A stretch of DNA of 64,000 bases. It comes from Gonocerus acuteangulatus (lineage: Eukaryota > Arthropoda > Insecta > Hemiptera > Coreidae). The number at the start of each line of letters is the position of its first letter. Within the stretch, counting starts at the first letter, position 1. The notes under the pieces were generated by a model. It did not search any database. It was not told where the DNA came from and saw only the letters and a list, made by a program, of their open reading frames with translations. The position numbers and the translations under genes were made by a program. The stretch lies in contig OX328125.1 in the NCBI GenBank assembly GCA_946811695.1, forward strand, positions 43,272,709-43,336,708. Reading direction: 5' to 3'. Shown piece after piece: positions 1 to 64,000 of this stretch.

Positions 1-37
1 GTCCAGAGCTGGACAGAACTCCAGATGATCACCATTC

Positions 38-1744
<1,707 letters not shown>

Positions 1745-1801
<57 letters not shown>
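1745..1801. repeat. (TA)n microsatellite
   Basis: Uninterrupted alternating TA. It produces the artificial Tyr-Ile runs in open frames across it. Confidence 0.97.
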
Positions 1802-1803
<2 letters not shown>

Positions 1804-2515
1804 GTAGGTGAAGTGTCACTTTGCAGGTCATTGATCTTCGTGCGATATAGCAGGTAGTATGTGTACATTGGTTTAGAGATATTTCGTAAAAATTCATACC
1901 TTGAATGACGTTGTATGTTATGTACGTTGTCGTTTCGGTTGTTGAAGTACTGTGGTATCCGTCGTACTTTTCCTTTCGAACAAGATCATAGCAATTAATT
2001 CTCGGACTCCACAAACCAAACTCGGTACTTCCCAAACATTTTATGCAGAAAGCTCTCGCCCAGAGTACTCCAACCAAGGCCTGTGACTACGGTCTCTATT
2101 ACAAGACATGACAACGTATAAATGTAAATGTTATATAAGACAATAAAATAGACAAAATACAAAAATAAGTCAAGTGTCTATATTTGTAACCTTTCTGCCT
2201 AAACTCCTCGTGGCTTCTGTCATCTCGTGCCACATTCCCCTGTCAAGTCGATCTCTCATTGAGATTATGAGTGTCGTAAGGAGCTGACTGTAATCTTCTC
2301 GATTGACTGGGTGTTTCAATGGGGCAAGGATGCGGAAGTGCCTGCGGTAACTTTCTCCAGGCATTCATTGTTAGCAGTCTATTGTATTGGTTAGGCATAT
2401 CTGGTCGGACCTCCAGCAAAGCTCTTTAATAATCGGGGGGGGGGGGGGGGGGGAGACTGAATAGCAGAGAACTGCTCACGGTTAATAATAACGAAGCCAT
2501 CAGGAAACTTAAAAT
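1802..2515. other. Intergenic, no gene recognised
   Basis: No exon, RNA gene or known repeat recognised. A G-homopolymer of about 18 bases lies near 2437-2454. The minus-strand frame at 2170-2364 has no recognisable domain. Confidence 0.4.
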
Positions 2516-3010
2516 GTTTCGTCCGACTCGTAGGAACTGCGTCATCTTAGCGCGGTTCCGTCCATATCTCTAGTGTCATTAGCAATGGAGTAGAAGATGT
2601 TATTGGTAGGTTTTGATCTTTCGTGAACATGGGCGTATATAGGAAATAATTTTTGAGGGGGCTGGGAAAATTTCGGGGGGCTGAGACCATTTCCGGTGTA
2701 TGGAATACTAACTATATCTTGGAAGAGTTTTAGCCAACTAAAACGCTATTAAACCCAAAATAGAATATTTTTTATGAACGAAATGATCTTATTTAATTTA
2801 TTTTTAAGGGGTTTATAAAATGTTTATCGATCAAATCAAAATTTCGGGGGGGGGGCTGCAGCCCCTCAGCCCCCCCCCTTATATACGCCCATGTTCGTGA
2901 AAAACATAAAATTACTTCTCAAAGAGAAGGAAGATTTAAGGCACCTCAACAGGAAACTGATAGTATTCTAAGCGGAAATGGCTCTCTCCACCTTCTTGAC
3001 GTTCGCCATA
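2516..3010 (+). repeat. Short interspersed repeat R2, split by a MITE
   Basis: Starts with the family signature GTCCGACTCGTAGGAACTGC, then a short hairpin (GGAACTGC/GCGGTTCC) and 'ctctagtgtcatt'. The same signature recurs near 4030, 7513 and 37583. This copy is split by the hAT-like MITE at 2628-2893. Its 3' part resumes at 2894 with the segment (ggaaactgatagtattctaa) that also follows the signature at 37,740. Confidence 0.7.
2628..2893. mobile_element. hAT-like MITE, complete copy
   Basis: 266-bp non-coding element bounded by CATGGGCGTATATA and its inverted form TATATACGCCCATG. It is flanked by a perfect 8-bp target duplication TTCGTGAA (2620-2627 and 2894-2901). CA...TG ends and an 8-bp duplication are typical of hAT elements. 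Internal hallmarks are G-runs at both ends and an AT-rich centre. Other copies or fragments lie at 5815-6083, 5764-6405, 7804, 9666 and 44150-44390. Confidence 0.88.
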
Positions 3011-3197
3011 TGAAACACTATTACCAATACGTTAACAATTCTTATTAAACATAAAACCAGTATGAGGGAGAATAACATAAATAAATTATTATCATAATTT
3101 TCTCATTTTTATTATAGTTAATTGTGTAATTTTTATATATACATTTTTTTATTTCGTGTAAATGTTATATCATGTAAATAATTTATTTAAATGCTTT

Positions 3198-3352
3198 ATT
3201 CCAAAGGTCGTGGGTTCGATTCCCACTAGGGGTGGTGGCTTTTCTTTCGAAAAAAGAAAAGGCATCAACCCTATCCTGGCTAGAAAAGGGGGGTAACCTA
3301 TAGATATCCCGTCCTAAAATTCGTAGTTAATAATAAATGGACGTTAAAAATT
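3198..3352 (+). repeat. SINE-A, 5'-truncated copy
   Basis: Carries the tRNA-like B box (GGTTCGATTCC) near 3211, the family body (gaaaaaagaaaaggcatc; cctggctagaaaagg) and the tail ending 'aataaatggacgttaaa'. The tRNA-like 5' head is missing. Confidence 0.85.
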
Positions 3353-3704
3353 AAAAAAATACTTTATTAGAATCTAATTTTGCCTCTTTTATTTTATATT
3401 GTTTTTTATTCATTTTGTTTTATTAACCATTTATGTGAGCAAATCACCTTGCTGTTGTGGAGCTCGGTAAATAAATAATCTGCATTACAGTTGCATCGAA
3501 AATATTCGAGATTCAATATCATCCAAGGATGCATCTGAATCCTATTGCGTCCATTCCTCTGCTGTTTACAACACCACTGGACTCCAAATAAGGCATTCGA
3601 TTGTCTTGCTTAATAGCTTGAAGTGGACCCGACATCTGGCTTCTATCTTCAACTCCTTTTGAATATTCTCTTCGCAGCTCAAAGAAAAAAAAAATAAATC
3701 ATTA

Positions 3705-4019
3705 TCTATACCACCATATAAACATAAATAATATCAGTCATGTGTTTGTCTGTTTGTTCCTTATAAACATTCACACCGTTTGAATGATTTTGGACAAACT
3801 TGGCACACAGGTAGGTCTTAATCCCAGGTAGGGGAGTGTCATAGGCTAGGTCAAAATAGTCTAGGACTCACAGTTCGGATGTCACGGGTTCGAAAATGTG
3901 AACCGGAACAGTTACAGATTTGCGATATTAGATTTTAATATGACTTATTTGATTTCTAATTTATTTTTGTTTTTCTAGGAGCAGAATGTAGGTAGCATGG
4001 CACGAAGGGTAACAGCTAG
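3705..4019 (+). mobile_element. Non-autonomous Helitron, 315 bp
   Basis: Begins TCTATAC after an A and ends with '...ggcacgaagggtaacagCTAG' followed by T. This is the Helitron pattern: 5' TC, 3' CTRR, insertion between A and T, no target duplication. The 3' end matches those at 14,016 and 44,637 (CAGCTAG|T). No coding capacity. Confidence 0.7.
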
Positions 4020-4024
4020 TATAC

Positions 4025-4130
4025 AATAAAAAGTCCGTCTCGCAGGAACTGCATCATCTTAGCCCGGTTCCGTTCATATCCCTAGTCTAATTTGGAAAGA
4101 TTAAAATAAAAGCAGTTATTATTTTGGTTC
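4025..4130 (+). repeat. R2 repeat fragment
   Basis: Signature GTCCGTCTCGCAGGAACTGC followed by the cggttccgttcatatcc hairpin segment. It lies immediately after the Helitron end at 4019. Confidence 0.65.
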
Positions 4131-4139
4131 TAACAGTCT

Positions 4140-4340
4140 TTTTTTAAAATTAATTATTATAATGGCGTGTCAACCCTTAAGGTCACTAACGCCATTCCTG
4201 TGTGTATAAAGTCTTGAAAGGTCATGATTTACAATCTTACCTGAAAGGGTCCGCTAACACTAGAAACGGACCCGCTAGTGACAAGGTCTTGGAATCCTGG
4301 AAATCTATATTTCTAACAATAAATTGTTTTTGTTATTTTA
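4140..4340 (+). repeat. Possible further SINE-like repeat
   Basis: The segment 'ggcgtgtcaacccttaagg' near 4163 recurs in altered form near 54,570 ('ggcgtgtcaacccctggggt'), so it is interspersed. The boundaries are not resolved. Confidence 0.35.
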
Positions 4341-4439
4341 CTTAACCGGTTTTATTGTAAAATACATTATCCAACTATAAGCAATTAAAAAGTAACAAGG
4401 AATAAAACAGACAAAAAGAACCATTCGAATAGTTTAATA

Positions 4440-5087
4440 GCTTAGAACGAACGTTTTAAGCTCTTATTTCTCCGATTGACATCGCCTAATCAAAACTTTC
4501 ATTAGAACCTTTTTTTTAGAGCATTTAATAAGCTTTCTAATGGTATTCTTTCGTTTACCAAGATTCTCAACCTTTTTCGAGATATTAAGGAAAGTAAACA
4601 AAGTTACTAAAACTTTTTATGTCTGTTAATAAAATATTTTATTCTAACCCTTCCTTAACTCCAAACGTAACCAAAATTTCAACATATTAGTTTTGATGAA
4701 AGTAGAACATGCAGAAAATGTTTCAACTGAATCCCATGATTCTAAGTACCCAAACCAAAAACGGTATTCAGAAACTATTTTTCCAATTTTCTCGAAAACG
4801 GTTAAAGCTATCGTCTTGAAAATGGATTCATTCGTTTTCCTAGCCCAGGAAGCATATAAAACGAGTACTTACAAGCTCATGAACTCAAAAACGTAAGCGT
4901 TACGATTTTTTTCCCGCGAATTTCGCCCCAAACGCCATCTTCCAGTAGGCGGATTTTGCAGGTTAACGAACTTGACCTTTCAAATTAGACGAAAGATTTT
5001 TGTACCAAATTTCATCAAAATCGGACCATTCGTCTGGGAGCTACAGAGCGAACAGACATGTATATATATATATATATAAATAAATAA

Positions 5088-5156
<69 letters not shown>

Positions 5157-5305
5157 TATATACAAATGTGAACCACCGTTATTTTCGGTCTCTATGGGTT
5201 CTGAAACGCGAAATTTTCTAGTCGGCACTTCCGGATTGTTTCATTGTATCAACCTTATAAGCGGGGTTCCTCCCTATGGGGGAGGGAGGAACCGCGCTAA
5301 AATAG
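4440..5305 (+). repeat. AT-rich interspersed repeat R1, copy 1
   Basis: About 860 bp, very similar to 8700-9575. It runs from 'ctcttatttctccgattgac' through 'aagtacccaaaccaaaaacg' and a (TA)n tract to 'aaccaccgttattttcgg', and ends in a strong hairpin (5261-5297: gcggggttcctccct / agggaggaaccgc) followed by gctaaaa. The terminal hairpin and following CTAA recall Helitron-type 3' ends, but the spacer is short. Small open frames inside are not conserved as protein between copies. Confidence 0.8.
5058..5165. repeat. (TA)n microsatellite inside R1
   Basis: TA tract with ATAAATAAATA interruptions. The other R1 copy (9336-9435) has a TA tract at the same place, so the microsatellite belongs to the repeat. 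Confidence 0.95.
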
Positions 5306-5349
5306 GTAAATATATATTTTTTTAATATATATTTTTGAAGCAACTGAAG

Positions 5350-5351
<2 letters not shown>

Positions 5352-5415
<64 letters not shown>
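5352..5415. repeat. (TA)n microsatellite
   Basis: Pure TA tract. The flanking sequence 'tttttgaagcaactgaagt' (about 5332-5350) recurs near 5533 ('tttttgaagcaactgagtt'), followed in both cases by a 'caacatctactgaagtcact'-like segment. This indicates a local duplication of about 190 bp. Confidence 0.93.
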
Positions 5416-5417
<2 letters not shown>

Positions 5418-5745
5418 TCCAACATCTACTGAAGTCACTGATGTGTATTTGAAAGCTGCAATCTCCAAGGGATTCAGCTCAACTGTTAAACATCTATTTA
5501 CTGTTTTGGAACTGAAGATGTCAGTAGATTTTTGAAGCAACTGAGTTATATTTCAACATCTTTTGACGTCACTGGTCTGTATTTGAAGGCTGCAATCTCC
5601 ATGGGATTCAACTAAACTGTTAAACGTCTACTTGCTGTTTTGCCAATGTAGATGTTCCCAATAATTTGGATATCCTTCCAACCAGGGTTTCATCTAGACA
5701 GTCTTTTAACATTCTTTTTTATTTATTCCAAGTATCTCCTTCTAA

Positions 5746-5790
5746 AACTATTCCAAGTTCTAGACTAACAATCTAGAACTTGGAATAGTT
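5746..5790. repeat. Perfect 18-bp inverted repeat
   Basis: AACTATTCCAAGTTCTAG at 5746-5763 is exactly inverted at 5773-5790, with a 9-bp spacer. It lies at the left edge of the outer, rearranged MITE copy and resembles the MITE's internal 'cttggaatagttttagcc' segment folded back on itself. Confidence 0.85.
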
Positions 5791-5814
5791 AGCCAATTAA
5801 AACACTATTACACC

Positions 5815-6083
5815 CATGGGTGTATATAGAAAATAATTTCGGGAGGGGCTGGGAAAATTTCGGGGGGGCTGCGACCATTTCCGGGGTATGGAATAATAAA
5901 AATTTAGAACTTGGAATCATTTTAGGCAACTAAAACGCTATTAAAAGTAAAATAAAATATTTTTTATGAACTAGGTGATCTTATTTAATTTATTTTTAAG
6001 GGTTATACGACAAATTTTTACCATCAAACCAAAATTTCGGGAGGGGCTGCAGCCTCCTCAGCCTCCCCTTATATACGCCCATG
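5815..6083. mobile_element. hAT-like MITE, nested copy
   Basis: Bounded by CATGGGTGTATATA and TATATACGCCCATG. It has a perfect 8-bp target duplication ATTACACC (5807-5814 and 6084-6091). It is inserted into an older copy of its own family. Confidence 0.88.
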
Positions 6084-6122
6084 ATTACACCCCCCAAAAA
6101 GTATTTTTTTCTGAACTAATTG

Positions 6123-6308
6123 TTTTTTTTTTGTTTTTTTACGGCGCATCGACAAATCTTGGCGATTATCGCCGACATCTAGGGAGCAGTCATGCATTTT
6201 CTCAGCGAGCCATGAGATGGTAAAATTCCTGCCGCCGCCGGTGGGGATCGAACCCACCATCTCCCTCTTATGAATCTAGCGCGCTAGCCACTAGACCACG
6301 GGAGACCC
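6123..6308 (-). mobile_element. SINE-B (tRNA-derived), minus orientation
   Basis: Read on the minus strand it starts GGGTCTCCCGTGGTCTAGTG (A-box region) and has a B box (GGTTCGATCCC). The body ends '...gatgcgccgt' with a poly(A) tail, which is the T-run at 6123-6140. It is flanked by a perfect 12-bp duplication CTGAACTAATTG (6111-6122 and 6309-6320), the mark of LINE-driven retroposition. Confidence 0.92.
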
Positions 6309-6409
6309 CTGAACTAATTGATCTTATTTAATTTATTTTAAAGGTTTTTATGACACATTTTGACCGATTTGGGGGGGGGCTGCATCCCCCCTTATATACG
6401 CCCATGAAA

Positions 6410-7310
6410 ATATGTCGCAAAACTATGTAATTAGGCAGAATATGTATAAATATGGAGTTTTGACAAAATAAGTAAAATAAAAAGCTGTTTAAATGCTTTA
6501 AAATCACTTAAAATATGCAGAATTACATCAACACATACGATTTACGAATTAGAAGAAAATATGTAAAAAATGTAAATATATAAAATATGTAAATGTACAT
6601 CTGTTCCCTAATTATTACACCCGACCTAGCTCCCTCCAACTCTACAAAGTTTAATTGTGTAACCCAAATCAAGAATTTACTTCAGAATTTAAATTTCCCT
6701 GATGTCAGGACCCACTAGTTGATAAGCAAAATTTGCCGGTAGACAATCTACTTACATCAGATATCAACAAAACTAGAGACATCAAGATATGCCCCGATTT
6801 ATAAAATCTGAAGATAGAAGCCGGATTACCACAAACCTAAGAGTCATTGGACATGCCCTTCCATATTCTAAAGTTCACAGCTTAATTAAGAACCTGCAGC
6901 AAATTTAATATTAAATTAACTATCAAAATAAGGAATTAACACTAAATCATACAAATTACTTTTACTCGCCAAATCTATCTAATATGACGCATGGAGTATT
7001 TAGTGAACCCCTCGGTATCGGAAAGGATAGGGCACAGGGACAGACCGTAACCACTTCCTTGTTTGGCAGTAATCCTGACCCGCCTGAAATACTTTCACTG
7101 TTTCCTTATAAGCCAATGACATGGGGATCCCATACCTCCCAACAGGCTGTCAACCTTGCTCGTGCCTTCCAGGGGAAAACGGACAGATTCGGTGAACTTC
7201 ATCATAACCAACCTCAGAGCTTTTTCAAAGTCAGGGTTTCGACCTATTAACCTACTTTAAGCCAAAATAAATGAAAGACCCCAAACACTGGAGTTGAGTC
7301 ATCTTAGCGT
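6410..7310. other. Intergenic, nothing recognised
   Basis: No recognisable exon, RNA or repeat family. An 88-codon frame at 6984-7250 (+) is open but has no known domain and no splice context. Confidence 0.4.
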
Positions 7311-7317
7311 TTTAGGA

Positions 7318-7512
7318 TCTCTTCTTGGTCCAGTGGCTAACGCCCTGGATTCTCATGCGGGAAATGGGGGGTTCGAGTCCCGACTACAGCAGGTTGAGTT
7401 TTTTTTTCATTTCAGGAATTCCCTGCTGCTCCATGGATGTTTAGAAAGAGGGGCAACCTATACATAGACCGGCACTAATAGCCTAGATGTCGGTGCGCCG
7501 TAAAAAAAAAAA
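7318..7512 (+). mobile_element. SINE-B, plus orientation
   Basis: tRNA-like head 'tggtccagtggctaacgcc', B box GGTTCGAGTCC near 7370, and a tail ending 'gatgtcggtgcgccgt' plus an A12 run. It directly abuts the R2 repeat at 7513. Confidence 0.85.
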
Positions 7513-7800
7513 AGTCCGACTCGCAGGAACTGCAGCATCTTAGCGCGGTTCCGTTCATGTCCCTAGTGCCATTTGATAAGCTTAGAAAAGAAATAAACTT
7601 ATTTTTTTTATATATCTCGTGAAAATTGTCAAAATCCTCTCGAACATCTCGAATAAAAGTGATATTAAGGCGTCAGGGACACCGACAGTAGCTAACTTTT
7701 ACACAGAAGCGGAAATTACAGAATCTGGCTCTCATTCTAAAGCAAAGCTCTATAAATCAATACAAAATATGCCTAATAAAGCCTTTCTAGTGGATACAGA
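7513..7800 (+). repeat. R2 repeat copy
   Basis: Begins GTCCGACTCGCAGGAACTGC and continues with the hairpin segment and 'ccctagtgccatttgataag'. The distal part ('cgacagtagctaacttttac') matches the distal R2 part near 37,740. Confidence 0.65.
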
Positions 7801-7803
7801 AGC

Positions 7804-7850
7804 ATGGGCGTATATGAAGTGGGGGGGGGGGGGCTGAGGGGGCTGCAGCG
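7804..7850 (+). repeat. MITE 5' terminal fragment
   Basis: CATGGGCGTATAT followed by a G13 run and 'ctgagggggctgcagc', as at the ends of the hAT-like MITE. No matching right end follows. Confidence 0.7.
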
Positions 7851-8269
7851 AAAAGTATTTCGCTCAGAAATCTCCGAAATATTGTCACTAATTTTACGTA
7901 TCCTGTTTTATAGCCAAATAGATTTATATTCTATAATCAATAAGTGAAACCTACTAACAATAAAAAACTATGGGTAACAGATGAAAGTAGGGAATACCAA
8001 GAATAATTCTAAAGAACGAAATCAACACCAGTACTGTAATCTAGATATTCATACGGCATCTTCGAATTCTAAGAAACAAAATATTGATTCTAATTATACG
8101 TATCCTGTTTTATTGACAAATACATTTGGCTACTATAAGCAATTAAAAACACTAGGGAATATGCCAAAGAACTCGGAGTAGGAGCCCCGACAGTTTCAAG
8201 ACATTTGAAGGAAATCGACAAATCCAAAACTTACATTTCATACGGTACAGCCTGATATATTTTTAACAA

Positions 8270-8699
8270 TGAATTGTTTTTCTTATTTTAATTAATCTGT
8301 TTTATTGTCAAATACATTATCCAACTTTAAGCAATTAAAAAATAACAAGGAATAAAAACAAACAAAAAGAACCGTTCGAATAAACGAAATCAATTACTTC
8401 AAAGTTTAAGCACTTATTTCTCCGATTGACATAGCCTAATCAAAAATTGTTTCAGAATCTTTTTTGTAGAACATTTAGTAAGCTTTCGCATGGTAACCCT
8501 CCGTTCACCAATATTCCTAACCGTCTTCGAGATATTAGGGAATGTATACGAAGTTCCCAAAACATTTCATGTCTGTTAATAAAATATTTTATTCTAATCC
8601 TTCCTCAGCTCCAAACGTAACCGAAATTTTAACATATTAGTGTTGATGAAATTCAAACATGCAGAAAATGTTTCAACTGAATCCCATAATTTTAAGTAT

Positions 8700-8700
<1 letters not shown>
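8270..8700 (+). repeat. R1 repeat, partial copy
   Basis: Carries the R1 left half ('cacttatttctccgattgac', 'atgtctgttaataaaatatt') and then runs directly into the next R1 copy, giving a head-to-tail arrangement. Confidence 0.75.
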
Positions 8701-9575
<875 letters not shown>

Positions 9576-9659
9576 ATAAAAAAATAAAAAATTATTTTAA
9601 GATTAACTGAAAATACTTGCTGAAGTGAAATATCAATATGTGCTTATTGCCGAATGTCG

Positions 9660-9694
9660 AATGGGGCAGCCCCTCCCCTTATATACGCCCATGT
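9660..9694 (+). repeat. MITE 3' terminal fragment
   Basis: 'ggggcagcccctccccttatatacgcccatg' is the right end of the hAT-like MITE. The rest of the element is absent. Confidence 0.7.
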
Positions 9695-10899
9695 TTTGAT
9701 GACTGTGGAACATGTGAAAGACGTTGCGACATTTTTGGGAACCCGAAACGAAACATGTAGTTTTTCCTATTTGTCTTGAACCCGGTTAAAGAAATCACTA
9801 TGAAAGTGAATACCCTTTTGCAAAGTACATACATAAAGTGTACCCTAAAAGCAGCCTATTAATGCAAAACCACTCACTACTACCTAAAGAAATGGCACTA
9901 GAATCCGTTGTCAAAAGATCATGTCGATACCTAGCAGATTCCACCTTCCGAACGCTCTTTTTTGGCCAAATTCGAGGTTAAGGCTTTTCGTTATTAGATT
10001 TCCAAATACTTTTATGAGGTACATATTTGGACTCGTTAAATCTAATGAAGCGCCTTTAAAGGCGACATCTTATGATATCCAAACACCTCTCCCCAAAACA
10101 GCTTACTGGAACATCCTAAGATATATCACAAAACATTTATGAAGGAAAACTCTTCAAAAAAACGTCTAATGGCTATTAGCTCTAGATTGTAAATTGTCAA
10201 TCTGGGGGCTAAGCCCCCCCACCCATAGCCGCATTTTTTGCTTCGCTGTTGAAAAGAATTATATGAAAGAAATCCTTTAATAATTAGCTAATGCCTTTAT
10301 AATTTACGCACTCTGATAATTTCAAAAAAGTCAGATAAGATTGCTTAATGATTATGAAGTTGCACGAATTAATAGCTACTGTTCTCAAGAAAGTAGAAAT
10401 GCTAAATTTTTTAGTCGACAATAAGCTACTAACCAATTCCATCGATTGCGGAAAATGTGGCCAGAAATTAGAGTTAAATTTAAATAATCTTTCTTAAAGA
10501 CATTTTTCGCTGTCATTGCGGATTTGTATCTCACATCACTTCTTAAGATGTCTAGGAGGCTAAAAAAGAATTTAGTTTTTATATTTTTGTTTTAAGTATT
10601 TATATTTTATATGTATTTCGCATTATGGGTGTACGTGCTATGCGTTTAGAGTAGTGTAAGAGCGAAATTTACGAACTATGAATTACTACTTGACTCTGAG
10701 CAGTTAATAAAACGCTTCATAACCTTATTATAGAAGCAGTAGAAGTAACCTTCCAGAAAGTCTGGTTGCTGAAATTTTCAACTGTTATCCATTGCTGGTA
10801 GATTTTTGTGCTTAAGCAAATGAAAATATGAGTTTTACCCCTACCATCGGATATATTTTATAGACCTCTTCATTTTTAAGTTGTAAATCTATTTTTGAG
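9695..10899. other. Intergenic region upstream of TRUB2-like gene
   Basis: No further gene or repeat recognised. It should hold the promoter of the plus-strand gene that starts at 10,900, but no clear TATA box or initiator could be singled out in this AT-rich sequence. Confidence 0.4.
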
Positions 10900-11029
10900 A
10901 TGTCTTTACAGACAATCACTACACCTCCTAAAGTCTGGGGATTATTGAATGGAATAGTGTGTTTATATAAACCAGCAGGAGAAACTTGTCATAGAGTCAG
11001 AAGTTCATTTTTAGGCAAACTTTCTAGAG
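10900..11029 (+). CDS. TRUB2: TRUB2-like exon 1
   Basis: Starts at ATG and ends in phase 1 before GTATTA. It encodes the YKPAG motif that opens the pseudouridine synthase fold. The following intron is only 71 bp; reading straight through would miss the frame change. Confidence 0.82.
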
Positions 11030-14000
11030 GTATTAATTTAAAATCCTTCACCTCAGAAAATTGTAGAATTCTCGTCTATCTTAACATAAATGTCTTTCAG
11101 GGCTATGTGAACTGGAGAGTAGAAAGTCTAGAAAACACCTATCTGCTGATAAAAATGAATCCAGATTGGCGAGATTACAATCTTTTGATTGTTTTACAGA
11201 CAATCCCTTGATAATGGGTCCCAAATATGAAGAAAAAGATTTTAAGTGTAGCTGGGCAACATATTTGGGTCAAGATACTGCAGGAATATTGGGTACAATT
11301 TTATTTACATATAACCAATATTAGTTTAATAAAATAACTTTTATCTAGAAATTCTAACTAAGATTAGGTTGATCATGTAACCAAGACTAAGTTAATCATC
11401 ACTAATTACACGAGCACATCACCTTGCCGTTGTGCAGCTCCGAAAATAAATAAACAAAATAACTTAATCATATAACCAATATTATTTTAATAAAATTATT
11501 TGTGACTAGAAATTGTAACCTAAGTATCACTATTGTAATCTCCTCTCTAAAGTTATAGTAATTAAAGCTGTTTTTAAAAGCAGTGAACATCTTTTTGAAG
11601 CTCATTTTAACTTCATCTTTTTTTTTTTACTTGCTGAATACCATGCTTAGTTACGGCAGATAAGTAGTTATTTCATTGCATTAAATAATGTATCGTCAAA
11701 ATTAACTCTACTATATAATTTTGTGCAGTTTATTATTGCATGGTTCCCGTCATACTATATGTTTTTCTTCAATTGAAAAGTAATCAAAGTATAATGTTTC
11801 TGGACACTGGGGCGCACCGGACCAGTGTCAACAAACAGACAACCTAGAGATTTCCCGTTATCTATAGGTTACCAGTAACGGGAGTTTAACCAGTACAGGT
11901 TAAAATTTGTTTTCAATAATAAATAGATGTGAAAATTTATGTTTCCAAGACGTCATTTAGAAAAACCCATTATATTTGCGAGCATTAGCTAGAAGTGTTC
12001 CGACTGGGGATGCTGATGGTTGAGGAGACTGCAAGGGTTTAGGATATTATTACCTCAGATTGACCATCACCAGGTATAGTGTAAACTCTATGAGGGACAA
12101 AATCACAGTTAATTTCTAATAATTCAAGGTCTGCCATCATAGTTGGGATAGACGGCAATTTAAAATAATATTATGAAATACATACAGTACGGCAACGCAT
12201 GTTGCCTAGGCATACATGCTCTCCTTTTTAAATTTTAACGTCCATTTATTATTAAGTACAAATTTTAGGACGGGTTATCTATAGGTTACCATCCTTTTCT
12301 TTTTTCTAAAGAAAAGCCACCACCCCTGATGGGAATCAAACCCACCACCCTTGGCTTGGAGTGTTAAGTGCTCAAGCCTTAACCCTCACGGCCATTGGGC
12401 CTCCGCATGCTCTCTTTAAAACCAACTAAAAATTTAAACCCCTCTAAAAATACTTTAAAACTTGATTATCAAAAAAACCTTTCTTAGCGAGTGTTTACAT
12501 CCTAAAGGGAGTCTCCATGTAAAATTTTAAATTTTTCTGTCATCTAGTTTGGCCTGGACGATGATAGGTCAGTAAGTCAGCGAGTGCTATTTGACAAATA
12601 TATAGTAGATTTAATTTTAGGAGCATTCCTTTTATTTTAAAATTTCTTCTACGGTACTTGGTAAACATTGTTTTATGTGTAAATGTAACTCTGTGAGTTT
12701 ACTTGCTCAATATTAGTCACAAATATTGCTTAATATTATTTTTTTTTTTTTTTTTTTTTATACGGCGCATCTACATCTAGGTCATTTGCGCCGACATCCA
12801 GAGTGCAGCAAGGAATTTTACTAGCTTGGGAATCGAACCCACTATCTCCCGCTTATGAATCCAAGGCACTAGCCATTAGACCACGGGAGACCCCTGCTTA
12901 ATATTAGAGAAAATATTTGCAAAAGATTATATATCGTCTTGTAATATTAATTATTTTAATTTTTGTCAAAATATATAGACACAAAAGTAAAAGCAAGAAG
13001 AATTTTATATGATCTGTTAATTACTTAGATTTTTTTAAACATATTTATTATATAAATAGATTTCAATTAATTTGAGTATTATTATTTTGTTCCTGCCAGT
13101 GGTTGGATTAAATGATGGAACAAAAGATGTTTACAGGCTTCATAATTTACACCCAATGCGAGTTTACCACGTTAAAGGTACTTTTGGATACATGACAAAT
13201 AATTTGTATAAGGATGGTAAAATTCTTGATAAATCATCATTTAAACATATTAAAAAAGGAGCTATGGAATCATTGTTGTCTGCTGTCCAGGCTTCACATC
13301 AACGGAATATGTATGAGTAAGTAAATGTAGTGTTTTTTTGTTACAGTAACTTTGTTTCTCCATCATTTTATCAACAAAAAAAAAAGGTACTTACGTATTA
13401 GCTCCACCACATCTAGGTCAGAGAGCTGAGTTATCAGCACAGGCACATAACTCATTAGAATTTCGGGAAATAAGGCTGTTATGTTTGTAGTAAACTTCTT
13501 GTTTTTCTTTCTGTTGTTAACAAAATTCTTTACTTTCTGTTGACATGCAAAAATCAACCATCGATACAAATTTATTTCCACACAGGAGTTCATACCCAGA
13601 CAGACGAGAGAATGTGGGGAAGTGCTAAATGGAGGAACATGAGACACACGGGGACAGCCAGGCATCATTTCGAGTCATATATAGTTGAGTACGTATGGTG
13701 ACAACATAATAGCAAGGAAAAAAGGGACTATTTTGAAGCCATGTTAAATAATATATTTGTCCATTAGCCAAAAATTGGCTACCCTGAACCATTCAGATTG
13801 TGACGGCCATTTTGAATCGACAACTACTGGCCTCTGTCGGCTGTTAGATGAAGTGCTGTTGTGCTGGCCTCTGCCGGGTATCATTATGAACTAAACTCAC
13901 ATTGTTTGACCGATTTTCGTAACTGGGTATAGACAACTAGGTATAAAGTAGATCTTGATACGGGGAGAGTCATAGACAGAAAGCAGGTGTAGCATGGCAC

Positions 14001-15496
14001 ACTGGGTAACAGCTAGTTTACAATAAGACTGAAAATTTTAATGTGTATAAACATAAATGTCTGGAACACACTTTAAAAAAAATTAACATTAAAAGATATT
14101 TAAATAAAAGTAGAAATATACATGGTAATTAAATGCTACGAATGTAATTCTTACAATTTATTCTGACAAAATCTGTGTCCTTTCCCCTTTTACTGGATTT
14201 AATTCAAGTTGGTTCAAGCTTTACATATATTACACGTTATTTTGGTGTTAATATTATTTAGTTGTCCACAAACATAACATCGCTCTTTCTTTTTGTTTTG
14301 TGGTGTTTTTTCCATTGTTGCTTCGGACACCTTGGGAATTTTCTTATCACAAATTGATTTTTATCGGAAGGAAGTGACGGAATGCTTGCTCTGGACATTA
14401 AATGTTCATTCATGAGCTGAAGTACAAGATTCTTGCATTGGACGTGCGGAGCACTGCGTGCCCCATCAAGCTATTCGAACGGTTTACAAGCTACAATTGT
14501 GGTTGGTTGGCTGGTGAAGGTTCATCATAGTAAATAGGATGCAAAGCAGGTCAAACACCTTCACTGTTTTATTCCTTTTATTCAAACAAAACGTTTTTGA
14601 GGTCAGAACCTCATCCTCAGTGTTCTCCTATAGCTCAGCAAGGTTCACTCGGGCCTTCTTCAGACTGTTTACAAGCTATAACTGAGGAATCCGTGAAAGG
14701 GTAGAACACAACTCGTCACAGTAGGCGTGGTAGGGTTTTTCCTTGGAAAATACCTGAGGTTTGTGGGTCGTAGGGTTTCCCGGCAATTTCTTACAAGAGA
14801 AAATGTTGGCTATGGCGCACTCAGTGGGCCAGCGCGACTGCTGAAGGGTTAAAATAAAGGGTGAAACATTTAGTGATAATAAATGTTTTGAGGCAGATAT
14901 AATTAATTCGTTTTTTTTTTTTGTTTTTTTTAATTATTTGCCTTCCACCTTAAATAAGCGTATTATTAAAATTGTTCATTTTGTGAAACGTTTGTAAGCC
15001 TTAATACTTTTTTTTTTTATTTAGATTATGCGGTGTGGATATACAAAGCCAGGCAGCTTATGAATTAGCAGCAAAAGGCCTTATTCGTCCAGAATCTAAA
15101 GAGATTCCTGTTATTTATGGTGCAACATGTATAGATTTTAATCTTCCTGATTTCACAATAGGTATGACTTAAACTTGAAATGATCAACTCTCTTTTAAAC
15201 CTTCGTTTTAATCATAATTTTTGTTATTTTTTTTTTTTTTAGAAATACATTGTATCAATGAATATGAATCTTACTTAAAAGCACTGATTCATAATATTGG
15301 AACAAGATTACAATCTTATGCTACTTGTACGGGCCTTCAGTGTCTACGGCATTCGTACTTCTCACTCGATCAAGCTTTATTGAAGAAACACTGGACTCCA
15401 GAATTTGTAATTGAAAATATTTACACCAATAAGAGGATCATTAGAGGCTTAGGAAATATTGAAAGTGGTTTATTAAAATCTGTAAATGGATCATAA
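10900..15496 (+). CDS. TRUB2: TruB-family pseudouridine synthase (TRUB2-like), 5 exons
   Basis: Exons 10900-11029, 11101-11292, 13100-13316, 15025-15161 and 15243-15496 give one frame of 309 codons plus stop, with matching phases and GT-AG junctions. The start is the ATG at 10900. The N-terminus has the family's LNGIVCLYKPAG motif. Exon 2 has the NPLIMGP and YLGQDTAGIL segments, exon 3 the VYHVKGTFG segment, and exon 4 the AAYELAAKGLIRP segment. Human TRUB2 is a mitochondrial enzyme of about 330 residues that acts in 16S rRNA modification and mitoribosome assembly; a similar role here is inferred. The position of the catalytic Asp in the GTLDP-type motif appears to hold Gly (see findings). 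Intron 2 carries a Helitron and SINEs; intron 3 carries a Helitron end. TRUB1 or bacterial-type TruB is less likely from length and motif spacing. Confidence 0.87.
11101..11292 (+). CDS. TRUB2: TRUB2-like exon 2
   Basis: Preceded by gtctttcag, ends in phase 1 before GTACAA. It encodes the active-site region (FKCSWATYLGQDTAGIL). No ATG-started frame covers this exon, so it is easily missed. Confidence 0.85.
11630..12609 (-). mobile_element. Non-autonomous Helitron in TRUB2 intron 2
   Basis: On the minus strand it begins TCTACTATATATTTGTCAAA at 12609 and ends at 11630 with the '...ttacggtaactaagcatggtattcag' region and CAAG, a mutated CTAG. It matches the Helitron at 43864-44637 at both ends. 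It is interrupted by a SINE-A at 12224-12405. Confidence 0.78.
12224..12405 (-). mobile_element. SINE-A, full copy, minus orientation
   Basis: Minus strand: 'aggcccaatggccgtgaggg' head, B box GGTTTGATTCC, body, and tail ending 'aataaatggacgttaaaatt'. It is flanked by a 9-bp duplication CATGCTCTC (12215-12223 and 12406-12414) created in the Helitron. Confidence 0.9.
12739..12894 (-). mobile_element. SINE-B, minus orientation
   Basis: Minus strand: GGGTCTCCCGTGGTCTAATG head, B box GGTTCGATTCC, '...gatgcgccgt' and poly(A). Perfect 12-bp target duplication TGCTTAATATTA (12727-12738 and 12895-12906). Confidence 0.92.
13100..13316 (+). CDS. TRUB2: TRUB2-like exon 3
   Basis: Preceded by tcctgccag, ends in phase 2 before GTAAGT. 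Encodes VVGLNDGT...VYHVKGTFG and the basic stretch after it. Confidence 0.88.
13870..14016 (+). mobile_element. Helitron 3' end, partial
   Basis: Ends 'gtgtagcatggcacactgggtaacagCTAG' followed by T, like the ends at 4019 and 44637. The 5' terminus is not identified. It lies in intron 3 of the TRUB2-like gene. Confidence 0.6.
14586..14625 (-). ncRNA. Hammerhead-ribozyme-like motif (Penelope type)
   Basis: Minus strand: CACTGAGGATGAGGTTCTGA then CCTCAAAAACGTTTTG. A GAGGT-TCTG-ACCTC hairpin sits between a CTGA(g)GA-like and an (A)AAAC-like box. Penelope-like elements carry hammerhead motifs of this type. The core is imperfect, so activity is doubtful. Confidence 0.4.
15025..15161 (+). CDS. TRUB2: TRUB2-like exon 4
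   Basis: Preceded by a T-rich tract and atttag, ends in phase 1 before GTATGA. Encodes QAAYELAAKGLIRP, a conserved TRUB2 segment. Confidence 0.88.
15243..15496 (+). CDS. TRUB2: TRUB2-like exon 5 (terminal)
   Basis: Preceded by a T12 tract and AG; ends at TAA 15494-15496. Encodes EIHCINEYESYLKAL and the C-terminal LDQALLKKHWT segment. The preceding intron is 81 bp. Confidence 0.88.
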
Positions 15497-15945
15497 CCGT
15501 TTCTGTATTGTCAGGTTAGTTGTAAATTATTTACTGATAGATGATGCTTGAATCAGTTTACCAATAACTGTAGCATTCCAAGAATGCCAATATCCTCTAG
15601 AAATAAGAGTGATATTATCAGTAAAATATAAAAATCAGTAATTTAATATACTATTTTATAATACTAAAAAATATTTTAGAAAATTATGAAAACCATTTTT
15701 GGTAACCCTTTAAAAAGTGCTATATGACAAGATATATTATTTTTATTTATTGCAATCTTCAACAAAAGAACAGTTCAGACTAATAATGTTTCCCATTTAA
15801 ACATTTGCCAATCCATGGAAAGTTAAACTCAACCTTTGTCTTTATTTTCAAAATAATTGACATATAGGAATATCTTTCTTATTTTATTTTTTCATCTTTT
15901 AGTGATAAAAAGTTAAATTAGATTAAAACCTGACTCCTCTACCAC
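15497..15945. other. 3' flank of TRUB2-like gene
   Basis: AT-rich, presumably the 3' UTR and spacer. No other feature recognised before the LINE remnant. Confidence 0.4.
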
Positions 15946-15949
15946 TGCC

Positions 15950-17309
15950 TCATGGGGTGCACATCGGATGTTGTCCAATTGTGTGAGTCCTATATAGCTT
16001 CTCCCAAGCTCCTGATGAATCTCAGATACTGACAGACTTCCGATGACCTCATGATTTCATCCTTGCCAAGGCTACCAAAATGCAGGAATCGCTTCTTTTC
16101 CAGTAGTACACACTCAAATGTAACAGGTGTCTCATCCTTATTTTATTCTTGCACCATCTGCATATCGGTGAAGACCTCTTTTTCATAACATACATATGCT
16201 TATTTAGGGTACAGTGACCTGAGACAGTTGCAACTGTCTCCTACAGGTCTCTTCTGGTCATATCCAGAATTATGTCCTTCTTACCCAATTCCTTGAGATT
16301 CTCCAAACTTCTATTTGACTCTTCCTGCTATTGCTCCCCTGGCACAGGCCATTGATAGTCCAACGAATGGCAACCCATTGCCACTGGCGCGGAAATTGGC
16401 CATTTCCGCGCCTGCCCTTGCCAGCCTGTTTGCCCTCCCATTGTTTAGGATATCTCTTTGTCCTGGTACCCAATAAATGACAACCTTATTGTTTTGGGCC
16501 AACTCATTTAGCCTTACTTCCAACCAACCCTTTTAGCCTGATCTTCATTTTGTACGCATCCCGGAAAGTGCACTCCCAGCAGCACCTCAAGTGTTTGTTG
16601 AGTACTGATTGTATTCCCATCGGGCCCCTCAGGGACCCTAATTCGCAATCTATGCCGCTTTTGGCCAGGGCTTTATGGACCCTCGCCCCCGTGTTTACTT
16701 CTTCGATTTGCTCGCAGAAGTCTCTCCATGATTGTCTTTTAGACATCAATTCCGTAGGCTGAAACATGCAGTACCCTCTATCATTAATGTCAGATCGAGG
16801 ACCTCGCGTCTATTCCTTGTCTCGAAAGTGTGTTTATTCCCCACATTATTGAAGTTAATGTTATTAATAACCAGAAATTCAAAAAAAAAAAGACTCGCCT
16901 CTATCATTGCTATCCCTGCTACCCTAAATCTGTTGGGAAGCATATAAGTGCAGATCACTACCGTCTTCCTTTCTGCCCTTATATATTCCACCAGCTTCTC
17001 CAGACTAATGGTGGGAATTTCCTGGTCTCCAGGTAGATAGGTGGTTAGTAAGCTACATAACGAGCTCTCCAAATGAATTTTCATAACTGTACAAGATTCT
17101 TTTTACTAAGTATGATTTTATATATTGTTAAAGCCTATAGATACGTTTTCTCCCTTCCCGTTATGTACATAAACTCGTTGTTTGTGAGCCATATGTCCGA
17201 AACAGTAATGTCATGGTCAGGTATTCTAATGTGTTCTTGGAGGAAGTCCAGGGTCAACTTAATCGTCGCCTGTCTTGCAATTCACAACTTTCCCTCCAGC
17301 TTCAAATAA
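15950..17309 (-). mobile_element. Non-LTR retrotransposon remnant (endonuclease + RNase H)
   Basis: On the minus strand, 17309-16746 encodes part of an APE-type endonuclease (YLPGDQEIP; then NVGNKHTFETRNRREVLDLT, the usual N-x-G-x-x-TF ... V-x-DLT signature). 16767-16504 matches the linker after it (SWRDFCEQIEE). 16523-16270 matches a LINE RNase H (VVIYWVPGQRD...NGRANRLA). The reverse transcriptase that should lie between linker and RNase H is deleted. Frames are broken between blocks. It resembles jockey/R1-type LINEs. Its 5' end abuts the virus-like insertion. Confidence 0.82.
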
Positions 17310-17352
17310 TATTCAATATTTCAGGCGTAGCGAGCGAAATCCTCCTCTTCTG

Positions 17353-17751
17353 ATGACCCTGCGTTCATATATCGCTGCGAACCCCTCTGTCGAAACCATC
17401 ATCCGTATTTGTGGGAGAAGTCTGAGAATCCACTGCATCTACACGTCACTTATTTATTATTATGGAAGCGTTGATCGTCGGGGTTTCGGTCAGATTTATA
17501 TGTGTAATATACATAGCTTGACTTCTCAACAAGCTTATAAAATGAGTTATATATTTGAAACATTTGATAGGGATGATCATGTTGGTAATGTTTATCGCAG
17601 GAGATACTCGAGCTACGATTTATATAATCAGCGTATCGAGTTTTTGAATGGTCATCCTAAGTTCTTTCACCTTATAAATTACCGGGACAATACGTATTCA
17701 AATGTTGATTGCTTATTATCTCTTATAGATCTGGGATTATGGACAGTGTAG
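17353..17751 (+). CDS. Unrecognised ORF at the 5' end of the virus-like insertion
   Basis: 132 codons from ATG 17353 to TAG at 17749-17751. The frame is open upstream to a TTG at 17275, but that part overlaps LINE sequence, so the ATG is preferred. The product is rich in Tyr and Arg, with no signal peptide, clear membrane segment or motif that I recognise. It overlaps the Rep start (ATG 17739) by 13 bases in another frame, and it shares the T-rich codon style of the rep and cap frames, so it probably belongs to the viral genome. It could be a movement, structural or regulatory protein, or the remains of something larger. Function unknown. Confidence 0.55.
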   Translation: MTLRSYIAANPSVETIIRICGRSLRIHCIYTSLIYYYGSVDRRGFGQIYMCNIHSLTSQQAYKMSYIFETFDRDDHVGNVYRRRYSSYDLYNQRIEFLNGHPKFFHLINYRDNTYSNVDCLLSLIDLGLWTV

Positions 17752-19015
17752 AGTTTATTGATTATCCACTGGACATTGACTGGGATGCTGTTGCCAGTGA
17801 CGTCATTGGGAGCATCGACTCTGACCTCGAACTGATATCAGCCGCGAACGCGGCTGAGGCTGGCGTAGCTAGAACACCCCCTACGCCAGCCGCTCAAGTC
17901 GCCGCTCCTCCTCCAGCCTTATAAAGGTCAGGCGGTTCATCGTCCTCTCAGGTTCCCACCAATTCTACTCCCTCCTCCTCCTCCCGGCCTATTACAAATA
18001 GAGGCAGGAAGAATTTCTTCCTCACAGTTACACTCTCACGCTTTTCTCTATTGTCCAGTACTTGATCGCTGTGGAAGTTGGGGATTTAGTAGGATTGTAC
18101 CATCTACATATATTTTTCCAAACAGAGAGTAAGTATCCCTGTTCGTTTATACTTGATAATATTAGATCCGTTTGGCCCTTGTTTCGTATTGACTTACAAC
18201 CGGTTAAATCTCCTCGAAACGTCATAACTTATTGCTCTAAGGAAGATTTTAAATTGTTGACTAATATTTCAATTTCCAAATTACATAAGAATTATCGGGA
18301 TGTCCATTACGCAAGTACTCGTGAAAATTTTAATTATTATGATCCGTATGTATTACAGCATAAACAGTATTATAAATTTTACCAAAATTTGCACTCCGAA
18401 ATTAAATCGTCTGTTTCCAAAACGTTGTGTTACCTTTGGCCGATGGTTTTACCAGATGTCGATTGGGTTAAACAAGTTTATAACTGGTACTTGGAATTTG
18501 TTACGAGACAATATCGGCATAAGAGAAAGCAATTATTTTTATATGGTAGAACGAATATTGGTAAGAGCTCATTCGTCCAATTTCTTTTACGCGATATTTA
18601 TCCTAACGTTTATGTTGCTGGTCGTGGACAATATTGTATGGGCGCTTTCAATTCTAAATTTCATAAGGCAGTTATATTCGATGAATTCGATATTAAAAAT
18701 TTTGATGAATCTTATTTAAAACTTATATGGGAAGGTGGTTATTTTAAAATCAGTCAAAAATATGAGAAGGATCGTTTAGAATCTGTTAGGGTTCCAATTT
18801 TTATTATCTCAAATTATCCGCCTATATTTGATGATGCTTTGCAGGGTCGAGTAACTATTGTTCATGGCACCGACGCGATCTCGTACGAGATTGAGGAATT
18901 TGCGGCGCCGGAGATCTCGCCGATTATCGAGCATGACGAAGGCATTTGGTCGGCTCCGAATCGCGAGGAAACGCAATCGCAGGAGGAGGAGGAGAATGAG
19001 GAGGAGGAGGAGTAG
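17739..19015 (+). pseudogene. rep: Rep (HUH endonuclease / SF3 helicase), two lesions
   Basis: Rep nicks and rejoins the viral origin and unwinds DNA in rolling-circle replication. From ATG 17739 the frame encodes an acidic, then Ala/Pro-rich region and stops at TAA 17922-17924. The same frame then continues through a Ser-rich stretch to a motif-I-like FFLTV (near 18011-18030) and ends at about 18060. The rest is in another frame, open from 17999 to 19015: HUH motif HLH (18101-18109), motif III YCSK with the nucleophile Tyr (about 18230-18241), Walker A GRTNIGKS (about 18545-18568), Walker B VIFDEFD (about 18671-18691) and motif C FIISN (about 18800-18814). So there is one in-frame stop and one frameshift; the helicase part is unbroken. 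The C-terminus is almost pure Glu, overlapping the cap start. The N-terminal extension before motif I (about 90 codons) is unusual, because Rep normally starts near motif I. Confidence 0.85.
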
Positions 19016-19811
19016 AAAATTAACACTTATGTCTACTAATGTAAATCCTAATAACCTTGCCAGATATAGGCAAAGGTGGATCGCTTCAGCCGTATTAGTG
19101 TATGCTGTTGGATTTGGGATAGATACTAGTCATTTTCAGTCTTTTATACAATTAAAATTACCTAGTTCGTATGCAGGATTGTTCAGTAATTTCTGTCAAC
19201 AGTATCGCCGTTGTTTGTTAACTCGGCTAACTTTTAAAGCTACCAAGTTTAATACTGTAAGGTATGCTTTTTTGGCTGAGAAGGACGCAACAGATGCTGA
19301 TCGGAAAAAGGTTGCTGATACGTTTGCTACTATTGGTACTATTGTTAATTTACAAGAAATTATAAAATCTGATAATGGGTTACCTACTTCTATATTGTGT
19401 ACGCGTGACGATGTTCACGAGTTACCAATGGAGTTTGTTTATAAATCTGTGGAACCCCGTGATATTGATGTTGCGGCTCATACTAAGTTCGATACTAATG
19501 TTTCGAACAAAATGAGCTTTAAGTGTATGACATGTTATTCTAAAATTTTTCATAAGATCTATCCCAAATGCAAGAAGTATATTTCTAGTAATAATATTTT
19601 GAATTATACTAACTTTAATTCTTTATTGTCTGATATGGGTGCTGAGCGATCTTTAAATGTATTGTATCTTAGACCTTTCAAGGATCAAGCTTTATATAAG
19701 GATGACAAAATTAAAATGAATGTTATTACTGTAAATTTTGAATTTGAGTGTAATAGTTTTTGGACATTTATAGATAATACCAATAGAGAATTTGTTAAAA
19801 TAGAACAATAA
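18864..19811 (+). CDS. cap: Capsid-like protein with Arg-rich N-terminus
   Basis: 315 codons from ATG 18864, uninterrupted to TAA 19809-19811. The first 55 residues are dominated by Arg with few acidic residues, like the DNA-binding, nuclear-targeting arm of circovirus-type capsids. The remaining 260 residues have no named motif but have the length and mixed beta-type composition expected of a single jelly roll. The start overlaps the rep end by 152 bases in another frame. An AATAAA follows the stop within 15 bases. I identify it by position, size and basic arm, not by sequence similarity. An intact frame next to a broken rep is notable. Confidence 0.7.
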   Translation: MAPTRSRTRLRNLRRRRSRRLSSMTKAFGRLRIARKRNRRRRRRMRRRRSRKLTLMSTNVNPNNLARYRQRWIASAVLVYAVGFGIDTSHFQSFIQLKLPSSYAGLFSNFCQQYRRCLLTRLTFKATKFNTVRYAFLAEKDATDADRKKVADTFATIGTIVNLQEIIKSDNGLPTSILCTRDDVHELPMEFVYKSVEPRDIDVAAHTKFDTNVSNKMSFKCMTCYSKIFHKIYPKCKKYISSNNILNYTNFNSLLSDMGAERSLNVLYLRPFKDQALYKDDKIKMNVITVNFEFECNSFWTFIDNTNREFVKIEQ

Positions 19812-19826
19812 AAAATAAATCAATGT
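19806..19826 (+). terminator. Poly(A) signals after capsid-like ORF
   Basis: The sequence 'acaataaaaaataaatc' spans the stop codon and gives two overlapping AATAAA hexamers, which fits a compact viral transcript end. Confidence 0.5.
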
Positions 19827-19923
19827 TTCAGTGGAATTTTGGGCGAGGGTCGCTCAGCACCCATATCAGACAATAAAGAATTAAAGTTAGTATAATTAAT
19901 ATAATATAGTAAGACTGGAAGGA

Positions 19924-20195
19924 TGGGGCAGGGCTAGACAGGAGAGGATGGGGGGGAGGGGGTGGAGAGAAGTGGAGCTGGGAGTAAGGACGGAGGGTAA
20001 AGACCGCGGTAAAGATAAAGGACTTGCCTATGGATATTGCAGGTACAGGGAAGGATTGGGCCAGGGCTAGACAGGAGAGGATGGGGGTGAGGGGGTGGGG
20101 AGAAGTCGACCTGGGAGTAAGGACAGAGGGACGGCGGTAAAGATAAAGGACTTGCCGATGGGTATTGCAGGTACAGGGAAGGATCAGACGGTGTG
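19924..20195. repeat. G-rich tandem repeat, two copies of about 134 bp
   Basis: 'cagggctagacaggagagga' recurs at a spacing of about 134 bp (19932 and 20066 for 'gctagac'). The intervening G-rich sequence and 'aaagataaaggacttgcc' are also repeated. It lies between the virus-like insertion and the Penelope element and may be the latter's 3' repeat. Confidence 0.8.
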
Positions 20196-20239
20196 TGGGA
20201 ATAGGGCAACGAACCGGGTGGGATTACCTAACGGGAGGT

Positions 20240-21226
20240 TTTGAGGATATGGAAAATGTTGGAATAGGTTGAGGAGATGACTTCTTTGTCAATTTTGTCA
20301 TTGACGGGATTGTTTTCTAGATGGATATATATGGATTCAGAAAGGAGACGCTTCTCAAGGTTGGGTTCAGTGGAGAGGATGGAGAAGTTTTGGAAATCAA
20401 ATTTATGTCCGTCCGTGATAGCATGTCTAGAAAGTGCGGTTTTAATGTCTCTGTTCTTAATGTTGTATTTGTGTGTTGTGAGTCTGCTATGAATGCGGTT
20501 CTTCGTCTGTCCAATGTAAGTGCTGTTGCAGTGTGGTGTAGAGCAAGGAATTCGGTAAACGACGTTGGATCTATTTCCTTGTGGGATGGGGTCTTTGAGT
20601 GTGGTATATAGGGTTTTCAGTTTATTTTTAGTGGATAGACCTAGATTTAGGTTGGGAAATGTGCTTCTGAGGGATTTTTGGATTTTTTCAGAGAGGTTAG
20701 GGATGTACGGAAGGGATCTGAATAGGGGGGCGACACTATCTTGCGAGGTGGAGGGGGGTTTAGGATTTTTAATTGAATTTATGAGGGAGGTGATGGTGTG
20801 TTTCGGGAATCCATTGGCTTTGAGTATTTCTAGGAGTCGGGATGTGTTCTTGGGATGAAATTTAGGATCAGATAGGGTAAGGGATCAAAATATTAGGTTT
20901 CTAGCTGTATTGAGGATTTGATGAGGGGGGTGTGAGGATTGGTAATGGAGGATTCGGCCAGAGTAAGTGGGTTTGGTGTACCAATCGGTGGATAAGGAGC
21001 CATCGGGGTTTCTAATCACAAGTAGGTCTAGGAAGGGTAGAGAGTTATTGGATTCGGTTTCAACGGTGAATTTCAATCGGGGGTGGTAGGAGTTAAAGGC
21101 GGCTAAGATCTGAGGAATACTATGCGGGTTGGCGCTAACTCCTTGGGTAATGGTTTCTAAGCCTGTTTGCTGGCGGCGGCGGCGGCTTCGACTGCGCGGG
21201 CTGTGACTGCTGGAGATATGTAACAC
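20240..21226 (-). mobile_element. Penelope-like element, RT C-terminus and GIY-YIG domain
   Basis: Minus strand, 21226-20885 encodes the end of a Penelope reverse transcriptase (FNSYHPRLKF; LPFLDLLVIRNPDGSLSTDW; YTKPTYSGRILHYQSSHP). A stop follows at LIF. Downstream, 20590-20285 encodes the linked GIY-YIG endonuclease in an open frame: NVVYRIPC, CNSTYIGQTKNRIHSRL, H-x-YNIKN, and the acidic LLSESIYI near the end. The order RT then GIY-YIG is diagnostic of Penelope-like elements. The N-terminal RT is missing. No ATG-initiated frame covers the endonuclease part. Confidence 0.9.
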
Positions 21227-21227
21227 T

Positions 21228-21480
21228 CATACACATTCTGCGTCTCAGCTTCACAGATTCCAAAGAAGCCGAAAAGAATTCGCGAGGTATGGCCACGTCG
21301 GGTAGGTTGAAGTACACCTCGGTTCCCGTCGGTGTGATGAACTTCCCTACATTCCTTACGTATTCTTGAATTACCTCGGGCACTAGGTACTCAGTACCAT
21401 CGACAGTCAGCATGTCCAAGGCTAACTCTCCATCAGTAAGGGGACATCCACCTTGCTCAACATAGTTGAAGGCACGGATA
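21228..21480 (-). pseudogene. Unidentified coding fragment
   Basis: An open minus-strand frame (part of 21488-21135) reads like real protein over about 75 residues (LTDGELALDMLTVDGTEY; VGKFITPTGTEVYFNLPDVA). It has balanced composition and no low complexity. It is squeezed between Penelope and copia sequence and belongs to neither. It could be a fragment of another virus or transposon. I do not recognise the family. Confidence 0.4.
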
Positions 21481-22790
21481 CCTTGCAACTATTCCACGAG
21501 CGATGGGGTCATATGGATAAGCAATACCTACGAGCAGAGCTGCAGTCTGAACTAGGCATTGCGGTAAAACCAAGCAAAGAACTATGTGGGCCATGTCAAT
21601 TTGGAAAGGCGCACCGGCAGCCATTTGGCACCAGAGTTCGATCATCCAGACCAGGTGAATTGATGTCAGGAGATGTATGTGGTCCTTTTGATAAATCATT
21701 CAACGGGCGCAGATATTTGATTGTTATCAAAGACCACTTTTCACATTTCCGTTTTTGTTTCGTCGCACGGGAAAAATCAGCCGTGAAAGATGCTATACGA
21801 GAAGTATTGGCCAAGGCTCGATCAGTCGGCCATCAAGTGAAAGAATTCCTCAGTGACAATGGAGGAGAATTCGATAATGAAGAAGTTTGCGCTGTGTCGC
21901 GATTTGGAGTTACTCAAAGACTCACTGCACCGTATACTCCTCAACAAAATGGTGCAATAGAACGTGAAAATAGAACCATCGTCGAAATGGCACGAACGTT
22001 CAAGTATTCTAACCCAAACGTTGAGTTCCCTGTAGCTATTTGGGCTGAACTAGTTATCACGGCTGGCTATATTCTAAATCAATTAGGAAAATCATCAATC
22101 GAGGGCAAAAGTCCTCCTGAAGTTTGGTTTTGTCAAAAACCATGAATCAAACATTTGTGAATCATCAGTTCCAAGTGCTATGTCCATATTCCCGCGCAAT
22201 AGAGGAAGAAGATGGACTCAAAAGCATTAGTTGGATATCTCGTTGGGTATGATGGCGATGAACGGTTCAGAATATATGTACCCGAAAAACGAGATATTGT
22301 GATATCGAGAGACGTCATCTTCCTAGAGAAAATGGGTGATTGTGAAGAACGTGTACCCTTACCTATAAAAATAGAGGACCCAACCATCCAAAAGGAGGAT
22401 TGCGAAAAATTAACGGAAGAAAGGACTGAGAAATCGGACAGTTCTATCGGAATCATCTTCAACTGAAGATGAAGAGGAAAATGCAAGTGGACCAGGTAGG
22501 TCACCACCTCCTGGTTTTTGATCCAGGAGTTCACGAAAATGTCAAAAACCCTCCTACCTAAATGATTACGTCACAGTTGCAGAGGTGTTTCTTGTGGAGG
22601 ATGAACCTAAGACATTTGCTATGGGGAGATTCAATATGGCTGAGTGTAATGCAATCAAAATACCCATGGAAAAATTAAGGAGTCGAGATCCAGGGCAAGC
22701 ACCTATCAATTTTCCCAATCGATCAGCTTTTGGTGCTTTGATATTTCCTTTGCCATCAGCATTTTGTTCCTAAAACTACTCGATTAAGGG
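21453..22790 (+). mobile_element. copia retrotransposon fragment (integrase to RT)
   Basis: 21453-22145 encodes the GAG-pre-integrase domain (LFHERWGHMD; C-x2-C as CGPCQFGK) and the integrase core (GDVCGPF; SDNGGEFDN; PYTPQQNGAIERENRT), giving the D-D-E triad. 22212-22340 has the copia linker (KALVGYLVGYDGD; RDVIFLEKMG). 22600-22680 has part of the RT domain (FNMAECNAIKIPMEK). Frames shift between the blocks and most of the RT is missing. It is one of only two plus-strand elements in the 16-32 kb cluster. Confidence 0.88.
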
Positions 22791-22895
22791 AAAGTGTTGA
22801 ATTTAATAATGTTGTAGTTATGTATGAAGCAGTAACTAAGAAGACTGTCATCTGTTTTATTATGTTTTCTTTAGATCAGCTGTTTCATTTGTAAT

Positions 22896-23664
22896 TCAGT
22901 ATGAATAAACACTTCTTTGAGTAATGTTTAATTTAGTTGTTGAGACATAAATTATAAAAATCTTGGCCCTTGAATTCATTTTGTACAGCTTCCACATTCG
23001 GTTAACAATAAATTCCATAAACGATATTCGGTTTAATATTTCCAAAAGGGTTTTATCGAGGTCCTGCTTCCAAGGATAAGCTGTTTCAATATGACACCGA
23101 AATTTGTTAAAAGGTTGAGTAAATGTAGTCTTCGGTTTGCCTCGTCCAAAAATTTGATATTTTTTTGATAGGTTTGTCATCCTGAACCAGCCCGATTTGC
23201 TGATTCAAAGATTCTTGACAGAATACAGTGGTTAAGTTGGAGCTAGCGTCGAGTAGTTCTTCTAGGAAGTTGTCAACGTCAGGGGTCATATTCATCTGAC
23301 TAGCTGCTTTTGCGAGGACCTTATCAATTCTAGGTCAGGGTCTATCTCCATATTGTTTTCTAAAGCATGCAGGAGTGTATCAGCTGTGGATATAGGGTAT
23401 CATGATAAGGCGTCTGCTAAAAAGTTTGCTTTGCCTTTTAAATGTTTGATATCAGTCAGCTAATTGAAATATTCATTTCATTAATCGAGAATTTGAATTT
23501 TTCATTTTAAATATCCAAGTTAATGGCTTATGGTCCATCTGTAGTGTAAAATGTCGATGATGATTGTCGAATATTTCAGCATCATTCAAAATGGAATAGA
23601 AAATTACCATTGGCCATCTTTGTGTTCCTCTTAGAACATTACAAGGGGAGCACATTTTATCCAC
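22896..23664 (-). mobile_element. gypsy-type pol remnant (RNase H and following linker)
   Basis: Minus strand: RNase H end (FTLQMDHKPLTWIF at 23664-23473), then KGKANFLADALS near 23440-23400, then a broken linker region (22896-23300). Several stops and frameshifts. This is the order expected for a gypsy/errantivirus-like pol, but the clade cannot be fixed from so little. Confidence 0.75.
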
Positions 23665-23669
23665 TACGT

Positions 23670-24240
23670 CTATGCCAATTTCTTTACCCCTGTTTCTTCA
23701 TCAATCTCAGCATCCATATGACTACATATGATATGACAAGTACATTTGTCTTGTTTTTTTTTTTTTTTATTTTGTGGTACGTACCAATGTGTCCTCTTTT
23801 CTAAAAGCAAATATGCTAGAAAATGGTTCTCTGTTTTTACAATTTTTAATTCATTGGGGATTTGCCACTTATTCTTTCTTAGTGTCCCAACTTTGGACAA
23901 CTTGAATTTTGTGGCTAAGCTGCAAAGAAGTGTGACGTCACTAAACCAGTTATCTGCAGTTATATTTCGGCCGGAATTGACTAGAGGAGTTACGAGGTTC
24001 TATAACATCAACTGTTTTGTTACTAAGGACCGAAAGGTTGCTGTCCCGCATAAATTTTCATGTTACATCTGTAGTATACACGAGAATCACATGCGGCTAG
24101 AATTTTAATTCCGTATTTTGCGGATTTCCCTCCTGTTTTGTTTCCCTGTAATCAAATCTCATGACTCAAAGCAAAAATCTAAATCGCATTAGACTCATAG
24201 TGAGTTAATATTCGGATAGTATTCCGAATCCGTCGGCAGT
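23670..24240 (-). pseudogene. piggyBac transposase fragment
   Basis: Minus strand: AKYGIKILAACDSRVYY and NMKIYAGQQPFGP (about 24120-24020), then after two stops NITADNWFSDVTLL with the catalytic Asp (about 23970-23930), then KVGTLRKNKWQIP (about 23900-23860) and YLLLEKRTHWYVP. This is the standard motif order of piggyBac transposases. The reading frame is broken by stops and the N-terminus is gone. No TTAA-flanked termini recognised. Confidence 0.85.
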
Positions 24241-24601
24241 CCATAGGTCTTCTAGATTTACCTACCATTCAGCCATGCTCAATCTTCGTTACATGTCGGT
24301 ATTTTGCCAATCCAATCCAATCCACCCGATATGGAGACCCAGGACTATGTCACATGTTGTGCAACCTGGGAAACAAAGACCTGTATAACACTTACCACAG
24401 ACTTCCATTAGCATTATACACATGACAATATCAATGCTCCTAAAGATGTTCCCTTTGGTATCAAATATAAAGGTATGACGGCTATGTATAATTCTAGTGT
24501 ATTTGGATTTGCACCATGTTGTTCAGGGTGCTCATAAAAAACAAAACATATACTACGTATGTACTTTATTGTAAATATATTAATAAATGAATATGCCTTG
24601 T

Positions 24602-25909
24602 TCATTTATTGTACAATTTGTTGAACCAAAGGTCCTGCATGTCCTCAATATCATCAAATAGATCCATATCCTGTGTATCCAAAGTGGATTCAACCGCAAC
24701 AGTGGACGACGTACTTGAATGCTCTTCTGACGTAGCGCGTTCCTTCAACAGATTGTACAGTCCGTCTGGACGAGGCTGAAGAACGCTGTCGTTTATGATG
24801 TCATCGACGGGTTCGGTCCTGATAGCGACGTATCCTCGTCCTAAATTCAAGTGAATTTGGAAATGGATAACCGTTACATAATACAATCACAGGTGTACGG
24901 TTTACTAAGTTTCTGTCCTCGAATTTAATATAAACGGACATAGGAGTACCGGCAAACAACAATTTAAAGCTTTCCAAAGCTGTCGGCTCTAAAGTTCGGT
25001 TCATCAAATAGTAGTAGGTTCCGTCATGTACAATCTTGGAATGGAAATTGTGACATGCAGTTGCTGTTACCAATATATCTCGTATTGAGCATGAGTTTGG
25101 CAACTAGATTGGCAAAGTACTTTTTCTCTACAGAAGGAGCCCTGTATTACTAAACAGTTTTCCTTCCCAGACGAATGTGTGAGAAGCCGGTAAAGAAAGG
25201 TAAGGCCTTTGTCTGTGTACGTGACATTTGAGGATGGAGTAATAACCATAAGAAGTCCTATGTTGCCTCCGGAGACATCATGTTATCCCCTTGTAAAGGG
25301 TGATACAGAACGTGATTGGCTTTTGCTACAAGTTTTCTTAACCCCTCCAGTGATAATTTCGATAAAAGTGTTTTATGCATTTTTAGAGCGTCTTTGAAGA
25401 TAGAATGTCGTTCGGTAATATATCTAAATTTGGGATGCCCAAGCCACGCATCCGTAGGCGTTATATTATGGTCTGGAGTGATTATTTTTTTTGTTTATAT
25501 AATTCTTCCCGTTTTGTGTGATCTCTTCCGTGTCCCTGAATAGTCTTAGCATGTTTTTGTAAATAACGGGATGCGTGACTTTGTTGATTATGAATTCGGC
25601 ATATCGCAAAGTAGCCTTCCATCTCAGTTGCTTCGGCAGCTTTTTGGCTTCCGCGTATGGCATGATCCGTAGATTGACAACATGGGTTCCAGCATTTGCC
25701 TCCGAAGTGGAACCAACACCTTTCCCGTCCTGGTATCGACGAATAATATTGCAGGGGAACGAGATAGTGCCCTGTGGAATAACTAACTCCTCGTCGGAAG
25801 ACCCTAGGATTGAATTGACCTTGGCTGCTGCAGGCATCGAGATTGTTCTCGAACTGTTCGGTCGGGCTCTTATCCGAGTTAAGTGGACAAAGTCCAAGCC
25901 AGCAGTCAC
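24602..25909 (-). pseudogene. NS1: Densovirus-like NS1 (SF3 helicase) fragment
   Basis: NS1 is the replication initiator and helicase of parvoviruses. On the minus strand, 25909-25466 is an open N-terminal part without a clear HUH motif. A degraded Walker A region follows near 25140-25110 (PSVEKKYFANLVAKLM in one frame), then a Walker B-like LLLFDEPNF near 25010-24985, then motif C and flank in a third frame (SVYIKFEDRNLVNRTPVIVL, about 24950-24880; CNGYPF). An acidic C-terminal tail runs to 24602. At least three frameshifts separate the blocks, so this is an old fossil. Densovirinae-like or bidnavirus NS1 are both possible. No VP gene is seen nearby. Confidence 0.75.
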
Positions 25910-25984
25910 GAGAGTACTCAGCTATACATATTCACAATGAGTAAACTCCCTTCCGTGAAATAACTCATTTCACAAAATAAAACA

Positions 25985-26045
25985 AAAAGGAGGCCCGGTG
26001 GCCGTGAGCACTTAACACTCCGTGGCAAAGGATCCTGGGTTAAAT
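25985..26045 (+). repeat. SINE-A 5' head fragment
   Basis: 'aggcccggtggccgtgag' then 'cacttaacactccgtggc' and a decayed B box (tgggttaaatc). The body is missing. It lies at the 3' edge of the gag remnant and truncates it. Confidence 0.7.
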
Positions 26046-26773
26046 CTTGGTTGGTTGAAGTGTTTATGGGTTTTTTTATGTGTAGATCCTTTTTTGTGGT
26101 ACAAACCTTCTGACCTTTCCCCAGGCCTATGTATGCTGCCTGACTTAATTAGACCTTCAAATAATAAATGATTCTCGCTATGAATTAGGTTTCTTAAATC
26201 AACTAAAGTTCGTAATTTATCCGCTTTGGACATAAGGTTCCTGTGGATATTGAGGTGCATTTCTTTACAGAAATAATATAACAAATTGTTTTCCATTTCT
26301 GCTACTATTATATTTTTTTTGGCAAAATTTTCAATTCGGTATTCACTAATTATTAGAGATCTGATTTTATCTAACCTCTGTAAAAAATCGAATGGATGCT
26401 CTTTGAAATGTATCTTGGTGCCGAATAACTCGGAAGTTAATTGTTCTACTGACCTACTGTCCTTAAATGTTCTCTCTAAGTACGTTATTAACTCTTTTAC
26501 CGTATTAAATTCACATGTCTTATTAATATAGTCTGCCTCGTCCGTCAGCCTAGCGAGTATCTTACTGAGGAGTAGTCTTTGTTCATTATCAGCTTTACAG
26601 ACAATACTAAAAACCTGTTTGCACATAGTCACAAACTTTAAAAGATTATGGGGATTCCCATCAAAATATGGAATATGGTCAGCCACTTTAATTTGAAAGC
26701 TCGCCATGTCTATTCTTGATTCTATATTCAAATTGCTGAAATTCTGAATAACCGAGTTTAAAACGTTATCCAT
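26012..26773 (-). CDS. gag: LTR-retrotransposon Gag, C-truncated
   Basis: About 253 codons from ATG 26773 on the minus strand. The fold-type gag segment reads VADHIPYFDGNPHNLLKF, followed by FKEHPFDFLQRLDKIRS and a basic His-rich tail (KKGSTHKKTHKHF). No zinc knuckle is seen. Gag forms the particle that packages element RNA. It lies downstream of a leader and a tRNA-Lys-type primer site (27065-27082), so it is in its original place. The frame ends in SINE-A sequence, so the C-terminus and pol have been lost or replaced. It resembles gypsy/errantivirus gags. Confidence 0.75.
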   Translation of the reverse strand: MDNVLNSVIQNFSNLNIESRIDMASFQIKVADHIPYFDGNPHNLLKFVTMCKQVFSIVCKADNEQRLLLSKILARLTDEADYINKTCEFNTVKELITYLERTFKDSRSVEQLTSELFGTKIHFKEHPFDFLQRLDKIRSLIISEYRIENFAKKNIIVAEMENNLLYYFCKEMHLNIHRNLMSKADKLRTLVDLRNLIHSENHLLFEGLIKSGSIHRPGERSEGLYHKKGSTHKKTHKHFNQPRFNPGSFATEC

Positions 26774-27064
26774 ACACAATTACAAAATACTTAAAATTAA
26801 CTTACAGTTAATTCCTCTGGAGATTTCCAACTGCTACGGAGTACCTCGGGTAGAGTGGATTCTGTAGAGTTCTAAGTTCTTCGCAGCAAAGTCGACGTCC
26901 TGACGTTCCACTAGGCAATCTCGGGTAGATTACACCTTCCTGGACCTGAAGATTTGACTGAAGTCTTCACAGGTTGGATACCTCATAAGTGGATCCAATC
27001 CAAGTCGTGGAAACGAACAGTTCAAAATCAACCGCGAAATTTTGACTGCATTGATAAACAAGCA

Positions 27065-27082
27065 GTCCCTGTTCGGGCGCCA
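27065..27082 (-). promoter_or_regulatory. tRNA-Lys-type primer binding site
   Basis: Minus strand TGGCGCCCGAACAGGGAC, 18 bases complementary to a lysine tRNA 3' end, the same primer site used by lentiviruses. It lies just inside the LTR boundary and 290 bases before the gag ATG. Confidence 0.85.
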
Positions 27083-27162
27083 ATTACGAAATCTCTTTTG
27101 GGATTAACGTTTTTAAAAAGTTTTATTTAAGCAAGTTACATGAGATCATACATGAAATATAT

Positions 27163-28120
27163 TGTTATAATTAAACTAAAATGAATTAATTAAAATATTT
27201 GAATTAGAGAATTGTGCCACGTTGAGTCGGCAAAAGGTATAATATTTAAATTTAAAAACTCTTTTTCTCAGGGGTCGGGTTCGAGTCCAGTAAAGTAAAA
27301 CAAAGATAATTTTAAATAAGACCCGGTAGCCGTGAGGGTTAAGGCGTGAGCTCTTAACACTCCGTGCCAAAGGTCGTGGGTTCGATTCCCACTAGGGACG
27401 GTGGCTTTTCTTTCGAAAAAAGAAAAGGCATCACCCCTATCCTGGCTAGAAAAGGGTGGTAACCTATAGATAACCCGTCCTAAAATTCGTAGTTAATAAT
27501 AAATGGACGTTAAAATTTAAATAATTTTAAATAATAAAAACAAAACAAAAGAAAAAACTCATAGATAAGTTACATCCAGGCATAGGAATAAACAAGCATT
27601 ACCTGATATAAAGCCAGCTTTGTATTAACTGCATAGGACAGGATCTGCTTTACAACTGTATCTTCATTTACAGACTGAGCCTAGGCTTCATGAAAACTGA
27701 TGACCATCTGAGACTAGCTGTGCACTGAACGAGAGCTGCATTAGGAATGACTGTAGCTTCTTTTGAACTGCACTTATGAGACTGTATCTTCTTGTTAACT
27801 GAACTGCACTTATGAGATTGTATTTTCTTGTGAACTGAACTGCTTTTAACAGACTGACATGTATGTGACTGTTTCTTCCATTACAACTCAACAGACTGCC
27901 ATATGAGACTGGAGCCACCTTTTCACAGACTCAACTCAACTTTCATGGCGGGAGCGTCCTACCGGTATCCAATGCTACCTGTATCCACTGCTAGACAAAT
28001 ATAACCAATAATATTTGTTTATCCCAATTGAATTTAACATATCAATGAGCTTTTTGAATTTTCAGAATTTTCTGTGTTAATTTTAAAAATTTTAAATATA
28101 TAATGTAAAATATCATTACA
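27163..28120 (-). repeat. 3' LTR of non-autonomous LTR element
   Basis: Starts TGTTATAATT, ends ATCATTACA. About 755 bp without the SINE-A at 27319-27521. Confidence 0.85.
27319..27521 (+). mobile_element. SINE-A, full copy in LTR
   Basis: Head 'acccggtagccgtgag', B box GGTTCGATTCC near 27378, tail 'aataaatggacgttaaa'. Perfect 12-bp duplication TAATTTTAAATA (27307-27318 and 27522-27533). The matching site in the other LTR is empty, which confirms the duplication. Confidence 0.95.
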
Positions 28121-28473
28121 TTTGCACTTCTGTCAAAAAAAAAAAAATAATAAAAAAATGATTTATGCTCGGTTTTAAAATAAAAATAGAATTCAAAATT
28201 TAAATTTGGTTATCGAGATTAGAACTATTGGTCAGCCTGTTATTATTTATTCAAATTTTCAATAACTTATTTTGTTACATAATTTTTATTCATTATCATT
28301 TCTCAATTTAAATTATCATTTTTCATTGTTCATTTTTAAACATTATCATTATCAAACTATCTTATCCTAAACTAATACAATTTGTAAATTTATGATAAAT
28401 TTTTAAGTATTATTATTATCAATTGAATCTTATACAAAACTAATTCTAAATTTAAAAAATTGTTCTGGATCCA

Positions 28474-29668
28474 CTATTTATCATTAAAATCTTTTCTGCA
28501 TCTGTCCGAATTATTTCGAAGGATTTGATTTATTCTCTTTCGAGGTGGCCGATTTAATTTTGCAATTTTTTCTATCCTATTTTGACATTGATACTTAAAA
28601 AGAAATTTTACTTTATTTCCAAAATTGATGTCCAAATTTTTCAGATTATTGTTGTTAACATTTTTATTCATTATATTATTTTGATTATTACAATTATTAT
28701 AACTCATTATTTTTAGATTAATTATATAATCATCAACTAATTTTTTAATGTTATTTTGTTTCAAAATCTTTTCCATAACGTTTGTACTTATTTTATTTTT
28801 AAAATTATCATTAGTTATTTTATTTTTAATTAGTTGATTTATTTTCTCATTTTTATTATTCAAATTACTCAATAATATTTCTTTACATTTACCATCTTCA
28901 TTCAATAAACAAACATACTCACTTTCATCTTTAGTTTCAACAAATATTTTATTTTCTTCAATTTTTTGATCATTTATACTACAATCATAATTCAAATTAT
29001 CTTTTATTAATTCACTTAAATTATCATTATATTCAATTAAATTTTCATCATTTTTCTCATTATTTTTATTAAGAATGTCATCACATTTTTCATTGCATAT
29101 CTGTACTATTTTGGAAATGTTTTCTTCGTGTTTAAAACAGTCATTTTTTTATATCAGCAATATTTGTTGTGTTTATTTTTTGTTTTTGATCTAAATCATT
29201 AATAGAATTTTCTGATTTTTTATCACGCCCATTTATACCTTGTTTTAGCAACTCAATTTTAATGTCTATATCTTTAGATATTTTCTTTTCAATGTTATCG
29301 AATGATGTTCTAATTTGGTTGCATAGTTCTGTTTTTAATTCGTTATTTTGGCTGGCTTGTCCTGTTTTTAAATCGTTAATTTGGCTGGCTGGTCCTGTTT
29401 TTAAATCGTTAATTTGGCTGCTTAATTCGTTACTTTGGCTGGCTTGTCCTGTTTTTAAATCGTTAATTTGGCTTAGTAACATTTGCAGGACCTCGCCCAT
29501 AGTATTAGCCATTGGTTCCACGTATTTTACTTCCTGTATTGGTTGTAGGAACTCGCCATTAGCAACAGCTGTCGGTTCCGCATATTCGACTTCCTCGCAT
29601 TGGATGATGTCATCACCAGACACGTTCTGGCTTCCATTCGAAATATTTAAAATACTACTTTCCAACAT
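28474..29668 (-). pseudogene. Gag-like coiled-coil protein, one frameshift
   Basis: ATG 29668 lies about 50 bases inside the 5' LTR. The first part (to about 29144) has tandem repeats of a unit like QINDLKTGQAS, then a Lys/Glu-rich coiled-coil-like stretch. A one-base indel in an A7 run near 29143-29150 breaks the frame. The next frame continues to 28474 with an Asn/Lys-rich region and a basic C-terminus (PPRKRINQILRNN). Together about 395 codons. It has no zinc knuckle or protease. Its position directly after the primer site makes it a gag-like protein; its function is not known. Confidence 0.6.
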
Positions 29669-29718
29669 TTTAATTTATTTATTATTACTTTACTTAGCCA
29701 ACAAGTTGGACGCCAAAA

Positions 29719-30534
29719 TGTTATAATATAAATAAAAATTTTATTTTTAATTAGTTTATCTACGTTACGCCTCTACGTTGGGAGCCAAAATAATTATAAT
29801 TAAACTAAAATGAATTAATTAAAATATTTGAAGTAGAGATTTGCGCCACGTTGGGTCGACAAAAGGTATAATATTTAAATTTAAAAACTCTTTTTCTCAG
29901 GGGTCGGGTTCAAGTCCAGTAAAGTAAAACAAAGATAATTTTAAATAATAAAAACAAAACAAAAGAAAAAACTCATAGATAAGTTACACCCAGGCATAGG
30001 AATAAACAAGCATTACCTGATACAAAGCCAGCTTTGTATTAACTGCATAGGACAGGATCTGCTTTACAACTGTATCTTCATTTACAGACTGAGCCTAGGC
30101 TTCATGAAAACTGATGACCATCTGAGACTAGCTGTGCACTGAACTAGAGCTGAATTAGGAATGACTGTAGCTTCTTTTGAACTGCACTTATGAGACTGTA
30201 TCTTCTTGTTAACTGATCCGCACTTATGAGATTGTATCTTCTTGTGAACTGAACTGCTTTTAACAGACTGACATGTATGTGACTGTTTCTTCCATTACAA
30301 CTCAACAGACTGCCATATGAGACTGGAGCCACCTTTTCACAGACTCAACCCAACTTTCATGGCGGGAGCGTCCTACCGGTATCCAATGCTACCTGTATCC
30401 ACTGCTAGACAAATATAACCAATAATATTTGTTTATCCCAATTGAATTTAACATATCAATGAGCTTTTTGAATTTTCAGAATTTCCTGTGTTAATTTTAA
30501 AACTTTTAATTATGTAATGTAAAATATCATTACA
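29719..30534 (-). repeat. 5' LTR of non-autonomous LTR element
   Basis: Direct repeat of 27163-28120 from 'taattaaactaaaatgaatt' to ATCATTACA, with a roughly 70-90-bp extra segment near the TG end. No SINE. Confidence 0.85.
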
Positions 30535-31037
30535 ATATCTACACTAGGCTAGAGACGGGCGCGGACAGATTGGAGGCTAAGGAGTGTGTGAGGAGGGGAG
30601 AGGAGGGACCCTTATATATGATGGGATAGGACAGTGCTGAGTAGACAAGAGATAAACACTTGTAGTCCCATAACATACTATGTAACAAAAATTAACTTAC
30701 GTCCACTGACACAGCCCCAGATTATAGCAAAGTCCTCAATATGATTCTTCAAAAACTTCTTAATTACATTCTAACAACCTAGTTAGACACTGCCAGCAAC
30801 CAAGTTATGAGCAGTCTAGCTTCTATCTGGAAAACAACTGACAATCTCCTGGGTTGAGATGCCTTCTTGATTTTAGATTAAGGAAATTTTAGTTATGTTA
30901 GCATTCCATATTACTACGAAGATATTTCTTCATACATTATTCCAATTGAATCCATAATATCCCATGTAGTTTGGATATCACTACAATACGTATATGAATA
31001 CAATTTTTTTGGTGCTAAAGACCTAAGCAGTAGATGC

Positions 31038-31085
31038 ACCAAAAAAAAAAAAAATAAAAAAAAAAAAAATAAAAATAAAAAAATG
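31038..31085. repeat. A-rich simple repeat
   Basis: (A)n interspersed with T (aaaaaataaaaa pattern), preceded by a short segment 'cctaagcagtagatgcacc' that may be a degraded SINE-B tail. Confidence 0.8.
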
Positions 31086-31189
31086 AATACAATTTGAAGA
31101 TCTTTACATTAATGTTGGGAAATCCTCGATCCAAGTCTTAAATCCCGCAGTTGTGGCTGGGTGCTGCTGTTCTGGTGATAGCCCTGTCT

Positions 31190-32400
31190 TCAGTTGCTAC
31201 TGGTTGGTTCTAATTGTGTGGGGAGATCGTGAGGGTTGGAGTTTGTGGTGATCTTTGTCTCTGGAATCTATGTTTTGTATCTGGCGCAACCGTATCCTAG
31301 TTTTTGAATTGTGTGCTGTTGTCGTATTGACACTCAATATCTCAGGAGGTTTGTTTCTCAACTCTGTTATGCCTTCATCCTGGGATGGTGACCGAGGAAG
31401 AGGGATGTTGCATGTGTATTCTTGGGTTCCGTTTTTAGTATCTCCAATCTCCAGCATTGATGGGCTCAACTTCCTCGGTGGTGTCGTGACTGGAGTTGTA
31501 CTGTACCTTCGCTCCATTTTGTGACTGACTTTTTTAGGAGAACATCACCTTTTTATATGTTTTTCTTTGTTTTAATTCAGGAGAATTAAGGAGTTTAGGA
31601 TTTTGTGTCAGGATTATTTTTGATTTGAAGAGAAAAGGTTTTGTTGTTAGGGGAGATCACAGGATAAGGGCCGGAATAAGCAGGGGTAAGGGTCAAGGGT
31701 CTTGCGAATTGTGTCGTCTCTTAGAAAAACATGTCTGCTTGTGAGCAAGTCTTGTGGAATGAATACTTTGTTCCTTTAAGATGGCCAAATTTTGCCTTTA
31801 TTGTTTTGAATCCTTTTGGAAAAAGTATTTCCGCTTGGGGCATTTGGATTAAAAAAATCTTGTGGAAGTCAAAGCGTTTGTCCGTACACTTCCTCGGCTA
31901 CACTAAGGTCCTCCTTTATTGTTGCTCTAAGTCCTAGCAGCAGTGTTGGTAGCAAGTCGACCCAGCGTGTGCTGGCCATGTGTGCCATGATTGCTGCTTT
32001 TAGGATTCGATGCCATCTTTCTACAAGACCGTTAGCTTTTAGTATGGATCTACTTGATTCCCAATAATTTGGAAAGGCAAGAAAAATTCTCTATTCAAAT
32101 TGAGGACCCTGATCTGTGGTGATTTTAACCGGTACTCCATAACGTGAGATCCATCGACCATAGAAAGTTGTAGCGATTGTATGCCCTGTGATGTCTGGAA
32201 TAGGTATGGCTTCTGGCCATCTTGAATCTATCATTGTAAGTAGGTAATTCATCCCTTTGCTTTGAGGAAATGGACCTACTATGTGCAGGTGTGAGTTTTT
32301 CTGAGAGCCTGAAGGTGCTTTTGTATGGCATTGAATTTTTGTTTTCTGGCAGGCTGTACAGTTTTTTGCCCAGTTATATGTCGGTGTTCATACTAGGTCA
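31190..32400 (-). mobile_element. gypsy pol remnant (integrase core to C-terminus)
   Basis: Minus strand near 32230-32110: [20 protein letters not shown], then [17 protein letters not shown], the D-D part of the integrase core. The zinc-finger region lies near 32380-32340. Further toward 31190 the C-terminal region is readable only across stops and frameshifts. The 31517-31197 frame is a Pro/Thr-rich tail. It could be the 3' half of the same element whose gag lies at 26 kb, but this is unproven. Confidence 0.78.
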
Positions 32401-35237
32401 AAAGTAACGCTGCTTAATTAGCTTTAGTGAGGTATTCATTTGATGCTCTTCACTGGTAAAAAACTGGCCTACAAACAGTATATATTGAAAGCTATATGAA
32501 GCTTTATATTCCCCAACCAAAAAAGATTGTTCTGGAATGTTCCCCAATGATCTGAAATGCTCTTGAATGTTCTGAACTGTTCTATAAATTTCTAGAGGGT
32601 AAAACTTCAGCCTTTATATCTTGAAAAGCACGTTCTTCAGGAAAAACCAGGAACATTCTTTATGGACGGGAGATAGAGGGTTACCACACCATAATTTTAA
32701 TGCAAATTTTTTATCAGGAATGATAACAAATGATCACAACCTCCAAAGCTTTTATTAGTTTATACAGAGTCAACTTTCATAGGTATGCCTTCATTTTCAG
32801 TGCTTGACCATGATCAGAAAATAGTGTATTTAGTGCAGAGGACTGAGAATTGAGGTATTTTTCTGAAACTTGAGAGCAGTAAATAATAAAATCTGTGAAG
32901 GTCGCAACCAGTTGTTTACATTTCTGAGAATAGACCTTTGCATGACCACGTAAAAATGTGAATTTAAATTATATCTATAAAATCATTTTTATAATTTGTT
33001 TATGATAATTGAATTGATCCATGCCAAAAGGGTCTCAGTAAAAAATCAGTAGTTTTGAGAAAAGTAGACTGAAGCCCTTTCTGTATGGAATAATAAAATT
33101 AGGACTATGTTTCTATGGCAACTATGTTTTGGACTGAAGTCCTTTTAATGTAGAAATCTGTAGTTACCTTCAGAGACAATGAATTCATCACTTCCTCATA
33201 TTAGGAAAAAAAATGGACTGAAGCCCTTTTTGCATGGATCGATTCAATTATCAATTAATTTTAATTATAATTAAAATTATTAATGAAGAGTTTTTGTTTC
33301 AAGACTGTAATACAAATGTATTTATTATTTTTATATTTTTAATAAATAATTTTCTTGGGAAGTTTTCTTTTTCTTAACCTACTCTACAACTAAAAAGAAT
33401 TTTCATTGTTACTTAAGGATGCATGAGATATGAATTGAGAAGAGTAAATAGATTGGAGAGAGCGAAAAGAGGTGGCAAGAAAAATATGGACTAACAATCC
33501 AGGATATATGGGGATAAGAACTGTCAATAGTTCTAACACAAACTTGCTCTTAAAAAATAAAAGTTCAAACTAAGAGTTTACATACTGTTATGGAGCCTTG
33601 GCGGGTGAATCTTGTACTAAAGAAATATTTAGGGCATTATGTTTTTGTATTTTGTTCAGTCCAGTTCAACTAGGGAACACAGGGTGTCTACTGCACGAAA
33701 AAAGTCACGAAATTGAAAATGGGGGACGAAAATCACGAAAAAGTCATGAATTTAGATACGATGGATACATGAATTTAGAAACCAAGTCACAAAATTTCAG
33801 TTTCTACCAGAGTGTAACGTAATCCCGGTACTTCGGCACATTCGTAATTGTCGCCGTTTTTGTATGCATTTACAAATCAATTATTCAGATTTGACCCTTC
33901 TCAGTCAGATTTGAGAAGAGTCAAATCTGAAAAATCAGCTTTTTTTTTATTTTATATTCTGATACAAAGAAAGATGTAATAAAACGACGCTTCACCTTGT
34001 ATCTCTGGTTTGCCTTTAGTTTCAACTTAAAGTGAATAGCATTGTCATCTATGAAAAATTCAATATCCGATTTCAAGGACTCCTGGGTCAGAAACTCCCC
34101 TCCTAGAATTGTGTTACCCGTAAATCACTTGTATAAATTTTAATTAAAACATTGAATTTCAATTGCACACTTTTTCAATCATCATTTCTGAATCAGCATT
34201 CCACAGAGTAAACATTCTCCCTTGCTATCCTGAAGCACTTTCATAACTTTGACTTAAGAGATCCCGGATTTTTGTGATTCGCCCTTTCTCTTCCAAGGTG
34301 TTGATATAATTATAAGTCTATTTTTCAAGTCCTGCTGTGATCTTAATAATGTTTTAATGAGTGTGTACTAACTACAGGATTTTTAACTGTCTAAATCTTC
34401 TCCCTGGAGTTATTAGTCCAGTCATATTATGTGAGATAGCGTGTTTTGGATTCCCTTAAGGTTTCTATATTTCTACAAATGACCCTCAAACACATTAGTC
34501 ACTCAATAAATTAGTAATGGATGCTGCCTCAAATGATATAACAGCGTTTAAATAGAATTGAAGACTAATTGGACATTTTTATTTTTATTGTACACATCCC
34601 ATACCATAAGTACAGAGGATTTGAGGGTTAAAATAAGTTTATTCAAAATTGAAATAAGGTATTTTTATTTGGTTTTTATTCGAAATTGTCTTCTTTAAAT
34701 GAAGTGAGAAAAATGTGAGTATTATATTAATATATCTTCATATATTGCATGCTGAGAAGAATACTTATTAACTAATAGCAAGGTTCTTTCTTGACTTCTG
34801 AAATGTAACTAAAACATGAACCTCTGTTATTCCTAAGTTAATTAGCCCAGCTGTTTGGAAGTGTAGTGGGCTTTCTACCCTATTGAAATATTCATAAAGT
34901 TTTACTACCCTTAGCTAGAGTTCACTTATATGAATATTCTTCTCAACGTGCGATATCATAAAAGATGTTGACGCTTGGCTTCCTTCACATGTATAAATTT
35001 TTTTTTTTGTTAGAAATGCGCTTGAGGAAAATAATGATGGAGCGGTTATTTGAATACGTATAGTATTCATTGATTTTTCTACTAAAATCTTCTTGTGGAA
35101 GATTCTCAGATATTAAAAAAAAAAAAAAGTTCAAAAATCACCCTTCATTTAATTTTTCTTTCCTTCATGGAAGGCATCTCTTGAGATATATAATAAAAAA
35201 TATTATTAATTTTTCTTTTAAATAATTTACAGTATAG
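32400..35237. other. Intergenic, no gene recognised
   Basis: AT-rich. A short interspersed-type segment near 33680-33780 (tgtctactgcacgaaaaaag; cacgaaaaagtcatgaattt) looks like a decayed repeat. Near 32960-33260 the phrase 'actgaagcccttt' recurs three or four times within a loosely repeated unit. No exon is supported. Confidence 0.35.
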
Positions 35238-35410
35238 GCCAACGACAGTAGCCATGTTGAAAGCACTGGATGCCGTTGATCATCAAAGTTAAGCAACGAC
35301 GGGCGTGGCCAGTACCTGAATGGGTGACCGTCCACACACTGTTGGCATTATAAAAGGGTGGCAATCTGAAGATAGCCTGGCATTTATAGCCGAATTGTTG
35401 ATACGCCATT
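35238..35410 (+). mobile_element. 5S rRNA-derived SINE (SINE3-like)
   Basis: 35238-35346 is 5S-like: it begins GCCAACGACAGTAGCCATGT and ends ACTGTTGGC so that the ends pair. It holds the internal promoter blocks AAGTTAAGCAACGACGGGCG and GAATGGGTGACCG. It is about 10 bases shorter than a functional 5S. It continues into a unique tail ('ggtggcaatctgaagatagc' ... 'gatacgccattaaacaag'), as in 5S-derived SINEs, so it is a retroposon and not a 5S gene. It lies just beyond the aldehyde oxidase 3' end. Confidence 0.75.
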
Positions 35411-35445
35411 AAACAAGAAAAGAAAAATTACGGTATATTTGAAGT

Positions 35446-35451
35446 TTTAAT
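35446..35451 (-). terminator. Probable poly(A) signal of aldehyde oxidase gene
   Basis: ATTAAA on the minus strand, about 40 bases after the stop codon at 35491. One of several A/T-rich candidates. Confidence 0.4.
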
Positions 35452-35490
35452 AAATTTACAGAAAAGTTTAAACAGATATACAGAAAAGTT

Positions 35491-35558
35491 TTATAATCTA
35501 AATTCTTGTAAAGATGTCCCTGCTGTTAGATATGTTTTTTCGAATGTACATGGAGGAT
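35491..35558 (-). CDS. AOX: Aldehyde oxidase terminal exon
   Basis: Acceptor tttatAG. Encodes [14 protein letters not shown] and ends LQEFRL before TAA at 35493-35491. The length and sequence fit the short conserved AO C-terminus. Confidence 0.88.
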
Positions 35559-38500
35559 CTATAAAAAAAAAAAAAGGGAATAATTATAAGTCCACTAATT
35601 CCATCAGTAAACGTAAGCTAAAAATCGGAATTCAGACTTACTGAAAGTAAACCATTCATCAGGCATCCCTGCATCCTTCCTTGCAGACTGCAGAGCATGT
35701 CGTAGAGCCATTACTAGTGTAAGGGACATGCAAAGTGGAGGTTCACCAGTTGCTGTGAATAAGTAATAATTTATTGATCTTCTGTTTTTTCTTATTGAGT
35801 TCAGTTTGAAATTAATAAAAGTGAGATTTAATGAACTTTAATGGTTTTTTTTAATTGCATTTTATTGAGTAAATTACCTTTTGATCGTAGAACTCCTTTT
35901 GGGTTTGAAACATTTTTCTTCATTCTTACTCTAAAATCAATTGGAATGTCTTTAGCTCCTGGTGGCCAATATGTCTGCAAAAACCAATCCATTGAATTTA
36001 TTATTTGTTTAATATTATTTCTGTTAAAATTAAAGTAAACAAATACATTTATAACAAATGTGTACTATCGGGTTCAAAGTAGGTAAAAATTAAATATAAA
36101 TGATGTACCTTGCCTGAGTGGACCCATTTGCAATAAATGTGGTGACGAGAACAAAATACTGTCAAATTTACTGGGGAAAATTTCCCACTAACATGCTTCT
36201 CTAAGTAAGCGCAGAAAAAAACAAAAAAAAAAAAAAAACATGCTTTTCATCACTCATCATTACCATAATGCGAAACATAAAGTAATGCAGCTTATAGAGA
36301 AAAAAAAAAGAATTATCGTTACTTTAAAGATGTTTACTGCCTCGGCAATGAAGATATGACGATGTAGTTGCCTTTAAAACCAGCAGCAAACTCGCTTACG
36401 TTATTGATCCCACTGTGAGGTATGAAACAAATGATAGCAAGCAAGGAAAAAACAATCAATCAAGAAAAAAAATCCATACAGGCAACACTTTCATTTGAAA
36501 AGTTCTGCGAGCAATTCAGCAAAAGAAAAATAGATTACAAGGCTTATGGTTGAGAGTCTTTGGAAATACATTTGGATCATGTGGAAGTATTAAAAAAAAA
36601 TGTATATATCAACAGGCATGAGCAGTTTTCAACTTGTAGTATATTTTGTTTAATAACTCAAAAACCGTTAAGAAATTGTGATAAGTGGAAGGTGACCATT
36701 AGAAAGCCTCATTAATTTTCTACAAAAAAGACTAGATGTGAATTTCGTTAGGACCACCTCACTCAGAAAAAAAAAAAAATGCTTGAAATTTGAGAACTGT
36801 AGGTTTAGTTCCATAGAAAGTGGCATGTAAAGGGTTTATATTCTAATTTTCCCAAATCAAACCAGGGATGTGCATTGTAGGGAAACACGGTGAGATAACA
36901 CACTTAGTCATTCCTATCTATCTATTACATTGGAAAGAAGAAATTTTATTGATTGAATCATACCCAAGTTCTATTTGTGAGAAGTGAGCCATTCCGTTCA
37001 TCATAAACAATCTTTTCACTAGAGAAGTATCCAAGACCCATGATGAAGGCGCCTTCTATTTGCCCAATATCTATATAAGGACTTAAACTTTCCCCAGCAT
37101 CTTCTATTATATCTGCTCTCAAAATCTAAAAACATTAACAAAGAGTATATTACATCTCAAGTTATTTCGTTGAAAAAAAAAAAATTAATTATGACGAATT
37201 TCAAACCTGATATTGTCCAGTTAAAATATCCACTTCTACTTCCAGTACTGTAGCTCCAAATACCGAGTATGCCTTGGGCATTGGGTCAGTTGAGGAGTAC
37301 CTAGAAAGCAACAGATTAAAGAAGACCAGTGATGACGTCAATAATTGGCTAGTGGTGAAGGTAACAATTACAACTGGAGATGACTATAATTTGACTAAGA
37401 GATAAGTAAAGAATTGATATTTTTGAGAAATTAAAGAAACATATTTTTTTGTATTTATTTTAACTTAATTACAGTATGTTTCCTCTCTACATATTGGGAG
37501 ACAAATATGATTATGCCATTAATCAGATAACACAATTAGGAAGTGCTAAGAATTTTCCATAACCCATAGACCATGAAAAAAAGGCTGACTCACAGGAACT
37601 GCATAATTTTTGCTCGGTTTCCGTACTTATCCCTAGTGTCATTTAGAAAGCTTAGAATAGAAAAGGATAATACTTTGCTTTGATATTTTGAGAAAAATTT
37701 AACTGAAGAGTGAGATTTATGGGCACAATGCACAAGAAACTGGCAGTAGCTACTCTAAGCGGAAATTACTTGCTCTGCCACCTTCTCATTTGCATATCGT
37801 GTCTTACTGAAAAAAAAATTGCAATTAAAAGGTATAAAATGGCGGTAAACTATAGATTACCTATCCCAAAAATCCGTGTTATTTATAAATGAACTTTAAA
37901 ATTTAAATAATGTAATATCAATGACTTTGTGCAAAAAGAGGTTTATATAAACACTTTTTTTGTTGTCCTTGCCACAACAGAAGAAATAACATGACCTATT
38001 CTTATTAAGTCAATCTGATGAGCCATTTCTATTGCCTTAATATATAAGGAGCTGAGAGTGCAAGATTTTTTTAAAACTGTTCTTGCTCCATTTTAAAACC
38101 TCGAATTGTAGTAAATTGTTTTTCTACCTAATCAAGAATGAAATAATAAGATTGTAAAAATAGTGCAGAAATGACAGCATTAATGTACAGTCTAACAAAA
38201 CTGAAGAATCATTATAAATGATATAACACAGATCAGATTTTAGTTCCAACATTTGCATTCTCAACCCCTCATATTATTAAATGAAAATGTATTTATCAAG
38301 CTTACATGTACGATGCATTTAGGTTAACACCTTCAATATTTGCCTGCCTTAAGACACTAAGCCATGTCGGATTCTGAAGCCTTTCTTTAATTGGCTGTAA
38401 ACGCCGATTTAGTTCTTCACAGCATTTTAATGTTGCCTAAAATTATTCAATATTGTCAATAATATTAGCCTTAAATCTTTGAAATTTTTAGTTTCTTAAA

Positions 38501-41500
38501 AATATATTGGCATAGATAGAAAAAATTGGTTGAATAATTTCCAAATCTATATTTTTTAGAAATATTCACACGCCAGGCTTGGGTTTGAATCTAAAATCTC
38601 TTCTAAATAAGAAAGATTTCGAAATTAAGTGATCCTGTGTTTTATACAGAGGTTTAATAATGTTTTATAAGATTTTTCTAGTGCAATATACAATGCTTCT
38701 GTGAAGGTTAACAATTCGCAAGAGGTTAGGCCTCATCAAAATGATCTTCAAAAAAGTTTCTGTAGAATGGTTTTGCAACACTCGGAATCAGACTGAGCAT
38801 AAATTTCAAGTCCTTCATTTTGGGCTGGGAAATTCCTTTACCATTAGGCCATCGAATACTCAAGCAGAAAGAAAATAATGCATCTGAAGAACACGATCTG
38901 CTTCTTGAAAATGTTAATTTCCTGCCATGGAGGATCTGCTAAGTTAGATTTAACATAAATGGAGAACAGGCCTTCTTTTCGCACTTCCAATTGCCGAAAT
39001 TAAATTATTTCTAGAAGAGTTCATTAATAAAATCAACGAAGGAAATAAACAATAATTTTTATTCAACGTGTTTGTTTATCACGTGGTTACTTTTTGGTAA
39101 ACGATGTTTCTAGTTAGCCAAAGAGAAAAAATAACCATGGAGATTGGTTCCCTCCGGTTTATTACAGCGTACTGGATTCAACATTTCACTTTATTTCAGT
39201 ATTTTTTCTTGCTTAAATGACATCATTATATTTTAACCATTTTTTAATTACTGTATAAATTCTATAATTCTCTACAATATAGCACCATATTGTAATGTAT
39301 TGTTATTTACACAACATAAATTACTTACTTTTACTTTTTGTGTACTATTTTTTATTTGTTATCCACATAACCTTCTATGTAACTGTTTTCATTTTTTTTA
39401 GCACATATTTTTTCACTATTTTATTGCAAAGATAATTTCTGTAGCAATGATTTGTAGTGTGCCATCAGAATTAAAATAAAAAATACAAAAGAAAAAAAAA
39501 TAAAGACAAAAGTAATCATAAATATAGGGAAATGGAATGGATGACCATTGTCATCTACGCACGCAACCTCTCTTGTTGCGTAATAAGGTGCAGCTACTCA
39601 AGGGTTAAGAGTAAATAAGAATAATGAGGCAAAAATTTCTTACGTATGTGACTGTATCACTTGCGATGCTTGCAGACGTTGGCTTGCCATTGGGTGATAT
39701 TAAGTTCTGGCAAGATTTTATTTTTATCATTTTCATATCTATACCTAGAGCATAAGCACAAACTTGAGCTATCTGAAATGAAAATATAATATAATTAAAA
39801 ATTTGTATGGAAATTGTTTATTTTATATTTAACATGAAAATATATAAAAAGAAAGCAAAATATAATTAATTAGCCAACAATACTGTGTCTGTATTTAATG
39901 GAGAATAACATTCATTTAATTGCCGACAATTGCTCTGCCTTGTTGCTCTTCAATATCTGCAATAAGTATTTTTCCGTATACCTTTGTGTTAATTCCTTGA
40001 CCAATCTCTATTCCTCCTGAAGAAATGGCTACAGTACCGTCATCGTGAAATATTGAAACCATCGAATGGAATCCAGGAAAGAAAATTAATTCAAATTTCA
40101 TCGGCATCACAGATATTCCTCTTTTCCTCCATCTGTTTCTCTGAAAATTAGCCAGTTTTGTTTATTAAACCCTTAATTGTTTATTTATATTAAATTAAAC
40201 ACATTCTGGTTAATTGTTTGGATTTTACGTAAAATCAAATGTGATACTAGCTTTTTGGGTCGATTAATTATTTTTTGCACTAACTAAAACACTTATCAGA
40301 AGCAACTGACTATTTTCATCAACAGAAAAGAAACCTCAAGTAGAATAAAATATCATGTTAATCAAATCAATTGGGAAATTTAGATTATCTTTTTCTTTTT
40401 TGTATTGTTTTATAGTCACAAAAAACATTCAGGAATTATAGCATATTATAATTGGTTCTTCACCTACTGTATTGTATTTCTGGACGTCATTTAACCTTGC
40501 TTCATAGTCAGAACTTTGAAGTACATCTTGTAAAATTTCTTCAACATCATTGTGTGTCTCAGGTAGGAAATTAATTCTCCTGATGTCTAACGGGTCGCAA
40601 TTGCAAACAGTAGAAATATGTTCCATAATGTGTTCTATTACTGATATGCCTTCCAGTGAACCTATTCCACCAAAAACAAATTTTGTGATTCAGAAAATAC
40701 ATCATGGAAACAAAAAATAGAGCCTTTATTTCATACAACTAATTTGTGTTTAAGTTTTACAAAGGAATCTCTCATTAAACAAACAAAATTTCTTTTCTGT
40801 AACAGGCCATAAGCGCCCCATGGGGCAGAGATATCTAAATCTTGGTCTTATGCCACCCTTGGGAGATAGTGAGTTCAGTATGCTTTGGCCACCTGATTTT
40901 CCTCTTTGCAGATAGCCATTGACGGCTGGGTCTAGGAACGGTCTGGGACCTTCAAACAATGATGACAATAGAAGATAAAATCTTTGCATGCCCAAATTTC
41001 AAACACAGGTTTCCCAGAACATGGGTGCGATACTCCTCAACCACTGAACCAAACTTGCCTCTTAACAAACAAATAGGCTGTATTATTTTGATGTCTACAA
41101 GCTTCTAAGATTACCTGGAGCTCTTGTCCAAGTTGAGGATGCTGTATCGGTTTTTACCAGATAAATATTCACAGTCCAATTTGAAAAATCGTAACAATTT
41201 TTTAAGCCATCCTTGGTAAAAATTATAACATTGTCATTGAATGTACACCCCATGTCTTCGTACATATCTAAATTTAAATATTGAATTCTGCCATGGTCAT
41301 CTACAGCAACCTAAAATGTAAAAAATATATTTTCAATTCAAGTATATTTATTTCTTGTTAATTTGTTGTTATTTATATAAACTTATTGTTTTTTTTATAG
41401 AAAAAAGGAAAATACAATATAACTCAAATTCTAATTTTTTTTTAGCCTTTCTTCTACCTAATTGGAATTTTTTCACATGGTGGCCTCATTGTACTATGCC

Positions 41501-44500
41501 ATGAGCAAGGAAATCATGCAAGCAGCACCTATGAATGGTGCACAATTTACCAAAATAAAATGCTTATTTTTTTTTATTTCATGGCAATGGCATGAAACAT
41601 GTAGAGTAGTGAATACAGGATTTGAAGCAGAAATAACTGTGTTTTTATAATTCACCATCCACAACGTTTAAGTAATTCATTAATATTAAAAGTCACAAAA
41701 AACAATAAAAATAAAATGGTAAAAACAAAGACTGGTACTACAAATGGCTTCATGCTACAAGTCCAAAGCTCGAAGGCGCTTTTTAGCCATCCCAGTATTA
41801 TTTATAAGTGGTCCTTAAAATTTAAATCATTTAAGAATAAGCATAAGATAATCCCTAGTATTTTTATTAAATGGAATTAAAGAAATACAAATATATAGGT
41901 TTTTTATGATTCACAAATATTACAATTTTTTGGAATGGGCTGCAATTAAATAAATTTAACAATCACTTCTGTATATTAAATTTTGAAACAATATTAAATA
42001 CCTCATATTTGGCGTACATCGGACACCTTTTTCCAATGGCTTTCATGTTTGTTTCCAAATCCAGCACCATGCGAACAGGTTGCTGCAGTTTATGGGCTGC
42101 AAGAGAACATGCTGTGGCAACAAAAGCACTTCGGGTAATTTTTGCACCATAAGCTCCACCTACTCTTTTTACTTCGACATTAATGCTGAAAATTTATGAA
42201 ATGATTACATTTATATATTAGTATTATAGTGTGTCACTTTCAAATGTAATTGAGCCACTTCCAGCCACTTATTTTCTTAAAATGTTTTCCACTCTCAGGT
42301 TCTTCAAGCCAATATTTGTGGCGCAAGAGAACTGACCAGATTAAAATTATATAAATATTAAAATTATGTATTCCTAATATTACGTTACTGCTGTCACACT
42401 AAAAGAAATTACTTGGTCGAAAGAAAATTTTAATCTAAACCCCATTTAATAAAGGACTATTTATCTAGTAAAAAACAAGAAATTAGCTACCCAATGTTTA
42501 TATATGAACATTGGTTTATTTGGTAAGTCAAAAATTTGGAGGAAATACTTCATTAATATTACAGGTGAATAAAATTTAAAAAAAAAACCTTTATGTATAA
42601 TTAAAGATTAAAATGGGTGCTAACACTATTTTAATCTAAAAAGAATTATCTCATATTTATTTTTATGAATAACAAAACATCTTATTTACCTATTGAGTGG
42701 AATATTTAAAACTTTGGATATTGCAGCTTGCGTATTATGCATCCATTGAGTAGATGAATACACATTAAGCCCATCTTCTATTGGAATACAAACACATGTT
42801 TGAAGCTCCATTGTATAGTGATACTGTGATCCCATTTCCAACTCTCCTATTATTTTGTGTGCTATATTTCCTGAAAATGGAAAACAAATATTTGCACAGA
42901 AAAATGAATACTATTAAGAGTTAAAGATTTTAGTTGAATCTAAAAGTAAATATAAATACAGGATGATTAATTTACTGATTTTAAGATAAATAAAAATAAT
43001 TTATTTCTACCATAGATGGAAAATGTATTACTTTTTTTTATTATTTGTTGTTGCAGTTCCGCTTCATGGCGATGTACACCTTACATTTTATATAGTTAAC
43101 AGAACATTATGTCCCCTTATTGCCTATATATTTATATTATGTATATATTATTACATATATTTTTAGTGACAGTTTTGCCAGAAAAATCGTAGTGCAAACA
43201 CTATTCTATCAATAGGCTCCCAGTTATACATTTTATGGGTATTTTGATGTGGTAACATTTGGAAAAGCAATAGTATTAAAAATGTCTGTAATATAAATTA
43301 TTTCATTAACATACATGAGCAGCTTTGGACTTTTTTTTTTATTTATAAGAGGAAAGTGAGCACTCAAAAGCTTAGTAGATTTCTCACAAGAAAGATTCTT
43401 TAACCTCAGCTGGAGAAATCAGTGTTATAAATTTTGAATGTTTTTGTTTCGCTCCTTTGAAGGTGTTTATTTTTATTTTTTTGGTTAGTTTAAAAGTATG
43501 TTAAGTCACTGATTGTTGTTACCTTGTGTATCTGTAGGTTCAATTTTCCCTCCCAGGGCAATTCGGGAGCTGTCACCACTTGCTATTACTTCTTGGACCG
43601 TCAAGAGTGGTCTTTTTGCAGAAGAATATTTGATTATTACAGCTTTAGCGGCTTTGTTTGCCAAGTCTTGAGTACATGCAACTATCAGTCCTACTGGCTG
43701 CCCAGCGTAAAGAACGTCTCCACTGCAAAACAGCTAAACAAAATGAATGACCATCTCTGTTTAAGTATCATAATAAAGTAATGATGCAGTGTTTCTTAAA
43801 TTACGAAATATTTAACCTTAGTCATTACATTCTTTCCAGCAAAAAAAATTAGTAACAACCAAATCTACTATATATTTGTCAAATACCACTCACTCACTCA
43901 TCTATCATCCCCCAGCCCAAACCGTTCGACAGAAAATTTTGCATGGACACTCCCTATATAACGTAGGCACTCACTAAGAAAGGATTTTTTGATATTCGAA
44001 TTTTTAAGTATTTTTAGGGGGGTTTAAAGTTTTAGTTGGTTAGAGCAGGCAAGCCAAGGCAGCATGCGTTGCTAGGACGATAACAGAACAGCTGTTACCG
44101 TACATTATCTATTTCATAGTATTATTTTTAATTGAGGTTAATTTCAACTATGTTGGCAGACTTTGAATTACTGGGGTATGGAATACTATCAACTTGGAAT
44201 AGTTTTAGGCAAATAAAATTAAAATGAAATGATCTTTGGAATGAAAAAGGAATGGATCAAACCAATTGTGCTTATAAAAGAAATGATCTTATTTAATTTA
44301 TTTTTAAGGTTTATAAGACACATTTTAACCATCAAATCAAAATTTCGGGGGGGCAGGACATCCCTCAGTTGCCCTTATATACGCCCACGCTGGTAACCTA
44401 TAGATAACGGGTTATCTCTACGTTATCTGTTTTTTTGATACTGGTGCGAAGCATCCCAATGTCAAAAAACATTATACTTTGATTACCTATAAACTGATGA

Positions 44501-47500
44501 CTAACTTATTGTATGACGGGAACCGTGCTATAATAATTTGCACAAAATTAAGTAGGAGTGTTAATTTCGATGATACATCATTTAACGCAATAAAATAACT
44601 ACTTATCTGCCGTGACGAAGCACGGGTATTCAGCTAGTATTTTATATATATCAAGCGGAAGTTAAGCACAGATAAAACTATAAAAAGCTTTTATTTATAT
44701 TTAAGCATTAAGATCGAATAAATTCAAGAAGAAAAAGAGTTAGCAATACAAACTCCAATAGATTGAGAGGATATCGTTGACCGTTGGTGATGCAAAGGTA
44801 GAATTTTTCAGGGTTCGGTCGTTGTTTCCTAATAAAACTACATTTTACAAGTGAAAATGGGTTTTATTGTTTGCCAACCTTTTGGCTTGGAATTAATGCC
44901 TTCATCAGGACTCGTTATGTTGTGTTGATTGAGGATTCATCTGTTGTGAGGCAGAGTCAGGTCTTGAGCTCGAGGCGATGGTTTAGGAGATATTATTTGC
45001 AGACAACAAAATTAGTGCTGATGAAGGCTTGAATTTCATTCCGAAACGTCGGTAAACAATAAAACCAATTTTCATTTGTAAAATATAGTTGTAAGAAACA
45101 ATTGTAGTAAGAAACAACAATCCAACCCTGACAACTTCCACCTTCGCAAACTCCAATAGTTTTCAATAAAATAAAATGCTTACCTACTCCTATTTATAGG
45201 AGTATATCAACATTTTTATATTTCATATAACTCAACCTTATTATAATTGAATTAATATAATGTCATATTTTTCTTTATTTGTTCCTTGAAATAGCTAAGT
45301 TATTTTTAATAACTTTTTAATTTGAGGATGCTAAGCGCTTAATAATATATATGACAAAATGTAGTTAATTACCTCTTCTTCTTCTGTTGTAATGAAACCA
45401 TCAATTATTGCAAATGAATTCTTCCCTGGAATATCTTTGGCAGAATAAAATGCAACAACTCCAGGTGCATTCTAAAAATCAAAGCAACTCAACTTAAGGA
45501 GTAATACTACCTTGTGCGATCAATATCAAAGTCATTTTCTTGAATTTATAAATAATAATTGAATCAATATTTTTCAATTCTTTATATTGTTGGGATTTGC
45601 AGTTTGTGTTATCAAAGTTCCCAAACAAATTTTAAACAAAATATAATAAATTTTTATTATATAAATTGAAATTAATAAAATGTCCTTAGAAACTTGAATC
45701 AAATAAAGAATCCAATAAAAAGGAGATGCTGCTTGAAATATGCGGTTGCTCTTGAAAAAATTACTTAAGATGAGAGACTCACTGATACAGCTCTTCTGTG
45801 AAGCACTTGTCTCGACTCCCTGTCACTGGATATAGTTTGATTGACACAGGCAAGCACTGAACATTGTCTCAGAATTGTCTTAAAAACTTTTCGCCTAACA
45901 AGCTTTATATGAAAACTGTGAGCATATGTTAGCAATCATTTGATATTTTTTAATATTATATAAAAGCTGCTACATTGCTCCCCCCCTGATGACGGAGTCA
46001 GCGAAGAAGACCTTGCGTTTAACTAGCCTTCCAGCTCTTGTTCTATACTCTGAGGGCGGCTCGGGTTGCAGGTTGCTAGTTGCAGGCAGTGGTTCAATAG
46101 TGGAAGGTAGGCCTGGTTCTGGTATCTGCGTCGTGGGGTCTACTTGCTTCGATGAAGGAGATGTGGTTTGCGGCTGGAGGTTGGTTGATGAAGCGGCGTT
46201 CCTCTCTATGTCGGTCGTAAGAAGATAAGCAGGCTTCAATCTGTGTTGGCCGTCAAAATCAAAAGTGTTTGGCCGTACGACTTAATACTTTATGAGGACC
46301 AGAGTAGGGTGGGTCAAGTGGTCAGCGAACTGCGTCCTCCCTCAAGAATACGTGGGAGCTCGTGTGTAAGTCCTTGTGCTGAAACGTCTTGTGATAACTC
46401 GAACGTGCTAGGGCTGGCTTGAGCTGTGCGAGATCCTGCTTTAGAAGTTGTAGGGCTATGATGGGTTCTTGTTGCACAGGGGTGTCTGCAAGGAATTCCC
46501 CTGGTAACCTTAAGGGCTGTCCATACAGTCCTTCGGCAACACTTGCACCCATATCCTCCCTGAATACCAATCTAAGCCCAAGGAGTACTGAGGGTAGGAG
46601 TGCAACCCATCTGTCTGTCTCCAATTGAGCCATTATTGCAGCCTTCAAACTCCTGTGCCACCTCTCCACACAACCGTTACTTTGCGGGTGGTAAGCAGTT
46701 GTTCGCTTTTTATCGATACCTAGGAGCGCTGTTAGCCTCTGGAATATCTCTGCCTCAAATTGACGGCCCTGGTCGGTGGAGATCCTTGCAGGTACTCCAA
46801 AGCGAGCAATCCAGTGGGTGTAAAACGCCTCTGAAACCGTGCTTGCCGTAATATCTTCCAGAGGGATAGCTTCCGGCCACCTAGTTGCTCGATCCACCAT
46901 TGTGAAGCAATAACGTTTGCCGTTAGAGGGTGGCAAAGGGCCTATTAAATCCAAATGAATGTGCTGGAATCTTGGTGCCGGTTGAAAGGATCCTAAGGGA
47001 CTGACAGTATGGCGCTGGATTTTACTGCGCTGGCAGGGGATGCAGGTTTTGGCCCATTCGCCTACGTCTGACTTCATACTCGGCCAGAAGTAGCGCGAAG
47101 AAAGAAGTTTTCTTGAAGCACGTATTCCGGGGTGACTTAGTCCATGAAGGCGATCAAACAAAGGTTTCCTGAAGTGCTCAGGAATATATGGTCTCGCCTT
47201 ACATGATGATGTTTCACAAAAGAGCGGGACGTCTTGGCCTGGAATGGTGAGGAGCTTTAAAGTGAGCTTAGGATTCTCTTTTAATTCCTCTATCGTAGGG
47301 TCAGCTTTCTGTGCCTTAGCAATAGCTGCAAAATCATCGGGCAACTGAACCTCTTCTACTCGTGACAGGGTGTCAGCTACTACGTTGTCTTTGCCGGGCT
47401 TATAAATGATAGAAGTAGTGAACTGACTTATGAAATTGAGTTGCCTGATTCTTCGGGGTGAGGCATTGTCTGCCTTCTGCTGGAAAACGTGGATGAGGGG

Positions 47501-50500
47501 TTTATGGTCAGTCACTATAGAGAAATGAAGGCCTTCCAGGAGTGATCTGAAGTGCTTTACGCCCTCGTGGATAGCGAGCAGTTCTCTATCATAGGTGGAG
47601 TAATTCTTTTGTGCTGAATTTAGTTTCCTGGAAAAAAATCCCAAGGGTCTCCAGACACCATTTTTCAGTTGCTGTAACACCGCACCTATGCCTATATCGC
47701 TTGCATCACAGGCCAATGACAACTCTTCACATGTCGATTGGTGCGCAAGTTGTGCAGCAGCAGCGAGGCTCTCCTTGCATTCTTCAAAGGCTCTGGTGGC
47801 TTTCTCAGTCCATTCCTCTGGTCTGTTATCCTTTTTTTTGACGTCGTGCAGTAAGTCATTAAGAGGGCTTTGAATCTCTGCAGCACGGGGAATGCAACGT
47901 CGATAGAAGTTTATCATTCCAAGAAATCTTCTGAGTTGACAGATAGTGGCGGGACGAGGAAAATCAGCAATAGTTTTTACCTTGGATGGCAAAGGGCTTA
48001 TTCCCTCCGAGTTGACTTTAAAGCCTAGGAAGCAGAGTTGGGCAAACGTTAGCGCGCGCTAAAAGCTGATACCTCTCCGCTAATTTAGCGAAACTGTAGA
48101 AAGCCAGCGCTAATAATTAGCGGTTAGCGGCGGCAGTGCGCTAACCGCTAATCTATTTATGAAATATGGTAATTGCTGAACCGGCAGTGACCAGGAAGTA
48201 ATTGTAAGCAACCGGAAGTGGTCCGAAGTTGTCCAGATTCATCCGGAAACTGTCCAGGAGTAATTTTGGTGACCGGAAGCCATTTTGAGAACCCGGAAGT
48301 GAAACCGGAAGTGGTCTAAAGTTGTCCAGATTCGTCCGGAAACTGTCCAGGAGTAATTCTGGTGACCCTGAAGCCATGTAGAGAACCCGGAAGTGAAACC
48401 GGAAGTGGTCTAAAGTTGTCCAGATTCATCCGGAAACTGTCCAGGAGTAATTCTGGTGACCCGGAAGCCATTTTGAGAACCCGGAAGTGAAACCGGAAGT
48501 GGTCTAAAGTTGTCCAGATTCATCCGGAAACTGTCCAGGAGTAATTCTGGTGACCCGGAAGCCATTTTGAGAACCCGGAAGTGAAACCGGAAGTGGCCAA
48601 AAGCTGCTCAAATTCGCCCGGAAATGCCCCAGGGATATTCAAAATGGATTCCGGGTCACCAAAATTACTCCTGGACAGTTTCCGGATGAATCTGGACAAC
48701 TTCGGACCACTTCCGGGTTCTCAAAATGGCTTCCGGGTCACCAGAATTACTCCTGGACAGTTTCCGGACGAATCTGGACAACTTTAGACCACTTCCGGTT
48801 TCACTTCCGGGTTCTCAAAATGGCTTCCGGGTCACCAGAATTACTCCTGGACAGTTTCCGGACGAATCTGGACAACTTTAGACCACTTCCGGGTTCTCAA
48901 AATGGCTTCCGGGTCACCAAAATTACTCCTGGACAGTTTCTGGATGAATCTGGACAACTTCGGACCACTTCCGGTTTTTTAAATTACTTCCGGGTCACTG
49001 CCGGTTCACCTCCGGACTATAATGAGTGCCTGGAAGGCCCTGGGGTACTTCCGGAAACGACCCAGGGATGAATATAGGACCGGAAGTAACCTAGATTAAG
49101 GAGTGTCAGAGTGTGCCATTGTCTGTGAGTGACCGGAAGTGAGCCAGATCGAACAGGAGTTACCCAGTGATAGGCATGAGTCGACCGGAAGTAACCGAAA
49201 TTGACATTCATGTGATCGGAAATCCTGTAGATTGAAGCGGAAGTGGAACAGGAGAGAGGGTGCTCAGAGCAGACCGGAAGTGAGCTTTGAGATGACAAAA
49301 TGTTGTAACTATAGCTTAAGCTTTCAGCAATTACCATATTTCATAAATAGATTAGCGGTTAGCGCACTGCCGCCGCTAACCGCTAATTATTAGCGCTGGC
49401 TTTCTACAGTTTCGCTAAATTAGCGGAGAGGTATCAGCTTTTAGCGCGCGCTAACGTTTGCCCAACTCTGCTAGGAAGTCAACCTGAGATTCACCAAAAT
49501 TGCACTTCGAAATGTTCAAGGAGAGTCCGTTTGCCTCCAGCCTCTTGAATACTTCACGAAGGTGTGCTTCATGTTGCTTTTCATCTTCTGAGGCGATAAG
49601 ATAATCATCCGTGTAGGGAAACACAAAGTCCAAGTCACGCATGATGTTATCCGAAAACCGTTGAAAGGTTTGGGCTGCGTTTCGAAGTCCAAAGCACATC
49701 CAAAGGTATTCGATTAGCCCAAAGGGAGTAGCAATAGCAGTTTTCTCGATGTCCTCTTCCGCTATAGGGATGTGGTAGAAAGCGTGAACAATGTCGAGCG
49801 TTGAAAAGATTTTTTTGCCATGTAACTGTGTTGTAAAGTTCATGAGGTTAGGAACAGGATATCGGTCGGGGATGGTTTGTGCATTCAAACGACGATAGTC
49901 ACCACAAGGGCGTAAGCTACCATCTTTTTTTATAACCACATGTAGCGGGCTCGACCATGGGCTCTTAGATGGTCTGCATATCCCCTCATTCATGAGCTCC
50001 TGAAAATGCTGCTTTACTGCTATGTATTTATCGGGTGCCAGCCGTCTTGCCTTGCTTGTGACAGGATTACCACTGGTAAGTATGTGGTGTTGGACGACGG
50101 TAGGTGGTGGGCCTCTGATGGGTGTAGGTCTGGTCAGATTAGGGAAGTCTTTCAGCAGATGTGAATACTTGCAGTTTCCAGGGATAGTAGATATAGTAGG
50201 TGTCGAAACCATCAACACAATACCAATCGCTCCTAACCCGGTGTGTTGATCAGTGAGCTTCTTCTGACGGAGATCGACACTAAGTCCGTGATGGTACAAG
50301 AAGTCCGCGCCAAGGATTGGCTTCCCAATTTCTGCGATGACAAATGTCCATTTCAGGGGTCGACGAATTCCAATATCCAGCTGCAACAACTTCTCTCCAT
50401 ACGTTGGGATAATTGTATTATTTGCTGCTACTAAGTTGAAATCAGATGGTATCTGTCTCTGAGTGGCATAAACTTCCACTGGACAGTCGATTTCTGCAAT

Positions 50501-53500
50501 CTGGTCAGCGGTAGCGGCAAGTTTGTCAAGATCTTCTTGACCAGTTGCTGCAAGAATAGCCTGCATCCTATTGGGAAGATTGCGAAGCCATAAGGTCCGA
50601 ACAACTTCTTTGTTAAGTGTTTGACCAGCCTGTTGAAGCATTGTTCGCAAAAGTTGCGACGGCCGTTGATTCCCAAGCTGTGTGTCCCGGAGCAATCTTT
50701 GAATGCGGCGAGTCTCAGATTCTCCATATATTTGTATGAGGCGTGCCTTAAGACGATCGTAGGAATCCTCGATTGAAGGATTATCAATCAGATCAGCAAC
50801 CTGTTCGATAACATCTATGCCTAAGTTTGCCATCACAGACTGATACTTCATAGTCTGTGAGGTAACCTTCATCGTAAAAAAAACAGCTTCTACGTGTGCA
50901 AACCATAATTTAGGGTTAGTTTTATGGAATGGCGGGAGCCGATTATGAGCGCCGCTAAACGCTGAGACTTCTGATTCTACAGTAAGAGTAGTGTGATACC
51001 TGGTGATGGAATTATATTCTTCTCGTCTGGCATTGTTCTTTTTGGGGTCACCAATTGTTGGGATTTGCAGTTTATGTTATCAAAGTTCCCAAACAAATTT
51101 TAAACAAAATATAATAAATTTTTATTATATAAATTGAAATTAATAAAATGTCCTTAGAAACTTGAATCAAATAAAGAATCCAATAAAAAGGAGATGCTGC
51201 TTGAAATATGCGGTTGCTCTTGAAAAAATTACTTAAGATGAGAGACTCACTGATACAGCTCTTCTGTGAAGCACTTGTCTCGACTCCCTGTCACTGGATA
51301 AAGTTTGATTGACACAAACAAGCACTGAACATTGTCTCAGAATTGTCTTAAAAACTTTTCGCCTTTTTTTTTTAGCTAACAAGCTTTATATGAAAACTGT
51401 GAGCATATGTTAGCAATCATTTGATATTTTTTAATATTATATAAAAGCTGCTACAATATCAAATGTTTTATATGGGATATTAAAGTATCCAAAAGAAAAT
51501 CAATTATTAAAAAAATGGCGGCGTTGTGTCTGATGAAGGAAAACTCTTTTTACCTCTCCTTTCTTTAAATAATTTCTTTTGTTTATTTTTAAAATAAAAA
51601 TTGATAGTATAGTGTTGTTCTTGAGGCACTTGGGAGAGAAAACAAAAGGTAAACCTACTATTATGACAATAACAAGAATAAGAACTCACTAATGCATGTG
51701 AAGGATCTATTTCGATTATCTTAGCTTTTGCCCGGTCAGTGATAACAAAGGCACCATAAAGCTGATTTGGAAGCTTTGGCATGTCATCAACATATTCCGC
51801 TTCACCTTAAAATTATTTCTGATTAGCAAAAATATCAATTCAATGAAATGTGATAAATTCAATATTATTAAACTGTTATATTTATACCTCATAATTTTTA
51901 ATAAAAATTAAGCAGAGAGGAAAAACTAGATAATTGGAGGCCAAACAATACAAATCATAATTACAAATAAAAATAAGCATCACACAAAAAAAAAAAAAAA
52001 ATGTCAAGAAACTACTTTATACCATGTGTAGCCCCAAAAATGTCTATATTGAATAAAAGTGTTTTTTTAAATTATTGATTATTATATGACTGGTTTCTTC
52101 TTTACTAAATCTAAATAGCTATTTGGAGTATGATTGCTTTTAAAAATTCAGTTCTGGAATGTTTATTAATACATAAATTGTCAACGATGAGGTAACTTGT
52201 TTGTGCTTTTCCCTACTTTCAACTTTCATTGAGTGTGCTTGACTTGGTACTATGAGAAAACTCGACACAGACCACTAAGTCAACATCGGGGTAGTGAAAA
52301 ATACTGAGGCAGTCAACATTATTTTTTTTTAATCAATATTTACTCCTGTCAACTGTATTTTTTTTAATTACACTGCTGATGATGAAAAATTTCAATAAAT
52401 TGATTAAAAAATACTTTTATTAAAGTACAAATAACTCCGGTCTGTCATAATTATTTGCTTCAGTATTTGTCAATAACTTGTATAAAGAAAGTTTATAATA
52501 ATTCAGTCAAACAAATTTTACTAATAGTCGGAGAGCTGGTAACACACTTTTCATGAAGTGTTTTATGCACCTTGAAATTTTGCTATAATGTACCTCTTGG
52601 GTAGATAAGAAGGTAAATATGTGTTTCCTGGGCATACCTTGGAACACCAGGTACTGCGCATAGGGGAAAGGTGCAAAACAATATTGCCCAAAAAGTTTTA
52701 TTCAGAAGCCGACTATCTTTAATGTAAAATTAAGACAATGAATAATAAATAAGGCAACCACTTTTAAGGGGTATAACAGGTAAAAAAAAAAAAACTTACT
52801 GGCTCTCGGACTACAAGGAAAAATTTGGCTACCAAAACATTAAATGCTACTACAAAATTGGAAATTAGGGAAGGTGAGAAGAATATTCATACACATTTTA
52901 ATCCCTGATATCTAGAGAATATAAAGTGCAGCATGAATTATTCAGAAATGTTATTAATCTCTCTTCAGAAAGCATTTTGGCAGTAAAACTGGAAAAAGGT
53001 TTTTTTTTTTACTAATTCATCAGATTAGGACTCGAATTTTGGTATCCAAACATCATTCTTGTCCTCGAGTCAATTCTGAAAACCATTAATAGCCTGCCAA
53101 TTCCCCTAGAAAAACTATATTTCTTCAAAATTTGTGCCTAAGTAAATCTTGTCAAATCTTAAAACAACCTAATCTATCAATTTTAATAATAACAAAACCA
53201 ATATCATAAAAATATATGAATTACCTGAGGATTGGATTGAGGCTTCTAATTTCATAACAGGTTTATGGGCTGGGGATTCTTTGTTATTTACAGCAAATTC
53301 CTGAAGTCCTGATGAGAGAGGCCTGAGCAGATCTTCTCCTCCTTTCCGATATATACTCCGAGCACTTTCACCGTTCACGCCCAGTACAAACTGTAGCAAT
53401 TTTAAGTGAATATAAGTAGACATGTTTTATTTTTCATTACTTTTGCTCTATTTTGTTTGTGGATGTTACTCATAATTGTATAAACTAAATTAAATTAAAA

Positions 53501-56500
53501 AAGGTAATGAGCCCTTCAGTCGACAGAATGATTAGCTACAATTTCAATATTTTTCAGGAAAGCACTTTTAATAATATTTCTCTTTAGGAAATTCTTACCT
53601 TTTTTCTTCTGCAAAACTATGGAAATGCATAAAATGCACCATACCCAAATGAAATATCTTACACCACAACAAAGAAACTATCAAGAGAGGGGTAGATTTA
53701 AGTTTTAAATATTGCTAATAAAATCTCACTAATAAACTTCTTTATATTGTAAAAATGGCATTATTGTTCTTCTCTACAAAGTAACTGAAAATCTGAAGAT
53801 TTTCAGACAATATCAGCTAAGAGATGAGCTTCCTAAATACTTTAAAAAAATTTCTCATAGAAACATTTTTGCTAGAGGAAAAGATATTCAGTATATAAGA
53901 ACCATATACACATTAAATCATAATAAAATTGGGAATTTCAGATTGGTACAGAATGCAGAATATAAAAAGTACAGAAAATTCTTCCTTTTAAGTAGATTCT
54001 TCAAGTAAAAATTGTTATGATTATTTTTGTGAATGGAAATGTAATTGTAATATGAAAGTACAAATCTCTTCCTGGAGGCCTGGTGGCCGTGAGTGTTAAG
54101 GGGTGAGCACTTAACACTCTGTGCCAAAGGTCATGGGTTCGATTCCCACTATGGGGTGGTGGCTTTTCTTTAGAAAAAAGAAAAGGCACCAGCCCTATCC
54201 TGGCTAGAAAAGGGTGGTAACCTATAGATAACCCATTCTAAAATTCATAGTTAATATAATGGACTTTAAAATTTAAATAAAATAAAATTTCTTACTATGT
54301 ATGTTCCAAAACATGTATTATCGAAATAGGCAGCACATCAATAAACCTTCACTGCAAACTTTTACTATATTTACCTCCTTTATTCTCTACATGTTTCACA
54401 GCCTTTTGGTGCATCTTCAGGGGAATATGTTATAAATACAAAGGCTTAGGGCCTCAACTTGAGGAGGAGAACCTTCAACCAGTAGTGCTACATCGAGACA
54501 GGTCATAGACTGAATGAATCCAATATGGCAGAGATTAGTCAGCTGATCCTTTTTTTCCTTTTTTTAAGGCGTGTCAACCCCTGGGGTCATTAATGCCTTG
54601 AATGTAGATCTGGACGATGAACACAGGCACATGTATTCAGAAATCGCTTTCAGAAGGAGCAAATATTTGTTTTTCTCTCAGTAGTAAGCTGATCCTTAAT
54701 CAGTAGTCAGCTGATCCTTAATCAATGTCATATGTATAAAATTAGTTTTCAGAAGAAATGTAGTCATAAATAATTAAAACACCCTCCCTTTCTCCCTAAT
54801 TAAACCATTTTAAATCATTGTTTGTCAAATAAATTATTTCTGAAAATTAGCGACACCAAAAGGTTGTAAAACAGGTAGGGAAGATGGGAAATAAATACAT
54901 ATAAAGAGTGTTGTGGACTTTCATTGACTTTCCGAATATTTAGAGAATTCCTAAATTTGTTTAAAGAATCATTGAATAAATCATAAAAAAAAGGCATGTA
55001 TACAATTTTTCATTTATTTTTGAGAGGTTTTACTACCCCCTCTGAAATCTGAATTTTTCACTAACGTGAACATTCCCTTCACACTTTTAGTCCGGAATAG
55101 CCTGTGATTACTGTGTTATTATAATATAATATATTCTAAGGATATAAAAAACCATTCCTTACTTTATAAAAAAGAGAAATGGCAAGGCGCTTTCTGTAAA
55201 GTGGAGATGCATCTGGAGGCTCAGGTATTGGTTGTAGTTCTTTTGCAAGGCAAAGTACTGCATTACTCAGGACGGATGAATTCAGGAGAGATTTTCCTGC
55301 AAGGTAGTTCTGAGTTTGATAGGCATGCACCTGTAATATCATAGTTCCACCTCAAACATCAAATTGTACAAAGAAAACTTCTTTTTTTTTGTATAATCTA
55401 TAAAGCAAACTTTGTCAACTGCCAAATTTTGTTTTGTTATCAAGCCACTGTTGAGTTAGTATTTCAGTGAGTACTAATTCAACAGTGGCTTGTTATGTCG
55501 TACTTATGTCAAAAGTGCTCGCCCACAGTATATATAGTATAATTTTATTTTATGTAATATTATGTATATTTTAAGAACTAACTAATATATTTTTAATTAT
55601 GTAGAAATTACACAGGTCTACAAAAATAATCTTTCTGAAATTTGATTTGATGATTTTGGTCAATCTCTATGCTCCTTGGCGTGCTGAAGCCGAACATGAG
55701 GTCAGTCCCTCTCTATCACGTAAGGAAATTGTTCAATCTCAAGTAAGGGCAAAGGTACTACCATTAAAAGAAAACAGAATTGGCGAATAAGAGTTTTCAT
55801 TTATTTCCATGATCTTTTAGTTATTTCAATGTTGTTTACAGTACAAAATACATAAATGTGTAGAAATAACAGCTTCAGAATTAACAGTGGCATATTTAGT
55901 TATTATTTTTATTAAAACGTATTTTTTTCTCTTGAAAATTTCTCCGTGTTCGTTTCCGGCTGTAGGACTCTTCAGATGATTCACGCTGCAGCATCCAACA
56001 ATAGTCAGCCATCATGTTTACGTTCCATTTGCCCTGATACCTACGTTCCATTTCCTGGATGTCCTGATGGAACCTTTCCCCTTGTTCTTCACTTACTTCC
56101 CCTAAGTTTTCCGGAAAATAGTCCACATGCGAATGTAAGAAGTGAACCTTCAAACTCATGTTGCAACCTTGTAATTGAAATGCCTTCAACATGCGTTCCA
56201 CGATACTTCTGTAGTTGGGATCCTTCACGTTACCAAGGAACTTCTCAACAACATCTTTAAAAGAATTCCAAGCTTCCTTCTCCTTCTCATTCATGGTCTG
56301 AGTGAAATGTGGATCTGTGAAAAGTTTCCGAATATCTGGGCCTACAAAGATCCCCTCTTTTAGCTTTGCATCACTTAATCGTGGGAACTTGGAGCATAAG
56401 TACTTAAAACATTCACCTTCTTTATTGAGAGCTTTACGAATTGTTTTATCAGCCCTAGCTTTATGTGTAGAGGAGGTAGCAGGATTTTGTCAGAAGGAAC

Positions 56501-59001
56501 CAAACTTCTCCTAATTACATTTTTTGGCCTGGCGACAGAGCTCCTCGTGATGGCCAGTCTTTGTTGTTCCAATGGGAATTTATGTCTCGGCTATCCCATA
56601 AACATAAAAAACAAGGGAACTTGGTGTACCCTGATTGCTGACCTAAGAGCATAGTAAGTACTTTCAAGTCTCCACATATCAACCAGTTATGCTCATTATA
56701 ATGAATTCGTTCGAGAACTAATGACAAATTTTCGTATGTTTCTTTTAAATGTACCGAATGGCCAACTGGAACTGAAGCATAAGTATTGCCATTGTGCAAC
56801 AAAACAGCCTTTAGACTTCGCTTTGATGAGTCTATGAATAGACGCCAATGAATCGGGTCATATTGTATACCAAATTGACCCATCAGACCAAGAATGTCTT
56901 TGCAATATATAAGATTCTCATCCAGAGCAAAGTAAGGAACAAAAACTGCTTCACGGTGTCGATACCATGAAAAAGAAGTGCCTGGCTGTAATAAATTTTT
57001 GTTTTTAAGACGGGAGCCAAGTAACTGAGCTGCATCTTTTGGAAGTCCAAGATCTCTCACTAAGTCGTTCAACTCCTGTTGAGAAATAAGCTGAGGTTCA
57101 TCTTCTGAACTGCTTGCTTTGAACTCACTGTGTACTTCATCGCTCTCCGACATACAGTCTTCTCTATTAGCTTCCCTATCTATACTGCCCAAGTCACGAG
57201 GGGGCTGAGGAACTGTCAATCCAGGACCGTGTGGTACCGGACGACTAGCAGATTCCACATTAGGGTAGTTAATGAGCTTATGATTTTTGGAATTATAGCC
57301 TTGAACATGACAATTACAAAAGTAACAGTCATTAACGTGGTTTTTTTCCTCCCTCCACATCATTGGGATAGCAAATCCGAAAGATTTTAACTCTCCTTTG
57401 TACCACAAGCGAAGTTTTTCTACGCAGCTATGGCATACTTTGTGAGGAGCCCACACTTTATCTTGATCTCCTATTCTCAAGCCAAAATATGCATAATATA
57501 CATTTTTGACAAAACCTGTTATATTTCGTTGGTATTTCTTAACTGTGTACTCACCACAGATAAAACAGAAGTAGTCTGGACTGGTAACACAACGACGATG
57601 AGACATTTTGTCTAAATGCACTTTCAAACCTTAAAATACGTTCTTAATCACTTTGACACAACTAAGAGACCTCAGTGAATGTGTTCACTTCAGTTGATAC
57701 TACTGAACTGAGAGAATGAACAGAAATTTAGCTCCAAGTTCCTGATACAACAGGTTCAATCTCGTTTAGCTTCAGACGGTGACATCTGAGACCAAACAAG
57801 TATGTTCCTGTCTGAACAGGTCGTGCCTAGACACCCTCAGGCCTACAACATCTACTGAGGGAGTCATTGCCTACACCACCTAGTGAAAGATGTCTGTTTA
57901 TAAAAAGAGAAATCGTTTGGAAAAAAAAAACCTACTTCTTACCAAATTTATGTGTATAGCAGGTATATTATGTTCTATGGATTTGAAAAAAATCTGTACG
58001 TGATAGAGAAAAACGGACTTCATTCTCGGCCTCAGCACACAGAGAAACACAGAGATTAGCCAAAATCATCAAATCAAATTTTTGGTTGTAGACCTGTGTT
58101 ATCAGTAATTGAAAAAAATAAAAAAATAAGGAAACAAAATGTAAGAACATTCTCTAAATCATATTATGGAGCCAAAAATTTTAATTATTTTTTTTTTACT
58201 AATTTGAAAAGTTAACCAGCAGATTCCGTCCACCAGAACACAGTTTTTTGGCCAAAGTTTGCACAAAAAAAAAAATTGTAGCACTTACATTTTCGTGTTA
58301 ATATGCTTTTTATAGGTTTTCTAATGAAGGAAAACTAATGAGACCAGTTTTGAGGAGGTTTTCGAGAAACGTGGATAACACTAGTTTTCCTAACTAACTT
58401 TCCAAACGAAGAAACAATTCATTTCGGTTGACAAATTTTCCAAACTAACATATTTAAATGATGGTTATGTTAGGAGTTAAGGGCATATTAGTAAAAAAAA
58501 TAATTATTAATATGAGCAGATTTGATATTTTCTTAAATATCTCGAAAATGGTAAGAAGAAGGTAACCATTCGAAAACATACTAAATTCTCTACAAAAAAG
58601 GTTCTTAACCCTTTCCGTACCGTGGACTTGTACAGCAGTCGAGAGCGGTCGGGACCCACATACCGTGGACTTGTGTAGAAGTCGAAGGAAGACGGGACCC
58701 ACGTTCCGTGGACTTGTACAGCAGTCGAGAGCTCGGCGTATCTCTCGCATTCTATCTCTTCTCATCTCTCAACTTTAGAGCTATTTAGCGTTACCGTAGT
58801 GTACTTCTAGTATTCCTGCCTATTACTAGATGGCATTTGAATGAAGTTTTTGGTAGTTTTCAGTCGAATTAGAACTCTTTGCCTTCTCCACCCATTTACC
58901 CGGTCAACCTTCTTCAAATTATCGTTTGTTTTTATACCTCTGGACATTCCCAACAACTTGTTTTGCAAAATTAGTTCGCTTTTAGTCTTGAAGTGTTAAG
59001 A

Positions 59002-59048
<47 letters not shown>

Positions 59049-59976
59049 CCTTTTTTTACGCCGCATCTACATCTAGGTCATTAGCGCCGACATCCAGGGT
59101 GCAGCGAGGAATTTTACCAGCGAGCCGTGGGATGATAAAATTCCTGCCGGAGGTTGGGAATCGAACCCACCATCTCCCGCTTATGAATCCAAGGCGCTAG
59201 CCATTAGACCACGGGAGACCCCTGTTAAGATCTTCTATTTAGTTTTGTTAAATTTAGAAAAAACGTTTTTTTTTTTTTTTTTATTGTGTGTCCTCCATTT
59301 AAAAATAAATGTAATATTCAATTGATAAGATTAATATATTACGTATTTAATTGAATAATTCATTTAATTAACTGTAAATATTTATAGTAATCCTTTTGTT
59401 TTTGTAAATACGTTTTATACAAAAAATAAAATAAGTTTTTAACTCCGCCAGTGTACAAAGTCACGGATCAAAAAGGAAGATGGGAAACTTTTTGCCGTAG
59501 TTATGGAGTATATTATTCCTTTGCTTATTATCCATAAAATAAAGGGCAAATGACAAACAGAAAAGCCTTCTTTTTTTTTGTGCCTATATAATATAACTTA
59601 TTTTTAAACAAAGTTATTCAACTTAAAAATAATTATTGAAACGCCAAACTAATTCAACATAAATAAAAATTAATAATCATTGTAACCAAAATAAAAATAA
59701 AAATTCTAGAAGACGAGTTTTACTACGGCGAGGAGATCGCTGAAAGTCGAGGCGCTGTGACCGAGAGTGGGAAAAGTATCCCGTACAGGGGGACCAACGC
59801 CGGGTGCGAGTATCCCATACAGCAGAACGCACTCCTTGCGGCTCTTTGCGTACGGAAAGGGTTAAGTAATTTTTGAAGGAGGCCATGTCAATTGTAGAAA
59901 TAAGTGCTTAAAACTTCAAAAGTCTTAGTTTTGTTATTTTAACGGGTTTTTGTCTCTATTTACCTCACTTTTTTTT

Positions 59977-60020
<44 letters not shown>

Positions 60021-63000
60021 TAAATTGCATTTATCAGTAAAAGGAATATTTTAGTAAAACAAAGTAAGAAAATGGGAAACGCATTGGTTATAGTGTTTTG
60101 CTAGAGTGACCGTTGAGAAATAGGATGGAGTAATTTCTGCTTAGGATACTGCAAGTTTCCTGTTATGCAATCAAAAATCATCCTTTACTTTGAGATTTCA
60201 TTTCATATTTAAACACCAGCTCCAGTGGCAAGTCAAATGAAAGTGAGATTATAGGAAACCGACCACATAGGAAACCGACACTACCAACTCTAAACAGAAA
60301 TTATTCACTCTACCTCCTCAACGTCTGCTCTAAGAAAACTCTATTACAAACATATTTCTCATTTACTCACTTTGTTATACTAAAATATTCATTTTACTGT
60401 TCAATGCAATGACAAAATTGTTTCATTCGATTCTTCATGTCAAATTACCAATAAAAAATGTACATCGAAACCTATAAACGCGAAGATACTATTTTTTTGT
60501 GTGAATTTCACCTCAAAAACAGTGTTCCGGGAGGCGGATTCTGCTGGTTAACAACCATGACCTTTTGCTGGAGGCAAAGTATTTTTATACCAATTTTTAT
60601 CCAAATCGATCCAGATTTGGTGCTGCTAGAGTGCACAAAGACATATAAATAATATAAAAATAAAGAACCACTGGTACTTTTGTGACCAATGGAGTCTGAA
60701 ACAATTGTGTCATAAGTTTGACGTCATAAGGGCTAAAATTCATTAAACTAATAAATTAAATTACTGTTGTAAAGAGTCTCTTTTCTTAAAGTCTCTAAAA
60801 ATAGACATTAGTTTTTTTAAACTTTTGTAATTGAATAACTGATTTACTGAAGTGTATTTTTACAAAATCAGGTGTGATTGAGCCAAAAACGATAGTTGGA
60901 GTTCCTTCAACAACGCAATTGTTATGCCACTGAAGTCTAAATAAGAATCCTGCATTTACATAAGCGTGGACATTCTGTCTTCTTGGCATAATCTGAAAAC
61001 AAAGATTTACAAATAATTTATTGAAAGTCTGCTTCAACTTAATTATACTCTCTATCACTCGATATCGCACTAGTATTTCTAAAGTGACAAAGCTAAAAAA
61101 AAAAAAAAAAAAAAAACTCAACTGAAAATGTGTCACTCTTGCCTATGTAGGGGAATAGCTTTAAAAAAAGGAAGAGTGACACATGTTCCCTCTGGTGTAC
61201 AAGCTCTGAAGCTAGGTGCATACAGTTTTGATGGTTGAGATATTTACCAATGTCTTACATAGTCATAACAGAAAACCCCTGATTTTTTATTTGTGTCACT
61301 TAACAAATAATCGTGCGATATGTCTAAGCTATATTCTAATTACTTAATGTGGATTATCAATATTCTTTAAAGCAAACAGTTCCAAATCTCATTTTATAAT
61401 AAATTTTAAATTAATACAGTATTTCATCTATTCGTGTTTGTTCGACCATTTATTGAATGATTAGGAAATATTTCGCTATTTTGAAGGGTTTAGGATCTTT
61501 GGTTGTGCATTTAAACATAGGCTACCAGGGATGTAGCATAAATAACTTGCAGTGTGCCACACTTACTATGCTGGAGTCATATCACTAATTGTTCCTATGC
61601 TTTTAAAATAAAACGCTTCTCAACACCATGACCGGGTGCTCTGGTTAATAATATTGGAATAATTGATTAAACATTGAGTCCATACTTAAACATCATATCT
61701 TACTTATATTTTTAAATTCTTTCACCCATATTACTTTAAACATAACAATAAAGAATACTGATAGAATTTCCAAGTACCTTGAATGACTGGAACAAATAGT
61801 GGATGCTACTCAATGCAGGAATAGTTATATATAAAATTATCTTCTTGTACATATTCATTTCAAGAAAGTGTATCAGAGGTATCGTATCCTCCAAGCCAGT
61901 TGAATCTCCTGACAATAAATAAATAATGGATAAGATTACTACCAACAGAATAATGAAGTAACTGTTTATGGGAACTATGATTTTTCAAAACATAATCCTA
62001 ATCAAGAGAATGACTTTAATTGTAGATAATGTAAATCATATTTGGACTTCTTGCACGGAAATTTTAATATTAACTGAATTTTAATTGTTTTTAAAAATCC
62101 TTATTTTTTCACAAGTAACTTCTAGGCATTTCAATAGTTCAATGAGTTGAATACATTATTAATTATCAAGACCATCTTATCCAAAAGATATCTACATTTC
62201 AATTGTTGAAGGATTTCATTTTATGTTATTTTTTTCACCATTTGGTGATAAAACCTCTTCTTTTTCCTTCTTCATACACTATGTGGGAAGGAATTAAATT
62301 CAAAACTATTTCGACCATTTCTTTAGTATATATTATCTTTTTATCAGATCAATGAACAACAAAAGAACTTCACTAAGTTGTTATTTTTTGTTTTTTTAAT
62401 ATTCTTGTCTAAATCTTTACGCACCATAGAATTTCATAAGTTCATCAATTTACTCAATTACTGGGCATATTGTACGGTAATTTAACATTTATCTGAGTGT
62501 ACAGTCAGTCAGAATATGGGTTATGGATAACAGTATATTACAGCAGGTACAAGTAAGCCTGTCCTGTCGTGATATATCATATGAATAAGTCAATCCTGCA
62601 TGGCCAATCCTGGAATAGCATAAAATAACTTCTCGTCTCTTGATTATTAAAAAAGTTACAAGAGGGAATTTTAAGATAAGCGTAAAAAATCAAATGATGA
62701 AAACAAAGTTGCTAGCACCCGTGCCTAGGGTTATGGGGTCAATTCTCACTAGGATTGGAGGCGGCTTTTCTTAAAAAAAAAAAAGAAGCAGAAAGGCATC
62801 ACTTCTGACCTGGCTAGAAAAAAATGGCAACCTATAGATAATCCTTCCCAAGAAATCTGCGTTATTAATAAAGGGAAGTCAAAAATGAAATTATTTAAAT
62901 AATGCACATGAAATTGACATTGTTACAACACAAAATATATTATTGTACAAATAAATGTTATGCTTACGGATTGTTATTAACGCTCCACATGTTTCCAGTA

Positions 63001-63070
63001 TAAGAAAAATATCAGAAGGAAATTCACGATGTCTATGTTTTATCATTAAGTTTCCGGCAAGAGTTGCAAT
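35491..63070 (-). CDS. AOX: Aldehyde oxidase, C-terminal 942 codons, 20 exons
   Basis: Molybdo-flavoenzyme of the xanthine oxidase family that oxidises aldehydes and N-heterocycles, using a molybdenum cofactor, FAD and two 2Fe-2S clusters. Twenty GT-AG exons with consistent phases encode 942 residues up to the stop. The 2Fe-2S domain and first part of the FAD domain lie beyond the right edge (the family is about 1,250-1,350 residues). The order is FAD domain ([31 protein letters not shown]), linker, then Mo domain ([66 protein letters not shown]) and ATGEPPL, which holds the catalytic Glu (exon 35642-35752). GAYGAK, not GGFGGKE, and [13 protein letters not shown] favour aldehyde oxidase over xanthine dehydrogenase. 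Introns hold large transposons but no splice site is damaged. Confidence 0.95.
35642..35752 (-). CDS. AOX: Aldehyde oxidase exon s (catalytic Glu)
   Basis: Encodes [11 protein letters not shown] with the catalytic Glu, and [18 protein letters not shown]; phase 1 out before GTAAGT. Confidence 0.94.
35878..35974 (-). CDS. AOX: Aldehyde oxidase exon r
   Basis: Encodes [16 protein letters not shown] and NPKGVLRSK; phase 1 out. Confidence 0.93.
36600..36780 (-). repeat. Decayed R1-related fragment
   Basis: 'ttaagaaattgtgataagtg', 'aaccattagaaagcctcatt' and 'ctacaaaaaagact' match the minus-strand order of R1 in degraded form. Inside an aldehyde oxidase intron. Confidence 0.45.
36964..37125 (-). 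CDS. AOX: Aldehyde oxidase exon q
   Basis: 54 codons, phase 0-0. Encodes [20 protein letters not shown], then [10 protein letters not shown] and LLTNRTW. Confidence 0.94.
37207..37300 (-). CDS. AOX: Aldehyde oxidase exon p
   Basis: Encodes [18 protein letters not shown] and DILTGQYQ; one base completes the preceding Met codon. Confidence 0.92.
37583..37910 (+). repeat. R2 repeat copy with SINE-A-like tail
   Basis: Signature 'ggctgactcacaggaactgc' and the hairpin segment, then 'ggcagtagctactctaagcg'. It ends with the SINE-A-type tail ('ctatagattacctatccc' ... 'gaactttaaaatttaaa'), so R2 and SINE-A share a 3' module. Confidence 0.65.
38306..38436 (-). CDS. AOX: Aldehyde oxidase exon o
   Basis: Encodes [18 protein letters not shown] and GVNLNASY; phase 2 out (GTAAGC). 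Confidence 0.92.
39644..39772 (-). CDS. AOX: Aldehyde oxidase exon n
   Basis: 43 codons, phase 0-0. Encodes [18 protein letters not shown] and [11 protein letters not shown]. Confidence 0.92.
39982..40140 (-). CDS. AOX: Aldehyde oxidase exon m
   Basis: 53 codons, phase 0-0. Encodes [16 protein letters not shown] and [14 protein letters not shown], a Mo-cofactor contact loop. Confidence 0.94.
40468..40661 (-). CDS. AOX: Aldehyde oxidase exon l
   Basis: Encodes [16 protein letters not shown] and [13 protein letters not shown]; donor GTAGGT in phase 0. Confidence 0.92.
41115..41310 (-). CDS. AOX: Aldehyde oxidase exon k
   Basis: Encodes [19 protein letters not shown] and ends TWTRAPG; phase 1 out. 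Confidence 0.92.
41780..41835 (+). repeat. SINE-A tail fragment
   Basis: Short 3' tail-like segment ('ttatttataagtggtcctta', 'aaaatttaaat'). No head. Confidence 0.4.
42002..42185 (-). CDS. AOX: Aldehyde oxidase exon j
   Basis: Encodes [19 protein letters not shown] and [13 protein letters not shown]; phase 0 out (GTATTT). The GAYGAK variant is typical of aldehyde oxidases. Confidence 0.94.
42690..42870 (-). CDS. AOX: Aldehyde oxidase exon i
   Basis: Encodes [17 protein letters not shown] and [16 protein letters not shown]; phase 2 out. Confidence 0.92.
43523..43733 (-). CDS. AOX: Aldehyde oxidase exon h
   Basis: Acceptor at tttAG before CTGTTTTGC. Encodes [16 protein letters not shown], including the conserved Gln near the Mo centre; phase 1 out. 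Confidence 0.92.
43864..44637 (+). mobile_element. Non-autonomous Helitron in aldehyde oxidase intron
   Basis: Begins A|TCTACTATATATTTGTCAAA and ends with a CCGTG-acgaag-CACGG hairpin, GTATTCAG and CTAG|T at 44634-44637. All Helitron end signals are present. The same ends flank 11630-12609. A MITE fragment is nested at about 44160-44392. Confidence 0.85.
44160..44392 (+). mobile_element. hAT-like MITE, nested and left-truncated
   Basis: Internal segments ('ggggtatggaatactatcaa', 'tcttatttaatttattttta', 'aaatcaaaatttcggggggg') and the right end TATATACGCCCACG with one change. The CATGGGCG left end is absent. Confidence 0.75.
44815..45110. repeat. Fold-back repeat with hammerhead-like motif
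   Basis: The segment near 44840-44912 ('acaagtgaaaatgggtttta' ... 'ccttcatcag') is the inverted form of 45016-45090 ('ctgatgaaggcttgaatttc' ... 'ccaattttcatttgtaaaat'). Each arm has CTGATGA ... CGAAAC, as in the hammerhead core. Typical of Penelope-type terminal repeats. Confidence 0.55.
45373..45471 (-). CDS. AOX: Aldehyde oxidase exon g
   Basis: 33 codons, phase 0-0. Encodes [18 protein letters not shown], ending in a run of Glu. Confidence 0.9.
45588..45974 (-). repeat. 3' LTR of gypsy element
   Basis: 387 bp, TGTTGGGATT ... GCTGCTACA. Nearly identical to 51056-51455, which suggests a recent insertion. A purine-rich tract (AGGGGGGGAGCAA on the minus strand) borders it inside. Confidence 0.93.
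45970..46322 (-). pseudogene. pol: C-terminal tail of gypsy pol
   Basis: Continues the integrase frame after a TGA at 46322-46320 ([16 protein letters not shown]). A one-base shift follows near 46265, then the frame reads [15 protein letters not shown] and a Pro/Ser-rich tail to 45970. The tail resembles the C-terminal extension typical of gypsy integrases. Confidence 0.75.
46320..48024 (-). CDS. pol: gypsy pol, RNase H and integrase part
   Basis: Open frame of more than 555 codons. It holds the end of the RT ([15 protein letters not shown]), RNase H ([40 protein letters not shown]), the integrase zinc finger ([15 protein letters not shown] ... CIPCQ), the catalytic core ([44 protein letters not shown]) and the start of the C-terminal domain. 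The frame is continuous with the upstream RT part across the hAT insertion: the split falls within one Leu/Gly-rich motif after VDF. Codons are intact, so the element was probably active shortly before the hAT insertion. Confidence 0.93.
48033..49470. mobile_element. hAT element with perfect 148-bp TIRs and ETS-like site arrays
   Basis: 1,438 bp. Terminal inverted repeats 48033-48180 and 49323-49470 are identical over 148 bp and start CAGAGTTGGGCAAACGTTAG. Perfect 8-bp target duplication CTAGGAAG (48025-48032 and 49471-49478) in the gypsy pol frame. The inside is itself a broad palindrome: left-arm units with a 94-bp period and right-arm units in inverted order, rich in CCGGAAGT. No transposase, so it is non-autonomous. 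Confidence 0.95.
48185..49290. repeat. Tandem/inverted array of about 94-bp units
   Basis: 'ggtctaaagttgtccagatt' recurs at 48313, 48407 and 48501 (spacing 94). Inverted copies ('aatctggacaacttcggacc' type) fill 48650-48990. Each unit has two or three GGAAG-core sites. Small frames here are by-products. Confidence 0.92.
49451..51045 (-). pseudogene. gag-pol: gypsy gag and reverse transcriptase part
   Basis: The minus frame is open from about 51045 but has no in-frame ATG at the top: the ATG near 51030 is one base out of frame. The first in-frame ATG is at 50872. Gag part: [45 protein letters not shown]. After [10 protein letters not shown] the zinc knuckle and the DTG part of the protease are missing (in-frame deletion). 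The protease end ([15 protein letters not shown]) and RT ([52 protein letters not shown] at the active site) follow. The RT breaks off at VDFL, where the hAT element inserted. Confidence 0.88.
51056..51455 (-). repeat. 5' LTR of gypsy element
   Basis: 400 bp, TG...CA. Differs from the 3' LTR by a 13-base T-rich insertion (near 51365-51377) and a few substitutions. Confidence 0.93.
51690..51805 (-). CDS. AOX: Aldehyde oxidase exon f (start of Mo domain)
   Basis: Encodes [20 protein letters not shown]; donor GTGAGT in phase 0. The next intron, 6.2 kb, contains the gypsy element. Confidence 0.92.
53225..53390 (-). CDS. AOX: Aldehyde oxidase exon e (linker)
   Basis: Phase 0 in, 1 out. Encodes the linker between the FAD and Mo domains, ending [14 protein letters not shown]. 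Confidence 0.9.
54076..54285 (+). mobile_element. SINE-A, full copy
   Basis: Head 'ggcctggtggccgtgagtgt', B box GGTTCGATTCC near 54136, body, and tail 'atataatggactttaaaatt'. In the aldehyde oxidase intron between exons d and e. Confidence 0.9.
54560..54720 (+). repeat. Possible SINE-like repeat
   Basis: 'aaggcgtgtcaacccctggg' and 'atgaacacaggcacatg' match the order near 4163-4210. Boundaries unclear. Confidence 0.35.
55163..55330 (-). CDS. AOX: Aldehyde oxidase exon d
   Basis: 56 codons, phase 0-0, donor GTAAGG. Encodes [16 protein letters not shown] and [12 protein letters not shown] at the end of the FAD domain. The preceding 5.5-kb intron holds a broken multi-copy gene, the piggyBac MITE and SINEs. 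Confidence 0.9.
55896..57606 (-). pseudogene. Broken copy of a multi-copy arthropod gene family
   Basis: Minus strand, ATG 57606. The N-terminus ([21 protein letters not shown]-x2-C, later C-x2-C) looks like a zinc-binding domain. An acidic Ser-rich linker and a core ([31 protein letters not shown]) follow to a stop at 56515. The frame changes near 56525 ([17 protein letters not shown]) and again near 56450 ([14 protein letters not shown]). It then stays open to 55896 ([44 protein letters not shown]) with a basic tail. I recognise this as an uncharacterised, intron-poor protein family repeated in many arthropod genomes, probably transposon-derived. The function is unknown. It lies within an aldehyde oxidase intron in the same orientation. 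Confidence 0.7.
58609..59861. mobile_element. piggyBac-type MITE
   Basis: 1,253 bp with terminal inverted repeats CCCTTTCCGTAC (58609-58620 and 59850-59861) and exact TTAA duplications (58605-58608 and 59862-59865). The left subterminal region has about three repeats of 'ccgtggacttgtacagcagt'. No transposase. It carries a SINE-B at 59006-59223. Confidence 0.9.
59006..59223 (-). mobile_element. SINE-B nested in piggyBac MITE
   Basis: Minus strand: GGGGTCTCCCGTGGTCTAAT head, B box GGTTCGATTCC near 59165, '...tagatgcggcgt' and a poly(A) tail of more than 40 (the T-run at 59006-59048). Perfect 11-bp target duplication GTTAAGATCTT (58995-59005 and 59224-59234). Confidence 0.94.
59965..60019. repeat. 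Poly(T) tract
   Basis: T-run of about 50 with one C. Probably the poly(A) tail of another retroposon in minus orientation, though no body is recognised next to it. Confidence 0.7.
60440..60740 (+). repeat. R1 right-half fragment, diverged
   Basis: 'gggaggcggattctgctggtt' and 'aaagaaccactggtactttt' follow the order of R1 ('gtgggcggattttgatggtt' ... 'gaaccaccgttattttcgg') without the TA tract or hairpin. Confidence 0.55.
60864..60992 (-). CDS. AOX: Aldehyde oxidase exon c (FAD domain)
   Basis: 43 codons, phase 0-0. Encodes [18 protein letters not shown] and ends ITPDF before GTAAAA. That donor joins cleanly to [13 protein letters not shown] in the next exon. Confidence 0.88.
61778..61908 (-). 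CDS. AOX: Aldehyde oxidase exon b (FAD domain)
   Basis: Acceptor ttgtcag, donor GTACTT, ends in phase 0. Encodes [19 protein letters not shown] up to SFK. Confidence 0.88.
62705..62905 (+). repeat. SINE-A, diverged copy
   Basis: B-box-like 'ggggtcaattctcact', body ('gcagaaaggcatcacttctg', 'cctggctagaaaa', 'cctatagataat') and tail ending 'taataaagggaagtcaaaaa'. Older than the other copies. Confidence 0.7.
62968..63070 (-). CDS. AOX: Aldehyde oxidase exon a (FAD domain)
   Basis: First exon seen in the window; phase 0 in, phase 1 out (donor GTAAGC). Encodes [14 protein letters not shown] and [14 protein letters not shown], the FAD-binding part. Confidence 0.9.
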
Positions 63071-63956
63071 CTGAAAATAAAATTAAAAGAAGTTTTCAGA
63101 AATAAATAGATGTTTCTGATACTATCAATGTTAATCTAATAATTTACTACTTTTTATTCAGTTACTATATGAACCTTTGTCATGCCAAAGGCTAATGAAT
63201 CCACGATGGGAGAAGAGCTTCTTAGGACAAGTACACGTCAGTAGACATTTAGCCTCGAGATCTTGTTTAATGATAGTCCATACACTGATTAGGTAAATTT
63301 TAGATGGTCTCTCAGGAAGCTGCGCCCCTACAGCCAAGATATCAGGAAGAAAAATGTATAGGGGGAAAAGTTTACTTACAGGACCAAGTCTAGACCTGGC
63401 CTCATTTCCTATTCTTCAGGGATGAATCTGGTCCACCAGAAAGTATCAGGTTTTTGACCAATATTAGATAATTAGCCATTTAGATTTAGTCACTAGCTCT
63501 GTTGTCAGAATCATCAATTCCTTGTGCTTTTTCTCGTAATGGCCACTAAATTAATTATTTATATGGAATTATTTTCCTGCCCTGCTCATAACACAGCTTC
63601 TTTTCTCAAGCCTTATGTTTTCCAATTCATTTTCAGCAAATATTTAACTGCATACTTGGAATTATAGTAAACTGACATTTAACTCATCACGATCCTTAGG
63701 ATCTTGGCTCCTTTAAATAAGTTAAAATTTTTTACATTTTTTTGATGTGTTTTATTCCCGGTTGCTGGTTCTTCTTATCTCTAGAATGATTAGTATCCTG
63801 CAACAGGTGTTATCAGCACACGTGGCTAAGTAATTGGCAAACACTTCCTGAAACATAGACCTTAAAAGTCCACAATAGTTATGTAAACTGAGAATATTCC
63901 TCAGAACCGCAGGAAATGACTTTAGTAAATATCACACTCATTACTTTTAAAAAAAA
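63071..63956. other. Aldehyde oxidase intron, no further exon seen
   Basis: No minus-strand stretch resembling the upstream FAD or 2Fe-2S domain was found, so the next 5' exon probably lies beyond the window. Confidence 0.5.
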
Positions 63957-64000
63957 GGAGGCCCAGTGGGCATGAGTGTTAAGGCGTGAGCACTTAACAC
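63957..64000 (+). mobile_element. SINE-A head, cut by window end
   Basis: 'ggaggcccagtgggcatgag' and 'ttaaggcgtgagcacttaac', the tRNA-like A-box region. The rest lies outside. Confidence 0.85.

What the first reader, a model, noticed from the sequence alone, without database searches (positions are those of the whole stretch)
17353..19811. Three-ORF CRESS-virus-like insertion with an open capsid frame
Unknown ORF, rep and cap follow each other on one strand with 13-base and 152-base overlaps, as if a nearly complete viral genome was captured. Cap (315 codons) and the helicase part of rep are open, while the front of rep has a stop (17922) and a frameshift (about 18060). Unisense rep-cap order and the third ORF do not match circovirus or cyclovirus layout, so it may represent an undescribed lineage. 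An intact cap may mean recent insertion or a retained host use.
Basis: partly seen in the sequence, partly recalled or inferred. Interest (0 to 1): 0.9.

Follow-up and report, generated by a model that had tools for sequence, protein, structure and literature searches.

The report
Fossil CRESS-like virus with open capsid
A stretch of this animal-like genome looks like a nearly complete small single-stranded-DNA virus that was copied into it fairly recently, with a broken replication gene but a still readable probable capsid gene.

Summary
The described anatomy is real: ORF1 (17353-17751), rep head (from 17739), rep body (18062-19015) and a cap-like ORF (18864-19811) lie on the + strand with 13- and 152-base overlaps. 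Rep's front has a stop at 17922 and a frame change near 18059. HUH motifs 2 and 3 and SF3 helicase motifs stand in CRESS order, but no profile reaches its curated cut-off. The cap call rests on position, overlap and an Arg-rich head; no library gave cap a match better than E 0.2. New: a piece of cap (19602-19649) recurs as a perfect 48-base inverted copy at 19850-19897, the right edge, which suggests fold-back or end joining of viral DNA. That copy and the open frames fit a young insertion (roughly 1-2% change or less), so host use of cap need not be invoked. No canonical NANTATTAC lies on the element's + strand; a double hairpin at 17838-17891 is the only origin candidate. No relative was found, but the protein database was off, the own-genome search did not complete and no CRESS virus turned up in the collections scanned. 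A new lineage is possible, not shown. Best reading: an endogenous, near-complete unisense CRESS-like virus.

The parts
17353..17751 (+). ORF1, 132 codons, unknown; second half (from inner ATG 17542) has coding-like composition
   Evidence: no Pfam or PHROG match, no curated NCBIfam match (best E 0.056, 12.9 bits vs cut-off 223), no viral contigs relative
17739..17924 (+). rep head, acidic then Ala/Pro-rich, closed by TAA at 17922-17924
   Evidence: only chance-level matches (DUF2694 E 0.12; phrog_10910 E 0.29)
17838..17891 (+). two adjacent GC-rich hairpins (17838-17857 with an 8-bp stem; 17858-17891 with an 11-bp perfect stem and 12-nt loop); only candidate for a replication origin, without the usual nonanucleotide
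   Evidence: fold of 17820-17960 z -4.4, 0 of 200 shuffles as stable; 1 of 300 block shuffles of the element has such a stem, but the 64 kb window holds 7 perfect stems of 11 bp or more with GC 50% or more, this one included; no ANTATTAC on the + strand of the element
17925..18062 (+). rep front after the stop: open in the rep-head frame, with a motif-1-like stretch at about 18012-18029, then a change of frame near 18059
18062..19015 (+). rep body: HUH motif 2 (18101-18109), motif 3 (18230-18241), Walker A (18545-18571), Walker B (18671-18691), motif C (18803-18823)
   Evidence: coordinates; Pfam DUF5906 E 2.7e-5 on the helicase piece, RNA_helicase 0.024, PPV_E1_C 0.079, Gemini_AL1 0.089 and REP_ORF2-G2P 0.056 on the HUH piece, all below curated cut-offs
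18864..19811 (+). cap-like ORF, 315 codons, first 60 residues 28 R+K and 0 D+E
   Evidence: no Pfam, NCBIfam or PDB match, PHROGs only at E 0.22
19807..19819 (+). two AATAAA signals at the end of cap
19602..19649 (+). source of the inverted copy, inside cap
19850..19897 (-). perfect 48-nt inverted copy of 19602-19649; right edge of the viral DNA
16052..17300 (-). left flank: broken frames that look by eye like LINE endonuclease and RNase H; the left edge of the viral DNA near 17300 is not sharply defined
   Evidence: for 16749-17102 Pfam gives only Exo_endo_phos_2 E 0.18 and an unrelated glycosyltransferase model at 0.13, both under cut-off
19917..20884 (-). right flank: 133-bp tandem repeat and GIY-YIG frame of a probable Penelope-like element (naming partly recalled)
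   Evidence: GIY-YIG E 0.0039, under its cut-off; tandem repeat 19917-20184

Best explanation
This is an endogenous viral element. A near-complete genome of a CRESS-type circular ssDNA virus with unisense order (ORF1, rep, cap) was joined into a transposon-rich stretch of an animal-like genome. Shown: ORF anatomy, motif order, the broken rep front, the open cap-like ORF, the inverted cap piece at the right edge, and other DNA on both sides that shares repeat families. Inferred: the viral replication protein nicked and unwound the circular genome by rolling circle; a linear or broken viral DNA end folded back or was ligated to a second viral fragment in inverse orientation; host end joining captured it without a detectable target-site duplication. 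It has been decaying neutrally since, for a short time. It makes no working Rep now, because the endonuclease front is broken as read. Whether cap is expressed is unknown, and I expect not.
For: HUH motifs 2 and 3 and SF3 motifs A, B and C in the CRESS order in one frame. Sub-threshold matches of the HUH piece to Gemini_AL1 and REP_ORF2-G2P and of the helicase piece to DUF5906, RNA_helicase and PPV_E1_C. Weak matches to proteins annotated as DNA primase in 3 of 6 phage records (2 phages, E 1e-3 and 2e-3), to a PHROG primase (5.2e-4) and to a P4-type primase model (0.0089). A motif-1-like stretch in the rep-head frame. Cap-like ORF with an Arg-rich, acid-free head overlapping rep's end. ORFs beyond chance. 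Element length about 2.5 kb, within the 1.7-3.2 kb of the 10 CRESS genomes of PMC5113903. Inverted cap piece at the edge. Left and right flanks share repeats, e.g. 3201-3358 with 27367-27524 at 95.6% and 11628-11875 with 44390-44639 at 83%.
Against: No profile reaches its curated cut-off; cap has no match better than E 0.22. The best PDB match of the rep body is an unrelated protein (8tek, E 2.6e-4). No relative in 6 related-loci scans and 3 pattern scans (checked). No ANTATTAC on the + strand of the element. Single-sequence AlphaFold models are useless (mean pLDDT 37.7 and 32.6), and the Foldseek search with the rep model had 0 of 239 matches at E 0.001 or better.
Confidence: 0.82

Rival explanations
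1. The element is a CRESS-like transposon or plasmid-derived replicon, not a virus; the third long ORF is an accessory DNA-binding protein rather than a capsid.
For: Cap matches no family (PHROGs only E 0.22). Several of the rep matches are phage or plasmid primases. Transposon frames lie nearby.
Against: An Arg-rich head followed by 255 residues with 34 R+K and 26 D+E, overlapping rep's end, is a usual capsid layout (layout recalled). No second copy in the 64 kb window apart from the inverted piece. No other long inverted repeat of high identity in 16900-20300 (longest 25 of 138 pairs shown).
Confidence: 0.08
2. Cap, perhaps with the rep helicase part, is kept by selection for a host use such as antiviral interference.
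For: The two lesions seen lie in the front 323 of 2073 bases; by chance p 0.024 (0.004 if a third lesion is counted). Rep body and cap are both open; jointly this happens in only 0.3-5.5% of neutral runs at 2% change.
Against: The perfect inverted copy and the simulations allow a younger neutral element: at 1% change cap stays open in 23-45% of runs, cap and rep body jointly in 6-22%, and the 48-nt pair stays identical with probability 0.38. No expression or between-species data.
Confidence: 0.06
3. The rep front is not broken but contains an intron, or the rep head is a separate small gene; the stop and frame change are then viral gene structure.
For: The most acceptor-like YAG of 47 in 17740-19811 (14 of 17 pyrimidines) sits at 18057-18058, just where the frame changes.
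Against: The motif-1-like stretch lies directly upstream of that site, and the stop at 17922 lies before the best donor-like site that I saw by eye, so no single intron explains both (donor judged by eye, not scored).
Confidence: 0.07
4. Assembly chimaera: a virus present in the sample was joined to host contigs, or the rep lesions are sequencing errors.
For: No second assembly or reads could be examined. The genome search did not complete.
Against: Both flanks share repeat families, so they come from one genome. An inverted edge piece and an interrupted rep fit an integrated copy better than a replicating virus.
Confidence: 0.05

Closest known systems
CRESS-type endogenous viral elements of invertebrates (PMC6069186, passages seen)
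   Same: Rep-derived sequence in an animal-like genome, divergent CRESS type
   Different: That screen of 675 animal genomes reports only rep-derived new sequences and no new cap (its authors note that divergent caps may simply be hard to detect); here a cap-like ORF follows rep
Hymenolepis microstoma cyclovirus element with rep and capsid (PMC6186406, passages seen)
   Same: Endogenous rep plus capsid sequence
   Different: Cyclovirus affinity there; here one-strand rep-cap order and no detectable affinity
Whole CRESS genomes in Entamoeba and Giardia assemblies (PMC7493932, passages seen)
   Same: Rep and Cap in one integrated element
   Different: Protist hosts and 73-84% nucleotide identity to known viruses there; no known relative here
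Unisense CRESS genomes, types V and VI (PMC5113903) and circularisvirus-like genomes (PMC6186406), passages seen
   Different: The genomes of PMC5113903 carry a nonanucleotide in a stem-loop; none found here on the + strand

Membership tests
CRESS DNA viruses (Cressdnaviricota), as a fossil member | HUH endonuclease with motifs 1, 2 and 3 | tested here: inconclusive
   motifs 2 and 3 in one frame, motif-1-like stretch in another frame; Gemini_AL1 E 0.089, under cut-off
CRESS DNA viruses (Cressdnaviricota), as a fossil member | SF3 helicase following the HUH domain in Rep | tested here: inconclusive
   Walker A, Walker B and motif C in order; DUF5906 25.2 bits vs cut-off 27.6, RNA_helicase 15.6 vs 21.5
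CRESS DNA viruses (Cressdnaviricota), as a fossil member | capsid protein gene | tested here: inconclusive
   Arg-rich 315-codon ORF, no family or PDB support and no usable model
CRESS DNA viruses (Cressdnaviricota), as a fossil member | origin stem-loop with a NANTATTAC-type nonanucleotide | tested here: not met
   no + strand ANTATTAC in 17300-19900; two - strand matches lie inside cap; hairpin loop at 17869-17880 is of another sequence. It may lie in a part not captured
CRESS DNA viruses (Cressdnaviricota), as a fossil member | Rep clusters within the phylum in a tree | not testable with these tools
   protein database off; no CRESS relative fetched
Circoviridae (circovirus, cyclovirus) | rep and cap on opposite strands | tested here: not met
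   both on +; opposite-strand layout of circoviruses as in PMC6069186
Endogenous viral element | viral sequence flanked by host DNA on both sides in one contig | tested here: met
   flanks on both sides share repeat families; Copia integrase to the right, rve E 7.2e-11; met only if the element is viral, and no read-level check was possible

The most novel reading that the evidence does not exclude
The element is the fossil of a family-level new, animal-infecting CRESS lineage with the one-strand order ORF1-rep-cap, a long acidic extension on Rep and an origin hairpin that lacks the canonical nonanucleotide and lies within the rep head; its capsid gene is still open because the insertion is very young, so the virus probably still circulates.
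Probability: 0.25. Interest if true: 0.65.

Novelty: new member of a known kind. Interest (0 to 1): 0.5.

Why it matters
Integrated CRESS sequences in print are mostly rep pieces: the screen of 675 animal genomes in PMC6069186 found no new cap. A rep-plus-cap element ties an unplaced viral gene set to a host genome, and its edge records how viral DNA joined it. If the lineage is new, it gives a capsid sequence to search with and a host to sample.

Tried and rejected
Relatives: tblastn of the rep body against plasmids gave none at E 5. Against phages it gave 6 records with weak hits, read as a shared helicase-type domain only; cap was not searched against phages or plasmids. In viral contigs, 5 related-loci scans and 3 pattern scans gave no relative. 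The fetched loci were checked by tblastn and phmmer with the rep body; the best phmmer E was 0.19 among 120 loci and 0.24 among all 164. Of the 164 source contigs 5 are under 4.3 kb. The long frames of 4 of these, printed, look by eye like phage proteins; the fifth, L097, was not looked at. So these misses say little about lineage. Genome contigs gave none.

Fold: both AlphaFold jobs ran without relatives and were not usable. One BFVD search with the rep model gave 0 of 239 matches at E 0.001 or better, and I rejected it.

A PDB match of the rep body (8tek, E 2.6e-4, residues 64-148) and a Pfam CFAP184 hit over the same residues (E 0.057) fall between the HUH and helicase motifs. I read them as a chance match of a helical stretch and did not pursue them.

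Target-site duplication: no exact match longer than 7 bases between 17151-17420 and 19812-19960, and that one is AT-only; rejected. The two edges fold no better than shuffles (191 and 16 of 200 shuffles at least as stable). Intron in rep: considered and kept as a weak rival. The hairpin as origin: possible, but the window holds 7 such stems, this one included.

Literature: searches; passages seen of PMC6186406, PMC5113903, PMC7493932 and PMC6069186; others only as search listings.

Full report
What is there. On the + strand of 17353-19811 four open stretches follow each other: ORF1 (17353-17751), the rep head (ATG 17739, stop 17922-17924), the rep body (18062-19015) and a 315-codon cap-like ORF (18864-19811). 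The longest ATG ORFs of 17300-19910 are 315, 190 and 139 codons; in 1000 dinucleotide shuffles the longest was 177, and 4 shuffles reached ORF1's 132. The rep-head frame, after its stop, stays open to the next stop at 18063 and carries a Ser-rich stretch and a motif-1-like stretch; the rep body then continues in another frame. So the rep front is interrupted by a stop and a change of frame. The distance from the motif-1-like stretch to the start of the rep body looks short, which may mean lost codons as well (inference; no relative to compare).

What the proteins look like. The rep body has, in order, an HLH motif 2, a YCSK motif 3, a Walker A, a Walker B and a motif C (the motif names are recalled). 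No library gives a match above its curated cut-off. The helicase piece matches DUF5906 at E 2.7e-5 (25.2 bits against a cut-off of 27.6), RNA_helicase at 0.024 and PPV_E1_C at 0.079; the HUH piece matches REP_ORF2-G2P at 0.056 and Gemini_AL1 at 0.089. NCBIfam gives a P4-type primase model at 0.0089, far under its cut-off, and PHROGs a primase at 5.2e-4. Proteins annotated as primase match in 3 of 6 phage records, from 2 phages, at E 1e-3 and 2e-3. Each match is weak, but they agree on the same two domains in the same order. Against this, the only PDB match is an unrelated protein over residues 64-148. The cap-like ORF matches nothing in Pfam, NCBIfam or the PDB and only a PHROG at E 0.22. Its first 60 residues hold 28 R+K and no D or E. 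The GAGGAG run is read as Glu in the rep frame (17 E in rep's last 50 residues) and as Arg in the cap frame, so the acidic end of Rep and the basic head of Cap are two readings of one stretch.

Edges. To the left, 16052-17300 on the - strand holds broken frames that look by eye like a LINE endonuclease and RNase H; Pfam does not confirm this (Exo_endo_phos_2 E 0.18, with an unrelated model at 0.13). To the right, 38 bases after cap, 19850-19897 is a perfect inverted copy of 19602-19649 inside cap (48 of 48; 59 columns at 95% with the ends). Then come a 133-bp tandem repeat (19917-20184), a GIY-YIG frame (20231-20884, E 0.0039, under its cut-off) of a probable Penelope-like element, and a Copia-type integrase frame (21453-22145, rve E 7.2e-11). 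The DNA left and right of the element shares repeats, for example 3201-3358 with 27367-27524 at 95.6% and 11628-11875 with 44390-44639 at 83%, so both flanks belong to one genome. No target-site duplication beyond a 7-base AT-only match was found. A short inverted piece of the virus at its own edge fits fold-back synthesis or joining of two viral fragments. It does not by itself tell which.

Age. In a simple neutral simulation (2000 runs per setting, indel share 5, 10 or 15%) cap stays open in 23-45% of runs at 1% change, 5-24% at 2% and about 1-11% at 3%. Cap and the non-overlapping rep body together stay open in 6-22% at 1%, 0.3-5.5% at 2% and about 1% or less at 3%. An inverted pair of 48 bases stays identical with probability 0.38, 0.14 and 0.05. 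Together these point to roughly 1-2% change or less, if the inverted copy arose at insertion, gene conversion did not keep it alike, and the frames were not under selection. The two lesions of rep both lie in the front 323 of 2073 bases (p 0.024 if placed at random). That is a mild hint of constraint, or of a gene structure not understood, and I do not build on it.

Origin. The + strand of the element has no ANTATTAC. A double hairpin at 17838-17891, with an 8-bp and an 11-bp stem, folds with z -4.4, while the two edges fold no better than shuffles. One of 300 block shuffles of the element has an 11-bp stem of this kind, but the window as a whole holds 7, this one included, so it is a candidate only. 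It lies inside the rep-head frame, which would be unusual for an origin (recalled).

Placement. The question of lineage could not be answered. The protein database was off. Searches of the window's own genome did not complete. The viral collection yielded no locus similar to this rep, cap or ORF1, and only 5 of the 164 contigs fetched are under 4.3 kb, so it was a poor test for CRESS viruses. Circoviridae layout is not met, because rep and cap lie on one strand. Unisense CRESS genomes are known: 4 of the 10 in PMC5113903, and the circularisvirus-like group in PMC6186406. The host is animal-like by its transposon-like frames (by eye) and a weak zf-AD match at 56515-57630 (E 0.016, under cut-off), but it is not identified.

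Verdict. I commit to an endogenous, near-complete, recently integrated CRESS-like virus with a broken rep and an open cap-like ORF (0.82). The lineage may be new (0.25). In the one large animal screen whose passages I saw, new elements were rep-derived only (PMC6069186), which makes this a useful new member of a known kind.

Noticed in passing
18864-19015: Rep's Glu-rich tail and Cap's Arg-rich head are two frames of the same GAGGAG/AGGAGG repeats (repeat 18981-19012).
   Followed up: partly
18057-18058: The most acceptor-like YAG of 47 in the element sits at the point where the rep frame changes; 22 of 1621 YAGs in the window, itself included, have at least as many pyrimidines.
   Followed up: partly
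27165-28120 and 29794-30534: Near-identical direct duplicate (96% over 155 bases and 98% over 600), perhaps LTRs or a segmental copy.
   Followed up: no
46322-51076: Two long - strand frames that look like the gag-pol of a Gypsy-type LTR element, split by tandem repeats at about 48200-49000 (naming recalled).
   Followed up: no
21453-22145: Copia-type integrase frame on + (rve E 7.2e-11), near the Penelope-like piece.
   Followed up: no
55896-57630: Two neighbouring - strand frames with a weak zf-AD match in one of them, perhaps a host or transposon-derived gene.
   Followed up: no
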